The notes beneath the pieces are model-generated. The model had not been told where the DNA came from. It ran no database searches and was given only the letters and a program-made list of their open reading frames with translations. Both the position numbers and the translations under genes were made by a program. From Lineus longissimus (Eukaryota > Nemertea > Pilidiophora > Heteronemertea > Lineidae), in contig NC_088326.1 of assembly GCF_910592395.1 (NCBI RefSeq), forward strand, positions 3,975,001-4,039,000: 64,000 bases of DNA, in the 5' to 3' direction. Shown piece by piece: positions 1 through 64,000 of this stretch; position 1 is the stretch's first letter, and each line of letters begins with the position of its first letter.

Positions 1-34
1 CATAGATGGTCCGCCAGAGTTCTGTGTGCCAGAG
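1..34 (+). CDS. INTS9: INTS9 exon (3' part only)
   Basis: Reads [11 protein letters not shown] and ends in phase 0 at the donor GTAAGT (35). It matches the VDSVPEFC-type segment of INTS9. The exon start lies outside the window. Confidence 0.85.
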
Positions 35-3000
35 GTAAGTTCCTGGTGCGAATGAAATTGGGATTTCTATAGTACATTAGAACCTCCCTAAGCGGACACC
101 TCTCTATTAAGGACAACCTCGCTACTGAGGACACTAGTTTTGGTCCCAAATTGGTTGTTTCCATTCAATTTGACCTCTCTAATCAGTACACCTCTCTATT
201 AAGGACAGCACTTCTCAGTCCTGTTGGTGTCCTTATTAGAGAGGTTCTACAGTAGTTCTTCTTCTACTGCCGCAATCATTAGGTCTTAAATCATTTAACC
301 CTTTTGCTGCGAGTGACGTGCATAATACGTCGTACATGGTCCAATATTGTGCGGGTGACGTGCTATGTACATCATCCACACATCTAAAATACAAGACCCA
401 CACCCTCTCTAAGCACACTGAACGCACTCTGGGATGATTAGTTTCAGCCCAATAAAAAAGATGGCGACACTTTCGAATTGTTTGGACCATTCAGATGTAA
501 GTAAGCTCCACTGTTCATTATTGGTATAAACTATTGGCACGAGATGGCGCTGGCTGAAAAATGGCTGTCGCAACAAAGGGTTAATGCGAACCGAGCCCCT
601 CAAATTGTTCTATTGTGTTAAAGGGACAACTTGGGCGTGTGGCACCTCTGAATTTAGGACAATATTTGTGACCTGTCACAGTTAAACCAGGTGCTTGTCG
701 CACAGAAGATAAGCCTAAATGACACCAGGAGATAATGAAAGAAATCGATGTACCCATACTTTACAAATGGCAGACAACAGTGAAATGAACAAACAGTCCA
801 TCTCAGCCTGCCAAGCTCAGAGCGACATGCTCCTGGTTTTGCTCTGCCAGGTCACATTTTCAGTCCTAAGGGTGTCCTCAATAGAGAGGTTCTACTCTAC
901 AACTTTTACTTACCGTTTCATCAATCAGCATTGCCTCATTTTACTTTCAGACTGGCCTCCTGGACATGTCGGATATCGACGCCATCTTGATATCCAACTC
1001 CCACAACATGTTGGCTCTGCCGTTCATCACCGAGTACACCGGCTTTAAGGGTAAGGTGTACGCCACTGAACCTACGCTACAAGTGGGCAGACAATTCATG
1101 GAGGAACTGGTGCAGTTCGTGGAAAAAATCCCGAAGAAAGAATCGACATCTGTCTTTAAACAGGAAAGTATTCTCAAGTGAGTCCTGTCTTTATCATATC
1201 AGCTTTCAACCAGTTTAAAGGGACAATATAGGCAGCAGCTAGGCAGACAAGATAAAGTTACACAAAGTTACTTATAGGGGTCTCTCACGTCTCACAGTAA
1301 GTCAAAATGATTCACGATTGTACGAGGGATGTATTTAGTGTTGAATCTGACATGACCCAGGGCCCTTACACCGTATATCACTTGAAGATGGCCAAATTAG
1401 TCCCTCTACTTTGTACGGTAGAGAGAGGGTTAAGTTGAAATTTTTTTTTTCTGTTTCAGAGTGCTACCTGCCCCGTTGAAGGATGCTGCGAATGTGTCGT
1501 CATGGAAACAGCTTTATGACATGCATGATGTCAATCACTGCTTATCTCGAGTCAAGATGGTCGGCTTTAATGAAAAAGTTGTAAGTAAAGTGGAACCTTC
1601 CTTAGCGGACACCTCTCTATTTAGGACAACCTCTCTATTAAGGACACTTAGTTTTGGTCCTAAATTGGTTGTTTCCATTCAGATTGACCTCTTTAATCAG
1701 GACACCTCTCTATTAAGGACACTAGCTTTGGTCCCAAATTGATAGTTTCCTTTCAGTTTGACTTCTCTAATCAGGACACCTCTTTATTAAGGACAACACT
1801 TATTATAAAGAGGTTCTACTGTACTCCCTGTCTGTGTCTATAAACCGCCTAATTTTCATGTTTTATTTTTGTCCCTTGAAGAGGGCTTGTATAGACCACA
1901 GACCACCAAGGTGGCTGGGAAAGTTCATCCAGTGATCGCCACAGTTGGTCTTCAGCTTGGCTCCTTCTATTAACCATGTCATTGTCGTTTGGCTAATAAG
2001 ATGGGGCAGTCCTGTTGTATGTGGGATAGAATCTAGATGGCACAGTGCTGTGTTAGGGAAAGTTCATCCATGCCCAGTGATCGCCACAGTTGGTCTTCAG
2101 CTTGGCTCCTTCCGACCATGTCTTAGTCATTGGGATAATAAAGGATGGAGTCTTGATGGCACAGTGCTGTGTCCAAGACTTTGTAAGTGGGTTCATTGAC
2201 CACAGACCACAGCAGAAATGTAAAAAATATAGTGGAACCCCGGATAACTCTGTCTTTATAAAAAGATTAGGCAGAAAGCTTTTGATTTTTCTCTTTAAAC
2301 ATGTCAAACACACTCGAGATAATTAGATTCATCCTCTTAGTATAGATGGCAACACTTTTGAAAAATTGCGAAAATTCAGGTAAATGTAGGCTCTTCTGTT
2401 TATTTAATGGTATCCACTGTCAGCACCAGATGGCGCTGGCCAAAAATTGTCAGCCGTAGCAAAAGGGTTAACGAGAATAATAGGAGAAATGATGCAGCTT
2501 CTATTAAAATTTCAGTTTAACTTTGAAGCCAAATCATTTCCAGCTTAACCAGTCATATCCTGTGTTTTATCAGTAAAAATTTGAGAGGACATGCAGTGGA
2601 ACCTCTCTGTCATTAAAGATCGATTAACAAATTCAAAAGTTACTTTGTTTGAATAGTTACCATGGTTACTGCTCTCTTAATTAATAGCGTTCTGACAGAG
2701 TTATCCATAACCACTCTATTTGGTTTAAATGCCTACGCCGTTCGTTAAAAACATTAAAATATGTAATCGAATCTGAAAATTTCACATCGTGTAAATGCTT
2801 ACTGAATATAAAATTTTACATTCCTAAGATGTGTTTTGGCAAAGTTGCATGCATGATACCTGCATTATGGCATTGTGTATGACTGCATTTCCATTTTCTG
2901 GACTCACGATGAAATATGAACGACGTACCATTTCCACAGTCCTGAATAAAACTAATGAAGGCAATTTCAAATTACAGATATATTTTTATTATAGCACTTC

Positions 3001-6000
3001 TCAAGTATCATTAGTTCATCGTCTATTCATTTGAACGGCAGGTTTAGAAGGAAGGCAATAATTATGTCTCATAAGAGACCACACACTTTTAGAACATAAA
3101 ATTGGAAGCTGAAGTCTTTGAAAGAATTCTGAAAATTTCCATTTTAAACCACCACAAACTAAACATTGAATGTGATTTCAACTGCTTCTGTATTCTGTAC
3201 CAAGCTAAGCAGTTAATAGATAGTCGCAACACCAAACCAACTGCTGCGGCCAAAATAAGGCACAATGGGTGAGGTCAAATATTGAATTTAACTAAGTGTT
3301 AACCCCAAGGTTTAACTAGGAGTTCCATATAAACCCCAGGAATTGACCGCTTGCTGTGAGTTGAGTCAATTCGTAGTCAATTCTATTTAACACTCGGTAC
3401 ACCCCAAGATTAACACCTCGATGACACTGGGATAACTCTGGTTTTCCCTTCAACCCAGGCAATCCTTTGGGGTTTAGAAAAATGCAACGTGTGACCACTT
3501 TGGAACTTGGAGTCTTTGAAAGAATTCTGAAAATTTATATTCTAAAACATCTCAAACTGAACATTAAATGTGATTTCAACTGCTTCCGTATTCTGCACCA
3601 ACCTAAGCAGTTAAATAGCTGCAACACCAAACTAAACACTGCAGCCAAAATAAGGCGGATTGTATTATATATATAGAAGACGACATTACATTGCTGCTAA
3701 GGTGTATTGGAATACTTTCCACATGTTGCCTGGGAAAGGCAGAGCGTCTCATAAAATGACAAAATGACAAAATAGAGAGACTGGCATAAACCAGGGCATC
3801 TCAAAATACTGTAAAACGTGAAATCTTCACAAGCATTTTATCATTTTGCCGACACTCTGTCAAAGGCAAACTTAAAAAGCATGTTACTTTCAACTGTATT
3901 GCATTAACCATTAAAGTTTGGCTACAATGCAATATTTAGTCTACCACCAATTGAAATTGAGTCAATTCACCAACTTTAGTGTGAAAACTTCAACTGTATT
4001 GCATTCACTATTAAGTTTTGGCAGCAGATACAATATTCAGTCTACCGCCAATTCATCAACTTTCAAGTTTGAAGGAATTTCATGGTTTACACAGTAAGGC
4101 CAAACTAAGGCTAAAAATTCTAAATCCCGAACCTGCTCTTCTTTTTAGAAAGTGAAGAAGAGACTAATGTTCTGCATCAAGTCGTCAGTGTTTTGTTGAA
4201 GTAACAAATCAACAAATTGATTGTCAATTTCACCACTTGGACAAAACATCAACAAAGCCTTTATTGATGCTTGGTTATCAACCAACTGGGAGTTTAATTT
4301 CAGACCCCCCTCCCCCCCCCCCCCAACCTATACAGGCTTATATCATCAGTGTATTTTGAGACAAGGAATGATAAGAATTTCTTTTGTAGCTTATTGCTTA
4401 TAGACGTGGAAGTCCAAACTATAAAATACCATTGGATTCCTAACTACAAAATGCTAGCGGGATCAAAACTACAATGAAATACTACTGGAGTCCAAACTAT
4501 GAAATAGTACCGCCCAACTAATGGAACATTGTTGTAAAACCTGTGTGAAGTTCTATCGGAACGGCAGACATGGTACATACAAACATTTTGCCGCTTACTA
4601 CTTTCATACTACTTATCACCAGTAACAAAATATCGACAAAAATACAGAAAATATAAGATATATAAGATTACAAAATTGCAGAACTCCATGTTCCATTATA
4701 ACTCCATGATTCTAACACCTCTAACTAAACATTAAATGTGATTTCGACTGTCTGTATTCTGTACTAACCAGAGCAGTTGTAGTTGCAACACCAAAACCAA
4801 ACGCAATAATGTTTTTGAAACTATTGCTTATAAATGTGCAACTACCAACTATCAAATAATATCCAGGCTTGAAAATACTACCAGATCCAAACTACAAAAT
4901 ACAACCCCCAACTAATGAAGCATCTTTGTTGAACTTGTGTGAGGTTCCAACAAAATGGCTGACATGATACATACATACATTGGGGGTTTAATTTCAGACC
5001 CCATCCCCCGATACTATACAGGGTTATGTCATCTGTGTATTTTGAGACAAGGGATAAGAACAATGTTTTTGTAGCTTATTGCTTATCGATGTGGAAGTCA
5101 AATCTACATAATACCATTTGAATCTTAACTGTGAAATACTGCTGGAGTCTAAACTATGATATACCACTGCCCAACTAATTTGAACTGTGTGAAGTTTCAA
5201 CAAAAAACATCAGGCATGACACATACATACATTTTGCAGCTTACTACTTTTATATATCATCATAATAAGAATATTGATAAATACACAATATTTACAAAAT
5301 ACAAAAAATTTCAAAGTTACAAGATACCTCCAGGCGTTCATGTCAATTTCTATTCTAAAACAACTCAGACTAAACATTAAATGTGATTTCGACTGCTTTC
5401 GCATTCAGTACCAAACGAAGCTGAACACCCAAAACAAACTGCAATATTGTTCTTGAAGCTAGTTGCTTATAAAAGTGCAAGTCCAAACTATCAAATACTA
5501 CCCCCAACTAATGAAGCATCTTTGTAGAACCTGTGTGAAATTCCAACCAAACTCATGACATAATACATACATGCATTTTGCAGCTTACTATGTTCATACT
5601 GCATATCACCAATAACGAAAATATTGACTAATACAGAACATACAAAATACATGTACAGGAAATTACAAAATTACAGATTACTTCCCGTTTGGTATCAATT
5701 TCTGTTCTAAAACACCTCACTAAACATTAAATGTGATTTCGACTGTCTGTATTCTGTACTAACCAGAGCAGTTATAGTTGCAACACCAAAACCAAACGCA
5801 ATAATGTTTCTGAAACTATTGCTTATAAATGTGCAACTCCTAAAGATCAAATACTGTCCAGGCTTGAAAATACTACCAGGTCCAAACTACAAAATACAAC
5901 CCCCAACTAATGAAGCATCTTTGTAGAACTTGTGTGAAGTTCCAACAAAATGGCTGACATGATACATACATACATTGGGGGTTTAATTTCAGACCCCTCC

Positions 6001-9000
6001 CCCGATACTACACAGGGTTATGTCATCTGTGTATTTTGAGACAAGGGATAAGAACAATGTTTTTGTAGCTTATTGCTTATCGATGTGGAAGTCAAATCTA
6101 CATAATACCATTTGAATCTTAACTGTGAAATACTGCTGGAGTCCTAACTATAATATACCACTGCCCAACTAATTGGAACTGTGTGAAGTTTCAACAAAAA
6201 ACATCAGGCATGACACATACATACATTTTGCAGCTTACTGCTTTTATATATCATCATAATAAGAGTATTGACAAATACACAATATTTACAAAATACAAAA
6301 AATTTCAAAGTTACATGATACCTCCAGGCGTTCATGTCAATTTCTATTCTAAAACACCTCAGACTAAACATTAAATGTGATTTCGACTGCTTTCGTATTC
6401 TGTACCAAACGAAGCTTAACACCCAAAACAAACTTCAATATTGTTCTTGAAGCTAGTTGCTTATAAAAGTGCAAGTCCAAACTATCAAATACTACCCCCA
6501 ACTAATGAAGCATATTTGTAGAATCTGTGTGAAATTCCAACCAAACTGTTAACATGATTCATACATGCATTTTGCAGCTTACTGTGTTCATACTGCATAT
6601 CACCAATAACGAAAATATTGACTAATACAGAACATACAAAATACATGTACAGGAAATTACAAAATTACAGATTACTTCCCGTTTGGTATCAATTTCTGTT
6701 CTAAAACACCTCACTAAACATTAAATGTGATTTCGACTGTGTGTATTCTGTACTAACCAGAGCAGTTATAGTTGCAACATCAAAACCAAACACAATAATG
6801 TTTTTGAAACTATTGCTTATAAATGTGCAACTCCTAACTATCAAATACTATCCAGGCTTGAAAATACTACCAGATCCAAACTACAAAATACAACCCCCAA
6901 CTAATGAAGCATCTTTGTAGAACTTGTTTGAAGTTCCAACAAAATGGCTGACATGATACATACATACATTGGGGGTTTAATTTCAGACCCCTCCCCCGAT
7001 ACTACACAGGGTTATGTCATCAGTGTATTAAGAACAATGTTTTTGTAGCTTATTTATTATTGACGTGGAAGTCATAACTACAAAATACCATTTGAATCTT
7101 AACTGTGAAATACTGCTGGAGTCCGAACTATGATATACCACCGCCCAACTAATTGGAGCTGTGTGAAGTTCCAACAAAAAAAACGGCAGGCATGACACAT
7201 ACATGTATACATTTTGCAGCGTACTACATTTATATATCATCATAATAAGAATATTGACAAATACACAATATTTACAAAATACACAAAATTACAAAGTTAC
7301 TTGATACCTCCAGGCGTTTATGTCAATTTCTATTCTAAAACCCTCAAACTAAACATTAAATGTGATTTCGACTGCTTTCAGTACCAAACGAAGCTGAACA
7401 CCCAAAACAAACTGCAATATTGTTCCTGAAGTTAGTTGCTTAAAAAATGCAAGTTCTAACTATCAAATACTACTCTCAACTAATGAGCATCTTTGTAGAA
7501 CCTGTGTAAAATTCCAACCAAACTGTTGACATGATACATACATGCATTTTGCAGCTTACTATGTTCATACTGCATATCACCAATAACGAAAATATTGATT
7601 TATTCAGAATTACCTCCCGTTTGGTATCAATTTCTATTCTAAAACACCTCACTAAACATTAAATGTGATTTCGACTGTCTGTATTCTGTACTAACCAGAG
7701 CAGTGGTAGTTGCAACATCAAAACCAAACGCAATAATGTTTCTGAAACTATTGCTTATAAATGGGCAAGTCCAAACTACCAACTACCAACTACTACTGGA
7801 ATCCAGACTATGAAATACTACCGAGGTCCCAACTACAAAATACTACCTTCAACTAATGAAGCATTGTTGAAGAACCAGTGTGAAATTCCAACCAAACACT
7901 AGACATGATACATACATATATTTTGCAGCTTGCTATGTTCACTCTGCACATAACCAAAAACAAAAATATTGACAAATACAAAAAACGTAAGATACATAAG
8001 ATTACAAATCTAAAGAATACCTCCAGTTTGGTGTCAATTTCTATCCTAAAACACTCACGAAATATTATCGGAATCCCAACTACAAAATACTTCTGCCAAC
8101 TAATGGAGCATTGATGAGCATTGTTGTAGAACCTGGGTTAAGTTCAAACCAAATGGCAGACATGATAGATACATACATTTGCAACTTATTACTTTCATTC
8201 TACATATCACCGGTAACAAAAAATTAGTAACTACAGAAAATACAAAATACGCAAAATTACAGAATGCCTCCAGTTTGGTGTCAATTTTCATTCTAAAATA
8301 CCTCATGAAACACTAAACCACTAAACATGAAATGTGACAGTTCGAACTACAGAGTACTACGAGGAATTGACCAAACTATGAAATACTCTGATCCAAACTA
8401 TGAAATACTCCCAGTGACTGAGGTGCCTTTTTTTTAATGACTTTCCTGGGGTCATTTTAATGATGTCTGGAGGTGTTTTGAGGCCACTAAAGCCATGAAA
8501 TACAGCCAATAAGTTGCTCCTTCAAATGCTTATCCATAAATAACCCATTTGCGGAAAAGGTTTTCTCAACTTTTTACCTCAGAGAGAGATGTATTCTGAA
8601 GTCCACATCTCAGCCCATCTAAAAGAGATCTTCATGAATCAGACACCATTTTAAAGATAACTTTGGGCAGAATAAGCCAGTGCTACTAACTAATTTTCAA
8701 GATATTTACCCAACAGCCTCATTTTGACAGAGCGGGTCACAAAATAGTGTTGGTATATTGTTGTTATGAACAGATTATTCGTGGCACCAGCCCCACTCTA
8801 CCCAACGTCTATGCCTGAAATAGGACTCGGGACATTCTGTATGGCAGACATATAGACCTATAACCTTGTGCAGACTGAATCTGAATGAATTATTGCGTTT
8901 TTCCGATGTTGACTCCGATTTGACCCGAGTTAGCTCTCCACGCATCGACTCTTTCCACGTGGAACGATGCACTAGTAAGGCGTTTCCTGGAGATAAGATC

Positions 9001-12000
9001 TAACCCTTGACGTCATGGTGCTGATAATGATTTTTTTCCGACGTCACGTCGATGATATATGGAAATGACGTTACGTCACCGCTGTCTTTTCCTGCCTCAG
9101 ATCGACAACTTAGTTAAAATAGGCCACTCTTGATTATCTGATCTCAATTCTGGGTCACAGGCCCAGATGGGTATTTATAGTAACACGATAGGTGGCGTAT
9201 TTGCAGAAAGAATCTTGACTCTCTGTCAGATATAATTAATTTTCTTAATTAAAGATGGGTCTTTAATGAAACAGTTGTTTGTAGTCTTTTCTTGTTTATA
9301 TATATGCCAACACATATGAGTCACACTTTCTTGGTACAGCGGGCCTAGTGCCCTATATTGGTGTCTGAAGTTAATTAAATTTTGAGTGTAATGAGTCATT
9401 TAATTAGTAAAGTTTGTCCTCATTTTGGCAGAAAATATTTAGTGTTAGTGATAGCTGGGATACTATCCTCAGTGCAAGAAGTGAGATTTTCACCGGACAG
9501 TTATTTTAATAGGATCTATGGCCTGACAAAAACCACGTGTCCACGAAGGTGTGCCGTTAACCCTTTTTTGTGAATTATCTGCATTCTTTTATTTTCTGAA
9601 TGGAATTTCAAATGGATTTCTGATATTTAGTTTGCTGGGTTTATTCAGATCCCTTTAGGATACTATAAAAGGTATGGAGGGGCCAACTGAGGCCCTTAGG
9701 GTTCACCATAGTTATATTCAAAAGTTATGCCGTATTTGTTGTGAACTTGTTCAGAGTAAAAAGGAACGAAAAGATCGTAAGCATGCATCGTGACATGCAC
9801 CATCGTGACATGCACCTTGAGAAAGTCCGACATAATTGAATTCTATGATATTGATATTACCCTTGACTCCCCTGATACCCATTCTCCCTTCATATGCAGA
9901 AAATGTGTTAACAAAATTGTAAGAGATTTGAAACGTGATGATATAGTAACAAAATATGTGTGTTTCCGAAAAGAATGCAAAGTGAAAGACAGATAATTTT
10001 GGCTCCCCCATGCAGGTAATTGCAATGTTTGCCACCATTTTAACCAGATGACAAACCCTAAGTTCAGGAGACAGGCCAAAGGTGGTTGGCTACGACAACT
10101 TCCTTTTAATATTCGTGATTCGGACATATTTGAAAATTTCTGGGACAGTGATAGGATTATGGCACCAGAAAATTCTGAATTAGATGATTCCCAGGAAATG
10201 TACACCTGTCCAATATGTAAAGATATATTTTCAACCTACACTGTTGTTACAAAGTGCCACCATTGTTATTGTTCTACGTGTCTGTCGTCTCTTTTCATTA
10301 GTCAAGAAAGTGATGAGATTCAATGTCCAGTGTGCCAGGAAACTGTTTTGTTCAGGGAAGTCTCAAAACCTCCCCAACTATTTTTTACTCAACTTCTGCG
10401 TTTGAAAATAAAGTGCAAAGACTGTGGGCAACGACGTCCATATACCAATGTGTTTGGTAAGCATTCGTGTGACACTAGTAAAGACCAAAGTGTGGACAAT
10501 GAAGCCAAAAATGATGATGATGGTGATGGTAATGATGATGATGATACTTTAATGGATATGTCTCTCAACACTGATCTCAACCAGTCAAAAACATTTCGTA
10601 CCAGTACTCCAGCAAAGCCACCAAAGGTTGACATGTGCATTCAAACCACACCCAGTAAATTACTCGCATCTCTATCGGAACCACTTAAACAAGACGAGGA
10701 TAAAGTTTTAACGAATATGGTGAAGAGGAAAATTGAAACATCTGGCGATGCATCTTACATTGAATGCAAGACAGGAGGACGGGTAGGAACCAATTTTAAA
10801 TTAACTTCCCATAACATTATTATTGTCATTCACTTTTTATATAGTTTTGTTCACTATTCTGTGTGCTTATTGCCTGTTTTACTTATAGCCAGTAAAGTTA
10901 TGTGTGGTACCCAAGGCAAGAGTTTCTTCAACAGTGGCATGCGCAACAACAGTACGGAAAAGGAGCTTTGGCAACAGAACGTTTAAAAAGATGTATGTTC
11001 GGGTCCACAAGAGCATCAACAAGTACGCAACTAACGAAGGAACTCAAACGATGTGACAGGAAAGAGAGACAAGAAAGACAAAAAGGCTAAGAGACAATCA
11101 TCAAAATCAACAAAGTAGAATCAACTTCAATCAGGGCCTTTTTGTTTCACATCAATATTATATTATTGCTTTTATAATTCATGAACTGCATCTTGCCTTA
11201 TTGATATCATTTCCTGTAATTGTATCCTTGAATATTGTTGCATGTATCTGCATTTTCATTCCTGAAATTTGAATTTTTGTTGTGTGCCACGCCCACCTCA
11301 ACCCCTTAATTAGGGTGGCACAAGAGGGGTTAGATACCTTATGTGGCTCACACTGCCAATCAAAATTAACTTACACCTTGTCGATTGCTTTAGATGTGTT
11401 TGAATCAAGTGTAGTTGCGTTAGGACCAGTGCAGTATCTTTTCAGTTAGACCCCTATCTGGGATCCTATACCTGCAAACCGAATAACTGTCCGGTAATGC
11501 GGCCCGTTTTATATGTTAGGATTACCCCCAAATTAGACGACAAACAAGTTTTCATGATGGTGAATGAGGACAGACTTAATTAATTGGCTATTGATTAAAC
11601 AGTACTTGATAGCAGAAACTGTCCTAAGTAGGACACAGCATCCCCATTGTTATTCCTTATCTGTGGTCCGATTTTCTTGAAACAAACACTGACACAGACA
11701 GATTGGAATGTCAGGAATCTATTCCAGGAAGAAAACTGAGCATAATGTGTAAATATAGCCTGCTATAGCCCACTTTACAACCGGGAATCAGTTCTATTTT
11801 TGCTGTGACCCAGATCACCGAGGAGATGGAATTCCCTATGAACTAGTTTATCTGGGTCAGTCTAGGCCTCGCTGATAAAGTGGCCTATTAAACTAAGTTG
11901 TCGCTGTAAAACCAGCGGTGACGTCTTAATAGTGGGGTGACGTGAACTGGGATCTTGGCGTCCACGGGAAAGGTCTTTCGTGCCAGGGCTTGTGCGTACT

Positions 12001-15000
12001 GAAAATAACGAATAATGTGTTTTTTCTACTATCTAAGAGTTGAAATATAATAGGAAAAGTATCGAACATATTGATAACAATGGTTTACGAATGAACCAAC
12101 AGGAGAACAAACATACTGCAATAAATCTCAATGGTCTTCTAAGTCGATTACACAATCTTTACAATTGTGCTGCTGTGTCTGATCCTATGTCATAGGACTT
12201 GAAATTATACTAAATTTTCCATTTGGTAATTTTGCCACTGATAATATCGACAGCAAAGTATGTCCAACTCTCGTCTGTGACTTCCATTTCTCGCAAAAGA
12301 GCATCACAATCTACCACCCTCTCATTTGCTTCTGTTGGTTTCATTTCAGTCTCTTTGTTGTGTCTTCCCTTGCCACACAGTCTTCTCACAAAGGCTTTCA
12401 TTATTCTTGCCACTTTTGCGCTCTTAGCAACATCTAGTTTTAGTCCCTCCAAGACATTGTAATCTGGTGCGAAGAACATGGGGATGAAACCCTTGTGGAG
12501 GGCATCATCAAGGTCATCATACACCTTACACACCATCTCACCAAGACTCTGCTCAGACTTCAGGAAATCTTCAACATTCTTCAGAAACATGGACTTCAGA
12601 TGGTAACTGCTGATATAGTCATCGACATTCTTTGGTAGGCCTTCACCTTCAGCGATCATGATGCGGCTTGCATCTGGGTTCCTCAAACATTTGGCAGTTA
12701 CGTACACATTCTTGATCCTGTCCTCAAGGCGATTGAAATGTTCAACCTCGAGATGTGAAAACGATACCCGCCAGAGCTCATCTAATTGTTCATTGGTCAA
12801 CAGCTCTGCTAATTTACTCTTCCTATGAGGTGGTTTAGGTACCAGAAGGTAGCCTCTCTTCTTCAGTTCGGTATGGTCCATCAACCAAGTTCTTTCAGTG
12901 AATTCCTTTTGCCAGCCATCAATGTGAACACAAGGCACAGCATCAACAGACACAAGCAATTTGTTTGATTCATCTTCCCAGTTGAGTAAAACAGGAGTAC
13001 AAGCTTTACGATCTGTGTCTTTCGGAAAACTTAGTGAGCCTTCTATCTCTTGTTTGTGTACTCCATCAACATTAGGATTTGCTTCTAGAGCAGCATGTAA
13101 ATTAGTGTAAAACCCGCTATGAAAACTTTTACTCCCGAACTGATTGTTGATTCCTGAGTAGTGCATATACCCTGAATTTAATGGGATGAGAGGAACATAA
13201 CTCTCCTGAGATAAATGTAGAAATAGAATATCCATTTCATTAGGGAGGCCAACCCTACATCCCTCTGCAACACTTCCACACAGCTTATGTTCAGAATCAG
13301 ATAACGTTTCAAGTGAATCCATAAATTTCAAAATCGCATCTCTGATCTTCTTTGCAGTAAAATGAGAGATTGCCAATACATTTCCTATCCCTGGGATGCG
13401 ACTGAAGTTTTCTATTGGCATGTTGAATATCTCTGCTGGGCTAATTGAGAAGACTTTAAGGTAATTAATGGAATTAGAAAATGGTAGTAAGCTGTCAAAT
13501 TGATGTCTTCCAAGGCTAGCACTGACATTTGTTTCTGTTTCCTTCAGTAACACTAGCCTCACAATATCACTAGATCCATTCAAGCAACTCAACTGAAGGG
13601 GTTTAATTACAGATTCTTTTGAAGTCCGTGTCTTTGAATCAACCACCAGGTCTAACAGCAGTCTAGCAGCAAATGTGTACCCAAGCTTGGCACATTGACA
13701 TAATGCATCTGTTGAGTAAGATATCTGTTTAGTATTTATCCAACATGCTACCATATCGTTATCTTTGAGAAGTAGTGAATAATCAAAAGGATTTAGCACA
13801 CTTGTACATTTTGGGTTAACACCCTGCAGGACCAGGTACTGGACAAGGTCAGTATTGGATAATAGAGATGCCAGGTGCATCACATTCAGCACATTCTTAT
13901 CACTGGCATTCGGGTCAGCCCCTGAATTGATAAGATGCTTGACCATATCTAGCTTACCCTCCAATGACGAGAGCATTATTGGGGTCTGACCTGTGACATT
14001 TCTACAATTGATATCAAAGCCCTGACTGAGGAGGTAATCAACAAGATCAGGATTTGATGACCGAGATGCCCAGTGCATCACATTCTCCCCGTTCTTATCA
14101 CTGGCATTCAGGTCAGCCCCTGAATTGATAAGATGTTTGACCATATCTAACTTACCCTCCCTTGCCGAGAGCAATATTGGGGTCTGACCTGTGACATTTC
14201 TACAATTGACATCAAAGCCCTGACTTAGGAGATAATCAACAAGATTAGGATTTGATGACCGAGATGCCAGGTGCATCACATTCTCCCCGTCCTTATCACT
14301 GGCATTCAGGTTAGCCCCTGAATTGATAAGATGCTTGACCATATCTAACTTACCCTGCAATGCCGAGAGCAATATTGGGGTCTGACCTGTGACATTTCTA
14401 CAATTGATATCAAAGCCCTGACTAAGGAGGTAATCAACAAGATCAGGATTTGATGACCGAGATGCCCGGTGCATCACATTCTCCCCGTTCTTATCACTGG
14501 CATTCAGGTCAGCCCCTGAATTGATAAGATGTTTGACCATATCTAACTTACCCTCCCTTGCCGAGAGCAATATTGGGGTCTGACCTGTGACATTTCTACA
14601 ATTGACATCAAAGCCCTGACTTAGGAGATAATCAACAAGATTAGGATTTGATGACCGAGATGCCAGGTGCATCACATTCTCCCCGTCCTTATCACTGGCA
14701 TTCAGGTTAGCCCCTGAATTGATAAGATGCTTGACCATATCTAGCTTACCCTGCAATGCCGAGAGCAATATTGGGGTCTGACCTGTGACATTTCTACAAT
14801 TGATATCAAAGCCCTGACTAAGGAGGTAATCAACAAGATCAGGATTTGATGACCGAGATGCCCGGTGCATCACATTCTCCCCGTTCTTATCACTGGCATT
14901 CAGGTCAGCCCCTGAATTGATAAGATGTTTGACCATATCTAACTTATCCTCCCTTCCCGAGAGCAATATTGGGGTCTGACCTGTGACATTTCTACAATTG

Positions 15001-18000
15001 ACATCAAAGCCCTGACTTAGGAGATAATCAACAAGATTAGGATTTGATGACCGAGATGCCAGGTGCATCACATTCTCCCCGTCCTTATCACTGGCATTCA
15101 GGTTAGCCCCTGAATTCATAAGATGCTTGACCATATCTAACTTACCCTGCAATGCCGAGAGCAATATTGGGGTCTGACCTGTGACATTTCTACAATTGAT
15201 ATCAAAGCCCTGACTAAGGAGGTAATCAACAAGATCAGGATTTGATGACCGAGATGCCCGGTGCATCACATTCTCCCCATTCTTATCACTGGCATTCAGG
15301 TCAGCCCCTGAATTGATAAGATGCTTGACCATATCTAGCTTACCCTCCCTTGCCGAGAGCAATATTGGGGTCTGACCTGTGACATTTCTACAATTGATAT
15401 CAAAGCCCTGACTAAGGAGGTAATCAACAAGATTAGGATTTGATGACCGAGATGCCAGGTGCATCACATTCTCCCCGTCCTTATCACTGGCATTCAGGTT
15501 AGCCCCTGAATTGATAAGATGCTTGACCATATCTAACTTACCCTGCAATGCCGAGAGCAATATTGGGGTCTGACCTGTGACATTTCTACAATTGATATCA
15601 AAGCCCTGACTAAGGAGGTAATCAACAAGATCAGGATTTGATGACCGAGATGCCCGGTGCATCACATTCTCCCCGTTCTTATCACTGGCATTCAGGTCAG
15701 CCCCTGAATTGATAAGATGTTTGACCATATCTAACTTATCCTCCCTTGCCGAGAGCAATATTGGGGTCTGACCTGTGACATTTCTACAATTGACATCAAA
15801 GCCCTGACTAAGGAGGTAATCAACAAGATCAGGATTTGATGACCGAGATGCCAGGTGCATCACATTCTCCCCGTCCTTATCACTGGCATTCAGGTTAGCC
15901 CCTGAATTGATAAGATGCTTGACCATATTCAACTCACCCTGCAATGCCGAGAGCAATATTGGGGTCTGACCTGTGACATTTCTACAATTGATATCAAAGC
16001 CCTGACTAAGGAGATAATCAACAAGATCAGGATTTGATGACCGAGATGCCCGGTGCATCACATTCTCCCCGTTCTTATCACTGGCATTCAGGTCAGCCCC
16101 TGAATTGATAAGATGTTTGACCATATCTAGCTTACCCTCCCTTGCCGAGAGCAATATTGGGGTCTGACCTGTGACATTTCTACAATTGATATCAAAGCCC
16201 TGACTAAGGAGGTAATCAACAAGATCAGGATTTGATGGCCGAGATGCCAGGTGCATCACATTCTCCCCGTTCTTATCACTGGCATTCAGGTCAGCCCCTG
16301 AATTGATAAGATGCTTGACCATATCTAACTCACCCTGCAATGCCGAGAGCAATATTGGGGTCTGACCTTTGACATTTCTACAATTGATATCAAAGCCCTG
16401 ACTAAGGAGGTAATCAACAAGATTAGGATTTGATGACCGAGATGCCCGGTGCATCACATTCTCCCCATTCTTATCACTGGCATTCAGGTTAGCCCCTGAA
16501 TTGATAAGATGCTTGACCATATCTAACTTACCCTGCAATGCCGAGAGCAATATTGGGGTCTGACCTGTGACATTTCTACAATTGATATCAAAGCCCTGAC
16601 TAAGGAGGTAATCAACAAGATCAGGATTTGATGACCGAGATGCCCGGTGCATCACATTCTCCCCGTTCTTATCACTGGCATTCAGGTCAGCCCCTGAATT
16701 GATAAGATGTTTGACCATATCTAACTCACCCTGCAATGCCGAGAGCAATATTGGGGTCTGACCTGTGACATTTCTACAATTGATATCAAAGCCCTGACTA
16801 AGGAGGTAATCAACAAGATCAGGATTTGATGACCGAGATGCCAGGTGCATCACATTCTCCCCGTCCTTATCACTGGCATTCAGGTTAGCCCCTGAATTGA
16901 TAAGATGCTTGACCATATCTAACTTACCCTGCAATGCCGAGAGCAATATTGGGGTCTGACCTGTGACATTTCTACAATTGATATCAAAGCCCTGACTAAG
17001 GAGGTAATCAACAAGATCAGGATTTGATGACCGAGATGCCCGGTGCATCACATTCTCCCCGTTCTTATCACTGGCATTCAGGTCAGCCCCTGAATTGATA
17101 AGATGTTTGACCATATCTAACTCACCCTGCAATGCCGAGAGCAATATTGGGGTCTGACCTGTGACATTTCTACAATTGATATCAAAGCCCTGACTAAGGA
17201 GGTAATCAACAAGATCAGGATTTGATGACCGAGATGCCAGGTGCATCACATTCTCCCCGTTCTTATCACTGGCATTCAGGTCAGCCCCTGAATTGATAAG
17301 ATGCTTGACCATATCTAACTCACCCTGCAATGCCGAGAGCAATATTGGGGTCTGACCTTTGACATTTCTACAATTGATATCAAAGCCCTGACTAAGGAGG
17401 TAATCAACAAGATTAGGATTTGATGACCGAGATGCCCGGTGCATCACATTCTCCCCATTCTTATCACTGGCATTCAGGTTAGCCCCTGAATTGATAAGAT
17501 GCTTGACCATATCTAACTTACCCTGCAATGCCGAGAGCAATATTGGGGTCTGACCTGTGACATTTCTACAATTGATATCAAAGCCCTGACTAAGGAGGTA
17601 ATCAACAAGATCAGGATTTGATGACCGAGATGCCCGGTGCATCACATTCTCCCCGTTCTTATCACTGGCATTCAGGTCAGCCCCTGAATTGATAAGATGT
17701 TTGACCATATCTAACTCACCCTGCAATGCCGAGAGCAATATTGGGGTCTGACCTGTGACATTTCTACAATTGATATCAAAGCCCTGACTAAGGAGGTAAT
17801 CAACAAGATCAGGATTTGATGACCGAGATGCCCGGTGCATCACATTCTCCCCGTTCTTATCACTGGCATTCAGGTCAGCCCCTGAATTGATAAGATGTTT
17901 GACCATATCTAACTTACCCTGCAATGCCGAGAGCAATATTGGGGTCTGACCTGTGACATTTCTACAATTGATATCAAAGCCCTGACTAAGGAGGTAATCA

Positions 18001-21000
18001 ACAAGATCAGGATTTGATGACCGAGATGCCCGGTGCATCACATTCTCCCCGTTCTTATCACTGGCATTCAGGTCAGCCCCTGAATTGATAAGATGTTTGA
18101 CCATATCTAACTCACCCTGCAATGCCGAGAGCAATATTGGGGTCTGACCTGTGACATTTCTACAATTGATATCAAAGCCCTGACTAAGGAGGTAATCAAC
18201 AAGATTAGGATTTGATGACCGAGATGCCAGGTGCATCACATTCTCCCCGTCCTTATCACTGGCATTCAGGTTAGCCCCTGAATTGATAAGATGCTTGACC
18301 ATATCTAACTTACCCTGCAATGCCGAGAGCAATATTGGGGTCTGACCTGTGACATTTCTACAATTGATATCAAAGCCCTGACTAAGGAGGTAATCAACAA
18401 GATCAGGATTTGATGACCGAGATGCCCGGTGCATCACATTCTCCCCGTTCTTATCACTGGCATTCAGGTCAGCCCCTGAATTGATAAGATGTTTGACCAT
18501 ATCTAACTTACCCTCCCTTGCCGAGAGCAATATTGGGGTCTGACCTGTGACATTTCTACAATTGATATCAAAGCCCTGACTAAGGAGGTAATCAACAAGA
18601 TCAGGATTTGATGACCGAGATGCCCGGTGCATCACATTCTCCCCATTCTTATCACTGGCATTCAGGTCAGCCCCTGAATTGATAAGATGCTTGACCATAT
18701 TCAACTCACCCTGCAATGCCGAGAGCAATATTGGGGTCTGACCTGTGACATTTCTACAATTGATATCAAAGCCCTGCTTAAGGAGATAATCAACAAGATC
18801 AGGATTTGATGACCGAGATGCCCGGTGCATCACATTCTCCCCGTTCTTATCACTGGCATTCAGGTCAGCCCCTGAATTGATAAGATGTTTGACCATATCT
18901 AACTTACCCTCCCTTGCCGAGAGCAATATTGGGGTCTGACCTGTGACATTTCTACAATTGACATCAAAGCCCTGACTAAGGAGATAATCAACAAGATTAG
19001 GATTTGATGACCGAGATGCCAGGTGCATCACATTCTCCCCGTCCTTATCACTGGCATTCAGGTTAGCCCCTGAATTGATAAGATGCTTGACCATATCTAA
19101 CTTACCCTGCAATGCCGAGAGCAATATTGGGGTCTGACCTGTGACATTTCTACAATTGATATCAAAGCCCTGACTAAGGAGATAATCAACAAGATCAGGA
19201 TTTGATGACCGAGATGCCCGGTGCATCACATTCTCCCCGTTCTTATCACTGGCATTCAGGTCAGCCCCTGAATTGATAAGATGTTTGACCATATCTAACT
19301 TACCCTCCCTTGCCGAGAGCAATATTGGGGTCTGACCTGTGACATTTCTACAATTGATATCAAAGCCCTGACTAAGGAGGTAATCAACAAGATCAGGATT
19401 TGATGACCGAGATGCCCGGTGCATCACATTCTCCCCGTTCTTATCACTGGCATTCAGGTCAGCCCCTGAATTGATAAGATGTTTGACCATATCTAACTTA
19501 CCCTCCCTTGCCGAGAGCAATATTGGGGTCTTACCTGTGACATTTCTACAATTGACATCAAAGCCCTGACTAAGGAGATAATCAACAAGATTAGGATTTG
19601 ATGACCGAGATGCCAGGTGCATCACATTCTCCCCGTCCTTATCACTGGCATTCAGGTTAGCCCCTGAATTGATAAGATGCTTGACCATATCTAACTTACC
19701 CTGCAATGCCGAGAGCAATATTGGGGTCTGACCTGTGACATTTCTACAATTGATATCAAAGCCCTGACTAAGGAGGTAATCAACAAGATCAGGATTTGAT
19801 GACCGAGATGCCCGGTGCATCACATTCTCCCCGTTCTTATCACTGGCAATCAGGTCAGCCCCTGAATTGATAAGATGTTTGACCATATCTAACTCACCCT
19901 GCAATGCCGAGAGCAATATTGGGGTCTGACCTGTGACATTTCTACAATTGATATCAAAGCCCTGACTAAGGAGGTAATCAACAAGATCAGGATTTGATGA
20001 CCGAGATGCCCGGTGCATCACATTCTCCCCGTTCTTATCACTGGCATTCAGGTCAGCCCCTGAATTGATAAGATGTTTGACCATATCTAACTTACCCTCC
20101 CTTGCCGAGAGCAATATTGGGGTCTGACCTGTGACATTTCTACAATTGATATCAAAGCCCTGACTAAGGAGGTAATCAACAAGATCAGGATTTGATGACC
20201 GAGATGCCCGGTGCATCACATTCTCCCCATTCTTATCACTGGCATTCAGGTCAGCCCCTGAATTGATAAGATGCTTGACCATATTCAACTCACCCTGCAA
20301 TGTCGAGAGCAATATTGGGGTCTGACCTGTGACATTTCTACAATTGATATCAAAGCCCTGACTAAGGAGATAATCAACAAGATCAGGATTTGATGACCGA
20401 GATGCCCGGTGCATCACATTCTCCCCGTTCTTATCACTGGCATTCAGGTCAGCCCCTGAATTGATAAGATGTTTGACCATATCTAACTTACCCTCCCTTG
20501 CCGAGAGCAATATTGGGGTCTGACCTGTGACATTTCTACAATTGATATCAAAGCCCTGACTAAGGAGGTAATCAACAAGATCAGGATTTGATGACCGAGA
20601 TGCTTTGTGCATCACATTCTCCCCATTCTTATCACTGGCATTCAGGTCAGCCCCTGAATTGATAAGATGCTTGACCATATTCAACTCACCCTGCAATGCC
20701 GAGAGCAATATTGGGGTCTGACCTGTGACATTTCTACAATTGATATCAAAGCCCTGACTAAGGAGATAATCAACAAGATCAGGATTTGATGACCGAGATG
20801 CCCGGTGCATCACATTCTCCCCGTTCTTATCACTGGCATTCAGGTCAGCCCCTGAATTGATAAGATGTTTGACCATATCTAACTTACCCTCCCTTGCCGA
20901 GAGCAATATTGGGGTCTGACCTGTGACATTTCTACAATTGACATCAAAGCCCTGACTAAGGAGATAATCAACAAGATTAGGATTTGATGACCGAGATGCC

Positions 21001-24000
21001 AGGTGCATCACATTCTCCCCGTCCTTATCACTGGCATTCAGGTTAGCCCCTGAATTGATAAGATGCTTGACCATATCTAGCTTACCCTCCCTTGCCGAGA
21101 GCAATATTGGGGTCTTACCTGTGACATTTCTACAATTGACATCAAAACCCTGACTGAGGAGGTAATCAACAAGATCAGGATTTGATGACCGAGATGCCAG
21201 GTGCATCACATTCTCCCCGTTCTTATCACTGGCATTCAGGTCAGCCCCTGAATTGATAAGATGCTTGACCATATCTAACTTACCCTCCAATGCCGAGAGC
21301 AATATTGGGGTCAAACCTGTGACATTTCTACAATTGACATCAAAGCCCTGACTAAGGAGGTAATCAACAAGATCAGGATTTGATGACCGAGATGCCAGGT
21401 GCATCACATTCTCCCCGTTCTTATCACTGGCATTCAGGTCAGCCCCTGAATTGATAAGATGATTGACCATATCTAACTTACCATTGAATGCCGAGAGCAA
21501 TATTGGGGTCTGACCTGTGACATTTCTACAATTGATATCAAAGCCCTGACTAAGGAGGTAATCAACAAGATCAGGATTTGATGACCGAGATGCTTTGTGC
21601 ATCACATTCTCCCCGTTCTTATCACTGGCATTCAGGTCAGCCCCTGAATAGACAAGAGATTTCACTCTACCTAGGTTACCCTGCGATGCTGAGAGAAATA
21701 ACTGGATTTTACGTGTGTCAGTTCCAAAAATGATATCAATGCTCCGACTAAGAAAAACAACCAAGTTGTCCACAAGACCGGGATGGGATGATTGTGATGC
21801 CATTTGCATTAATGTTAGTTGTTGGCCTTATAGTCTTCTATGTCAAATCATATGCTGTATGGGTTAAAAATGTACTATCTAAAAAGATTTTGAATTGAGT
21901 GATGCGTGCTTCTCCCTTTATTAGGCTCATGTAACTTTCAAAAAATGAAGTTTCGGCTGCTAGAAGGGCTAGAAGTGCTTCTCTTTGAAATCATGAGTTC
22001 TCTTCTACCTCACGCAATTATTGCTGAAGACTTTTCAAAAGCATTTGTTTAACTGAAAAAAAGTACTGAAAGGGTCGAGCCGTTCAAATAAATATAGTCT
22101 AGAATTCCTTGGTTCAGCTGATATTAACCCACCATTTGCAGAATTAGGCTATAAACTATAAGAAAGTCATCGCTAAATGCTGGTTACAACAAATAAGCAG
22201 ACATGTTAACACAAATAACATTTCACATTTGGTAGTGGTACCTGATGAAAAAATATTGCATTACCTGTAAAGTATCTATCTCAAGTGTGAGACTTGACGA
22301 CTCTTCCGTGATCTAGCCCCAAAATGGTATGTCAGTCTGTAATGTTTCTTTCTGTTCTTGTTGCAAGTCCCCTTGTCCAGTCTTCTCTTCTTCTTATGAT
22401 TCACAATGGCACAGCAAAGTTCAAACGTAATCCAATGAAATCCTGGTCTCTGAATAGAAACACATCCAAAAAGGAACTGGTTTGTTTGGCCACAGTAGTG
22501 CTGCTTTTCTGGTCCTGGGCAGGAACTGGTTGGGTCAGCCACAGTAGTGCTGCTATGCTGGTCCTGGGTAGGAACTGGTTTGGTAAGCTACAGTTGTGCT
22601 GCTTTGCTGGTCCTGGGCAAGATGATGTTGGGCAGCAACAGTTGTGCTGCTATACTGGTCCTGGGCAGGAACTGGTTGGGTCAGCCACAATTGTGCTGCT
22701 TTGCTGGTCCCGGGCAGGAACTGGTTGGGTCAGCCACAGATGTGCTGCTATACTGGTCCTGGGCACGAACTGGTTTGGTAAGCTACAGTTGTGCTGCTTT
22801 GCTGGTCCTGGGTAGGAACTGGTTTGGTCAACCGCAGATGTTCTGCTATACTGGTTCTGGGCAGGAACTGGTTGAGTCAGCCACAGATGTGCTGCTATGC
22901 TGGTCCTGGGTAGGAACTGGTTTGGTCAACCGCAGATGTGCTGCTATAGTGGTCCTGGGCACGAACTGGTTGGCACAGCCACAGATGTGCTGCTATGCTG
23001 GTCCTGGGTAGGAACTGGTTGGGTCAGCCACAGTTGTGCTGCTTTGCTGGTCCTGGGCAAGAACTGGTTTGTTCTCCTTCACTGATACTGCTATGCTGGT
23101 CCTGGGCAGGAACTGGTTGGGTCAACCAAGTTTGTGCTGCGGTTTGGTGGTCCAGGGTAGGTGAGCCAAATTGTGCTGCTATGCTGGTCCTTCATCGGAA
23201 CTGGTTAGCTGAGTCCAAGTTTTTTGTTAATCCCTGATCGTCAGCAGAGCCGTTCAATGTCTAGCCCTGTATGATCTTTTCATGACATTTGTCTTAAATT
23301 TGTCTTAAATTTGGCAAAAGTAGCGAAATGCGTATCATTTGAGAAAGTTGGGTCGAGTTCGACTTGGCCAGTTACTGGTTCTCATAACCTTAATTCCAAA
23401 TCAGCTCGGGTCCTGGTCATTTATAGGCGCTGTTCTGATATGTGAACTTGACATGCCAGCCTTGATTGATTGATCTTTAATGTCAATGAGTCCAAGTAGA
23501 GTGTTTTGAATCTGGTCTGATTGTTGATTCGGCCATGGTGTACTCAAACTTGGCTAGTCCTCTTCCCCAAATAGTAAAATTCACTGTATTTACCTCGTAT
23601 TCAGAGGACATGGAAAGAATTTTAGATGGTAAAACCACAAATGGCTCATCAGGGTGGAGCTTATTCCGATTCTGTAGCATAAAGCGACTAGGAGTATCAC
23701 TCCCCCTGGATAGTGTAGCGGTAAAAGGGCTTATAATATTTGTCACCGTATAAACTTCGCAACTCTGAACTCGAACCCAAAGACTAAACCAACTAAGATA
23801 TATATTTACATTATTTATTATCCACGTCCCTCTAACCTCATATCTACAACCGACACTAAAATATTTACAAAAATAAAGCGCACAATAAAATATCAACAAG
23901 AGATCATATAAAAGAATCTTACCATGCTGTAAGGTCAAGGGTGAAGTCAATTAAAAATGCTCTGGCGCTTTTCAAGAGAAATATCTTGTTTAGCTACAGA

Positions 24001-27000
24001 GGGTAAAAAGGGTTGTTTTCTGGATCTGCCAGGATGACTTACTAAAAACATCTGAACATCATTATTTATACTTAATTACACACACCCCTAATGGGTAAAT
24101 AGCCTAGCCCAAATATCAGGCTCTGAGCCAACTAGCACTCAGTAATTAAGGAAACAACCAATCAGTACACAGCAGCATCAATACAAGATTATCAGACAGG
24201 GCCAAGGGCAGGAGCCTAGTAACCAGCTGCTAATCAGGAAGATCATAAAAGGGTCAAACAGCTTAAAAGATAAAGATTATAAAACAATGGAAAGGGGCAA
24301 TTAAGAAAGCAGGTGTTGAAACTCATAACGGTTAACGATCCTGGGTATCTGGGTTCACCAGGGTTAGGGAGGAACATAGAAATAATAATTACAGATATTA
24401 ATAAGCAATTCCTAATATTGTCACAATAGGATGCTGGTCTATCGCAGGTTAACTTCTCAGCAGGCCTGGTACCAATTTCCTCCTGGGTGGAGAGAAGCAA
24501 GTGGGGTTAAGTGCCTTGCCCAAGGACACAAAGACGAAACAGTGCTGAACCGTCCGAGTGTTGAAGCTACGACCTAATGGTTATGATAAGTAAGCCCGGC
24601 GCTATAACCACCTTGCCACTGATCACCCTATGATGGGAGGGTCAATGTAAATCATGGTTTGCGATAATGATAATCGATTCTACCATGGCCCATCATTGAT
24701 CAAAACTTATGCCTTTGTAACCCTGTCTACTCTAGCCTATAAAAATCGTTGTTATTGGGGATTCAAAGGTTTGTAAAAATTTTAAGGGTTCTTCTTTTTG
24801 TAACTCTTTTGACTGATATTGCAAGTGGCTGCCTCTAACCTTTATCATGTGCCTGATATATCAGTTGAAGAACTCTAAAACTTCTCTAAGGTCACACGGC
24901 CCACGCCAAGATCAAACGTTTAGAATATAACTGAAGCAGTTAATATTGACATACAAATAAATCATTTTGATAATTCATTAAAAATATTTATCTGACCTTT
25001 TCAAATACTTGACTGGGAGTTATTTTGAAAATTTATCTGACCTGTTTTTGTCATAATCTCAAGCGTTCCTTTCTGTCATGAATCAGATGGTTTTGATTCT
25101 ACCCCACAAATTTGGAAATCCTTGCCTTTTCTTTTAAAAATATCTCGCATGTTGAAAGGTCTTCTGAAATTTGCATGAATAGGCTGCATTCACCCTGAAA
25201 TTGTTTTCCGCAGAGCACTCTCCAGATTATGAATTGGTTACACCAGTTTCAAAACGGCTGCACCACACTTGGCATAATGCGCTTTCGGTTTAATTAGGAA
25301 AGTGTCACTCTTGCAGTGTAACAAAAAACTTTCGTACTAGCTCAAATGTGACTGCCCCCCCCCCACCAAATTGTTTATGGCTTTCATCCAGTCCTAATTA
25401 GAGATTTAATTTTCTTTTTGGAACATAGTAATGACCGTTTTAACTAAAAATCGACCTATGAGGACTGTTTAAAAAAAAACAATTTTTCAAAACAAATACA
25501 ATTCTCCATTATAGTCGTTTCACACGCCCTGCCGACAGATTGTTTTAATGCGTATTAACACACCACACTACAAGTTTCAATGCAACTTTGTTAAAGCGCA
25601 TTCAATTTGATTTAGGCACCAGTTTGAAAACGGTATGAACCAACTCGAGTGTGGCACCCCAATACATATCAAAATTTTAATGCGCATTCAATTCGGTTAA
25701 GGGGGATCAGTGGAAGAGTGGTTTGTGCACCAGGCTTATAACCAGGAGGTCAAAGGTTGGATACTTGGAAGGATCAACACTGTTTCATCTTTCTTTGTGT
25801 CCTTGGGCAAGGCTCTTAACCCTACTTGCTTCTCTCCACCCAGGAGTAAATGGGTACCAGGCTTGCCTGGGAAGTAGACCTGTCAGAGACCAGCATCCGA
25901 TCCAGGGGGAGTATAATCCTAGTTGCTTAATGCTACGGAAACCGGGATAAGCTCAAGCCGGATGAGCTGTTCGCAGTGGCCCAATTCAGTTTAAAATTCC
26001 ATGCTGACCACAGCATTAGCCATTTGAAATGATTGGAAATATCACACTATCTCTCTCTGTTCAACTCGATAAAAATACAAATGCATTGTTTGATGTGTAC
26101 CTGACAATAGGGTCATCTTTGTGAGATTGTGAAATGGGTTGGGGAAACCTTTCCAAGACTTGCCCTTTCTGTGGACAGGCACAGAAAGGTCCTGGATCTG
26201 CAGAACGCCAGCCCAACTGACAAAACTCATCAAAGAATTGGTCTGCAGAGGTGTAATTGAGAAGTGACTGTTGCAACTGAATGCCCAAGTGCCTGGCGAG
26301 AGTGGAGATTGGACATTTGCCCAGGCCCATCACCCCTGAGGTGGATTGGCTTGCAAGCAGGTAACAATTTTGTCGGGAAAGGGGGTCTTTTCAGCAGGAG
26401 TGATTTTACCAGAATCTCAAGTTACTTCCCGAAATACGATAAAAAGGGGTACAAATCTATTCTTGAGGTCAAGATTGCAGACCCACGGCCGTTCCTGCCC
26501 AAAAGTACACCACAACACATTGGCCCAAGTTCGGGCACAAGGAGTCGGGCCCAGCCCTTGGATCCGTACAAAAGCCCAGCAGGTTCATTCAGACTCATTA
26601 TGCAATATTCAAAACTCGACCTGGCATGTTTGTGAATGTATGTGTGATGTTTTCTAACTCGAAAATGACTTACTTTACTAGTGGACTTCGGGAAAAACAT
26701 TTTTGGTGGGGGGGGCGGGGTGTTGTAAAGGGGAGTAATTTTTGATAAAATACAGTACAGGAGCATAGCTAACAACTCTATTGATCTAAGAAGAAGCTAC
26801 TACAAAAGACTAAATGCAGCAATCTCTAATATTTTTCTTTGTCTGGATGTTTGAAGAGGGGCTGTTGGGGGTGAAAGACCGGCATCCAGTGGAAATCTCT
26901 GCAAAAGACTCCGGCCATCAAGGTGTTAAGCAATTATACTCTTCGCTATTTTCCTTCTGGTGTCATTTTTAGCTCACCTCTTAGCAGAGGTGAGCTTATC

Positions 27001-27021
27001 CCATACCGTGGCGTCCGTCGT

Positions 27022-27104
<83 letters not shown>

Positions 27105-30100
27105 CGTCGTCCGTTAGCAGGGCACGTTTCGTAACTGTTAGAGCTATTGAGTTGAAACTTGGTACACATGTACCCTTATGTAATGACACCTTGGAGACCA
27201 AGTTTCGGTCCGATTCGTTTCATGGTTTGGCCACCAGGGGGCCAAACGTTAAAAGTGAAAATATGCAATATCTCCCTTAATAGTAGTCGGGAAATTTTGA
27301 AAAAAATATGGTAGGTACTTCTAGCAAAGGTGCATCATATATCCTCCGGGTTTTTGATTTGACCTCCTTTTCAAGGTCACAGAGGTCAAATGGTGTAAAT
27401 TGGCCGTTAGGATGTAACGATGGCACGTTTCTAAACTGCAATGACTATTGATACCAAATTTGGTACACATTTACCCCTTAGTCAGGTGATCTCAGGGACC
27501 GAAGTTTGGTCCAATATGATTCACCACTTGACCACCAGGGGGCAAAATCCAAAAACCTTAAAAATGTGATTATTCCTTAACTTCTTGCCCGATTGCCACC
27601 AATTTGATATCATGGGTATATCTAACCACCATACAGTATATGTCATACAGGTTTTTAATTTGACCTTCTTGTCAAGGTCACAGAGGTCAAATGGCGTAAA
27701 TTCGCTGTCAGGCCGTAACTATGGCACGTTTCTTAACTGCAATGACTATTGATCACAAATTAAGTACACATGTACCCCTTGGTCAGGTGATCTTAGGTAC
27801 CGAAGTTTGGTGCGATCTGATTTGCCGTTTGGCCTCCAGGGAGGGGGCCAAATCCTAAATTCTTCAAAATGCCATTATTCCTAGTAATGACTTGCCCGAT
27901 TGGCACCAATTTTATATCATAGGTACATCTAATTCTAACAACCATTCAATGTGTCACCCGGGTCTTCTTTGATTTGACCTACTTTTCAAGGTCACAGAGG
28001 ACGAATGTACTGTAAATGGCCATTTTGGGGAAATTGTAATTGCTTGGACCTACATCAAACCTAACACTACATGACACAATACCATGCTCTTTATCCATCT
28101 TTCCTCCACATGAGGTGAGCACAATGGCCCTGGCCATTTCATTATTTTCATTTTTAGTGCACAGATAAACTGAAGTGAATGTTATGTTCCCCGCCTTATC
28201 TTTCTCTTCATAAATCACAAACCAAATGTCAACAATCGGCAGACAATTATTTCTTTAAAATACTGGTATTGATTTTCTACAAAGTGACATAAGTTATTTT
28301 CATGCAAGTTAAAACCACTCCTTGTGAACAAATTTGGAGTTTGATTTCAAACAGACGACCCAGATGCCAGATTTTTCCAGCTGAACTGGCACTTTCTGGC
28401 TCTGCCATTTACCAAAATACCGCCAAACTCCAGCCCTGACATTTGCTGGAACTTTCAGCTATTCCCAACCTCATGGCAAGGAAAAATCGTTGGGAATTAG
28501 CTGGAAAATCCTGGCTTTTGCCGACAATTTCCAGTCGAATTTCGCAGGGGCAGTGTTACCTGGCTTCAGAATTGGGTTTGGGGAGATGATGAAGAAGGAA
28601 TTGATGATGTACACTGTGCTGTACTGAAATAAAGTTTTGATAGTTTCATGCTTATATTTTAAATTACCTTGTCACAGGTATGAGCTTTTAGTGAACATGT
28701 TCTTGTACAATTTTGAAATATAGGCATGAAACTATAAAAAACTTTATTTCAGTACGATTTACATCATCAGTTTGCTCCTATACCACCTGGAATGTTTGAA
28801 TTTTCTACCTGCCATAACTTGAAGACTAGTTCGATATTTATCACTGTGTTTGTTATCTTATGCCCTATTATTTTTTCCCTAAGACAAAAGTGTTACAGGT
28901 GATCTTTAATCTCTTAATCTGTGGATTCCTCAGCTAAAGGCCGTTAGGTCATCAGTCCCTCACCCTCCCACTGACTATTTGCACAGAACAGAGTTTATTC
29001 TACATTACATTCAATGGAGAATGCTGTTGATGTAACCTAAAAGGTCATCAGTCCCTCACCCTCTCACTGACTATATGCACAGAAGAGAGTTTATTCTGCA
29101 TTACATTCAATGGAGAATGCTGTTGATGTAACTTAAAAGGTCATCAGTCTCTCACCCTCTCACTGACTATATGCACAGAAGAGAGTTTATTCTACATTAC
29201 ATTCAATGGAGAATGCTGTTGATGTAACTTAAAAGGTCATCAGTCCCTCACCCTCTCACTGACTATATGCACAGAAGAGAGTTTATTCTACATTACATTC
29301 AATGGAGAATGCTGTTGATGTAACCTAAAAGGTCATCAGTCCCTCACCCTCTCACTAACTATATGCACAGAAGAGCGTTTATTCTGCATTACATTCAATG
29401 GAGAATGCTGTTGATGTAACCTAAAAGGTCATCAGTCCCTCACCCTCTCACTGACTATATGCACAGAAGAGCGTTTATTCTGCATTACATTCAATGGAGA
29501 ATGCTGTTGATGTAACCTAAAAGGTCATCAGTCCCTCACCCTCTCACTGACTATATGCACAGAAGAGAGTTTATTCTGCATTACATTCAATGGAGAATGC
29601 TGTTGATGTACCCCTAAAAGGTCATCAGTCCCGCACCCTCTCACTGACTATATGCACAGAAGAGAGTTTATTCTACATTACATTCAATGGAGAATGTTGT
29701 TGATGTCACCTAAAAGGTCGTCAGTCCCTCACCCTCTCACTGACTATATGCACAGAAGAGAGTTTATTCTACATTACATTCAATGGAGAATGCTGTTGAT
29801 GTAACCTAAATGGTCATCAGTCCCTCACCCTCTCACTGACTATATGCACAGAAGAGAGTTTATTCTGCATTACATTCAATGGAGAATGCTGTTGATGTAA
29901 CCTAAAAGGTCATCAGTCCCTCATCCTCCCACTGACTATATGCACAGAAGAGAGTTTATTCTGCATTACATTCAATGGAGAATGCTGTTGATGTAACCTA
30001 AAAGGTCATCTGTCCCTCACCCTCTCACTGACTATATGCACAGAAGAGAGTTTATTCTGCATTACATTCAATGGAGAATGCTGTTGATGTAACCTAAAAG

Positions 30101-33100
30101 GTCATCAGTCCCTCACCCTCTCACTGACTATATGCACAGAAGAGAGTTTATTCTGCATTACATTCAATGGAGAATGCTGTTGATGTAACCTAAAAGGTCA
30201 TCAGTCCCTCACCCTCTCACTGACTATATGCACAGAAGAGAGTTTATTCTACATTACATTCCATGGAGAATGCTGTTGATGTAACCTAAATGGTCATCAG
30301 TCCCTCACCCTCTCACTGACTATATGCACAGAAGAGAGTTTATTCTGCATTACATTCAATGAAGAATGCTGTTGATGTAACATAAATGTCAAAGTTGACT
30401 GTGTCTAAAGTGAAAATCTTCCCCTTGACACAAAAGCACTGATATCTCCGGAGAGGAAGGTCCTATAAACACACAGTTTCCACAATCAGAAAGCAAGGAA
30501 GTTCCCACACATTTATTTATCATGGCTATAATACACCTTTCTCTTGAAAAAAAGACTTCTTAACGTGGACACCAACTATTGAGACGATGACTCAAAGGGT
30601 TAAACTAGTTAAGTTTGACAATTTCTGGGGGAGTTTTGATAACTGTGGCTGAACCTGCTGGTGAAATTTTATTGAACACCGAATCTAGTTGCCTGAAATA
30701 AATTCCTAGTATAACAGTACAATCACTCTATTAAGGACACCCTCGGGACTGACAAGTGTTGTCCTTGATAGAGAGGTCTCCTGATTATAGAGGTCAAGTT
30801 GAATGGAAACTACCAATTTGTGACCAAAACTAGTGTCCTTAATAGAGGGGTTGTCCTTAAACGAGAGGTGTCCCCTAAGGGAGTTACCACTGTACTTTGT
30901 TAAAGGGACACTATAGGTAGCACCTAGGCAGGCAAGATAAGTTACACAAAGTTGCCAATAGGGGTCTTGCCCATCTCACAGTAGGTCTTGTACAAGGAAT
31001 ATATATAGTGCTGAAACCCATTCCCCTTATCGTGCTTTCTAGTCGCCTGAAGATGGCCAATTTAACCTCCTTCCTCCTGCCTATAGTCCACCTTTGACTG
31101 CTTAATTAATGACATTGAAAATGATAGTTCTTGAAACAAAAATGATCGTGTCTACTTAATATCTGTGTGACCTACACAAATACAAATACTGTACTCCACG
31201 GGGATATTTTTCATGATGATTCATGAGTGTTTGTTCTGTGATAATCTGATTGGAAATCGACACTTTTTCTTTTTTACAGATACACCCGTCCTAGTTGAAT
31301 GCTGAAGGGCCATTTATTGGCCGCTAGAATACTCGCGGCTTGTCGGTGCAAATGCACTGACAGTCTCTGTCCACAAAGGGCATATTGATCTTCAAAACAC
31401 AATTTACTTTGGAAATCTTTTACTTCGTGTTTAAAAGACACATTATAGGTAATGTCTGTGACGTCACTGACTGGCAGAATTCCTCCTTTGTCTTGACGGA
31501 CAATACTAGTTCAGACATTTTACTCTCTTAAAATTAATCACAGTACAGTACAGTAAATCTGAGTTGACCTAAACTCCCCTTCCAGCTGGTTATCCCTGCT
31601 CTCGAGCGAGACAATTGCCATCCTGGGAACGATTTAGGCCTGATGATCACTCTTTGCAAATAGTCAGCATAATGCGATTCTGAATTTCGGGACTTTTGGG
31701 GAGGTTGGGGTGCTCAAAATTGTGTTATTTTCGTTTTTCTAAGGGGAAAAAAGTTGCATAGGTAGCGTTATAGGACGGTTCTATGTTGATTCAGAATGCT
31801 CTGGTCTTTGGGCAGTATACTTAACATCCAGCGCTATTGCTTCCGTAGATGCGTGTTGTCTCGAAGCTGAGCAATGTCAATACCTTGAGGGTCAAGATGT
31901 TGGGTAGCTCTTCTAAAAGACATTATGTAGTTGTATCTGATTGGTTTTTTTGGGGTCTGTAGACAGAGTGTTATTCCAGTCGTGAGGATATGAAGAGATA
32001 TGTCCTATAAGCGAAGGTGAAATTTAGAAAATTGTCATTTTCAAGGGTTTTCCTGTTAGTGTAAAGCTAATTACACTTTTCTGCAGTCTCCTTCAAAATC
32101 ATTTTCATTTTCATTTTGAATGCGCAGATAACCTGAAGTGTTTTGCTGTCGTACGAATGATGACCTATCCTATGATTCACAAACCGGTCCTCAACATCGA
32201 GGGCCCATTTCTTGATATCAGAAATAGACCATATTTAAATTTCATTTCACGGATAACAGAATTGATTATTGTATACCATAAAGCTGTGAACAAACTCTAA
32301 TTTCACTTATCTTAGACTTGTACATCAATAACTATGAAATCGACACAAGGGCCTAACATTAGTTTATCACAATCAGACATCTTGGTGTTGCCTATCCATT
32401 GTTTATCAAAATTGGACAATTTGAATGGCATTGAATGACGATGTACATAGTTTGGGGCCTGAATTGAATATTCAAAACGGTCTTACATTAGTGAAACTAG
32501 AGTATGTCTTTATCACTTTGATTGCATCCAGGAATTTGTGTAACCGTCCCCGGCATTTCAGCAGGATATCTTTTTTTATGGAATATGTTGTTAATGGCAT
32601 TGGTCACCGCTGTTTCGTCTTTGTGTCCTAGAGCAAGGCACTTTACCCTACTTGCTTATCTCCGAGTACCTGGCTGGCAGTGTTTGCACACTATGAATGT
32701 TAGTCCTGAGTGCCGAATAGCTGCAGCTTGGACCTGTGATACTCCTAGAAAGTAGAGCTTGAACCAGGAATGTACAGGCCAATAGCTAGGGGTAATAGTG
32801 TGAAGCACTTTGAGCGAATAAAACCAGTTGGATTTAATAGTGCTATGTAAGGGTTGTGGTCATGTTCTAGCGAAATATTTAGTTTTCGTTCTAACCATGT
32901 GTTTATTTCATTACAGGACATCTTTGGTGCTCTTACAGTGACCCCCTTCAGTTCTGGGTACTCCCTTGGCAGTAGTAACTGGATCAGTTCTAACCATGTG
33001 TTTATTTCATTACAGGACATCTTTGGTGCCCTTATTGTGACCCCCTTCAGTTCCAGGTACTCCCTTGGCAGTAGTAACTGGATCAGTTCTAACCATGTGT

Positions 33101-36100
33101 TTATTTCATTACAGGACATCTTTGGTGCCCTTATTGTGACCCCCTTCAGTTCCAGGTACTCCCTTGGCAGTAGTAACTGGATCAGTTCTAACCATGTGTT
33201 TATTTCATTACAGGACATCTTTGGTGCTCTTACAGTAACCCCCTTCAGTTCCAGGTACTCCCTTGGCAGTAGTAACTGGATCAGTTCTAACCATGTGTTT
33301 ATTTCATTACAGGACATCTTTGGTGCCCTTATTGTGACCCCCTTCAGTTCCAGGTACTCCCTTGGCAGTAGTAACTGGATCGGTTCTAACCATGTGTTTA
33401 TTTCATTACAGGACATCTTTGGTGCTCTTACAGTGACCCCCTTCAGTTCCAAGTACTCCCTTGGCAGTAGTAACTGGATCAGTTCTAACCATGTGTTTAT
33501 TTCATTACAGGACATTTTTGGTGCTCTTACAGTGACCCCCTTCAGTTCCGAGTACTCCCTTGGCAGTAGTAACTGGATCAGTTCTAACCATGTGTTTATT
33601 TCATTACAGGACATCTTTGGTGCTCTTACAGTGACCCCTTCAGTTCCGGGTACTCCCTTGGCAGTAGTAACTGGATCAGTTCTAACCATGTGTTTATTTC
33701 ATTACAGGACATCTTTGGTGCTCTTACAGTGACCCCCTTCAGTTCCGAGTACTCCCTTGGCAGTAGTAACTGGATCAGTTCTAACCATGTGTTTATTTCA
33801 TTACAGGACATCTTTGGTGCCCTTACAGTGACCCCCTTCAGTTCCAGGTACTCCCTTGCAGTAGTAACTGGATCAGTTCTAACCATGTGTTTATTTCATT
33901 ACAGGACATCTTTGGTGCTCTTACAGTGACCCCCTTCAGTTCCAGGTACTCCCTTGGCAGTAGTAACTGGATCAGTTCTAACCATGTGTTTATTTCATTA
34001 CAGGACATCTTTGGTGCTCTTACAGTGACCCCCTTCAGTTCCAGGTACTCCCTTGGCAGTAGTAACTGGATCAGTTCTAACCATGTGTTTATTTCATTAC
34101 AGGACATCTTTGGTGCTCTTACAGTGACCCCCTTCAGTTCCAGGTACTCCCTTGGCAGTAGTAACTGGATCAGTTCTAACCATGTGTTTATTTCATTACA
34201 GGACATCTTTGGTGACCTTACAGTGACCCCCTTCAGTTCCGGGTACTCCCTTGGCAGCAGTAACTGGATCAGTTCTAACCATGTGTTTATTTCATTACAG
34301 GACATCTTTGGTGACCTTACAGTGACCCCTTCAGTTCCGGGTACTCCCTTGGCAGCAGTAACTGGATCAGTTCTAACCATGTGTTTATTTCATTACAGGA
34401 CATCTTTGGTGACCTTACAGTGACCCCCTTCAGTTCCGGGTACTCCCTTGGCAGCAGTAACTGGATCAGTTCTAACCATGTGTTTATTTCATTACAGGAC
34501 ATCTTTGGTGCCCTTACAGTGACCCCCTTCAGTTCCGGGTACTCCCTTGGTAGTAGTAACTGGATCATTCAATCAGACTATGAGAAGGTTGCATATTTGT
34601 CATCATCGTCTACACTAACTACACATCCAAAGGTAAACAAGGATCTTTTTCCCATTTTGTACAGTTATATATCTTTGCTGGACTTAAAGGGGGCTAGGGG
34701 GTTGAATATGCCATCTTCAGGTGACTAATATTCATAGTAAGGGTACTGGGTCAAGTTAGATTAAGCACTATCATATTCCTCGCACAAGCGTGAAAAGTTT
34801 TGGCATGCTGTGAGATGGGAGGGACCCCTATTGATGACATTGTGTCACTTTATCTTGCCTAACTAGCACTACCTATTTCCCGTTACAGCCAATTGAACAA
34901 GCACCACTGCGAAACACCGATGTTCTCATTCTCAGCAACCTCATCCAAGTACCAACGCACAATCCCGATGCCATGATACGCGACTTTTGTATAAATGCTA
35001 GTAAGTCCTTCAATAGCAAAGTAACTTAAATTGTGCTGGGCCATAGCCTGAACTAAACAGCTCATCAGACTGGAGCTAATCCCAGATTATGTTGCAATAT
35101 TTAAGCAAAGCAACCTCATCCAAGTGAAAATATTGATATGATATTCATATTGACTTTCGGAATTTAACTCAAAAAATTCTTTTTCAGCCCTCACTCTCAG
35201 AAATGGCGGTAACGTACTGGTGCCTTGTTTTCCCACCGGTGTGACCTTTGACCTTTTCGAATGTCTTTCTGCCCACATGGACACCTGCAGCCTATCACAT
35301 GTTCCCATGTATTTCATCTCACCCGTCGTCGACAGCAGCTTGGCGTATTCTAATATCTTTGCGGAATGGTGTGTAATTTATCATGTTCTAGAGTCACCCT
35401 GGAGAATCAGTTCCCCAGCTTGCCGAGAATCAGGCAGGCCTTCCGACTTGCCGAGCTGGCCAGTCCTGGGAAAGGAAAATAGTTTTCAATGATGTTGGAA
35501 AAGTCTGCCAATGAAATAACGCTTTTTTATATGGTAACAAGGTGTTAGGATCACATATAACAAACAATTCACAGCTGGTTCGCCCTGTGGGTAGCTAGCA
35601 AATTGCAAGACAATCCTCTTTAAATGACACTTCAAAGTTTGACTATTTGAAGAAACAAATTTTGTGTTTTGTGAGTGATGATGACGTGACTTATTGAGCA
35701 AGCGCTTTTGACCATTGGTCAATTTTCAGTGGAAGGGCGCAACATGTATTGTAAGGTAGAATGGGATATTTGTAGCCCCGGTTTAATTGTAGCCCCCGCG
35801 CCTATGATATTGATTGATATCCCCATGCATCAAACAATGCATGGGGCTACAAATAAACTTGGGCTACAAATACCCCATTCTACCTTATATCGAGTGTTTA
35901 TCATTATCATATGTACGACAATTAGTGCCATCTTTGCCTGAGCAGGTCACATAGGCTCTCAATCTTACGAGTACTAACCTTATTTATTTCCAAGTAAAAA
36001 ATGACGATGTGTGCACTTCATGTAACTTTCAATTCAAAGTTTTAGAATGTGGTTCCAATCGTTTCAAATTATTTTTCAGGTTGTCCGCGTCAAAACAGTC

Positions 36101-39100
36101 CAAAGTTTATCTTCCAGAGCCGCCATTTCCACATGCCGAACTTTTAAAGATATTACGTCTCAGGCCTTTTTCGAGTTTAAACGGTAAGGTTATTAGTGCC
36201 AGGTCCCGGGGGGAAGGTCACTACAGAAGAGGGGCTATGTACATGTGTGTCCTTAGAGATTTTTTACAGCCCCTTTACCGCAGGGGCTGGCACTGGGAAG
36301 CTTCAATCCTTTCCCTGACAGAGAGATTTTTGGGCGTTTGATGGTGCATTCGTGAAAATGGCAGAAATGAAACGCTTGCAATAACTTCACAGATTACAGT
36401 ATCAAGACGTATAAATTCCTAAGTTATTTCAGTTGTTTGATGGCTGCAACAGTTGAGTTAAACACCAGATAAGTCGCTATTACAAATAATTTTTCTTGCC
36501 GAGTACATGTAACTTCTCCTTAGATGGGGTTTTCAAAATATGAAATATAAACTTGTAAGAAAGGTACGTTCTGAAGTCTATATCTCAATCAATGCTCGAA
36601 TGACCTACATGTTTCATACACATAAGGAGTTCCTGTATACAAAAACTCAATACTTGTCTTTGACCCCAAACGACTACTTTTGACAGAGCAGGTCTTACAT
36701 GTGGCATAAGTTACAGTGGAACCCCGGTCGGCGACCACCCCGTGAACACGACCAAAATTCTCCGGTCCCGAATGGTTTTCTCTCTAATTCCCATTAACTG
36801 GCCCTCGCTAACACGACCACCCCGGTACCCAGACCGCGACCACCAGCTTGGTCGGTCCCAAACTGCAAATTAACCCCGCTAACGCGACCATGAGGCCTAA
36901 TTGCCGTAATCAACCATGACTGCATGGTATCAATTGGCACCTTCTCGCAAATCCGTGTTGATAATTAGCACCTCGAACACAATGACCATGGGAATCCATA
37001 TGAAAATAAATGATGTGTAAGTGAGTTTGATCTTGGAGGAACTATACTTCAAGTATAATTCCTCCAAGGTTTGATCAAATGTAAGCGCAAATAAAATGAA
37101 GAATAAACTTTCTTTTCGACTCACGGTTTGTTTTTTCATCATTTAGTATTAAATGATGTCAAGAGGCATGCACACGTAGTTTTTAGGACAAATAAATTAT
37201 GTTGATTAGTAAGAGTACCGATACTCAAAGTAAAGAATGCTTACTACGTCGTAATGTTGATAAAATACGTTATTAAAAAGATGATTTAATCAGTACCAGT
37301 TCAAATTGGCTAATGTTAAAGCAGGAAGACATCAGGAAGAATTCTCAACATCTTCTCACATCACCTCTCTCAATGTTAGCGGGAATATTAGCTTGACATC
37401 AAGAAGGGCAGCTGCCGATGGTGTGAATTATATGCTTGTTCTAATTAGCATGCTCAAGTTTTAATGTAATGTTTGGTCTAATTAGCTCTCGTCAGTTTAT
37501 TTACTCATTTACATAAGTTGCAAATTAAACGCAAAACACTCAAGAAAATGATTTTTTATTCGTAGTATACACACAAAATTATCGAATCACCCGGTGGCGT
37601 AGTCATTAATGCATGTCAATGTACACACAGCAGGACGATGTTTTGGCGGGAAAACCTACTTATGATTCTTAAATTCACTAACGCGACCACCCCGGTAACA
37701 CGACCACTTCGGCTTAGTCCCTTGGGTGGTCGTGTTACCGGGGTTCCACTGTATTTGAATATTGATGAAAGGAGATCTGTAAATGTGGCCAGCAGTGCCT
37801 CCTGGTGATTGAGTTTGATATGATTGAGTCCAAGCTCAACTTTGTATTACAGGCTAGTATTCGGGACACTTATGCCATCTACCAGCGATTGAACACATCA
37901 AAATTATAATCAAATTAGCAAAGGTGAAAATTGCAAAAATATATGTTTTTCTATGGATTTTCATAAATCGCAAAAAAGAGAAGCGCAAATTTGCTGGTTG
38001 ATGATATAATTTTCTCAAGAAAAGTGTTTTGTGAGTAAATTTGTCTGATTCTTGGCCTTCCTCATGGGTTTCTGCCTCTTTGTTCCAGATGGTATGAGTG
38101 ATGACTTCCGTACGCCATGTGTCATCTTCACCGGCCATCCCTCCCTCAGGTTTGGAGAGGCGGTCCACTTTCTAGAGCTGTGGGGCAAGTCAAGCCAGAA
38201 CATGGTCATCTTCACTGAGCCCGACTTTCCGTACTTGGATGCATTGGCACCTTATCAACCCCTTGCTATGACAGTAAGTTGACACAAAATTTCAAAATCA
38301 TAGACGAAACCAACAGTTTTGGTGAATGTCCCAGAGTTTGGGGTAGGGGGGACATCAGTCCAGTTCCTAGAGCTATGGGGCAAGTCAAGCCTGAATATGG
38401 TCATCTTCACTGAGCCCGACTTTCCGTACTTGGATGCATTGGCACCTTATCAACCCCTCGCTATGACAGTAAGTCGACAATGATTTTAAACTTATAGAAG
38501 AGAAACCCCCCATTTTGGGGAGGGGCAGAGGTTATGTAGGAGGGGGAACATCAGTCCACTTCTTAGAGCTGTAAGGCAAGTTAAGTCGAACTAAAATGAG
38601 ACCTAAGAGTGAGGGTCGAACAAAAACGGGCATCTACACATTTTCTGACTGCTGGCAAATTATTAAGTCCACCATTCTTGCTTTCCAGGTGTCTTACTGC
38701 CCGATAGACACGAGCCTCAACTTCAGCCAAGCGAACAAACTCATACGCGACTTGAAACCACTCTCCCTGGTGACGGCAGATGTATTCATTAACCCTCCGC
38801 CATCCATCCCTAACAGGCCTGACTTGATCGTAGAGGCTGTGAGTATTTACATGAACATTCGAGTGAAAAACCCCAAACTCTGACCATGATGGGGGCCGCC
38901 ACAAACTCCTCTGAATATGAGACAATGTTCTTGAATCACATGGACTGCCTTTTCATGATGTCATTGAGAGTCTTGGTTACTGGTAGCTTTCTCTACCCAA
39001 AAGTCTTCATAGTGAACTGATAGCTTAAACCCCAACCTGGGGTATAAAAGGTCGAGGTAAACAGGTCAACTTAGCATTTGCTCTTGGGCACAACAGTGAT

Positions 39101-40773
39101 AGGTTCTCAGAGTGCATAACGCCATGCATTATGGAACTATGCACTAAAAGCTACCTGGATGAATCATCACTCGAACCCAGGGCTCGAGAGGTGGAGGTTT
39201 AAATTCTGTTAGAGACTTTCACATGACCCGATGTGCTCGAAAGGCTTCTCTGCAGGGTGGCCCAGGATTATTTTCCCTCGCACAAAGGATACACAATAGA
39301 ATTCTATTGTCCGAAGGAAAATAATTCTGGGCCACACTGTAGAATTGTAATTTGTATCATTTTAGGATCCCTCTCCGATTACCTACCAGCGCTGCAGCGT
39401 TCTGTCTTTGCCGTTACGACGCGGCTATGAAAAACTCGAGATTGAGCCAAAGCTTGCTGGGTCTCTCGTTCCGGTGGAAGTCCAACCAGGTGTGGCCGTT
39501 GCATCTGTCACTGGAAACTTAGAAGTCAAAGATGGAAAATATGTTCTCAAGGTAACTCCAAAAACGTATTACTTCAAAGAAATATGTTTTTGATAACTCT
39601 CTTACACTTCCATTTCTTCACAAAACTCACTTCAAAGAGATTTGTGAGCCAGTTGTTCTTGGGACGGTTGGACGCTTGTGTTTACGTGGATTTTGTTCCA
39701 TGAGTAATGAACCTGAACAAAAGAAGGACAAAGGAAAGTGGGTGTTTGTGTCTCAAACGCAGAGAGGTAAATGTGCTGGGGTGATTACACACATACATGA
39801 CATCGACTCAGATTTCTGTGGCTTAAAGGAATTGAAACCAATGCAGAGAATTTGTTTTGAGATACCAAGAATCAGGAAGGTGCGCTAAAAATTGTCGAAA
39901 TCACGAGTCATCCAATTAAAACAAATTCACAACGCTGAACGCTGGGTCGAATCACGAATGCAAAAGAATTGATTCAATAATTTTATCTGATAATTGACTG
40001 AAAGTTTCCAACATCGCATAAAGCATTGGGCTGGACTGACCGGTCCAGATTCCTCCACCTTGGATGAATTGTGTAACAGATTTCTGTATTCTCTATTCCA
40101 GACTCCCAGTGATGAAAAACCCAGTAAAAAGCGCAAGACAACGGAGAAAGTGAAGAAATATATCTGGGGTAATGTGGAGATCCAACAGTTTAGACAGGCT
40201 TTGAACCAGCAGGGTATCATGGAGGTGAAAGTAGATGACGTAACACAAGGCAGCTATATTGTACATTTGGTAAGTAGGTGACGCTGGGTCAGGCTTGGTT
40301 CAGGCAAGTCCTGAGAGAACAGTGGGTCATATGATGTGACCCAGGGCAGCTGTATTGTACATTTGGTAAGTTGACAACGCTGGGTCAGACTGGGTTCAGG
40401 CAAGTCCTGAGAGAACAGTGGGTCATATGATGTGACCCAGGGCAGCTGTATTGTACATTTGGTAACTAGAAAACGCTGGGTCAGGCTGGGTTCAGGCAAG
40501 TCCTGAGAGAACAGTGAGTCATATGATGTGACCCAGGGCAGCTGTATTGTACATTTGGTAAGTAGACAACGCTGGGTCAGGCTGGGTTCAGGCAAGTCCT
40601 GAGAAAACAGTGGGTCATATATTTCCCTAAGTGCTTCTCATCTTCTTTTTCAGCCAAACGAGGACAGTCTGATCCGGATTGAGGATGGTGCTACGCATAT
40701 CATTTGTGATGGCGAAGACAGTGCTAGGATTAAAATAAGAGACGCTTTGCTCCAGTGTTTGAATACATTATGA
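1..40773 (+). CDS. INTS9: INTS9 (Integrator complex subunit 9), 5'-truncated by window edge, 12 exons
   Basis: INTS9 is the catalytically inactive metallo-beta-lactamase/beta-CASP partner of INTS11 in the nuclear Integrator cleavage module, which processes snRNA 3' ends and attenuates transcription. Exons seen: 1-34, 951-1177, 1460-1580, 34498-34632, 34889-35000, 35188-35368, 36080-36183, 38089-38273, 38689-38838, 39366-39551, 40102-40269 and 40654-40773 (stop TGA). All junctions are GT-AG and the phases fit. Recognisable segments in order are [136 protein letters not shown], and C-terminal THIICDG. About 573 residues are present; human INTS9 has about 658, so roughly the first 90 are off the left edge. 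Odd features: a 33-kb intron holding other genes, and partial exon duplications with splice sites at three places. Confidence 0.96.
73..254. mobile_element. pogo/Tigger-like MITE (copy 1)
   Basis: About 180 bp with imperfect terminal inverted repeats (TAGAACCTCCCTAAG versus a terminal GAGAGGTTCTACAGTA) and the internal short repeat CTCTCTATTAAGGACA. At least five relatives occur in this window (1586, 30711, 44338, 57690). TA-bounded CAGT(G/A)GAACC termini suggest the pogo/Tigger branch of Tc1-mariner. It has no coding capacity. Confidence 0.7.
295..584. mobile_element. piggyBac-type MITE with TTAA target duplications
   Basis: TTAA at 295-298 and 581-584 flank termini CCCTTTTGCTGCGA and TCGCAACAAAGGG, which are near-perfect inverted repeats. 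TTAA target sites and CCC ends are the piggyBac signature. There is no transposase inside. A related partial copy, sharing the GATGGCGCTGGC motif and the 3' end, lies near 2325-2470. Confidence 0.75.
951..1177 (+). CDS. INTS9: INTS9 exon, metallo-beta-lactamase fold segment
   Basis: The acceptor TTTACTTTCAG ends at 950 and the donor GTGAGT starts at 1178 (phase 2). It encodes [19 protein letters not shown] through VFKQESIL. The ISNSHN stretch lies where active beta-CASP nucleases carry the HxHxDH metal motif, as expected for the inactive INTS9 partner. Confidence 0.93.
1215..1405 (+). mobile_element. Non-autonomous element, GGGACAATATAGGCAG family (copy 1)
   Basis: Starts TTTAAAGGGACAATATAGGC and shares its body (AAGTTAC, AGGGGTCTC, CACAGTA, CTTGAAGATGGCC) with copies at 30899-31085 (+), 34675-34885 (-) and 60640-60885 (-). 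The complete copies have GGGAC(A)nTATAGGCAG-like sequence at both ends, so it looks like a DNA-transposon MITE. It lies in the short intron between two INTS9 exons. Confidence 0.6.
1460..1580 (+). CDS. INTS9: INTS9 exon
   Basis: It follows a T-rich tract ending TTTCAG and completes the split Lys codon. It encodes [19 protein letters not shown] onward to NEKV and ends in phase 0 at GTAAGT (1581). A pogo-like MITE begins about 5 bases after the donor. Confidence 0.93.
1586..1823. mobile_element. pogo/Tigger-like MITE (copy 2), immediately after an INTS9 donor
   Basis: Begins TAAAGTGGAACCTTCC about 5 bases into the intron and ends GAGGTTCTACTGTA. It contains three CTATT(A/T)AGGACA-type subrepeats. 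It belongs to the same family as the copy at 73-254. Confidence 0.7.
1901..2215. repeat. Tandem duplication of ~140-170 bp
   Basis: The block GGAAAGTTCATCC...GATCGCCACAGTTGGTCTT...TTGGCTCCTTC occurs at about 1917 and again at about 2056. Each copy is followed by related CCATGTC.TTGTC and GATGGCACAGTGCTGTG segments. It sits in the large INTS9 intron and no gene is recognised. Confidence 0.6.
2325..2470. mobile_element. Partial piggyBac-type MITE
   Basis: The 3' half resembles the element at 295-584: GATGGCAACACTTTTGAAAA, a CAGATGGCGCTGGCC motif and the terminus GCAAAAGGGTTAA. The 5' end is missing or diverged. Confidence 0.5.
3090..8420. repeat. Satellite-like region with ~1-kb higher-order period
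   Basis: AT-rich DNA made of diverged copies of a few modules: AACATTAAATGTGATTTCGA, GACATGATACATACATACAT followed by TTTTGCAGCTTACT, and AACTA(C/T)(A/G)AAATACTACC. The module ATTAAATGTGATTTCGACTG followed by a TGTCTGTATTC-like run recurs at 4731, 5726, 6720 and 7658, i.e. steps of 995, 994 and 938 bp. Between these lies a second, diverged half-unit ending CCAAACGAAGCT. Left (3.1-4.7 kb) and right (7.9-8.4 kb) flanks are more degenerate. No gene is seen; short open frames here are chance products of the repeat. Confidence 0.8.
8421..9662. other. INTS9 intron, no gene recognised
   Basis: Unique-looking sequence between the satellite and the RAG1-N-like locus. The only structure noted is a cluster of CRE-like motifs at 9008-9080. 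Confidence 0.5.
9008..9080. promoter_or_regulatory. Cluster of CRE/ATF-like sites
   Basis: Within 73 bp there is a full TGACGTCA palindrome (9008-9015), CGACGTCACGTCG (9039-9051) and ATGACGTTACGTCACC (9065-9080). These are consensus or half-site motifs of CREB/ATF bZIP factors. The cluster lies ~600 bp upstream of the RAG1-N-like locus. Its regulatory role is inferred only from motif density. Confidence 0.35.
10048..10782 (+). CDS. Intact RING/zinc-finger exon of the RAG1-N-like locus
   Basis: The longest open part of the locus, from ATG 10048 to a phase-0 donor (CGG|GTAGGA) at 10783. Residues ~53-100 form a RING finger with ligands in CPIC, CHHC, CSTC and CPVC. A second finger (CKDCGQ...KHSC) follows immediately, the same RING plus C2H2 pairing as RAG1 zinc-finger region A (a ubiquitin ligase in vertebrates). 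An Asp/Asn-rich linker follows. Reading through the donor gives a hydrophobic run encoded by AT-rich intron, which supports splicing. The start is uncertain because homologous sequence continues upstream beyond a TAA. Confidence 0.65.
10889..11056 (+). CDS. Second exon of the RAG1-N-like locus (basic tail)
   Basis: The acceptor TTTACTTATAG ends at 10888. In phase 0 it reads [19 protein letters not shown] onward through [16 protein letters not shown] to the stop at 11054-11056, a strongly basic tail. The junction creates GGRP, reminiscent of the start of the RAG1 nonamer-binding domain. The exon call is inferred from splice signals and basic composition; no transcript was seen. Confidence 0.45.
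   Translation, partial: PVKLCVVPKARVSSTVACATTVRKRSFGNRTFKKMYVRVHKSINKYATNEGTQTM
11057..12209. other. Spacer between two convergent genes
   Basis: About 1.15 kb separating the 3' ends of the + strand RAG1-N-like locus and the minus-strand ANK-cGLR gene. No coding sequence, tandem repeat or transposon terminus was recognised. Confidence 0.5.
12210..21809 (-). CDS. Giant ankyrin-repeat protein with C-terminal cGAS-like (Mab21/cGLR) nucleotidyltransferase, single exon, 3199 aa
   Basis: Residues ~1-2640 are ankyrin repeats organised as 66-residue pairs ([14 protein letters not shown](D/N)LVDY, then (T/K)[15 protein letters not shown]). These give ~80 ankyrins, followed by degenerate ones to ~2790. 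The C-terminus is a Mab21/cGAS-type nucleotidyltransferase. G2845-S2846 lie in CGSVAEG, E2858 and D2860 in NEMDILF, and the third acidic residue D2956 in VSVDAVP; the helical lobe has [10 protein letters not shown] and SYHLKSMFL. The G-S to E spacing (12) equals that of human cGAS. The Cys zinc ribbon of vertebrate cGAS is missing, as in many cGAS-like receptors. Such enzymes sense nucleic acid or other ligands in the cytosol and make cyclic dinucleotides for STING; the ligand and product here are unknown. The predicted start lies inside a degenerate ankyrin, so an upstream exon is possible. The gene is antisense within an INTS9 intron. Confidence 0.88.
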   Translation of the reverse strand: MQMASQSSHPGLVDNLVVFLSRSIDIIFGTDTRKIQLFLSASQGNLGRVKSLVYSGADLNASDKNGENVMHKASRSSNPDLVDYLLSQGFDINCRNVTGQTPILLSAFNGKLDMVNHLINSGADLNASDKNGENVMHLASRSSNPDLVDYLLSQGFDVNCRNVTGLTPILLSALEGKLDMVKHLINSGADLNASDKNGENVMHLASRSSNPDLVDYLLSQGFDVNCRNVTGKTPILLSAREGKLDMVKHLINSGANLNASDKDGENVMHLASRSSNPNLVDYLLSQGFDVNCRNVTGQTPILLSAREGKLDMVKHLINSGADLNASDKNGENVMHRASRSSNPDLVDYLLSQGFDINCRNVTGQTPILLSALQGELNMVKHLINSGADLNASDKNGENVMHKASRSSNPDLVDYLLSQGFDINCRNVTGQTPILLSAREGKLDMVKHLINSGADLNASDKNGENVMHRASRSSNPDLVDYLLSQGFDINCRNVTGQTPILLSTLQGELNMVKHLINSGADLNASDKNGENVMHRASRSSNPDLVDYLLSQGFDINCRNVTGQTPILLSAREGKLDMVKHLINSGADLNASDKNGENVMHRASRSSNPDLVDYLLSQGFDINCRNVTGQTPILLSALQGELDMVKHLINSGADLIASDKNGENVMHRASRSSNPDLVDYLLSQGFDINCRNVTGQTPILLSALQGKLDMVKHLINSGANLNASDKDGENVMHLASRSSNPNLVDYLLSQGFDVNCRNVTGKTPILLSAREGKLDMVKHLINSGADLNASDKNGENVMHRASRSSNPDLVDYLLSQGFDINCRNVTGQTPILLSAREGKLDMVKHLINSGADLNASDKNGENVMHRASRSSNPDLVDYLLSQGFDINCRNVTGQTPILLSALQGKLDMVKHLINSGANLNASDKDGENVMHLASRSSNPNLVDYLLSQGFDVNCRNVTGQTPILLSAREGKLDMVKHLINSGADLNASDKNGENVMHRASRSSNPDLVDYLLKQGFDINCRNVTGQTPILLSALQGELNMVKHLINSGADLNASDKNGENVMHRASRSSNPDLVDYLLSQGFDINCRNVTGQTPILLSAREGKLDMVKHLINSGADLNASDKNGENVMHRASRSSNPDLVDYLLSQGFDINCRNVTGQTPILLSALQGKLDMVKHLINSGANLNASDKDGENVMHLASRSSNPNLVDYLLSQGFDINCRNVTGQTPILLSALQGELDMVKHLINSGADLNASDKNGENVMHRASRSSNPDLVDYLLSQGFDINCRNVTGQTPILLSALQGKLDMVKHLINSGADLNASDKNGENVMHRASRSSNPDLVDYLLSQGFDINCRNVTGQTPILLSALQGELDMVKHLINSGADLNASDKNGENVMHRASRSSNPDLVDYLLSQGFDINCRNVTGQTPILLSALQGKLDMVKHLINSGANLNASDKNGENVMHRASRSSNPNLVDYLLSQGFDINCRNVKGQTPILLSALQGELDMVKHLINSGADLNASDKNGENVMHLASRSSNPDLVDYLLSQGFDINCRNVTGQTPILLSALQGELDMVKHLINSGADLNASDKNGENVMHRASRSSNPDLVDYLLSQGFDINCRNVTGQTPILLSALQGKLDMVKHLINSGANLNASDKDGENVMHLASRSSNPDLVDYLLSQGFDINCRNVTGQTPILLSALQGELDMVKHLINSGADLNASDKNGENVMHRASRSSNPDLVDYLLSQGFDINCRNVTGQTPILLSALQGKLDMVKHLINSGANLNASDKNGENVMHRASRSSNPNLVDYLLSQGFDINCRNVKGQTPILLSALQGELDMVKHLINSGADLNASDKNGENVMHLASRPSNPDLVDYLLSQGFDINCRNVTGQTPILLSAREGKLDMVKHLINSGADLNASDKNGENVMHRASRSSNPDLVDYLLSQGFDINCRNVTGQTPILLSALQGELNMVKHLINSGANLNASDKDGENVMHLASRSSNPDLVDYLLSQGFDVNCRNVTGQTPILLSAREDKLDMVKHLINSGADLNASDKNGENVMHRASRSSNPDLVDYLLSQGFDINCRNVTGQTPILLSALQGKLDMVKHLINSGANLNASDKDGENVMHLASRSSNPNLVDYLLSQGFDINCRNVTGQTPILLSAREGKLDMVKHLINSGADLNASDKNGENVMHRASRSSNPDLVDYLLSQGFDINCRNVTGQTPILLSALQGKLDMVKHLMNSGANLNASDKDGENVMHLASRSSNPNLVDYLLSQGFDVNCRNVTGQTPILLSGREDKLDMVKHLINSGADLNASDKNGENVMHRASRSSNPDLVDYLLSQGFDINCRNVTGQTPILLSALQGKLDMVKHLINSGANLNASDKDGENVMHLASRSSNPNLVDYLLSQGFDVNCRNVTGQTPILLSAREGKLDMVKHLINSGADLNASDKNGENVMHRASRSSNPDLVDYLLSQGFDINCRNVTGQTPILLSALQGKLDMVKHLINSGANLNASDKDGENVMHLASRSSNPNLVDYLLSQGFDVNCRNVTGQTPILLSAREGKLDMVKHLINSGADLNASDKNGENVMHWASRSSNPDLVDYLLSQGFDINCRNVTGQTPIMLSSLEGKLDMVKHLINSGADPNASDKNVLNVMHLASLLSNTDLVQYLVLQGVNPKCTSVLNPFDYSLLLKDNDMVACWINTKQISYSTDALCQCAKLGYTFAARLLLDLVVDSKTRTSKESVIKPLQLSCLNGSSDIVRLVLLKETETNVSASLGRHQFDSLLPFSNSINYLKVFSISPAEIFNMPIENFSRIPGIGNVLAISHFTAKKIRDAILKFMDSLETLSDSEHKLCGSVAEGCRVGLPNEMDILFLHLSQESYVPLIPLNSGYMHYSGINNQFGSKSFHSGFYTNLHAALEANPNVDGVHKQEIEGSLSFPKDTDRKACTPVLLNWEDESNKLLVSVDAVPCVHIDGWQKEFTERTWLMDHTELKKRGYLLVPKPPHRKSKLAELLTNEQLDELWRVSFSHLEVEHFNRLEDRIKNVYVTAKCLRNPDASRIMIAEGEGLPKNVDDYISSYHLKSMFLKNVEDFLKSEQSLGEMVCKVYDDLDDALHKGFIPMFFAPDYNVLEGLKLDVAKSAKVARIMKAFVRRLCGKGRHNKETEMKPTEANERVVDCDALLREMEVTDESWTYFAVDIISGKITKWKI
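13902..21630 (-). repeat. Coding tandem array: 39 steps of exactly 198 bp (ankyrin pairs)
   Basis: The motif encoding NASDK begins its first copy at 21624-21630 and its last at 13902-13908. The distance of 7722 bp is exactly 39 x 198. Copies differ mostly at a few two-state positions ([58 protein letters not shown]). In 14.1-15.9 kb two unit types alternate, giving a 396-bp higher-order repeat. Confidence 0.93.
21810..22490. other. Region upstream of ANK-cGLR start, no gene recognised
   Basis: On the minus strand, codons just 5' of ATG 21809 remain open for five codons until a TAA overlapping a possible AG acceptor near 21830. Either the start is at 21809 or an upstream exon joins here. No clear promoter motif is visible. 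Confidence 0.4.
22496..23225. repeat. Minisatellite, ~49-bp unit, ~14-15 copies
   Basis: Unit GTGCTGCT(A/T)TGCTGGTCC, TGGG(C/T)AGGAACTGGTT, (G/T)GGTCAGCCACAG, repeated with substitutions and a few length changes. The 49-bp period is not a multiple of 3, so the Trp/Gly/Leu-rich open frames across it are repeat artefacts. Confidence 0.85.
23240..24420. other. INTS9 intron, nothing recognised
   Basis: AT-rich non-repetitive sequence. One 155-codon open frame on the minus strand (23483-23950) has no family features and starts within low-complexity sequence, so it is not called. Confidence 0.4.
24425..24640 (-). mobile_element. tRNA-derived SINE (reverse orientation)
   Basis: The reverse complement starts GGGTGATCAGTGGCAAGGTG with A-box-like and B-box-like (GGTCGTAGCTTCAAC) pol III promoters. 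A conserved body follows (TTTGTGTCCTTGGGCAAGGC, ACTTAACCCCACTTGCTTC, CACCCAGGAG). It is the same family as the copy at 25698-25975. Confidence 0.7.
24641..25178. other. INTS9 intron, nothing recognised
   Basis: Unique AT-rich sequence between a SINE and a MITE. Confidence 0.4.
25179..26018. mobile_element. MITE of the CACACTGG/CATTA family, split by a SINE
   Basis: It shares several blocks with the element at 47661-48560: GAATTGGTTA followed by CCAGTTTC.(G/A)AACGG, TGCGCATTCAATTCGGTTAA, GGTATGAACC(A/G)A.TCGAGTGTG, and the terminus CTGACCACAGCATTA. The ends are imperfect inverted repeats. A SINE (25698-25975) interrupts it about 40 bases before the right end. Confidence 0.65.
25698..25975 (+). 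mobile_element. tRNA-derived SINE inserted into a MITE
   Basis: The head GGGGATCAGTGGAAGAGTGG and B-box GGTCAAAGGTTGGATAC are tRNA-like. The body carries TTTGTGTCCTTGGGCAAGGC, ACCCTACTTGCTTCTCTCC and GAGTAAATGGGTACC. Likely target duplications are CAATTCGGTT (before) and CAATTCAGTT (after), in host MITE sequence. Confidence 0.75.
26019..26970. other. INTS9 intron, nothing recognised
   Basis: Several overlapping open frames of 60-123 codons occur on both strands, but none shows a family motif. A short G-tract is at ~26706. Confidence 0.4.
26971..28135. mobile_element. Non-autonomous element with palindromic end, (GTC)n tract and three ~300-bp internal repeats
   Basis: The left end is a palindrome (AGCTCACCTC, 6-base loop, GAGGTGAGCT), and the right end carries TGAGGTGAGC near 28113. 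After a (GTC)n tract come three diverged ~300-bp repeats, each with GGCACGTTTC, GGTACACATGTACCC, a CGAAGTTTGGTCC-type block, GGCCACCAGGGGGC, and CAAGGTCACAGAGGTCAAAT. No transposase is seen. Confidence 0.6.
27008..27116. repeat. (GTC/CGT)n trinucleotide microsatellite
   Basis: About 100 bases of near-pure GTC repeats. Poly-Ser and poly-Arg frames across it are artefacts. Confidence 0.95.
28136..28599. other. INTS9 intron, nothing recognised
   Basis: Unique sequence between two repeat elements. Confidence 0.4.
28600..28768. mobile_element. Long inverted repeat (fold-back element)
   Basis: Left arm GATGATGTACA, GTACTGAAATAAAGTTTT, ATAGTTTCATGC. Right arm GCATGAAACTATA, AAACTTTATTTCAGTAC, TTACATCATC. 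The arms of ~55-65 bases pair almost completely around a ~50-base loop. There are no coding features, so it is probably a MITE. Confidence 0.75.
28947..30386. repeat. 96-bp satellite, 15 copies
   Basis: The unit contains GGTCATCAGTCCCTCACCCT, ACTGACTATATGCACAGAAG, GAGTTTATTCTGCATTACAT and GGAGAATGCTGTTGATGTAA. The first GGTC is at 28947 and the last at 30292; one copy has a single-base insertion. Copies are highly similar, implying recent expansion or homogenisation. No open frame persists across it. Confidence 0.93.
30387..30710. other. INTS9 intron, nothing recognised
   Basis: Unique sequence between the 96-bp satellite and a MITE. Confidence 0.4.
30711..30897. mobile_element. pogo/Tigger-like MITE (copy 3, reverse)
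   Basis: The reverse complement matches the CAGTGGAACCTCCCTTAGCG family. Ends are ACAGTACAATCACTCTATT and GGGAGTTACCACTGTA. Confidence 0.65.
30899..31085 (+). mobile_element. Non-autonomous element, GGGACAATATAGGCAG family (copy 2)
   Basis: From TTAAAGGGACACTATAGGTA to CCTCCTGCCTATAGTCC, which are inverted-repeat-like ends. It shares AAGTTGCCAATAGGGGTCTT and GCCTGAAGATGGCC with the other copies. It abuts a pogo-like MITE. Confidence 0.65.
31086..32589. other. INTS9 intron, nothing recognised
   Basis: About 1.5 kb of unique-looking intron before a truncated SINE. Confidence 0.4.
32590..32860 (+). mobile_element. Truncated SINE with GAAGCACTTTGAGCG tail
   Basis: Contains the family body (TTTCGTCTTTGTGTCCTAGA, GCAAGGCACTTTACCCTACT, TGCTTATCTCC) and a 3' tail AAGCACTTTGAGCG...TAGTGCTATGTAAG, typical of metazoan SINE/LINE partner tails. 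The tRNA head is not evident. Confidence 0.65.
32889..34497 (+). repeat. Tandem array of 16 truncated INTS9 exon heads, each with its own 3' splice site
   Basis: The unit (99 bp; three units are 98 bp) contains TTCTAACCATGTG, the acceptor TTTATTTCATTACAG, then the first 70 or so exon bases (DIFG(A/D)L(T/I)VTPFSS to SSNWI). Potential exon starts: 32917, 33016, 33115, 33214, 33313, 33412, 33511, 33610, 33708, 33807, 33905, 34004, 34103, 34202, 34301 and 34399, followed by the full exon at 34498. All 17 acceptors look identical. None of the truncated units has a donor. Because 99 is divisible by 3, long spurious open frames appear on both strands. Confidence 0.95.
34498..34632 (+). CDS. INTS9: INTS9 exon, full-length last copy of the acceptor array
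   Basis: Forty-five codons from [15 protein letters not shown] to STLTTHPK, phase 0 at both ends, donor GTAAAC. This is the only one of 17 copies of this exon start that continues past NWI into IIQSDYEK, so it is the functional full exon. It joins NEKV of the previous exon directly, as INTS9 requires. Confidence 0.93.
34675..34885 (-). mobile_element. Non-autonomous element, GGGACAATATAGGCAG family (copy 3), abutting an INTS9 acceptor
   Basis: In reverse orientation it shares GCCATCTTCAGGTGAC, CTGTGAGATGGGAGGGACC, CCCTATTG and ACTTTATCTTGCCT with its relatives. Its end (TAGCACTACCTATTTCCC) runs into the CGTTACAG acceptor at 34888, so the pyrimidine tract of that acceptor may derive from the element. 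Confidence 0.6.
34889..35000 (+). CDS. INTS9: INTS9 exon
   Basis: The acceptor CCGTTACAG ends at 34888 and the donor GTAAGT is at 35001 (phase 1). It encodes [18 protein letters not shown] through RDFCINA. The acceptor sits at the very end of a MITE-like element. Confidence 0.92.
35188..35368 (+). CDS. INTS9: INTS9 exon, beta-CASP segment
   Basis: The acceptor TTTTTCAG ends at 35187 and the donor is GTGTGT at 35369 (phase 2). It encodes [18 protein letters not shown] through YSNIFAEW, matching the NGGNVLVPC segment of INTS9. Confidence 0.94.
35749..35888. mobile_element. Short inverted-repeat MITE (TAAGGTAGAATGG family, copy 1)
   Basis: The ends TAAGGTAGAATGGGATATTT and AAATACCCCATTCTACCTTA are inverted repeats followed by GTAGCCC / GGGCTAC. 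The middle is palindromic (CCCCATGCAT...ATGCATGGGG). A relative is at 53384-53484. Confidence 0.75.
36080..36183 (+). CDS. INTS9: INTS9 exon
   Basis: Begins after ATTTTTCAG, completes the Trp codon and reads [18 protein letters not shown], then [15 protein letters not shown]. The donor GTAAGG is at 36184 (phase 1). Confidence 0.93.
36184..36711. other. INTS9 intron, nothing recognised
   Basis: Unique sequence before a large MITE. Confidence 0.4.
36712..37753. mobile_element. ~1.04-kb pogo/Tigger-type non-autonomous element
   Basis: TA-flanked termini CAGTGGAACCCCGGT and ACCGGGGTTCCACTG are perfect 15-base inverted repeats. Subterminal (C)GCGACCACCCCGGTA motifs repeat at both ends. Internally there is a strong hairpin near 37035-37070 (CTTGGAGGAACTATACTT against AATTCCTCCAAG). 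No transposase reading frame remains. Confidence 0.85.
38089..38273 (+). CDS. INTS9: INTS9 exon; its 3' end is duplicated downstream
   Basis: The acceptor TTGTTCCAG ends at 38088. It encodes [18 protein letters not shown] through APYQPLAMT and ends in phase 0 at GTAAGT (38274). The last ~95 bases plus the donor are repeated 195 bp downstream. Confidence 0.95.
38352..38468 (+). repeat. INTS9: Partial duplicate of the preceding INTS9 exon 3' end with its donor
   Basis: Repeats TGGGGCAAGTCAAGCC through CTATGACA plus GTAAGT with few changes, 195 bp after the original (donors at 38274 and 38469). It lacks an acceptor. A third, decayed remnant (TTAGAGCTGTAAGGCAAGTT) lies ~196 bp further on, at about 38540-38587. 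Confidence 0.9.
38689..38838 (+). CDS. INTS9: INTS9 exon
   Basis: Fifty codons, phase 0 at both ends, acceptor CTTTCCAG, donor GTGAGT (38839). It encodes [18 protein letters not shown] through RPDLIVEA. Confidence 0.94.
38839..39365. other. INTS9 intron with a fold-back repeat
   Basis: At 39258-39342 the arms GTGGCCCAGGATTATTTTCC and GGAAAATAATTCTGGGCCAC pair with one mismatch, around a central ACAATAGAATTCTATTGT palindrome. The fold-back spans ~85 bp. Nothing else is recognised. Confidence 0.6.
39366..39551 (+). CDS. INTS9: INTS9 exon
   Basis: Sixty-two codons, phase 0 at both ends, acceptor CATTTTAG, donor GTAACT (39552). It encodes [20 protein letters not shown] through KDGKYVLK, matching the RRYEKIEIMPELADSLVP region of human INTS9. 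Confidence 0.93.
39552..40101. other. INTS9 intron, nothing recognised
   Basis: A 70-codon + strand open frame (39676-39888) has no recognisable features and is not called. Confidence 0.4.
40102..40269 (+). CDS. INTS9: INTS9 exon; its 3' end and donor recur three times downstream
   Basis: Fifty-six codons, acceptor CTATTCCAG, donor GTAAGT (40270). It has a basic linker ([14 protein letters not shown], possible nuclear localisation signal) followed by the C-terminal domain segment [15 protein letters not shown] through YIVHL. Three further copies of its 3' end plus donor follow at 96-bp steps. Confidence 0.93.
40270..40625 (+). repeat. INTS9: Tandem array of INTS9 exon 3' ends with splice donors, 96-bp unit
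   Basis: After the true donor at 40270, the block ATATGATGTGACCCAGGGCA, GCTGTATTGTACATTTG plus donor recurs with donors at 40366 (GTAAGT), 40462 (GTAACT) and 40558 (GTAAGT), i.e. 96-bp steps. A last partial unit ends near 40625. Reading past the first donor hits a stop within four codons (VSR-stop). Confidence 0.93.
40654..40773 (+). CDS. INTS9: INTS9 terminal exon
   Basis: The acceptor TCTTTTTCAG ends at 40653. It encodes [20 protein letters not shown] through LLQCLNTL and stops at TGA 40771-40773. It matches the conserved C-terminus of INTS9 that contacts INTS11. Confidence 0.94.
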   Translation, partial: PNEDSLIRIEDGATHIICDGEDSARIKIRDALLQCLNTL

Positions 40774-40774
40774 T

Positions 40775-41150
40775 AATTAGGACGTTGTGCTCCTGGTGAC
40801 ATGGTGCAAAGTCGATGGGTCCAAGTGGAATATTTGCTTGTCTGGTGTTCTTGGAGTTATCTGTATCTGGGGGTGGGGCATGGAATAATTCTAGGAAGAA
40901 AACGGGGACATCCTGTAGTTCATTGTGGTCTGTTAGGTCAAAGTGGTGGCCTGTGATCTCAAGTGTGTTGACGCTTGGTGATGTTGCCGAAGTGCTTCTT
41001 GAAACAACCAATAAAGGTTTGTTTTCTATTGCCGACATTCTGTATGTGACCTTGATTACATTGGATGCAATAAATGACGTTATTACTTTGACAACAGGTG
41101 TTGTTCTTTGTGTTATGACCTCCTGTAGTACGACTGGTCATCCCACCTGA
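40775..41150 (-). pseudogene. Decayed GIY-YIG endonuclease fragment, probably from a retroelement
   Basis: The minus strand reads NVIYCIQCNQGHIQNVGNRK then QTFIGCFKKHFGNI, and in another frame HHFDLTDHNELQDVPVFFLE and a C-terminal NTRQANIPLGPID. This pattern (YxIxC..C...YiG.T.qtl..R...H, then HF...H...D..v..le, then E..WI..L....P.GLN) is typical of GIY-YIG domains attached to Penelope-like and related reverse transcriptases. Frameshifts and lost residues show that it is dead, and no reverse transcriptase is adjacent. Confidence 0.5.
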
Positions 41151-41700
41151 GACGTCCAAGGATGGGCAGTAGTCTCCAGTGGATCCTGTCCCGATTTTGT
41201 TCTGCATCCCCCGACCTGGTTGTGACCATTGACGTCTAGGAAACCAGACAGTGGTATTCTGTCTCCAGTGGATCATGTCCTGATTGGTTTCAGTATCTCC
41301 CGGCCTGGTTGTGACAATCGACGTCTTGGGAGCTAGATTGACTGAGACGGCAGTTTCAATTCTAAGTCTCTGGTGGATCATGTTCCATTGTCCTGTTAGG
41401 CTTTTTAGCCCCCTTCCCTGGCTTTCACCTTTGAAGTCTGAGAGGCTAGGCAGAGACAGCAGTTTGTAATCTAATGTCTCCAAGCATGGCTGGACTAGTA
41501 ACTGCAGGGGCTAAAGATACATCCCCTGTTGAGCCTGAAGTAAGTCGATCTGGCCTAGATAAGTTCATGTTTGAGACCATGGTTGTGACTGTTTCAATTC
41601 TACTCTTTGTCACCAGTGGCTCTAAATTGCCTGCCTGATTGAGATTGATGAAGTCTCTCGGCCTGGTTGTGACCATTTTGTCCAGGGAAATGTACAGGTT
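41150..41700. repeat. Degenerate tandem repeats (~85-120 bp)
   Basis: Diverged copies of TCTCCAGTGGATC(A/C)TGTCC plus (C)GGCCTGGTTGTGACCATT. They are old and heavily mutated, and extend the GIY-YIG remnant region. Confidence 0.5.
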
Positions 41701-42753
41701 ATCATGGTTCCGTGTTTTTCTTGCTCTGTCCAGTGGTTGTGGTCCTAGGTTGTGATTCTGTCTCTAGGACTATGCTCCTACTGGTTGTGACAATTAGGAC
41801 ACCCAACCTGCACACTGGCTTCAAAAGTGTTATAAGTCGACATGCAGCACAAAAATATTTACCATCAGGGATAAAAAAATATTTCATGCAGAAAACAGGA
41901 CATCCCATATATACATTTTGAATTTCCCTCCTTGTTTCACTCCCGAGTCGCAAAAATCATCTTGTCACGTGACAATAAACATGGCAGCCGAAAGTCCTTT
42001 TCTGGATTTGTGTCATGAATAAAATTACGATTTTCTTGAAAAAGATGTAAATTTTCGTCTAAACAACTGGTACGTTGCATAGACCACATATTGTTCTTTG
42101 TGTAGGGCGAGTTGTTATAGTGAACGATGATTTGGTTATTTTATACGCAGAATTGAAGTGTTGGGATCTGCCCACTTAAGATTTCCTGTTGAGCAGGAGC
42201 TGGATGCATTTTTGAACAGCACTGTATGGTGTGTGTGTGTGTAGAGTCGGGTGTGTACACCTATACAGAATACCCCTCATCGAAAACTAAACCTGGGTCA
42301 AGGAAATGAGGACAGTACAGTAGAGAAGTCTAGCACATAATAGATATGACCTCCAACACACAGGCCTGTCTGAGTATCTCCTAAAATAACAAACTGAAAA
42401 AATTTAACGATTGGGGGTCTTTTCTCTTTAATAACTTTATCTAATGCTGGTACAGAATCTGTTAGCATCTCAGTCTAACAGATAAACACTGACAGTGCAT
42501 GAATAAAATATACAAACATTTCTAATTCTATCCTGATTTAATTATCGACCAGTGCCAGTGGACACAAAATCCGATATGACACTTGGTAACTTCAGTCCAG
42601 GATATGACAATTGTATGGTGTGCGCGTGACATTGACCTCTAGGCTAACTCATATCTCCAAAGAAAACACTGCGTTATGCTCAACTGTCAATCATTCACAA
42701 TCGGGTGCGCACTGCACAATCAAAAAAATAATAGGCTTGTTTCTCTTTTGCAG
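41701..42753. other. Intergenic region upstream of TRAPPC9
   Basis: No gene recognised. A short TG tract lies at 42229-42242. The TRAPPC9 promoter and a 5' non-coding exon probably lie here, because an acceptor (CTCTTTTGCAG) precedes the first coding exon. Confidence 0.45.
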
Positions 42754-42823
42754 TTTCATCACTTAAAACATGCTGGTGTAAGGAGCTTCATGTATCGTTG
42801 ACCTTGGACTGGACTCTTTCAAG
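42754..42823 (+). other. TRAPPC9: TRAPPC9 5' UTR part of first coding exon
   Basis: Follows the acceptor TTTCTCTTTTGCAG ending at 42753 and runs to the ATG. It implies at least one upstream non-coding exon; inferred from the splice signal only. Confidence 0.5.
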
Positions 42824-44082
42824 ATGAGTTATCCTGATTACCAGCAGAAGGTCGAAGATCACCAGGCCTTGCTCATCCTGGTCCGACAGATCGGCTCGAA
42901 GACTAAAAACAAAGCGTTTAATCGGGTGTATGATCGCCTCACGCGGGTGCAGTGTATACGGATACCGGATCAACAACGGGTCATATGGTTACGCTATAGG
43001 AAGAGCTACCCCCCGGAGAATAATGAATGGGGTGATTTTCAGGCGCATAGGAAAGTGTTTGGCATGGTGTGTGTTGGGCGGTGTGAGGAGTTGTCCGATT
43101 TGGAGGCGCTGCAGCGGAGCTTTGAGTACCAGAAGAAGCAATACAGCTCCACGTTGTTCGACTCCCGTCTGTTTGTTTTAGGGATGGACGACAAGGGGAA
43201 GGTGTTTCGGAAACAGCCGAGCATTGACTCGAGAGATTCACGCGAGGGGACACCAACAAATGCGCGCTCCAGGAAAAATTCTAACAAGGATAGCCCGGAG
43301 AAAACTTTACGGGGATTTACTGTTGTGGATATTGCATTTGATGATGTAGGTCGCGGTATCGATTCGAAGACGAACTTTATGATATCTAGTCAGGAAAATG
43401 GTGGTCTTGATCTTGTCGAGCAGGAAACTGGGGAGAAGACGGCAGTTGTCGGATTGAATGAGGCTACTGAAGGGGTGATTGTCGATAATGGTGACCAGTC
43501 GATGGAAGAAGTGGAAACAACTGACGAGGGGAATAGGCTGGTATCTCCATGTCATCATATGGAAATAAACGACCCTCTCCAAGCTAACTCGCCAACTGAT
43601 AGTATCTGTGATAAAAGTAACGAAGGGTCACCGAGTACCGACCGTGGGTCTCCAGGTTTGGGTTCGCCGCGTCAGTCAGTGCGAGGTTCCCCGCGGAAAG
43701 AGCGTGGCTCGCCGAGAAAAGAGCATGGCTCGCCGTTGTTGTCGCCGAAAAGGGAACCCGGGTCGCCGCGGAAAGGTAACGGAATGATCAGTCCAGATTC
43801 GGGTTCGCCCGATGAGGAGAAGACTGTGACTGAATCTGGTGACCAATCGGAAAATGGCGCCGCCGAGCGTGACAATTCAAAACGTACGAATAACGTGTGG
43901 TTTTACCCGACGATCGAAAGTTGCTTTGACCTTGAGGATAAAATGCAGGAGTTTGTTATGTCGTTATTTTGGGTGCTAGAAGGGAAGAGATTGGATCGGT
44001 CGTTTGAGAAGCTGGAGAAGGTGCCGTTATTGGCGGCGCCGTTTGAGAAGAAGGATATGGTCGGGATCGACATGGAGGGAAG
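42824..44082 (+). CDS. TRAPPC9: TRAPPC9 exon 1 with long Ser/Gly/Pro-rich insertion
   Basis: Residues 1-~125 and ~357-419 align with the conserved Trs120 N-terminus ([39 protein letters not shown]). Between them, residues ~135-355 are acidic then GSPRKE-repeat-rich and have no counterpart in vertebrate TRAPPC9. The donor GTAGGT is at 44083 (phase 2). Confidence 0.95.
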
Positions 44083-47000
44083 GTAGGTCGCGTCATCTCG
44101 TCGTCGTCTGCATTGAACTTTGTACCCGTTTGTATCTGTGGGTGAAATCAAATAATTCGTTCAAATGAAATACATGTAAACAAATAGACATGACACAGCC
44201 ATTAAAATCAGTTCGGGAAACTGTGGAATTCCGCAACCCTACTTTCTTCTAGATGTAGAATTCTGCATCGATGCAGATGATAGAGAGGTTGTCCTTAATA
44301 GAGAGGTGTCCACTAAGAGGTTATTTGTATTTTGATATACAGTGGAACCTCCCTTAGCGGACACCTCTCAATTAAGGACAACCTCTCCATTAAGGACACT
44401 ACTTTTGGTCCCAAATTGGTACTTTCCATTCAATTTGACCTCTCTAATCAGGACACCTCTCTATTAAGGACTGCTATACCAGTCCGGAGGGTGTCCTTAA
44501 TAGAGAGGTTCTACTGTAGTTTGCGCTATGATAAATTAAACCTGGGGTGCCAAGTCTAAAATGGATTGAAAAAAACAGATTTGGTCCACCAAGCTAGTAG
44601 TGCTAAATCATTTGAACTTTAGATAAAAATTGTCCTTATTTTTCACAGGTCATACAAGAAGAAGTGTCTTGGACGATACCGGAAGCATTTAGCGGACCTC
44701 AGCCTCTTGGCGGGTTTACCAGGGGAGGCACTCTTACATTACCAAACCTCACTCGATCTGCTCAAATCATCTAACGACTGGTTATGGCTTGCAGGTAAGG
44801 TGCAATATGGTATCAGCGTTTCTGTATGCCGTGCTGTTTTTTCTGGGTCAAAATGACATCAGCTTTTCTGACTAGAAATGGAATTGACCATTAACTGCCC
44901 TTTGTTGTTAAAAACAGTAGTATTTTGTAAAATCCCGCTTTTGGGTTGAAATAATGCTTATTTATCATTCCAGGAGCCTATGAAGGTCTCTGCTCTGCCT
45001 CCGTTGCCATTCACTACCCAAAAGTCCAGAGACAGCCTCTGACGAGGAATCTATCCTTTTCAACAACTAGGGGGAAATCGGCTATGAGCGAGGCTAAGTT
45101 CAAATCTGGTATGTAGTTTGATGAATTACCTGGATGGCTTTTAAAGGACAGGCTACTGCTAACCACTATATTCTATTTGGCCCACTTGGGAAACCAGGAC
45201 TGTTTTATATAGTCATAAAACAGAGAGCTTCTTCTCTCAAGAAAAACTTTCCGCACAAAATTCATTTTAGACGTTTTTGCGCATTTTCATCACAAATGTT
45301 AACCAGATTTTGTATTCTAAGTCTGATTGTGTGAATTTAATTTTGCGAACACATTTTTAGAAATTATTTTTGTTCAGAGTACGTATCGGTTCCCTGAGTG
45401 CGTAAACCGTTCTCAACATACCGCATCAAGGCAAGAAAACCGGTTGCAACATCGGATTTTTTCCGGAATATTCCTAGGACCGTTTTAAAGATGCGCTTTG
45501 ATTCCTTTCAGGTGGACTTTTATCATCTGGTCCAAACGGCCTTGACCTAGCCGTCGACCAGCGCATGAAGAACTGCGTCCCTCAAGATGACATCATCGAG
45601 AAATACAAGGAAGCTTTGAGCCACTACAGCAAGTATAAAAACGCCGGGATTATCGCTATGGAAGCAAGTATCAAGGCTTGCAGGGTCCTTGTGCTTCAAA
45701 AGGTAAGTACATTTGCGTTTTTGTAAACATTTTTCTTGTGGAGTGTTACTTTTCTCCTTTTAACAAGACCTACGCCGTTCGTTAAAAATTTTGAATTTGT
45801 AATTGAATTAAAAAATGTCCAATTGTGAAAATACATACTAAATGTGAATTTCAACAATTAGCCGTTATGTAGACTGATATACAAGTGGTAACTTTCAGCA
45901 AGATCTTTATTTCAGGTATTTCCCAAGCCAACATTTGTAAATCTCCATTTGCCAATTTGAATCAATTTAGTGAAAATGAACAACCAGTCTGTCTCAATCT
46001 GCCTAGCTCAGAGTGACATACGCCTGGTTTTGCTGTGACCGGTTACATTTGGGTAAAAACACCAAAGACGGTAAAAATGACATCAATCCCTGCCCAGTTT
46101 GAAGAAAGTTCTCCAAAAACTTTGTCCATTGCTGCAACAAAATGTACTGAGAAGTGCCAAAACCATCCCGAGCATGCCCAATCATAGAAATAAAAAAGCC
46201 ATTTTACATAAACTCCATAGAGAAAAACCTATCAACTGACTATAAACATAGCGTCTGCGATCGGATTAAAATGTCTGTTTGCATTGATCTTTGATTGACC
46301 AGCTATTATTTGCTGAGTAAATGACCAATAATCATTTGACTGGTACCCTGTTTGTGATCATGATGCGTCAGTTGTAAATGAGATGAAAATATCTGCCTAT
46401 ACGGTGGGTGAGATGTTTAACAATATGATAATAATTAGTGCTTAAATAGCGCTTTTCATCGTATCTACTGTCTCAAAGCGCTTACAATCGCAAACGGCCT
46501 ATCCTAGAGAACCAATGGCAGCCACAATCTAGCACTCACAAGGACTTGTCAAGGCAGTTGAGAGAACTTTACAAAGTGGCTCTGGCCGGGACCTCTCGAT
46601 CTCAAGGCTGATGCTCAAGCACTGTGCCACCACCCCTGCCAACGTAATCACCATAACCCCCACCCCCCCACCCACCCCAAATACACACTCTTGGAATGTC
46701 TCTGGGTGTGAACATTTTTGAGAACACATGTTCCAATCCCCCCCCCCCACCTTTGTATGACAAAAAGGAAGATAAAAAGCAAATATTTGCTGCTCTTAAA
46801 TCTATCGCCATGGGGATGACACCTTCGTGCGAACTCAATTGACTTGGTCCAGTGTCGTCTGCTATGGCCAGTGCTGCGTCCTCGTTGATCATTCACTGAT
46901 CCTCGTGATAAAACACGCCAGTTTCATTGTTAATTATCCCCACTAGAACAATTTCTCATGATACTGCGCCAAATCTAATTCAGTCGCAATTTATGATCAT

Positions 47001-50000
47001 TGCTAAATGATTAACCCATTGCTGTGCATTCATTTTCGCTCTTTTGGGAATGTTTCATTTTTTGATTACCGTGAAGTGGGGTGAAAATGACCCGAGGGGC
47101 TGGGGCTGACCAGGGGCTGAATTGCTGTGACTCCCAAAATCTTATTTGAGTTAAACTATGATGATTTAAGCCCATTGAGATATCCTTGAATACGCTTTTA
47201 TGACTCAGTTGAAATAGAAGATTCACTATAGAAATAGACGATTCATTATAGAAATAGTAGATTCACTATAGATATAGTAGATTCACTATAGAAATAGAAG
47301 ATTCACAGTGGGAAATAGAAGATTAACTGTGGGACAACTTTATCCCAATTTGGGCCAATGTCACCTGGTCTTGAAATGAAATTTTTGACAGTTTTATCAT
47401 GAGACATCCTGACTATCAGACAAATCATCTCATTGTTTTAAAAGTCAGTGATGTTAAGACCTTGCTGGTCATGGTGTGATATAAAACTTACTCTTGTCTG
47501 CTTATCTCATCGTGGTGTTTGGTGAAACAATCAATACCACACTCGTGGTGTATGGTGAAACAACCAATACCCCCTTGTGGTGTATGGTGAAACAACCAAT
47601 ACCCCCTCCTTGTGTTTGGTGAAACCAATACCTCCAGTTTGGCATCTATACCTTCTATGCTAATGGTGTGTTCACACTGGATGCGAATTGAAACCGAATT
47701 CCGTAGAGCGCTCTCCGGAATACGAATTGGTTAATCCAGTTTCAGAACGGTCGCGTCACACTCGCCCGAATACGCATTCAAATCGGTTTAAAACGCGCCA
47801 CACTCAATGCATACTAACGACGCGCCATCTATTATTATTATTATTATTATTTATTAACCTCCCATATGGGAGAATAAAATTTACAAGTACAAAACATATA
47901 AGTATATAATATCACAGTATCACACAGTCATTATTAACAAGTTAAAATCGCGTAAGGTGCTTGACCATTTCCATCTCCCGGCCATGCCTATTGCCAAAGT
48001 TCGGGTCAAAGAGGAGTGTCCTCAGCGAGTCAACACCACCGTCGCTAAATGCGGAGAATCCCGGCCTCGCCCTCGAAAACGAGGCCAAAACCGGGGAAAA
48101 CCCCGCCGCGACGATGTTGCTGACCAGCGTACCTTTGACCAACGAACCGGCGGCAACATACCTTGCCAGGAAATGGAAATGCAAGTCACGTGCAAGGGAG
48201 TTGATTTTTCCCTATTCTATGGCATAACGAAAAACGATTTGAGTTAATGAGATCATTTAAATACATCAGTTAACTAGTTCGGAGCACTACTTCCCGCGGT
48301 CAAAGGTCACTTTCCATGCACCGGGCGCATGCGCAGTGCGATCGAAAACCTTAATTCGTATCAAGCGCGTCACACTTGAAATCTCAATACGGTTTCGTTG
48401 ATTCGGATTAGCTGATTCGCATTCAATTCGGTTTAAGAACCGTGTTGGTTAAAGCGGATTGAGATCGGTATGAACCGAATTGAGTGTGACGCCCCAATAC
48501 GTATCAACGTTTTAATTCGAATTCAATTCGTGTTAAAACCCCAGTGTGACCACGGCATTAGATTGATAAAACCAAATTTCAATGAAATCCAACCAGTAGT
48601 TTACGCAAATGTACGTTGGGTATCAAGTTTAAAAAGGAATATTTCACCTAATCATTTTAGGCAGTTTAGCTCATAAACTGACCAATCTGTTTAGATTGAC
48701 CACAAATCACTTGCTGAATGAAACTGATTGTTGATAATTACCATTAATTAGCCAAACAATTAGATAATAATTACCTTGATCTTGAATCACTTGCTTTATT
48801 AATTGGCTTACACCACAGCTACTGATGAATTGATTAGCTAAGTAGATAATTAATCAACAAGTTAATTAGTGTCTTGTTAAACAGATACTAATTAAGCCTA
48901 ATTATTTCAGATTTTTAATCACTTGCATCTTTTTTTGAATGATTCTGATCTGGCCTCACTTGTACTTTAGGAGAAATCTGCAAATAAATGACATTTGATT
49001 TCACTTGGTTTTCGTTTGTTGATTTGTTTGCGAGTTTAGCTGTCAGGTGGAAAGGTGATGCTTTAAAAACGAGGGGAAGCCCATGTGAGATCAAATCAAA
49101 CGAGGCACTCACACTGTAAACACCGTAATAAGATCATCATCACTCATCAGTTTGAACCCAGGAAAACAACTTGGAAATTGGTGAGTAAACTCTCGAGTTG
49201 CGTTCCCCTTTCAATTCAGATTTTAATCTGCCGTTTGTGACAGTTACCAGTCAAAAGGTCCCCATGCCAAAATGTCCACGGGTTAGGGTAGTCAAAGCGT
49301 CCATGCTTTTAGATTTAGTCCTGCATGCAGGATACAAATGATTATGATCTGTTGTGGGATAGTGTACGCCTCCCTGACCATAGAAATCCAATCCTTAATT
49401 TTTTCCAGTTGTGGGTGTAGGAGATAGAGGGGTTAGAATTTTTTTATGACTTCATCATTGGGCCGCAAATGGAGCTTTGTACAAGAGAACAAGCGTCAAT
49501 TAACACGTGAATCTTGAACAGTTGGATTTAGACCCTATATATGTATTACCAACAGATAGAAACATTGTGCCTCTGAGTGAGAAAAGCATGTTTTAAAAAA
49601 GCCTCCTTTTGATATGTTATAGGAAATGATATTTTAAATTGGTTTTTATGGAAATCAAGGCGAAATATATAAAAAAGTCATTTCCGACCACATTGCCACC
49701 TAAAAACGAATAAAAAAATTGGCAGAGTTTCTTCAATCTTTAGAAAAAGATTTTTCACGATTTTTTTTGATTCTACGCGGTACTCTTGCAACCCAAAAAT
49801 TTAGAGTTATTGGAGTATCCTGGCTGATGCAGATCATAATATTAATTAGGCAGAGCTTTTAGTATCCTGAAGTAGGATCCGTCTTTTTATATTCTAACTT
49901 ACCAGGTATATTTTTGTTGCATTTGCCAGACTTGGCACTGAAAAATTTCAGTTTATTTGATAAAATTGTTAAAATTTCAACCAGGTGTGGTGCCTTTTTG

Positions 50001-53000
50001 GGGGAAAAAATTATTTTATGCAATATTTATCGAGTTGTGGGCCCTACATTGTGCCTGTGTTTTCGTTGCCTAATTGTCAATTTCATGCAATCTTTACAAT
50101 ACACAGGCCCTACAATGTCTATTTGTAGCCTAATTCATTTCCAATATCATCCAGTATTTGTCGAATCTTATCATAGGCCCAGCATTGTGAACACTTTTGT
50201 TGTGAAACCATCATATTTTCCATGACACTAACATGACATCCCAAATGGCTTCTGACCTGGCGAATCCATCCCTCCTAGTATAAGGTGCAGAAATAAGACC
50301 TTCTTGCTGAAACCCTCGCATTTGGCTTCAGTATTATGACATCCGAGGTGGCCAATCTCCAATGACACTAATGTGACACCTGCCATGGCTTCTGAACATT
50401 CTCCCTTGCTATGACAAACCCTAGTACTGGAGAGTACCCAACATTTTCTCTCAAACATCTACATAATTCAAAAAAGGGTTTTATGAGCCTCATTTTCAAT
50501 TGAACCAAACTGAGCCCCCAGAAAAAACTTTCTCACTTTTTCTCTGACTTCGATGGTGGATGTATGCTGATGTACAGATTGTCGGATCTCTCCCGTAGGG
50601 TCATGGAGTTATTACGTTCTAATCCAACTTGTCCCGCTCATTGTGCTCTGTGCAAGATGGACAGTTCTTCGTAAGTTCTTGATTTCGGTAGAAAGTGGCC
50701 AGAGGAACTGTGGTCTCAGGAATCCCTTCATTCCTGCGATTGGCTGATATTTCACAATCAGCTGCATTTCGAGGCTTTGTAAAAAAATGGATGAATTTTA
50801 GTTATGAAATGGATGAATTTTAGTAAGAAATGGGTGAATTTTAAAAGAAATGGGGAAATTTTTGAAGAAATGGGTGAATTTCAGTCAAGAAATTGGTGAT
50901 TTTCAGTAAGTGAGTGAATTTCAGTACAGAAATGTTTAAATTTCTGTTAAGAAGTGGATGGATTTTACAAATCTGTGAAAAAATGAAACTGTTTTTTATT
51001 CTTACACAACTCTACTTATTTCTGTTTCCTACAATCATTGTCCATCGCTCTCAAATAACCCTGATCTATGAGTTTCAGAAGAGCAAGCTTCCATCAAGAA
51101 CCCGATTTCATAATGTTAAAAACTATCAACCTCACTCTAAATTTGTAATTTTTGCCTCTGCAGAAACTCATCTGAATCCACAATGAAATTCGACGCATTC
51201 GACGAGGAATTCCGTCTCATCGAAGACATGCTGTACAAAAATGGCGGTCCCCAGAGTAACTCTACAACAAGCACAGACGAACCGGCCAACTTCAGTAAAG
51301 TCTCCGTAAACAGTGACGATTTTAATGCCAGTTTGAATTGTACGACTTCCACAAGGCACAATGACGCCCAACCTCACGTGGCCACATCGCAGTCGAGTCC
51401 AGACTTGAAGAAACCCGTCGCCTGCTCTCAAACGACTAAACCGGGGAGCCTAGAGGTCATTCGACACAATCCGTTATTCGCCTCGCTGCAGACGGAACTC
51501 GTGAAGGAATGTACGCCTACGAATCACACGCTACCGTTTTCACTCCTGGGGACGAGTATGCCACAACCTCCTGCAGAGACGAACACGACAACCGTCAACG
51601 AACAAGTCGCTCAACAGGACGCCGCGTTACGCCAGGAATTTGCTACAGTCAGGGAACTGGAGAACGCCAAAGTGAAAACTTTGATGGAGTTGTACACGCA
51701 TGAATCGGAAAAACTTGAAAACGATCGGTATCGGGCTCTGTGCGCGAATATTTATTACTTGTCGTGTAAGAAATCTGTGAACAATTATTACGATTGCGAA
51801 CGTTTGGTCTTGATTGAACGAGTTTGGAAAAGTCTGACGCTGTTCAAGCAGTCTGTCCGTCACGATTCTGGTATGGTTGACTCGAATGACACTGAAAATG
51901 AGTCGTGTTTGTCTGATAATGTGGCGGACAATTCTGGCGTTTCTGGCGCCAGTAAAGTTGACAACTCCAAAGAGATGAAATTCGCAAACTCTGAGATCAA
52001 AGCAGAAGAGTGCGATTCATCGTGGGAGAAGTCTGACGACATTGGTGCGTTCTTCAACAATAGTTCCGACTCTGACAACTCCAGCCAATCGGATTGCAGT
52101 TCTCAGATGAAGAAAGCCCGCCATGATGATGGTTCTGCTCGTAAAACGATCAGCTCCGAAGCGACGGAGATAATGCAAGAGTGGTACAACCAGAATTTCG
52201 ATCATCCGTACCCGTCCGATGAAACGGTGAAAGACTTGGCCAAAAGAGGGAGGATCACCGTGACCCAGGTCAAGAAGTGGTTTGCTAACAAACGCGTCCG
52301 GTCGTTCAATACGCTTTCATTCAACGGGTCCGTCCATCCAGCGAGGCTGCGCAGAGAGAAGAGACAACGCGTTGCTACGTCCCCAGAATCCGACGATCAG
52401 TCGAATCGCACGAAAGTCGGCTCGGAGAGAAGCTTGGATGCTGCGGCGGTGAACGTCCTGAGTTCGTGGTATTACAGTCATATGGAGCATCCCTATCCTT
52501 GCCAGGAGGAGAAAATATATCTTTCCAACGTCGCCAATATCTCCATCCAGCAGCTCAACTCATGGTTCAACAACAAACGTAACCGTACCGGGAACACGCG
52601 CCGCCTGGTGCCGACTTACTTCACTAAGCTCTTCGACAAGAACCCGGCCGCCGCCATGGAGGTGTTGCAACGCAAGCGCAAGATGCCGCAGTCCGCTTAT
52701 GAAGTCGAACAATTCAAACAGCCATGTTTCGTGCCTACAACGATGTCATATCCGCCGATGTATCCATCGCCGTCACCCGTCTACATGGGACACGGATTAC
52801 CCATGATGCAACATCAATTCGGTCACTTATGAACGCTGTGATTTTGGAGTGTCTTGACTCCTTGTGCTATTGTCGTAGTAGGAAATCGATGAGGGCTGAA
52901 AGGTGCATTTTGAAACGTCCTGTGGGATGCAACCTTCTGCTCAGAATGTTATTTAAGACTAAATTGCAGGTTCTTAGGAAAGAAAATTTATTGTGAAAAT

Positions 53001-56000
53001 TAGCAACAACTCTAAAAGGCCCCTCGCCTAGCAAAAACTTTGAAAAGATCCTGACATATTTTTTGGTGCTACCAATGATCAAAACATGTTTGTTATATAA
53101 TTGTAGTTACATGATTTGGCACTTTTAAATTTCCTAGCAAATTTCTTGCTCCAGTGCATACAACCACCGATTCTGCAGCAGATGATACAAATTCCCATCC
53201 TCTCTTGGCCCGTCTGCCTCCTGGCAGATTGAACGTCCAGTGTCATGTCCTGAAGATTGCATTAAGCGGTCGACACTCGGGGATCGATCAAATCACTGCT
53301 GGTGACAATTCAATTGACCTTGGGAGGTCTTGGTTTTTTGAGCAGACGTTATTGTAGATTCCATCCTTGATGCTGAATTTTATGTAAGGTAGAATGGTAC
53401 AATTATAGCTCCCCCTGAATATCAGAAAACAGCGGGAAACATCTCACTATACACACATATTATAATTGTACCACTTTACCTTATTTATTGTACGAGGCAT
53501 ATTAGGCGTGCACAATGGATGTTTCAGGCCTGTTTAGGATAAATGGAGGGGGGGGGGGGTAGGGGCTGCAATGGATTTGGTGATGCTGCTATAAAAATTT
53601 ATTTAGAAATGAATGATTTGTGCATCCCAGTGCTGTTGCTCTTTCATGCCAATTATTTCCTAAAATTCAGTCCAAATTGTAAGTATTTAGGTAGAATTTG
53701 TAAAACTGCAGTCAGAAATTCTTGGGAGATGACTCAGCAGAATCGATTAGTAATTTGTAGCATTGTTCGGTCAGTCATAACAAACTATTTCTGATCTTAA
53801 TTGCTTCTAATTACCCTGCTGTAATCAGCATGATGTAGAGACAAAAAAGAGAGTGCTTTCACCTTGTCCTTAACTTGGGAACTTTGAAGTAAGGAGAATT
53901 TGAAATCCTGACAGAAACTTGTTTGAAGTAAATCTTGACCTGTGACTGAAAAAACAGCTTAATTCTATTAATTTGTAAAAGTTGACAGCTAATTGTTTAT
54001 CAGTCATAGTGCCATTTATTGAAATAGTTTTGGATTAAAGTTTCAGCCTTACGGTTCAAGATTAGTAGCAAGAATTACAGGTTTGAATGAGAAGTCACAT
54101 TAGGTGTTTTCGATGCTTCATCCAAGTTAGTTTTGGATTGGAGAAAAAAATGTGGGTGTTATAAAAAAATCTGCAACCTCTATTAAGCATCAGAAGTCTC
54201 CTGTAAATATGTATGTACAATCTTTTATTGTACTGGCTCATGTATTGTATATAGTGTGTACATAATGTATAGTGTACAAAAATTCGTCTCGAAAAAACCA
54301 TGTTTGTGTTATTTTCTTGCATGAGCTTGTGATGCTGATTGTGTCAGGAAGATGGTCCGTAATGGATGTGTGTGTGTGTGTGGTGTGCAAATGTGGCAAT
54401 TTGGTTTAACCCTTTGAGGGTGTAGAGTGCAGATTTTCTCAAAGTTTGCATGCTTGACCTGAGGAAAAGTGGCTGCCATGTCCTCCAAGGGTAGATGTGT
54501 GAGTTTGTAGCAGAATGCTGCTTTCAAGCCATCAAGCTTCTCATCGATCGTATGCTCTGTGGACAGCGTGTCCCAGGCTTACCCTGCTATACAGACTGGA
54601 AAGCATGTCCCAAACATACCTTGCTATACAGACAAGAAGAACAGTCCAATCGGTGCTTTCTTGGTTATTTTGGGTAAACAAGTGCAATTTTGTTTGGCGC
54701 TGGTGTAGCCATATAAATCGCTGATGTGAAAACGTGCCAAGTGGTTTTGAAATACCATGCATAACAAAAATATGTCAGTGGAATCTTGGGTGTATAGCAT
54801 TGTACGCTTGTACACCCTGTAATGGGTCGCTGTGGTGTAGTGGCTTGGACTCTCGACCAGCGGTCAAGAGGTCCCGGGTTCAATCCCCACTGTCGGCGTG
54901 AGACTGTAGGCTGGTCTCTCTGTCTTACTTGCCTCTCTGCACCCAGGTGTATAAAATGGGTACCGGTCAGAAATGCTCAGATTATAGCGCTGGTTGAGCA
55001 GCTCATCTGTGGTCTACTGAAAGGTTTCAGGACAGACTGGGGTTAAAGTGTAAAGTCGGATGACAACCTATATCGTAGTTGATATCAGACTATAAACCCT
55101 AAACTTTGGGTTAATGAGAAAGCCCAGACGGCTGTTGCCCTCCCCCTAGTGGGCTGAAAACAATTCAACCTGCCTGTCCCTACGATGACAGAGTTATTTC
55201 TGTGTTCCTACTGCTCTGATGATACCTTCAGACTAGCAATTTTTGTTGCAGAACTGTGCGACAAAAATCACTTGTTGCTGCAGATGCAACTCCATAAAGC
55301 ATGCTAGGTTCATGTTGCATGCTAATTCAAATCCGACACCCTGCCATTGCAAAGGTGTTGACTGCATGGATTCTAAACCTGACGCCCTGCCGTGGGAAAG
55401 TCAGGTGACAAAATGGATTCCCAAGACCAACTGACTCCATATAATGTGATGTTTTTTCAAAGACTTTTGGATTGTTTTAAGTGGATTTGTTCTAAGACTC
55501 CAGAGATTTTGTCCCAACGAGTAAGTCTTGTTGGTGCCCTGCTTGGCCGGTTACATTATCAATGTTGTAGGCTGCTGTCTCCACGCACTGTTCAGAAAAA
55601 AAGCATTGAAGAGAGTGGCCCGCCTCGAAGAGTGTGGCCCGCATTGGAAGAGAGTGGCCCGCCTCGAAGAGTGTGGCCCGCATTGGAAGAGAGTGGCCCG
55701 CATTGGAAGAGAGTGGCCCGCATTGGAAGAGAGTGGCCCGCATTGGAAGAGAGTGGCCCGCATTGGAAGAGAGTGGCCCGCCTTGGAAGAGAGTGGCCCG
55801 CCTTGGAAGAGAGTGGCCCGCCTTGGAAGAGAGTGGCCCGCCTTGGAAGAGAGTGGCCCGCCTTGGAAGAGAGTGGCCCGCCTTGGAAGAGGGTGGCCCG
55901 CCTTGGAAGAGAGTGGCCCGCCTTGGAAGAGAGTGGCCCGCCTTGGAAGAGAGTGGCCCGCCTTGGAAGAGAGTGGCCCGCCTTGGAAGAGAGTGGCCCG

Positions 56001-59000
56001 CCTTGGAAGAGAGTGGCCCGCCTTGGAAGAGAGTGGCCCGCCTTGGAAGAGAGTGGCCCGCCTCGAAGAGAGTGGCCCGCCTCGAAGAGAGTGGCCCGCC
56101 TCGAAGAGAGTGGCCCGCATTGGAAGAGTGTGGCCCGCATTGGAAGAGTGTGGCCCGCATTGGAAGAGTGTGGCCCGCATTGGAAGAGTGTGGCCCGCAT
56201 TGGAAGAGAGTGGCCCGCCTCGAAGAGAGTAGCCCGCCTCGAAGAGAGTAGCCCGCCTCGAAGAGAGTGGCCCGCCTCAAAGGGTGTGGCCTGCATTGGA
56301 AGAGAGTGGCCCGCATCAAAGAGAGTGGCCCGCCTCGAATGCCTGGAATCAGTGTGTACTTCTGTTTGGGTTCAGGGGATGATGTCAATCTTTCTCGTCC
56401 CCAGGTAGACCTTGCCTTACTAATGCACTTTAACCCTAGGAACGAGGTGATTTTGGTAAGAAGCCAATCAAGAGACGGAGACTGACCGATATGCTGGTGA
56501 CCTCTGAACCAGTCGCCGGCGAGGCTATTAAGGCTGAGCCACTATTATTCACCAATTCTCATGTCTTCTCATTTCAGAAAAACCTCCATGCGGCCGAATT
56601 CCTTCAAAATGTTGTCTACCTGAATCTGCAGCTTTCTGAGGATGAGAAGGTCAGTGACCCCACCCTGCCCCTTCCTCCCCTTCTAATTTTGGCCCTTTAG
56701 GCTAATAAGAGCCTTCATTGTGGAGCATTTTGGTAAAATGGTACTTGAAAAATTCGGGAATAAAGCATGTTCCAAAAAAACAACCAATGAAAGTTTTTCC
56801 TAAACATGATTGACAAGCATTCAAATACATTTCAGAGTATGTGGTTATTGCAATACACCTGTTTGCAAAACGTTCTGAATTGGCTTTTGAAGCGCGATGC
56901 AGACAAGCAATTCTTATCTCAGGGAAACGCAATAATTATCACAAGCGATAAAAATCACCTGTCTGTGAAATCCTCTCATGTGCACGCAGCAAGAAATGAT
57001 CATCGCTGCGATATGCAATAAATTTCAATAATTATGTCTACAGACTAGCAATTTTTTTATCACTCATCGCAGTAATAATAATTGCACGTCGCTGCAATAA
57101 AAATGGCTTAGCCTTAGGATTAAAGAAGTAGCGTATGTGATATCTTGTCTTCTTGTCATCATCCACAAACTTTCACACAACAGAAGGATAGCCATCGCTA
57201 TCATCAGAATCAATGCCTCGTCCATTAATCTCGCCGTAACCTGACCCGTCTTCGGTCGACCATCAGCTAATGTGCTATTTTTAGTGCAATAAGTAAGGCC
57301 GAACCAATTTGTTTCTTGATTTACCAAATTCTACAAGACATCTTTGTTGAGGTTACTGATGGGAAAAATACAGAAATCATATTTCTAAGCGCCAGAACGG
57401 TCGCTCTTGGGTCAACCATCAACTAATGGGCTATTTTTAGCTTAAGGCAATTAGGCCATACCAATTTGTTTCTGTATTTATTCGAATTTTCAACCCAGTT
57501 TCTCAAATCTTAATCTGGTTTGAAAAAAATGGAGAATTCGCACTACGTCTAAAATCTCCTATCTGGGGTGCATCTTTCATGCTCTTGATGTGGAAGATTT
57601 AGATGTGTTTTTTTCTCCAGAGATTTTCACAATTACCGGCTGGGGTCGCCTTGGAGAAGCAAGTCAGTTCTTAAAAAATCCTTCGATATTACAGTAGAAC
57701 CTCTCTATTAAGGACACCCTCGGGACTGGCAATTGCTGTCCTTTCAATGGAAAGGTGTCCTGATTAGAGAGGTCAAATTGAATGGGAAGACCAAATTTGG
57801 GACCAAAACTATTGTCCTTTATGGAGAGGGTGTCCTTAATGGAGAGGTGTCCACTAAGGGAGGTTCTACTGTACTTCCAAACCAAACCTAATATTTTTTT
57901 CCTGAATAATAAATGTCCATTATATCATACTGCAATTTCGCTGTTGCACAATATAGATATTCCTATACTATTAAAAACCACCTTGACCAGCTTAGTGTGG
58001 CGGTGTATGATAGCTGTATATTCGGCATTTCGGAGTGTAATATAGACTCATCAATAGTTGGCTTTTAACAGCCAGATCCTGGTCAATTTCAAAGATTTTG
58101 TCAAAACTTTTGCGCCCCCACCCCGGATCCACCAATTCAATATCAGAAAGAAAGATGGAAAGTTACCAAGGTGCATCGCTCATGATTATAGGAAAAAGAG
58201 GAACAACCTTTGATTTCGAACTAAATCAGTTCAGGGCCTTCATGCTGTAAGGTAAAGTGATTGCCTAATCCCCCTCATTCATAGCAAGAAAGACATATTT
58301 GCTATTGATCTCCAAGTGGCTCGTGTAGTGTCAAATCATCAGTTCCGTGAGAAGAAACCAAGGAAGTAATTGGTCTTGCCTAATCCCCTCGTTTGTTGTC
58401 GGAAAGATATGTAAGCTTCTGATCACCAATGGTTGGTGTAGTGACAAATCATTAGTTCCGTGAGAAGAAACCAAGAATGCAATTGGTCTTGCCCTTGCCT
58501 AATCCCCTTGTTTGTTGGAGGAAAGAAATGTTAGCTTGTGATCTTCAAGTGGATGGTGTAGTGACGGAAATTAATCACTGTGTGTGTCATAATAAGAGTA
58601 AACATTAGATTGTTGATGTTGTATAAACAGTGGGGATTTGGAATTGAGATGAACATGTTTGAAGGTGGCATTCTCGTCACTGAGACATAGGCTGGTCACT
58701 AAGACTCCAGGGCGAATAATGCACTTTGTGCCTCAGCCCCGGAAAACTGTATTTGTATATTTCGTTTGTCCCCTTTGTCAAGGACCAACGCACCCTTTGC
58801 GTCAAAGGAATGCTGGTTGTCTGCCGGTGAGAGTAGACAGTTGAATTGTGTCCACTGGAGCTTGCTGGTTCATGCTGGCTTGTACATAGCCAAGAGTTTC
58901 CGTCATAAAATCATTCATGGGTCCATTTTAGGATCTATTTAGATCATAACAAACCAAGTTTTACAATCGGATCCAATCATAGATTCTATGATGGTAGATC

Positions 59001-62000
59001 TCTTTATAGCTATCCGTCTCAGACCAATAAAGTCCTGAAATAAAATAATCATCTCCTATTTCAGATTCAGCGATTCAGCACCCTCTCACTACTCTACAGC
59101 CAGATAGGATTCTATCGGAAGGCGGCGTTCTTCAAACGTGTGGCGGCCATGCAGTGTGTGGCGCCGTCCAATCAGAAGCCAGGATGGATCCAGTGCTACA
59201 ATTTGCTCCTACAGACGTTGGATGGGTATCGAATCCCGATGGACCCGAGGAAGTTCCCCGATGGTAAGCGCAGAGCACTCTTCCGTGAAGAACTTTGAAA
59301 AATTTTTAAAAAAATATTGAGCTCAGAGCAGATCATCAACTGGGACATCATTAGCTCTATCAATGATATTGGGTAATTTTGATATAAGTAGGAGGAAACC
59401 GGAGACCGCGGAAAGCTACACTGTCGAAGAGAGTCGCCCTCTCTATCACTTAAGTGTACCAGTATGAACTGGGAATGGAACCCGGGACCACAGTGGTGAC
59501 AGGTGCTGATGTCTCCAAGGCGCTACTCCACCAGCCCTGTTCAGCTGTAATCTTGAAAATTGTACCTGGTGAGTACTAATCAAACAATAGAGCAGACGTC
59601 AATGTTTTTACCAGATAGAATCAGACAACAGAAGGTAGCACTGGAATTTGGAATAGACTCTGGATGTGTCAGTATCTCTTTTTCTGATATTTCCAGATCA
59701 CACCAGTGGATGGCCGGTGGTGCAACTGCGAGTCCTCCATGAGTTGGTGTACTCAGCCAGGAGAATGGGCAACCCTGCCGTCGCTATAAGGTATTTTGAA
59801 ACACTGTGCCATAACACGGGTCAGGTGTCCAATCGTGGGATCAAAGATAAGAGCGAAACTCAAAGTTTAAACTTTCTACTTAGGATTAGAGGAGCCTCAT
59901 AGCCTAGTGGTTAACACTGCTGGCTACCACGCAATAGGGCCCAGGGAGAACCCAGGATTGTATGTCTTGACGAACCAGTGTGGTTAAGGAATTAAAATTC
60001 CTCCATGTAGCTCTTCACAACACGCCACTCAACATATAAAAATTCGAGTCTTGGGATGAGACGAAAAACCGTGGTCCCTTGTACCTAAGTAAGTGTCTAT
60101 GCCAGCGCAAGTAAAAGATCCCACATAAGTGGACAGTAGCCTGAAGTGGACTCCATACCTCTGGCAAAAACTTAAAAGGGTTACGACGCCGGTAATGATA
60201 TGATATTATGATTTTTTTTAATCCAGACATATGACATTCTTGCTGCACACGATGCTGGACCACCTCTCTGAGCAGGAACGAAAAGACATCTCGCAAGTTC
60301 TCGAGACGTACACGTCAAAATGTGAGGCTCCGACCGCCACGCTGACTTTGGACAATGGCACTGTGCTCCCTCCCGTCCAGCTAGGAAAATTACCAATTGT
60401 TAAGTGAGTGTGCACAAAGATATGGTATCGAGCCATCGAAGACGCTGAAAGTTGTATAATCAGGCCATGGAGCAGTGTTCAGCAGTGGCATCAGTCCCAC
60501 CACCCATGGCTAGCGGGAATTCCCTTTAGCTCCGTCGGTAGAGAGATGGCCTTATAAGCCAGGTGTCCTTTTTGAGGTGTGAACATTTTTAGATGAAAGG
60601 CCAAGTCACAGATAAGCTTGTCAGTTTTTAACTGCCTAATAATACAATAGGGTGGACCTAGGGGCTGGTTTAATTGGGGACTATAGGCAGGAGGAGAGGG
60701 GATAATTTGGCCATATTCAAGTGACTGGTATGCACAGTAAGGGCCTTTGGTCATGTTAGACTTAGCACTAAATATATCCCTCGTACAAGCGTGAATCATT
60801 TCGACCTACTGTGAGATGTGAGAGACCCCTATTGGTAACTTTATCTTGCCTGCCAGGCTGCTGCCTATATTGTCTCTTTAAGTTACCTGTGAAATGATAT
60901 CCACTCCACAAAGTCAATACATCTAACTGATTAAAAATGAACAATACATGTACATTTGCAATGTCATTGTTCAGGAGTTGTTACGTCTTGAGCAGATTGC
61001 TTTGAAAGCAGCCCCGAACAGATATACCTTGCAGCTTTCCAAGTTTGAAAAAATACGAATCTGCGTTTGTTTTTCAGGTCTTTCAAACCCCTTAATTTGC
61101 CGCCACATCTGCGACCAATCAAAATCAAGTCGAAAGCAGACGTTGCAAAAGAGAACAACAGTCCATTTATATACTCGCCATTAATGCTCAAACAGAACAC
61201 GCGGAAATTATCAGGCCACAAAATCGGTGAGTTTCGATCAAGACAAATTTTGGCGATCGTTAAAATCATCTTCAATCCTAATCCAATCCACCGTGTAGAA
61301 ATATTGCCAAATTCGATGTTTTTATTGACATAAATCTATTAAGGTATTATTTGAATGGGTGAAAAACTTGTGATTTCGTCATGTTCAAATGTTCTTCATG
61401 TGTGTGGGTCAGGGGTACTAAACTCTGCCAAAACCCTGCGAAAACAATAATATTTTACTCAGATATTAAAAAATTGATAATTAGGGTCATGATTTTACTG
61501 ACAAGTGTTCATCTTGTTTCAGGCTTTAGTTGGGTTGAGGGGAATGTGTGTGAAGTGGCCTTGCAAGTATGTAACCCAATGCCTTATGAACTCAAAGTCA
61601 TCAATATGGTAAGTGAGCTGGGGTGTTCACCATGCGTGGTGGGGATTGGGGGGGCAACATGTGTGAGGTGAACATGAAAGGGTGGGCGTATTACATCTAT
61701 ATGTATGGGGCGGCAGGCGTATTACATCTATATGTATGGGGGGGGGGCAGGGTCGAGATTTTGAGGCAAAAGTAATAATTACTCATATGAAATAAAAAAT
61801 GTTGGTGAAATTGGCTGTTATCTGTTTACCACAATAAAATAATGAATTGATGTGGTCTCATTTCCCTTTGTAACGGCCTTCTTGAATAAATTTTGTGTAA
61901 TGTCATCATCTTTATTTTTCAGGGATTATTAACTGAAGGTGTCGAGTTTGAATCCTACCCAGCCAACCTCTCCCTGCCAGCTGAGTCAGGGCCTTACCCT

Positions 62001-64000
62001 GTGAAGATCTTATGCACGCCGAAAGGTTCTGGACAACTCAATGTCATTGGTAAGCCCTTCTTTAAACCCCTTACAGTAAATGGTGAAATTTTCGCCAAAC
62101 GTAAAATTTGGTGATTGTGCTAATTTTCACTTGGCAGAAGACTAAAACCCCTGGTTGATTTCTGTGGAGAGCGGGGTAATAATATGGTAACCCAAAAGCA
62201 CTCTGAGCAGGGACCATGGAAAAGCACTACATAAGAACTTAATATTATTATTATTATTGGAAGAAAAAGAAATATATTTTCATGTTTGATCTTTATTCCC
62301 ATTTTCAGGTTACACGACGAATGTTCTCGGTATCAAGAACCAGTGTCTCCTGGAGGACACTAGCACCGTCAAGGAGGAGCGCTTTACGATCGAGGTGGTG
62401 CCGTCTCTACCTCAGCTCCAGGTCACTACCTCGCTACCCAAGTCGTCGAGTTTCAGCAACATGGTGGACAGTGCTAACGTCGTGACGAGCGCGGTTCTGA
62501 ATATGTTTGCTGGAGAAAGGTACGAGATACTATCAAGAATGAATTACAGGGATGTCAAATTCTTGATTTTAGGCTGATTTCAGACTTTTTCCTCTTACTG
62601 AATGCGAAATTGGAAAGATCTCTGTCTCACCTCTCTGTGGATCTTTGAATTTTCAAAATTGGACCAAAATTATGCACTTTAGAGGCATTTTTGTGCAAGA
62701 GAGAGCTGATCAAAGGAAAAGATTTTCACTGGAATAAAACTTCAGACTTTTTTCCCCAGCTCATTGGCAGGTGAAATTGTAACTGTTCTTTTCTGATGAA
62801 GTCGTCTAGACATTGTGAGTGTGACATAATATTGCTGAAAAAAATGCAGTTTGGTGTTTAATTTACGCTTGAAAATTTGATGAAGGGCGATTCTGTCTTT
62901 GGCCAAAATAAGCGTGATGATTTCAGTGCATATTCTATCTTTTTTCAGCCAAGAATGCCAAATTACTCTCAAGAACAGTGGTGCAACTCCCGTCGAAAAG
63001 ATGGATTTATCATTAGATTCAAAACTCAACGCGGACACTCTGTCAAAGGTCTTCGTATGGAGCTTGCAAAATCTGGAGTCCCAGCTCCCCCTGAATCCTG
63101 GGTGCCAGGCCTGTTTCACTATTTACATCAACGGTGTTTCCGACTTTCTGCCAACGGACAAAAGTTTATATGACGGTGAGTTTTGATGATTAAAATGTAG
63201 GCTTGTGGTTGAAAATTGTATTTGTTGCGGGTCGAGGAATGACTAGAGTTTTGCGTGCTTTTGCTAGTGTTCAAGTGCCCAAGTACTCAACAACTCCTTG
63301 TGATGAGTTCTCAAAAACACTCAGGAGCTTCATAGCCTAGTGGCTTGCTGGCTACCATGCAATAGGGCCTGGGTTAGATCCCGAGAAAACCCAGGATTGT
63401 ATTTCTAGATGAACCGGCATGGCTTTCAAGGAACTACTATTCCAGGCTCTTCATAGTCCTTTGAATGAGCTTAAAGCCCCAATTTTCTGTACCTGAGTGC
63501 CTATGCCAGGTAGGCTGAAGTGATACTGTGATAACCTCACAGACAGAGCCATTACAATATTCTAAGATTCTATGACCATCGTTTGATATTAGATAAATAT
63601 TGCTTTGTTGATAATGGACCCATAAATATAACTTTTTCTGCTTCAGACACGAGTAATTATTTGAGCCCCTCGACCCGGCCTAGGATGACCAGGGTTACAT
63701 CGGAACAAAAAACATCGGATAACTCAACAACAGACGAATACACCACGAAAGTATGTGTCACTTCTTTCATAGAAATAAACAAATTTGGTTTGCCTCCCCT
63801 ATTTAGCGGTCTTGCCAATCAGTTGCCTAGGCTAGGACAGTGGCCGGTCACTCCAGCCTTTGCCGATTGTATTTGCTGGTTATATCCACAAAAGGTTACC
63901 TTGAGTGGCGCAGGATAACCAAAAAAGATGTTATTCGTTTAGACTTGGGCCAATTTTTAGGCAGACGAAGAACAAAGATCTGATTCCCCGCATGGCCAGA
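42824..64000 (+). CDS. TRAPPC9: TRAPPC9 (NIBP/Trs120 homologue), 14 exons, 3' end beyond window
   Basis: TRAPPC9 is a scaffold subunit of the TRAPP II tethering/GEF complex that activates Rab GTPases at the Golgi and endosomes; in vertebrates it also links to NIK/IKK-beta signalling. Exons: 42824-44082, 44649-44794, 44974-45108, 45512-45702, 56578-56649, 59065-59263, 59697-59790, 60227-60403, 61078-61226, 61523-61608, 61923-62049, 62309-62519, 62949-63175 and 63647-63750. Every junction is GT-AG and phases agree across all 14 exons (1059 codons). Diagnostic stretches are [96 protein letters not shown] and [18 protein letters not shown]. Oddities: a ~220-residue disordered insertion in exon 1, and a nested homeobox gene in the 45703-56577 intron. 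Confidence 0.97.
44338..44518. mobile_element. pogo/Tigger-like MITE (copy 4, best preserved)
   Basis: TA-flanked termini CAGTGGAACCTCCCTTAG and AGAGAGGTTCTACTG. A truncated second copy in reverse orientation (AGAGAGGTTGTCCTTAATAG) lies just upstream at 44282-44325. It lies in TRAPPC9 intron 1. Confidence 0.75.
44649..44794 (+). CDS. TRAPPC9: TRAPPC9 exon 2
   Basis: Acceptor TTTTTCACAG, donor GTAAGG (phase 1). It encodes [20 protein letters not shown] through SNDWLWLA, matching the HYKKRCQGRMRKHVGDL segment. Confidence 0.95.
44974..45108 (+). CDS. TRAPPC9: TRAPPC9 exon 3
   Basis: Acceptor ATCATTCCAG, donor GTATGT (phase 1). It encodes [18 protein letters not shown] through EAKFKS. Confidence 0.93.
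45512..45702 (+). CDS. TRAPPC9: TRAPPC9 exon 4
   Basis: Acceptor TTCCTTTCAG, donor GTAAGT (phase 0). It encodes [20 protein letters not shown] through CRVLVLQK. The 10.9-kb host intron of the TALE gene follows. Confidence 0.95.
45703..46424. other. TRAPPC9 intron, nothing recognised
   Basis: AT-rich unique sequence following exon 4. Confidence 0.4.
46425..46640 (-). mobile_element. tRNA-derived SINE (reverse orientation)
   Basis: The reverse complement begins GGCAGGGGTGGTGGCACAGT with B-box-like GAGGTCCCGGCCAGAGCC, and ends in an AAGCGCTTTGAGACAG / AAAAGCGCTATTTAAGCAC tail, the same tail type as the copy at 32590-32860. Confidence 0.7.
46641..47204. other. TRAPPC9 intron, nothing recognised
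   Basis: Contains two C-rich runs (~46660 and ~46739) but no gene. Confidence 0.4.
47205..47330. repeat. Short tandem repeat, ~20-bp unit, ~6 copies
   Basis: Unit AGATTCACTATAGAAATAG with point variants, the last two copies diverging to GGGAAATAG. Confidence 0.8.
47661..48560. mobile_element. ~900-bp MITE with CACACTGG/CATTA inverted termini
   Basis: The left end TAATGGTGTGTTCACACTGG and right end CCAGTGTGACCACGGCATTA are inverted repeats with three mismatches. Subterminal blocks (CGAATTG, TTCAATTCGGTTT, GTGTGACGCC) recur. An (ATT)n tract and a CCTCCCATATGGGAG palindrome lie inside. It is related to 25179-26018. The open frames near 47942-48247 lack family features. Confidence 0.7.
48561..50563. 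other. TRAPPC9 intron upstream of the TALE gene
   Basis: AT-rich, no gene. Degenerate ~75-bp repeats with GGCCC(T/A)(A/G)CA(T/A)TGT occur at 50040-50190, and a diverged duplication (GACACTAA(C/T)(A/G)TGACA, TGGCTTCTGA) at 50224-50400. The promoter of the nested gene should lie here. Confidence 0.45.
50564..50670 (+). CDS. Predicted first coding exon of the TALE gene
   Basis: Open from ATG 50564 to the donor GTAAGT at 50671. It reads [20 protein letters not shown], then [10 protein letters not shown]. The join to 51164 gives SSSNSSEST before the exon-2 Met with no stop. Evidence is splice consensus plus frame only. Confidence 0.6.
50564..52832 (+). CDS. Two-exon gene with two PBX-like TALE homeodomains, nested in a TRAPPC9 intron
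   Basis: Exon 1 is 50564-50670 (start ATG 50564 or 50570; donor GTAAGT) and exon 2 is 51164-52832 (acceptor TTTGCCTCTGCAG). Phase 2 joins in frame, giving ~591 residues. Exon 1 reads [20 protein letters not shown]. Exon 2 has a Ser/Asp-rich region, a helical segment around [20 protein letters not shown], homeodomain 1 (52136-52320) and homeodomain 2 (52424-52610). Both have the three-residue TALE loop (HPYP) and recognition helices [11 protein letters not shown] and [11 protein letters not shown] with W48, F49, N51 and R53. A Pro/Met/Tyr-rich tail follows. The PBC and MEIS domains are absent. The family resemblance is to PBX; spiralian-expanded TALE genes (SPILE) are a plausible assignment. 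It is presumably a nuclear transcription factor. Confidence 0.85.
50776..50965. repeat. Degenerate short tandem repeat in the TALE intron
   Basis: Seven or eight copies of GAAATGG(A/G)TGAATTT(T/C)AGT with variable spacing (20-29 bp). Confidence 0.75.
51164..52832 (+). CDS. TALE gene main exon (both homeodomains)
   Basis: Contains an uninterrupted frame from 51165 to TGA 52830-52832; Met 51183 would serve if exon 1 is not used. Homeodomain 1 runs from [19 protein letters not shown] to [10 protein letters not shown]. Homeodomain 2 runs from [18 protein letters not shown] to [11 protein letters not shown]. The coding base composition is clearly more GC-rich than the surrounding intron. Confidence 0.93.
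52833..53383 (+). other. Probable 3' UTR of the TALE gene and intron
   Basis: Follows the stop codon. No clear AATAAA was found nearby and no other gene is recognised. Confidence 0.35.
53384..53484. mobile_element. Short inverted-repeat MITE (TAAGGTAGAATGG family, copy 2)
   Basis: The arms TAAGGTAGAATGGTACAATT and AATTGTACCACTTTACCTTA are inverted repeats over ~24 bases, enclosing ~55 bases. Same family as 35749-35888. Confidence 0.75.
53485..54823. other. TRAPPC9 intron, nothing recognised
   Basis: Unique sequence with a G-run at 53547 and a (TG)n tract at 54367-54382. A fragment beginning TTAACCCTTTGAGGGTG (54409) resembles a piggyBac-type terminus, but no partner was found. Confidence 0.4.
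54824..55050 (+). mobile_element. tRNA-derived SINE
   Basis: The head GGGTCGCTGTGGTGTAGTGG, and B-box GGTCCCGGGTTCAATCCCC, are good pol III promoter matches. The body has CTTACTTGCCTCTCTGCACC and ATAAAATGGGTACC as in the other family members. The acceptor-stem ends do not pair well, so it is not a working tRNA gene. Confidence 0.75.
55051..55604. other. TRAPPC9 intron, nothing recognised
   Basis: Contains a small internal duplication around TGCATGCTA / GACGCCCTGCC, just before the minisatellite. Confidence 0.4.
55605..56345. repeat. 20-bp minisatellite, ~37 copies
   Basis: Unit GAGAGTGGCCCGCCTTGGAA, with CCTCGAA and CATTGGAA variants clustered at the edges and a homogeneous core (about 55770-56060). 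All six frames stay open for long stretches because neither strand of the unit contains stop trinucleotides, so the 200-340-codon frames here are artefacts. Confidence 0.93.
56578..56649 (+). CDS. TRAPPC9: TRAPPC9 exon 5
   Basis: Exactly 24 codons, phase 0 at both ends, [19 protein letters not shown] followed by SEDEK. It matches MEASEFLQNAVYINL of human TRAPPC9. The donor is the weaker GTCAGT. Confidence 0.93.
56650..57689. other. TRAPPC9 intron, nothing recognised
   Basis: AT-rich. Short segments rich in (A/T)GCAATAA and TCGCTGC(G/A)ATA near 56930-57100 suggest an old degenerate repeat. Confidence 0.4.
57690..57873. mobile_element. pogo/Tigger-like MITE (copy 5, reverse)
   Basis: TA-flanked ends CAGTAGAACCTCTCTATT and AAGGGAGGTTCTACTG; internal GTCC(T/C)TTAATGGAGAGGTGTCC repeats. 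Confidence 0.75.
57874..58257. other. TRAPPC9 intron, nothing recognised
   Basis: Unique AT-rich sequence between a MITE and a tandem repeat. Confidence 0.4.
58258..58580. repeat. Tandem repeat, ~115-120 bp, ~3 copies
   Basis: GCCTAATCCCC, TGTTG..GGAAAGA, TGGTGTAGTGACAAATCA and AGTTCCGTGAGAAGAAACCA recur three times with substitutions. Confidence 0.7.
58581..59064. other. TRAPPC9 intron, nothing recognised
   Basis: Unique sequence preceding exon 6. Confidence 0.4.
59065..59263 (+). CDS. TRAPPC9: TRAPPC9 exon 6
   Basis: Acceptor CCTATTTCAG, donor GTAAGC (phase 1). It encodes [20 protein letters not shown], then the highly conserved [15 protein letters not shown], to PRKFP. Confidence 0.96.
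59393..59545 (-). mobile_element. tRNA-derived SINE (reverse orientation)
   Basis: The reverse complement reads CTGGTGGAGTAGCGCCTTGG (A-box region) and GGTCCCGGGTTCCATTCC (B-box), followed by a short body. Its body differs from the 25.7-kb family. Confidence 0.65.
59697..59790 (+). CDS. TRAPPC9: TRAPPC9 exon 7
   Basis: Acceptor GATATTTCCAG, donor GTATTT (weak, phase 2). It encodes [20 protein letters not shown] through GNPAVAI. Confidence 0.95.
59894..60180 (+). mobile_element. SINE, GAGCCTCATAGCCTAGTGG family (copy 1)
   Basis: The head CATAGCCTAGTGGTTAACAC resembles a tRNA A-box. It shares TGGCTACCACGCAATAGGGC, AACCCAGGATTGTATGTC and ACGAACCAGTGTGG with the copy at 63327. Confidence 0.65.
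60227..60403 (+). CDS. TRAPPC9: TRAPPC9 exon 8
   Basis: Acceptor TTTTAATCCAG, donor GTGAGT (phase 2). It encodes [20 protein letters not shown] through LGKLPIV. Confidence 0.95.
60640..60885 (-). mobile_element. Non-autonomous element, GGGACAATATAGGCAG family (copy 4, most complete)
   Basis: From TAATTGGGGACTATAGGCAG to TGCCTATATTGTCTCTTTAA; the ends are inverted repeats. The body matches the copies at 1215, 30899 and 34675. Confidence 0.7.
61078..61226 (+). CDS. TRAPPC9: TRAPPC9 exon 9
   Basis: Acceptor TTTGTTTTTCAG, donor GTGAGT (phase 1). It encodes [20 protein letters not shown], then [11 protein letters not shown], like the LLNLPASLRPHKMKS and SPFIYSP motifs of the family. Confidence 0.95.
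61523..61608 (+). CDS. TRAPPC9: TRAPPC9 exon 10
   Basis: Acceptor CTTGTTTCAG, donor GTAAGT (phase 0). It encodes [20 protein letters not shown] then YELKVINM, the first Ig-like (ASPM/SPD-2/hydin-like) beta segment. Confidence 0.95.
61923..62049 (+). CDS. TRAPPC9: TRAPPC9 exon 11
   Basis: Acceptor TATTTTTCAG, donor GTAAGC (phase 1). It encodes [20 protein letters not shown] through GQLNVI. Confidence 0.95.
62140..62265 (+). mobile_element. SINE 3' remnant with (ATT)n tail
   Basis: AGCACTCTGAGCAGGG, then AAAAGCACTACATAAG, then (ATT)n: a mutated SINE tail with terminal microsatellite. Confidence 0.45.
62309..62519 (+). CDS. TRAPPC9: TRAPPC9 exon 12
   Basis: Acceptor CATTTTCAG, donor GTACGA (weak, phase 2). 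It encodes [20 protein letters not shown], then [19 protein letters not shown], to MFAGE. Confidence 0.94.
62949..63175 (+). CDS. TRAPPC9: TRAPPC9 exon 13
   Basis: Acceptor TTTTTTCAG, donor GTGAGT (phase 1). It encodes [20 protein letters not shown] through PTDKSLYD, a beta-rich Ig-like segment. Confidence 0.93.
63327..63560 (+). mobile_element. SINE, GAGCCTCATAGCCTAGTGG family (copy 2)
   Basis: GGAGCTTCATAGCCTAGTGG, TGGCTACCATGCAATAGGGC, AACCCAGGATTGTAT and GATGAACCGGCATGG match the copy at 59894. Confidence 0.65.
63647..63750 (+). CDS. TRAPPC9: TRAPPC9 exon 14
   Basis: Acceptor CTGCTTCAG, donor GTATGT (phase 0). It encodes [20 protein letters not shown] through EYTTK. The rest of the gene is outside the window; 63751-64000 is intron. 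Confidence 0.85.

Follow-up and report, generated by a model that had tools for sequence, protein, structure and literature searches.

A predicted ankyrin-repeat cGAS-like receptor in Lineus longissimus and a gene family whose repeats differ mainly on the binding face

The 64,000-nucleotide stretch of Lineus longissimus contig NC_088326.1 analysed here (the window) contains one open frame in which an ankyrin array precedes a C-terminal cGAS-like nucleotidyltransferase. Translation of both strands reveals many stops on the plus strand of 12210..21809 and a frame of 3199 residues, from ATG to stop, on the minus strand; the domain order along it is defined by translation, repeat spacing and Pfam matches. 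The coordinates of this frame in an earlier note on the same DNA are borne out, with the minus strand as an addition. The single exon proposed there holds for the coding sequence as read, and an intron may be present in the 5' untranslated region. An upstream in-frame stop is separated from the ATG by six codons, and neither AATAAA nor ATTAAA occurs within 1.3 kb past the stop codon.

Read directly, the N-terminus (residues 1–119; 21453..21809, minus strand) opens with an apparent degenerate ankyrin unit, as judged by eye, and the sister genes likewise appear by eye to start with ankyrin-like sequence. At the other end, comparison with sister genes delimits a C-terminal tail (residues about 3131–3199; 12213..12419, minus strand), in which the sisters of the C17/C15 group carry an in-frame 93-bp (31-residue) tandem repeat that the window copy lacks. 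The final 36 residues of close sisters match as a piece of their own, which had raised the possibility of a retrogene origin; this was rejected for the window copy, since in the sisters read this piece lies in the same frame and is merely set apart by the 93-bp repeat. A minisatellite upstream of the genes has been copied along with them, which indicates gene copying at the DNA level.

The enzyme domain (residues about 2780–3130, limits approximate; 12420..13472, minus strand) was recognized by Pfam and by PDB profile matches. When the C-terminal 546 residues were scanned, both the Mab-21 nucleotidyltransferase (PF03281, E = 3.1e-6) and the Mab-21_C helical domain (PF20266, E = 4.2e-7) were found; in a scan of all 3199 residues, Mab-21_C alone was listed for the enzyme part (6e-6). 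Among PDB entries the strongest match is to cGAS-like receptor 1 (8gjw, E = 5.3e-6), and a 24-member profile strengthens this match to 7.3e-12, followed by chains named cGAS from 1.1e-9. Profile positions 83–390 align to 8gjw, indicating that the nucleotidyltransferase core and the C-terminal helical bundle are both homologous, and the Mab21/cGAS identity proposed for the C-terminus is thereby supported. The core and helical domain also align over most of their length (profile positions 75–395) with vertebrate cGAS (PDB 4k8v). Sequence and alignment place the active-site residues G2845-S2846 (13272..13277), E2858-M-D2860, the first two acidic residues (13230..13238), and D2956, the third (12942..12944), all on the minus strand and at exactly the residue numbers first proposed. 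The predicted loss of the zinc ribbon is likewise supported by the alignment: of the H-CC-C residues of the cGAS Cys/His insertion, H-CC have no counterpart in the window enzyme and a single conserved cysteine aligns. The window enzyme further differs from vertebrate cGAS in being acidic and in the long ankyrin array ahead of it.

By domain order and catalytic residues, the window protein is a predicted cGAS-like receptor (cGLR) that would synthesize a cyclic nucleotide. The consensus printed for cGLRs in the consulted part of Li 2023 (PMC9980059), h[QT]GS-X8-20-[DE]h[DE]h-X50-90-h[DE]h, is departed from at two points by the window enzyme, which has C where the pattern calls for Q/T and a spacing of 93 residues instead of 50–90. 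As a regular expression, however, the literal consensus matches 0 of 34 sequences, Mab21-like ones included, and the alignment shows N at the position of the first 'h' even in cGAS, so the pattern is too strict to decide membership. According to the same part of that article, nucleic-acid-sensing cGLRs have a pI above 8.5 and acidic ones were suggested to see other ligands. The window enzyme domain has a pI of 5.73 and a net charge of –10; a pI above 8.5, up to 8.93, occurs in 3 of 23 sister enzyme domains. Enzyme-domain dN/dS between the window copy and six C17/C15 copies is 0.33–0.38 at dS 0.65–0.70, and it is 0.16 against L018 (dS 2.0, saturated). Among the recent C17/C15 copies themselves it ranges from 0.39 to 1.67, so constraint on the enzyme may be weak there.

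Other ankyrin-cGLR genes, a search for which the earlier note had suggested, are abundant in this genome. The enzyme part matches 75 places, of which 69 lie in frames of at least 600 residues (68 of these 69 free of internal stops) and 22 in frames of at least 1500 residues, amounting to some 70 long single-frame genes; so many long frames at matching places argue that the window frame is not due to chance. Pfam detects ankyrin repeats in all 27 scanned family frames, and the Mab-21 nucleotidyltransferase and Mab-21_C in 23 of 27 each. In a 34-row alignment, the catalytic G-S, E, D and D are all intact in 25 of the 28 ankyrin-cGLR rows (the window copy and 27 loci), the exceptions being L035, L036 and L038. 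Decayed members also exist: L017 and L019 carry stops, and L050–L052 are shortened in the stretches read. A homologue search returned two metagenome proteins among 6475 candidates.

The ankyrin array of the window copy (13843..21700, minus strand) was delimited by TRF and unit spacing as 39.7 copies of 198 bp at 95% match, corresponding to 39 double-ankyrin units of 66 residues that are spaced exactly 66 residues apart. The 78 Ank stretches detected by Pfam agree with the about 80 repeats first counted. The units are homogeneous, differing on average at 7.2 of 198 nucleotides, and overall diversifying selection was tested for and not found in this array (pN/pS 0.72–0.75), which leaves a bias by position as its one signal.

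Variation between tandem units was considered by position in the 33-residue repeat, in 11 arrays from 14 genes with sequence (the window copy, nine paralogues and four further genes), with units accepted at 50–65% identity to a reference unit. Three arrays were omitted: C17_600 has two units, and C17_10182 and C8_518 have too few that are similar. In all 11 arrays, the share of nonsynonymous differences falling at six of the 33 positions, those of the predicted binding face, is 0.37–0.51 compared with 0.18 expected, and amino-acid differences between units are concentrated on the face (permutation p = 0.0001–0.025). By comparison, the outer helix (positions 18–26) holds 8% of the diversity on 27% of the positions. 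Of the 33 possible register shifts, the true one comes out on top in 10 of the 11 arrays; in the window array it takes second place, and the permutation p of that array, 0.025, is also the highest of the eleven. In ten of the eleven arrays the ratio of face-position pN to array-wide pS is greater than 1, and the bootstrap interval of each of these ten also lies above 1, the units not being independent of one another; in the remaining array, the oldest-looking one (L056), it is 0.96.

Distinct changes were also counted. Pooled over six arrays, 119 nonsynonymous and 13 synonymous changes fall at the face compared with 203 and 76 elsewhere (Fisher p = 2.5e-5), and p stays at 1.1e-5 to 2.5e-5 whichever C17/C15 array represents its clade. 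When L056 and each of the five representatives are considered, the contrast between face and rest gives p = 5e-7 to 2.5e-5. The pooled face excess over the neutral fraction is significant with L056 left out, at p = 0.0011 with the lowest-p C17/C15 array and p = 0.0025–0.0069 with the other four, but depends on that omission: with L056 added it is not significant (p = 0.07–0.16; 0.30 if C8 is also dropped). Single arrays give a binomial p below 0.05 in 1 of 11 cases and a Fisher p below 0.05 in 3 of 11, the window array alone being non-significant in both (p = 0.34 and p = 0.25, respectively). Counting and permutation favour positive selection at face codons, a signal not cleanly separated from relaxed constraint. 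The array had been proposed as a recognition surface; the family supports this through a face concentration in 11 of 11 arrays, and the window copy does so weakly (p = 0.025).

Array length turns over quickly. Six sister arrays comprise 2.5–19.3 copies of a 201-bp unit at 91–94% match, one further array 35.6 copies of a 99-bp unit at 92%, and three more 34.7–52.7 copies of a 99-bp unit at 86–91%; the units of the L056 array are more diverged than those of the other arrays. The six sisters thus span an about eightfold range of array length, and their enzymes differ by a dS of 0.016–0.061. The earlier description of the repeats as rapidly evolving fits repeat number and the sister arrays better than the window array, given its homogeneity, its p of 0.025 and its second-ranked register. 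Upstream of the window copy, TRF and sister comparison delimit a minisatellite of 13.7 copies of 49 bp (22472..23140, minus strand) that ends 662 nt before the ATG and has a homologue (about 71%) in the 50-bp array that lies 1.02–1.04 kb before the ATG in five sisters. This minisatellite marks one clade, as 11 of 11 such arrays found sit 5' of a clade gene or remnant.

A search for STING in the same genome, also suggested earlier, was run and identified a single exon (PF15009, 27.4 bits, and 30.1 bits on a 57-residue frame), whose best PDB match is STING (2.4e-5). The STING_TM profile found no match in the genome; a control was also silent, so absence is not shown by this search. A second exon was sought in the flanking frames, which look STING-like by eye, and was rejected for want of a convincing match: the frames beside the exon gave weak matches to an unrelated protein alone (E = 0.63 and 0.66), and a shorter piece gave none. 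The count of one STING exon to some 70 receptors in the same genome tells against the receptor reading set out next.

Taken as sequence evidence, these features are consistent with a cGLR in which a long ankyrin solenoid would sense, a synthase with intact catalytic residues would provide the output and STING would read it, a reading to which we give an even chance. The concave ankyrin face would bind a variable, probably protein, ligand; binding would order or cluster the enzyme, and the resulting cyclic nucleotide would be read by STING. Duplication, loss and exchange of tandem units may yield new binding surfaces and lengths quickly, while the enzyme would be held by purifying selection over longer times. 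For the window copy, the acidic enzyme and homogenised array suggest that it may respond by avidity to a repetitive or large ligand and not directly to nucleic acid. A more specific form, which we hold tentatively and at somewhat less than even probability, is that the family forms a natural DARPin-like repertoire on a cGAS-type output: units would be duplicated, lost and reshuffled in the germline, as in fungal NLRs, and the concave array, not the enzyme groove, would recognize a fast-changing protein and switch on the synthase for STING.

It is possible, though rather unlikely in our judgement, that the array is instead a neutral or mechanical scaffold (a source of length, an oligomerisation platform or a spring) grown by unequal exchange, with the face positions merely the least constrained. 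The homogeneous window array, which presents one repeated surface and not many, would suit such a scaffold, as would the weakness of most single-array tests and the loss of the pooled excess once L056 is included. Repeats within a single protein moreover diverge fast as a general rule, and strongly relaxed and positive selection between them is described as universal in the consulted part of Persi 2016. Relaxation alone, however, does not raise pN over pS, yet 10 of the 11 arrays have a face pN greater than their array-wide pS, and the pooled excess computed without L056 stands for all five representatives.

We consider it improbable that the enzyme itself senses nucleic acid as cGAS does, with the array just localising it or binding a signalling partner. 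Its cGAS-like sequence and catalytic set, together with the basic domains of three sisters, would agree with this, but the window enzyme lies far from the pI reported for nucleic-acid sensors in the consulted part of Li 2023, and binding-face variation across paralogues is not expected of a localisation module. Less probable still is a decaying or inactive window copy, its frame intact but without product. Broken copies and remnants in the family, the dN/dS of recent copies and the lack of a polyadenylation hexamer (AATAAA/ATTAAA) after the stop would fit decay; against it, the frame is open over 3199 codons with its catalytic residues kept, and dN/dS is well below 1 at the greater distance separating it from its sisters. 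The sensing array with a synthase output remains our preferred reading.

DARPin libraries are randomised at repeat positions 2, 3, 5, 13, 14 and 33. According to the DARPin literature consulted, it is the randomised positions that make up the paratope, or concave binding surface. The most variable positions of the natural units include most of this set, with position 10 strongly variable outside it; unlike DARPins, the family is natural, reaches about 80 repeats and is fused to an enzyme.

Its two components are each already known. The consulted sections of Li 2023 (PMC9980059) describe animal cGLRs with ankyrin repeats, for example in Stylophora pistillata, where 3 of 42 carry appended domains (ankyrin repeats, death domains); 87% of cGLRs lack any additional domain, and more than 200 cGLRs occur in some bivalves. 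As in those ankyrin cGLRs, a Mab21/cGAS enzyme with its active-site motif is fused to ankyrin repeats here. The nemertean family is distinct in its some 70 long single-frame genes, in homogenised arrays whose differences lie on the binding face, and in its clade-specific upstream minisatellite, and those sections hold no account of array evolution that we found. Fungal NLRs already provide examples of homogenised repeats under selection on the concave face: the consulted sections of Dyrka 2014 (PMC4986451) report internally conserved ANK, TPR or WD repeats, as in Podospora hnwd, with possible concerted evolution. The likeness extends to near-identical tandem repeats, variation in repeat number, and positive selection and polymorphism on the concave inner-helix/hairpin face, with one exception for the ANK repeats. 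The fungal proteins, however, are NOD/STAND receptors with other output domains, whereas the output here is an animal cGAS-type synthase, with no homology of outputs implied. We found no published account that combines both components, and a partial literature survey yielded no publication on cGLRs in Nemertea, from which absence is not claimed.

Repeats that differ mainly on the ligand-touching face are as expected of an immune sensor. In the consulted sections of Li 2023 (PMC9980059), cGLRs were assayed mainly with nucleic acids and some active enzymes were left without a known ligand; an array marked by ligand-facing change offers a testable route to non-nucleic-acid sensing by cGLRs. A further suggestion is that repeat shuffling of the kind used by fungal NLRs may have evolved independently in an animal pathway that signals through nucleotide messengers.

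As to genomic position, 16 of 38 family clusters lie at most 2.5 Mb from a chromosome end (9.2 expected, p = 0.012); with the limit set at 1 Mb, the number is 8 of 38 (3.7 expected, p = 0.027), both thresholds being our own choice.

The window copy of the ankyrin-repeat cGAS-like receptor (ANK-cGLR) gene is a single open frame of 9600 bases on the minus strand (12210–21809). Its 3199 residues, proposed in the earlier note, are read from ATG to stop; the strand, which that note lacked, is minus, and the plus strand of 12210–21809 is riddled with stops. Residues 120 to ~2690 form 39 units with an exact 66-residue spacing and two ankyrin repeats each, and the 78 Ank stretches detected by Pfam bear out the proposed ~80 repeats. 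At the DNA level, TRF describes the array as 198 bp × 39.7 copies with 95% match. The excised C-terminal part matches the Pfam Mab-21 NTase (3.1e-6) and Mab-21_C (4.2e-7) domains, of which a whole-protein scan lists Mab-21_C alone. The closest solved relative of the enzyme is cGAS-like receptor 1 (8gjw, 5.3e-6), and a 24-member profile retrieves 8gjw at 7.3e-12, followed by chains named cGAS from 1.1e-9, in support of the proposed Mab21/cGAS family assignment. The active-site residues G2845–S2846, E2858, D2860 and D2956 are also present where they had been placed. Overall, the observation made in the earlier note holds, while its interpretation, with the array as a recognition surface, holds in part only.

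The host genome comprises 391 Mb in 30 contigs (32 scaffolds in the assembly paper, PMC8593623), and the window contig, C20, corresponds to chromosome 19 (13.63 Mb) of the published assembly (PMC8593623). Since the DNA was sheared to 12–20 kb and sequenced to 79-fold PacBio coverage (PMC8593623), single reads can span the 7.9-kb array, and gross misassembly is unlikely, as judged from these published library data rather than from reads. The units differ at a mean of 7.2 of 198 nt, with an overall pN/pS of 0.72–0.75 and the lowest pN among seven arrays compared. Units two apart are closer (0.9745) than neighbours (0.9567), as if two unit types alternated.

The search for other ANK-cGLR genes suggested in the earlier note finds a large family. 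The 440-aa enzyme part of the window copy has at least 97 genome matches, merged by hand into 75 places, all counts being lower bounds. Open frames of at least 600 aa occur at 69 of the 75 places (one, C15:1826793, with an internal stop), of at least 800 aa at 66, of at least 1500 aa at 22 and of at least 2000 aa at 11; the window frame is the longest among those listed. A domain scan of 27 family frames, which left out the window copy, L017 and L019, detects ankyrin repeats in all 27, and Mab-21 NTase and Mab-21_C in 23 each. In an enzyme alignment of 34 rows, 28 of them ANK-cGLR loci including the window copy, all four catalytic features are kept in 25 of the 28 loci, the exceptions being L035, L036 and L038. 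Each of nine paralogues followed over longer stretches is a single frame whose start looks ankyrin-like by eye; in two of them the 3′ end lies outside the fetched stretch. One of the nine, C17_10182 (L018; C17:10182274–10183554), has a hydrophobic C-terminus of 19 residues (mean hydropathy 2.03), which may serve as a membrane (tail) anchor. The metagenome protein P0003 (720 aa), in which ankyrin and Mab-21_C domains also occur together, shows that this architecture is not confined to the Lineus longissimus genome. Family clusters are somewhat enriched towards chromosome ends (16 of 38 within 2.5 Mb, 9.2 expected, p 0.012).

Repeat number changes faster than the enzyme. In six closely related copies on contigs C17 and C15, a 201-bp unit is repeated 19.3, 6.2, 2.5, 15.3, 17.3 and 16.2 times, despite an enzyme dS of only 0.016–0.061. 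Among these copies the enzyme dN/dS is 0.39–1.67, as compared with 0.33–0.38 (dS 0.65–0.70) between them and the window copy and 0.16 between the window copy and L018, where dS is saturated (2.04). Over longer times the enzyme domain is thus under constraint, which among recent copies is loose or even replaced by positive selection. The C17/C15 sisters L011–L016 further differ from the window copy in having a 31-aa (93-bp) tandem repeat, in frame, after the enzyme and ahead of the last conserved residues.

Amino-acid differences between units concentrate on the ankyrin binding face. We compared tandem units within each array, 11 of the 14 genes with array sequence having enough similar units. 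The face set, ankyrin positions 2, 3, 5, 13, 14 and 33, was chosen after variable columns had been seen in the window array and the sister unit consensus, and four arrays fetched after the test was fixed (L053–L056) serve as replicates. These positions we take to be those randomised in DARPins, where they are described as a concave target-binding surface or paratope. Nonsynonymous differences are concentrated on them in all 11 arrays (share 0.37–0.51 versus 0.18 expected; permutation p 0.0001–0.025). As a register control, sliding the six-position set through all 33 phases puts the true phase at the top in 10 of the 11 arrays; in the window array it comes second. By comparison, the outer helix (positions 18–26), with 27% of positions, contributes 8% of the diversity, and position 10 of the inner helix, outside the DARPin set, is also highly variable. 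L053–L055 are 99-bp single-ankyrin arrays of 34.7–52.7 copies, with overall between-unit pN/pS of 3.14 in L055 and 2.11 in L054.

This concentration is firm, and in the younger arrays it probably, though not securely, reflects positive selection and not relaxed constraint. The ratio of face pN to array-wide pS is 1.74 in the window array, 4.93, 2.49, 3.55, 2.50 and 3.67 in five C17/C15 arrays, 2.79 in C8, 1.85 in C5, 4.40 in another C15 cluster, 6.72 in C12, and 0.96 in the most diverged array, L056 on C20. Distinct changes were pooled from six arrays, the C17/C15 group being represented by its lowest-p array and L056 being left out. They comprise 119 nonsynonymous and 13 synonymous changes at the face, as against 203 and 76 at the other positions (Fisher p 2.5e-5), with an excess over the neutral fraction at the face (p 0.0011). 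Taking each of the five C17/C15 arrays in turn gives Fisher p 1.1e-5 to 2.5e-5 and excess p 0.0011–0.0069, and leaving out C8, which has a common unit type with C5, gives Fisher p 5e-4. With L056 added, the contrast between face and rest holds (Fisher p 5e-7 to 1.2e-6), and the excess is not significant (p 0.07–0.16). Singly, 1 of the 11 arrays reaches p 0.05 by the binomial and 3 by the Fisher test of distinct changes; all these statistics come from counting and permutation rather than a recombination-aware codon model, and treat units that are not independent.

The architecture itself is not new, since ankyrin-fused cGLRs have been described, as have large cGLR expansions in bivalves (Li 2023, PMC9980059). 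The array pattern is the same in kind as that reported for fungal NLRs, whose near-identical ANK repeats differ in copy number and in which positive selection falls mostly on the concave inner-helix/hairpin face (Dyrka 2014, PMC4986451), whereas the output domain here is unrelated and the host is an animal. Fast divergence between repeats has been described as universal (Persi 2016, PMC5120217). Among the best-ranked papers of our literature search, none combines ankyrin fusion with such array evolution for cGLRs; what may fairly be claimed as new is a nemertean ANK-cGLR family whose arrays expand, contract and differ on the binding face.

The window enzyme has an acidic pI of 5.73 and a net charge of −10, and 23 sister enzymes range from pI 5.51 to 8.93, 3 exceeding 8.5. 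Nucleic-acid-sensing cGLRs are described as having a pI above 8.5, and acidic ones are proposed to see other ligands (Li 2023, PMC9980059). These values suggest that the window copy would recognise its ligand through the array; avidity towards a repetitive ligand is one possible mode. As to STING, which the earlier note suggested seeking in the same genome, one exon matches its ligand-binding family (27.4 bits; 30.1 bits on a 57-aa frame), with STING as the best solved match (2.4e-5). Frames neighbouring this exon have no STING match, and the genome search for the STING transmembrane family gave none, as did its control; the STING gene model is therefore incomplete. With a single exon to set beside some 70 receptors, the cGLR–STING link is thin, and the path from face-varying arrays to ligand, product and STING is one that we infer.

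A 49-bp minisatellite (22472–23140, × 13.7) ends 662 nt before the ATG of the window copy, and a related array of 50-bp units lies 1.02–1.04 kb ahead of the ATG in five sister genes. Genome searches with the window array and one sister array place it at no fewer than 11 distinct sites, a lower bound because the DNA search passes over very common words. Eight are followed, on the same strand, by an already known ANK-cGLR frame, C15:1826793 with its internal stop among them, and the other three (L050–L052) by copies of this gene that, over the 3.8–4.5 kb read, are truncated or carry deletions. The minisatellite is thus tied to one clade at 11 of 11 places and has been copied along with the genes, indicating gene copying at the DNA level; it might act as a promoter or 5′ exon. 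In the deletion copy L051, the upstream 50-bp repeat passes straight into the C-terminal 93-bp repeats.

Elsewhere in the window, a 312-aa RING-finger open frame adjoins the ANK-cGLR gene (10048–10986, plus strand), and a Homeobox_KN homeodomain is encoded in an open frame of 549 aa at 51183–52832 (plus strand). Further minisatellites are found at 28946–30386 (96 bp × 15), 32888–34567 (99 bp × 17) and 55603–56333 (20 bp × 37), the listed ORFs overlying the latter two probably being by-products.
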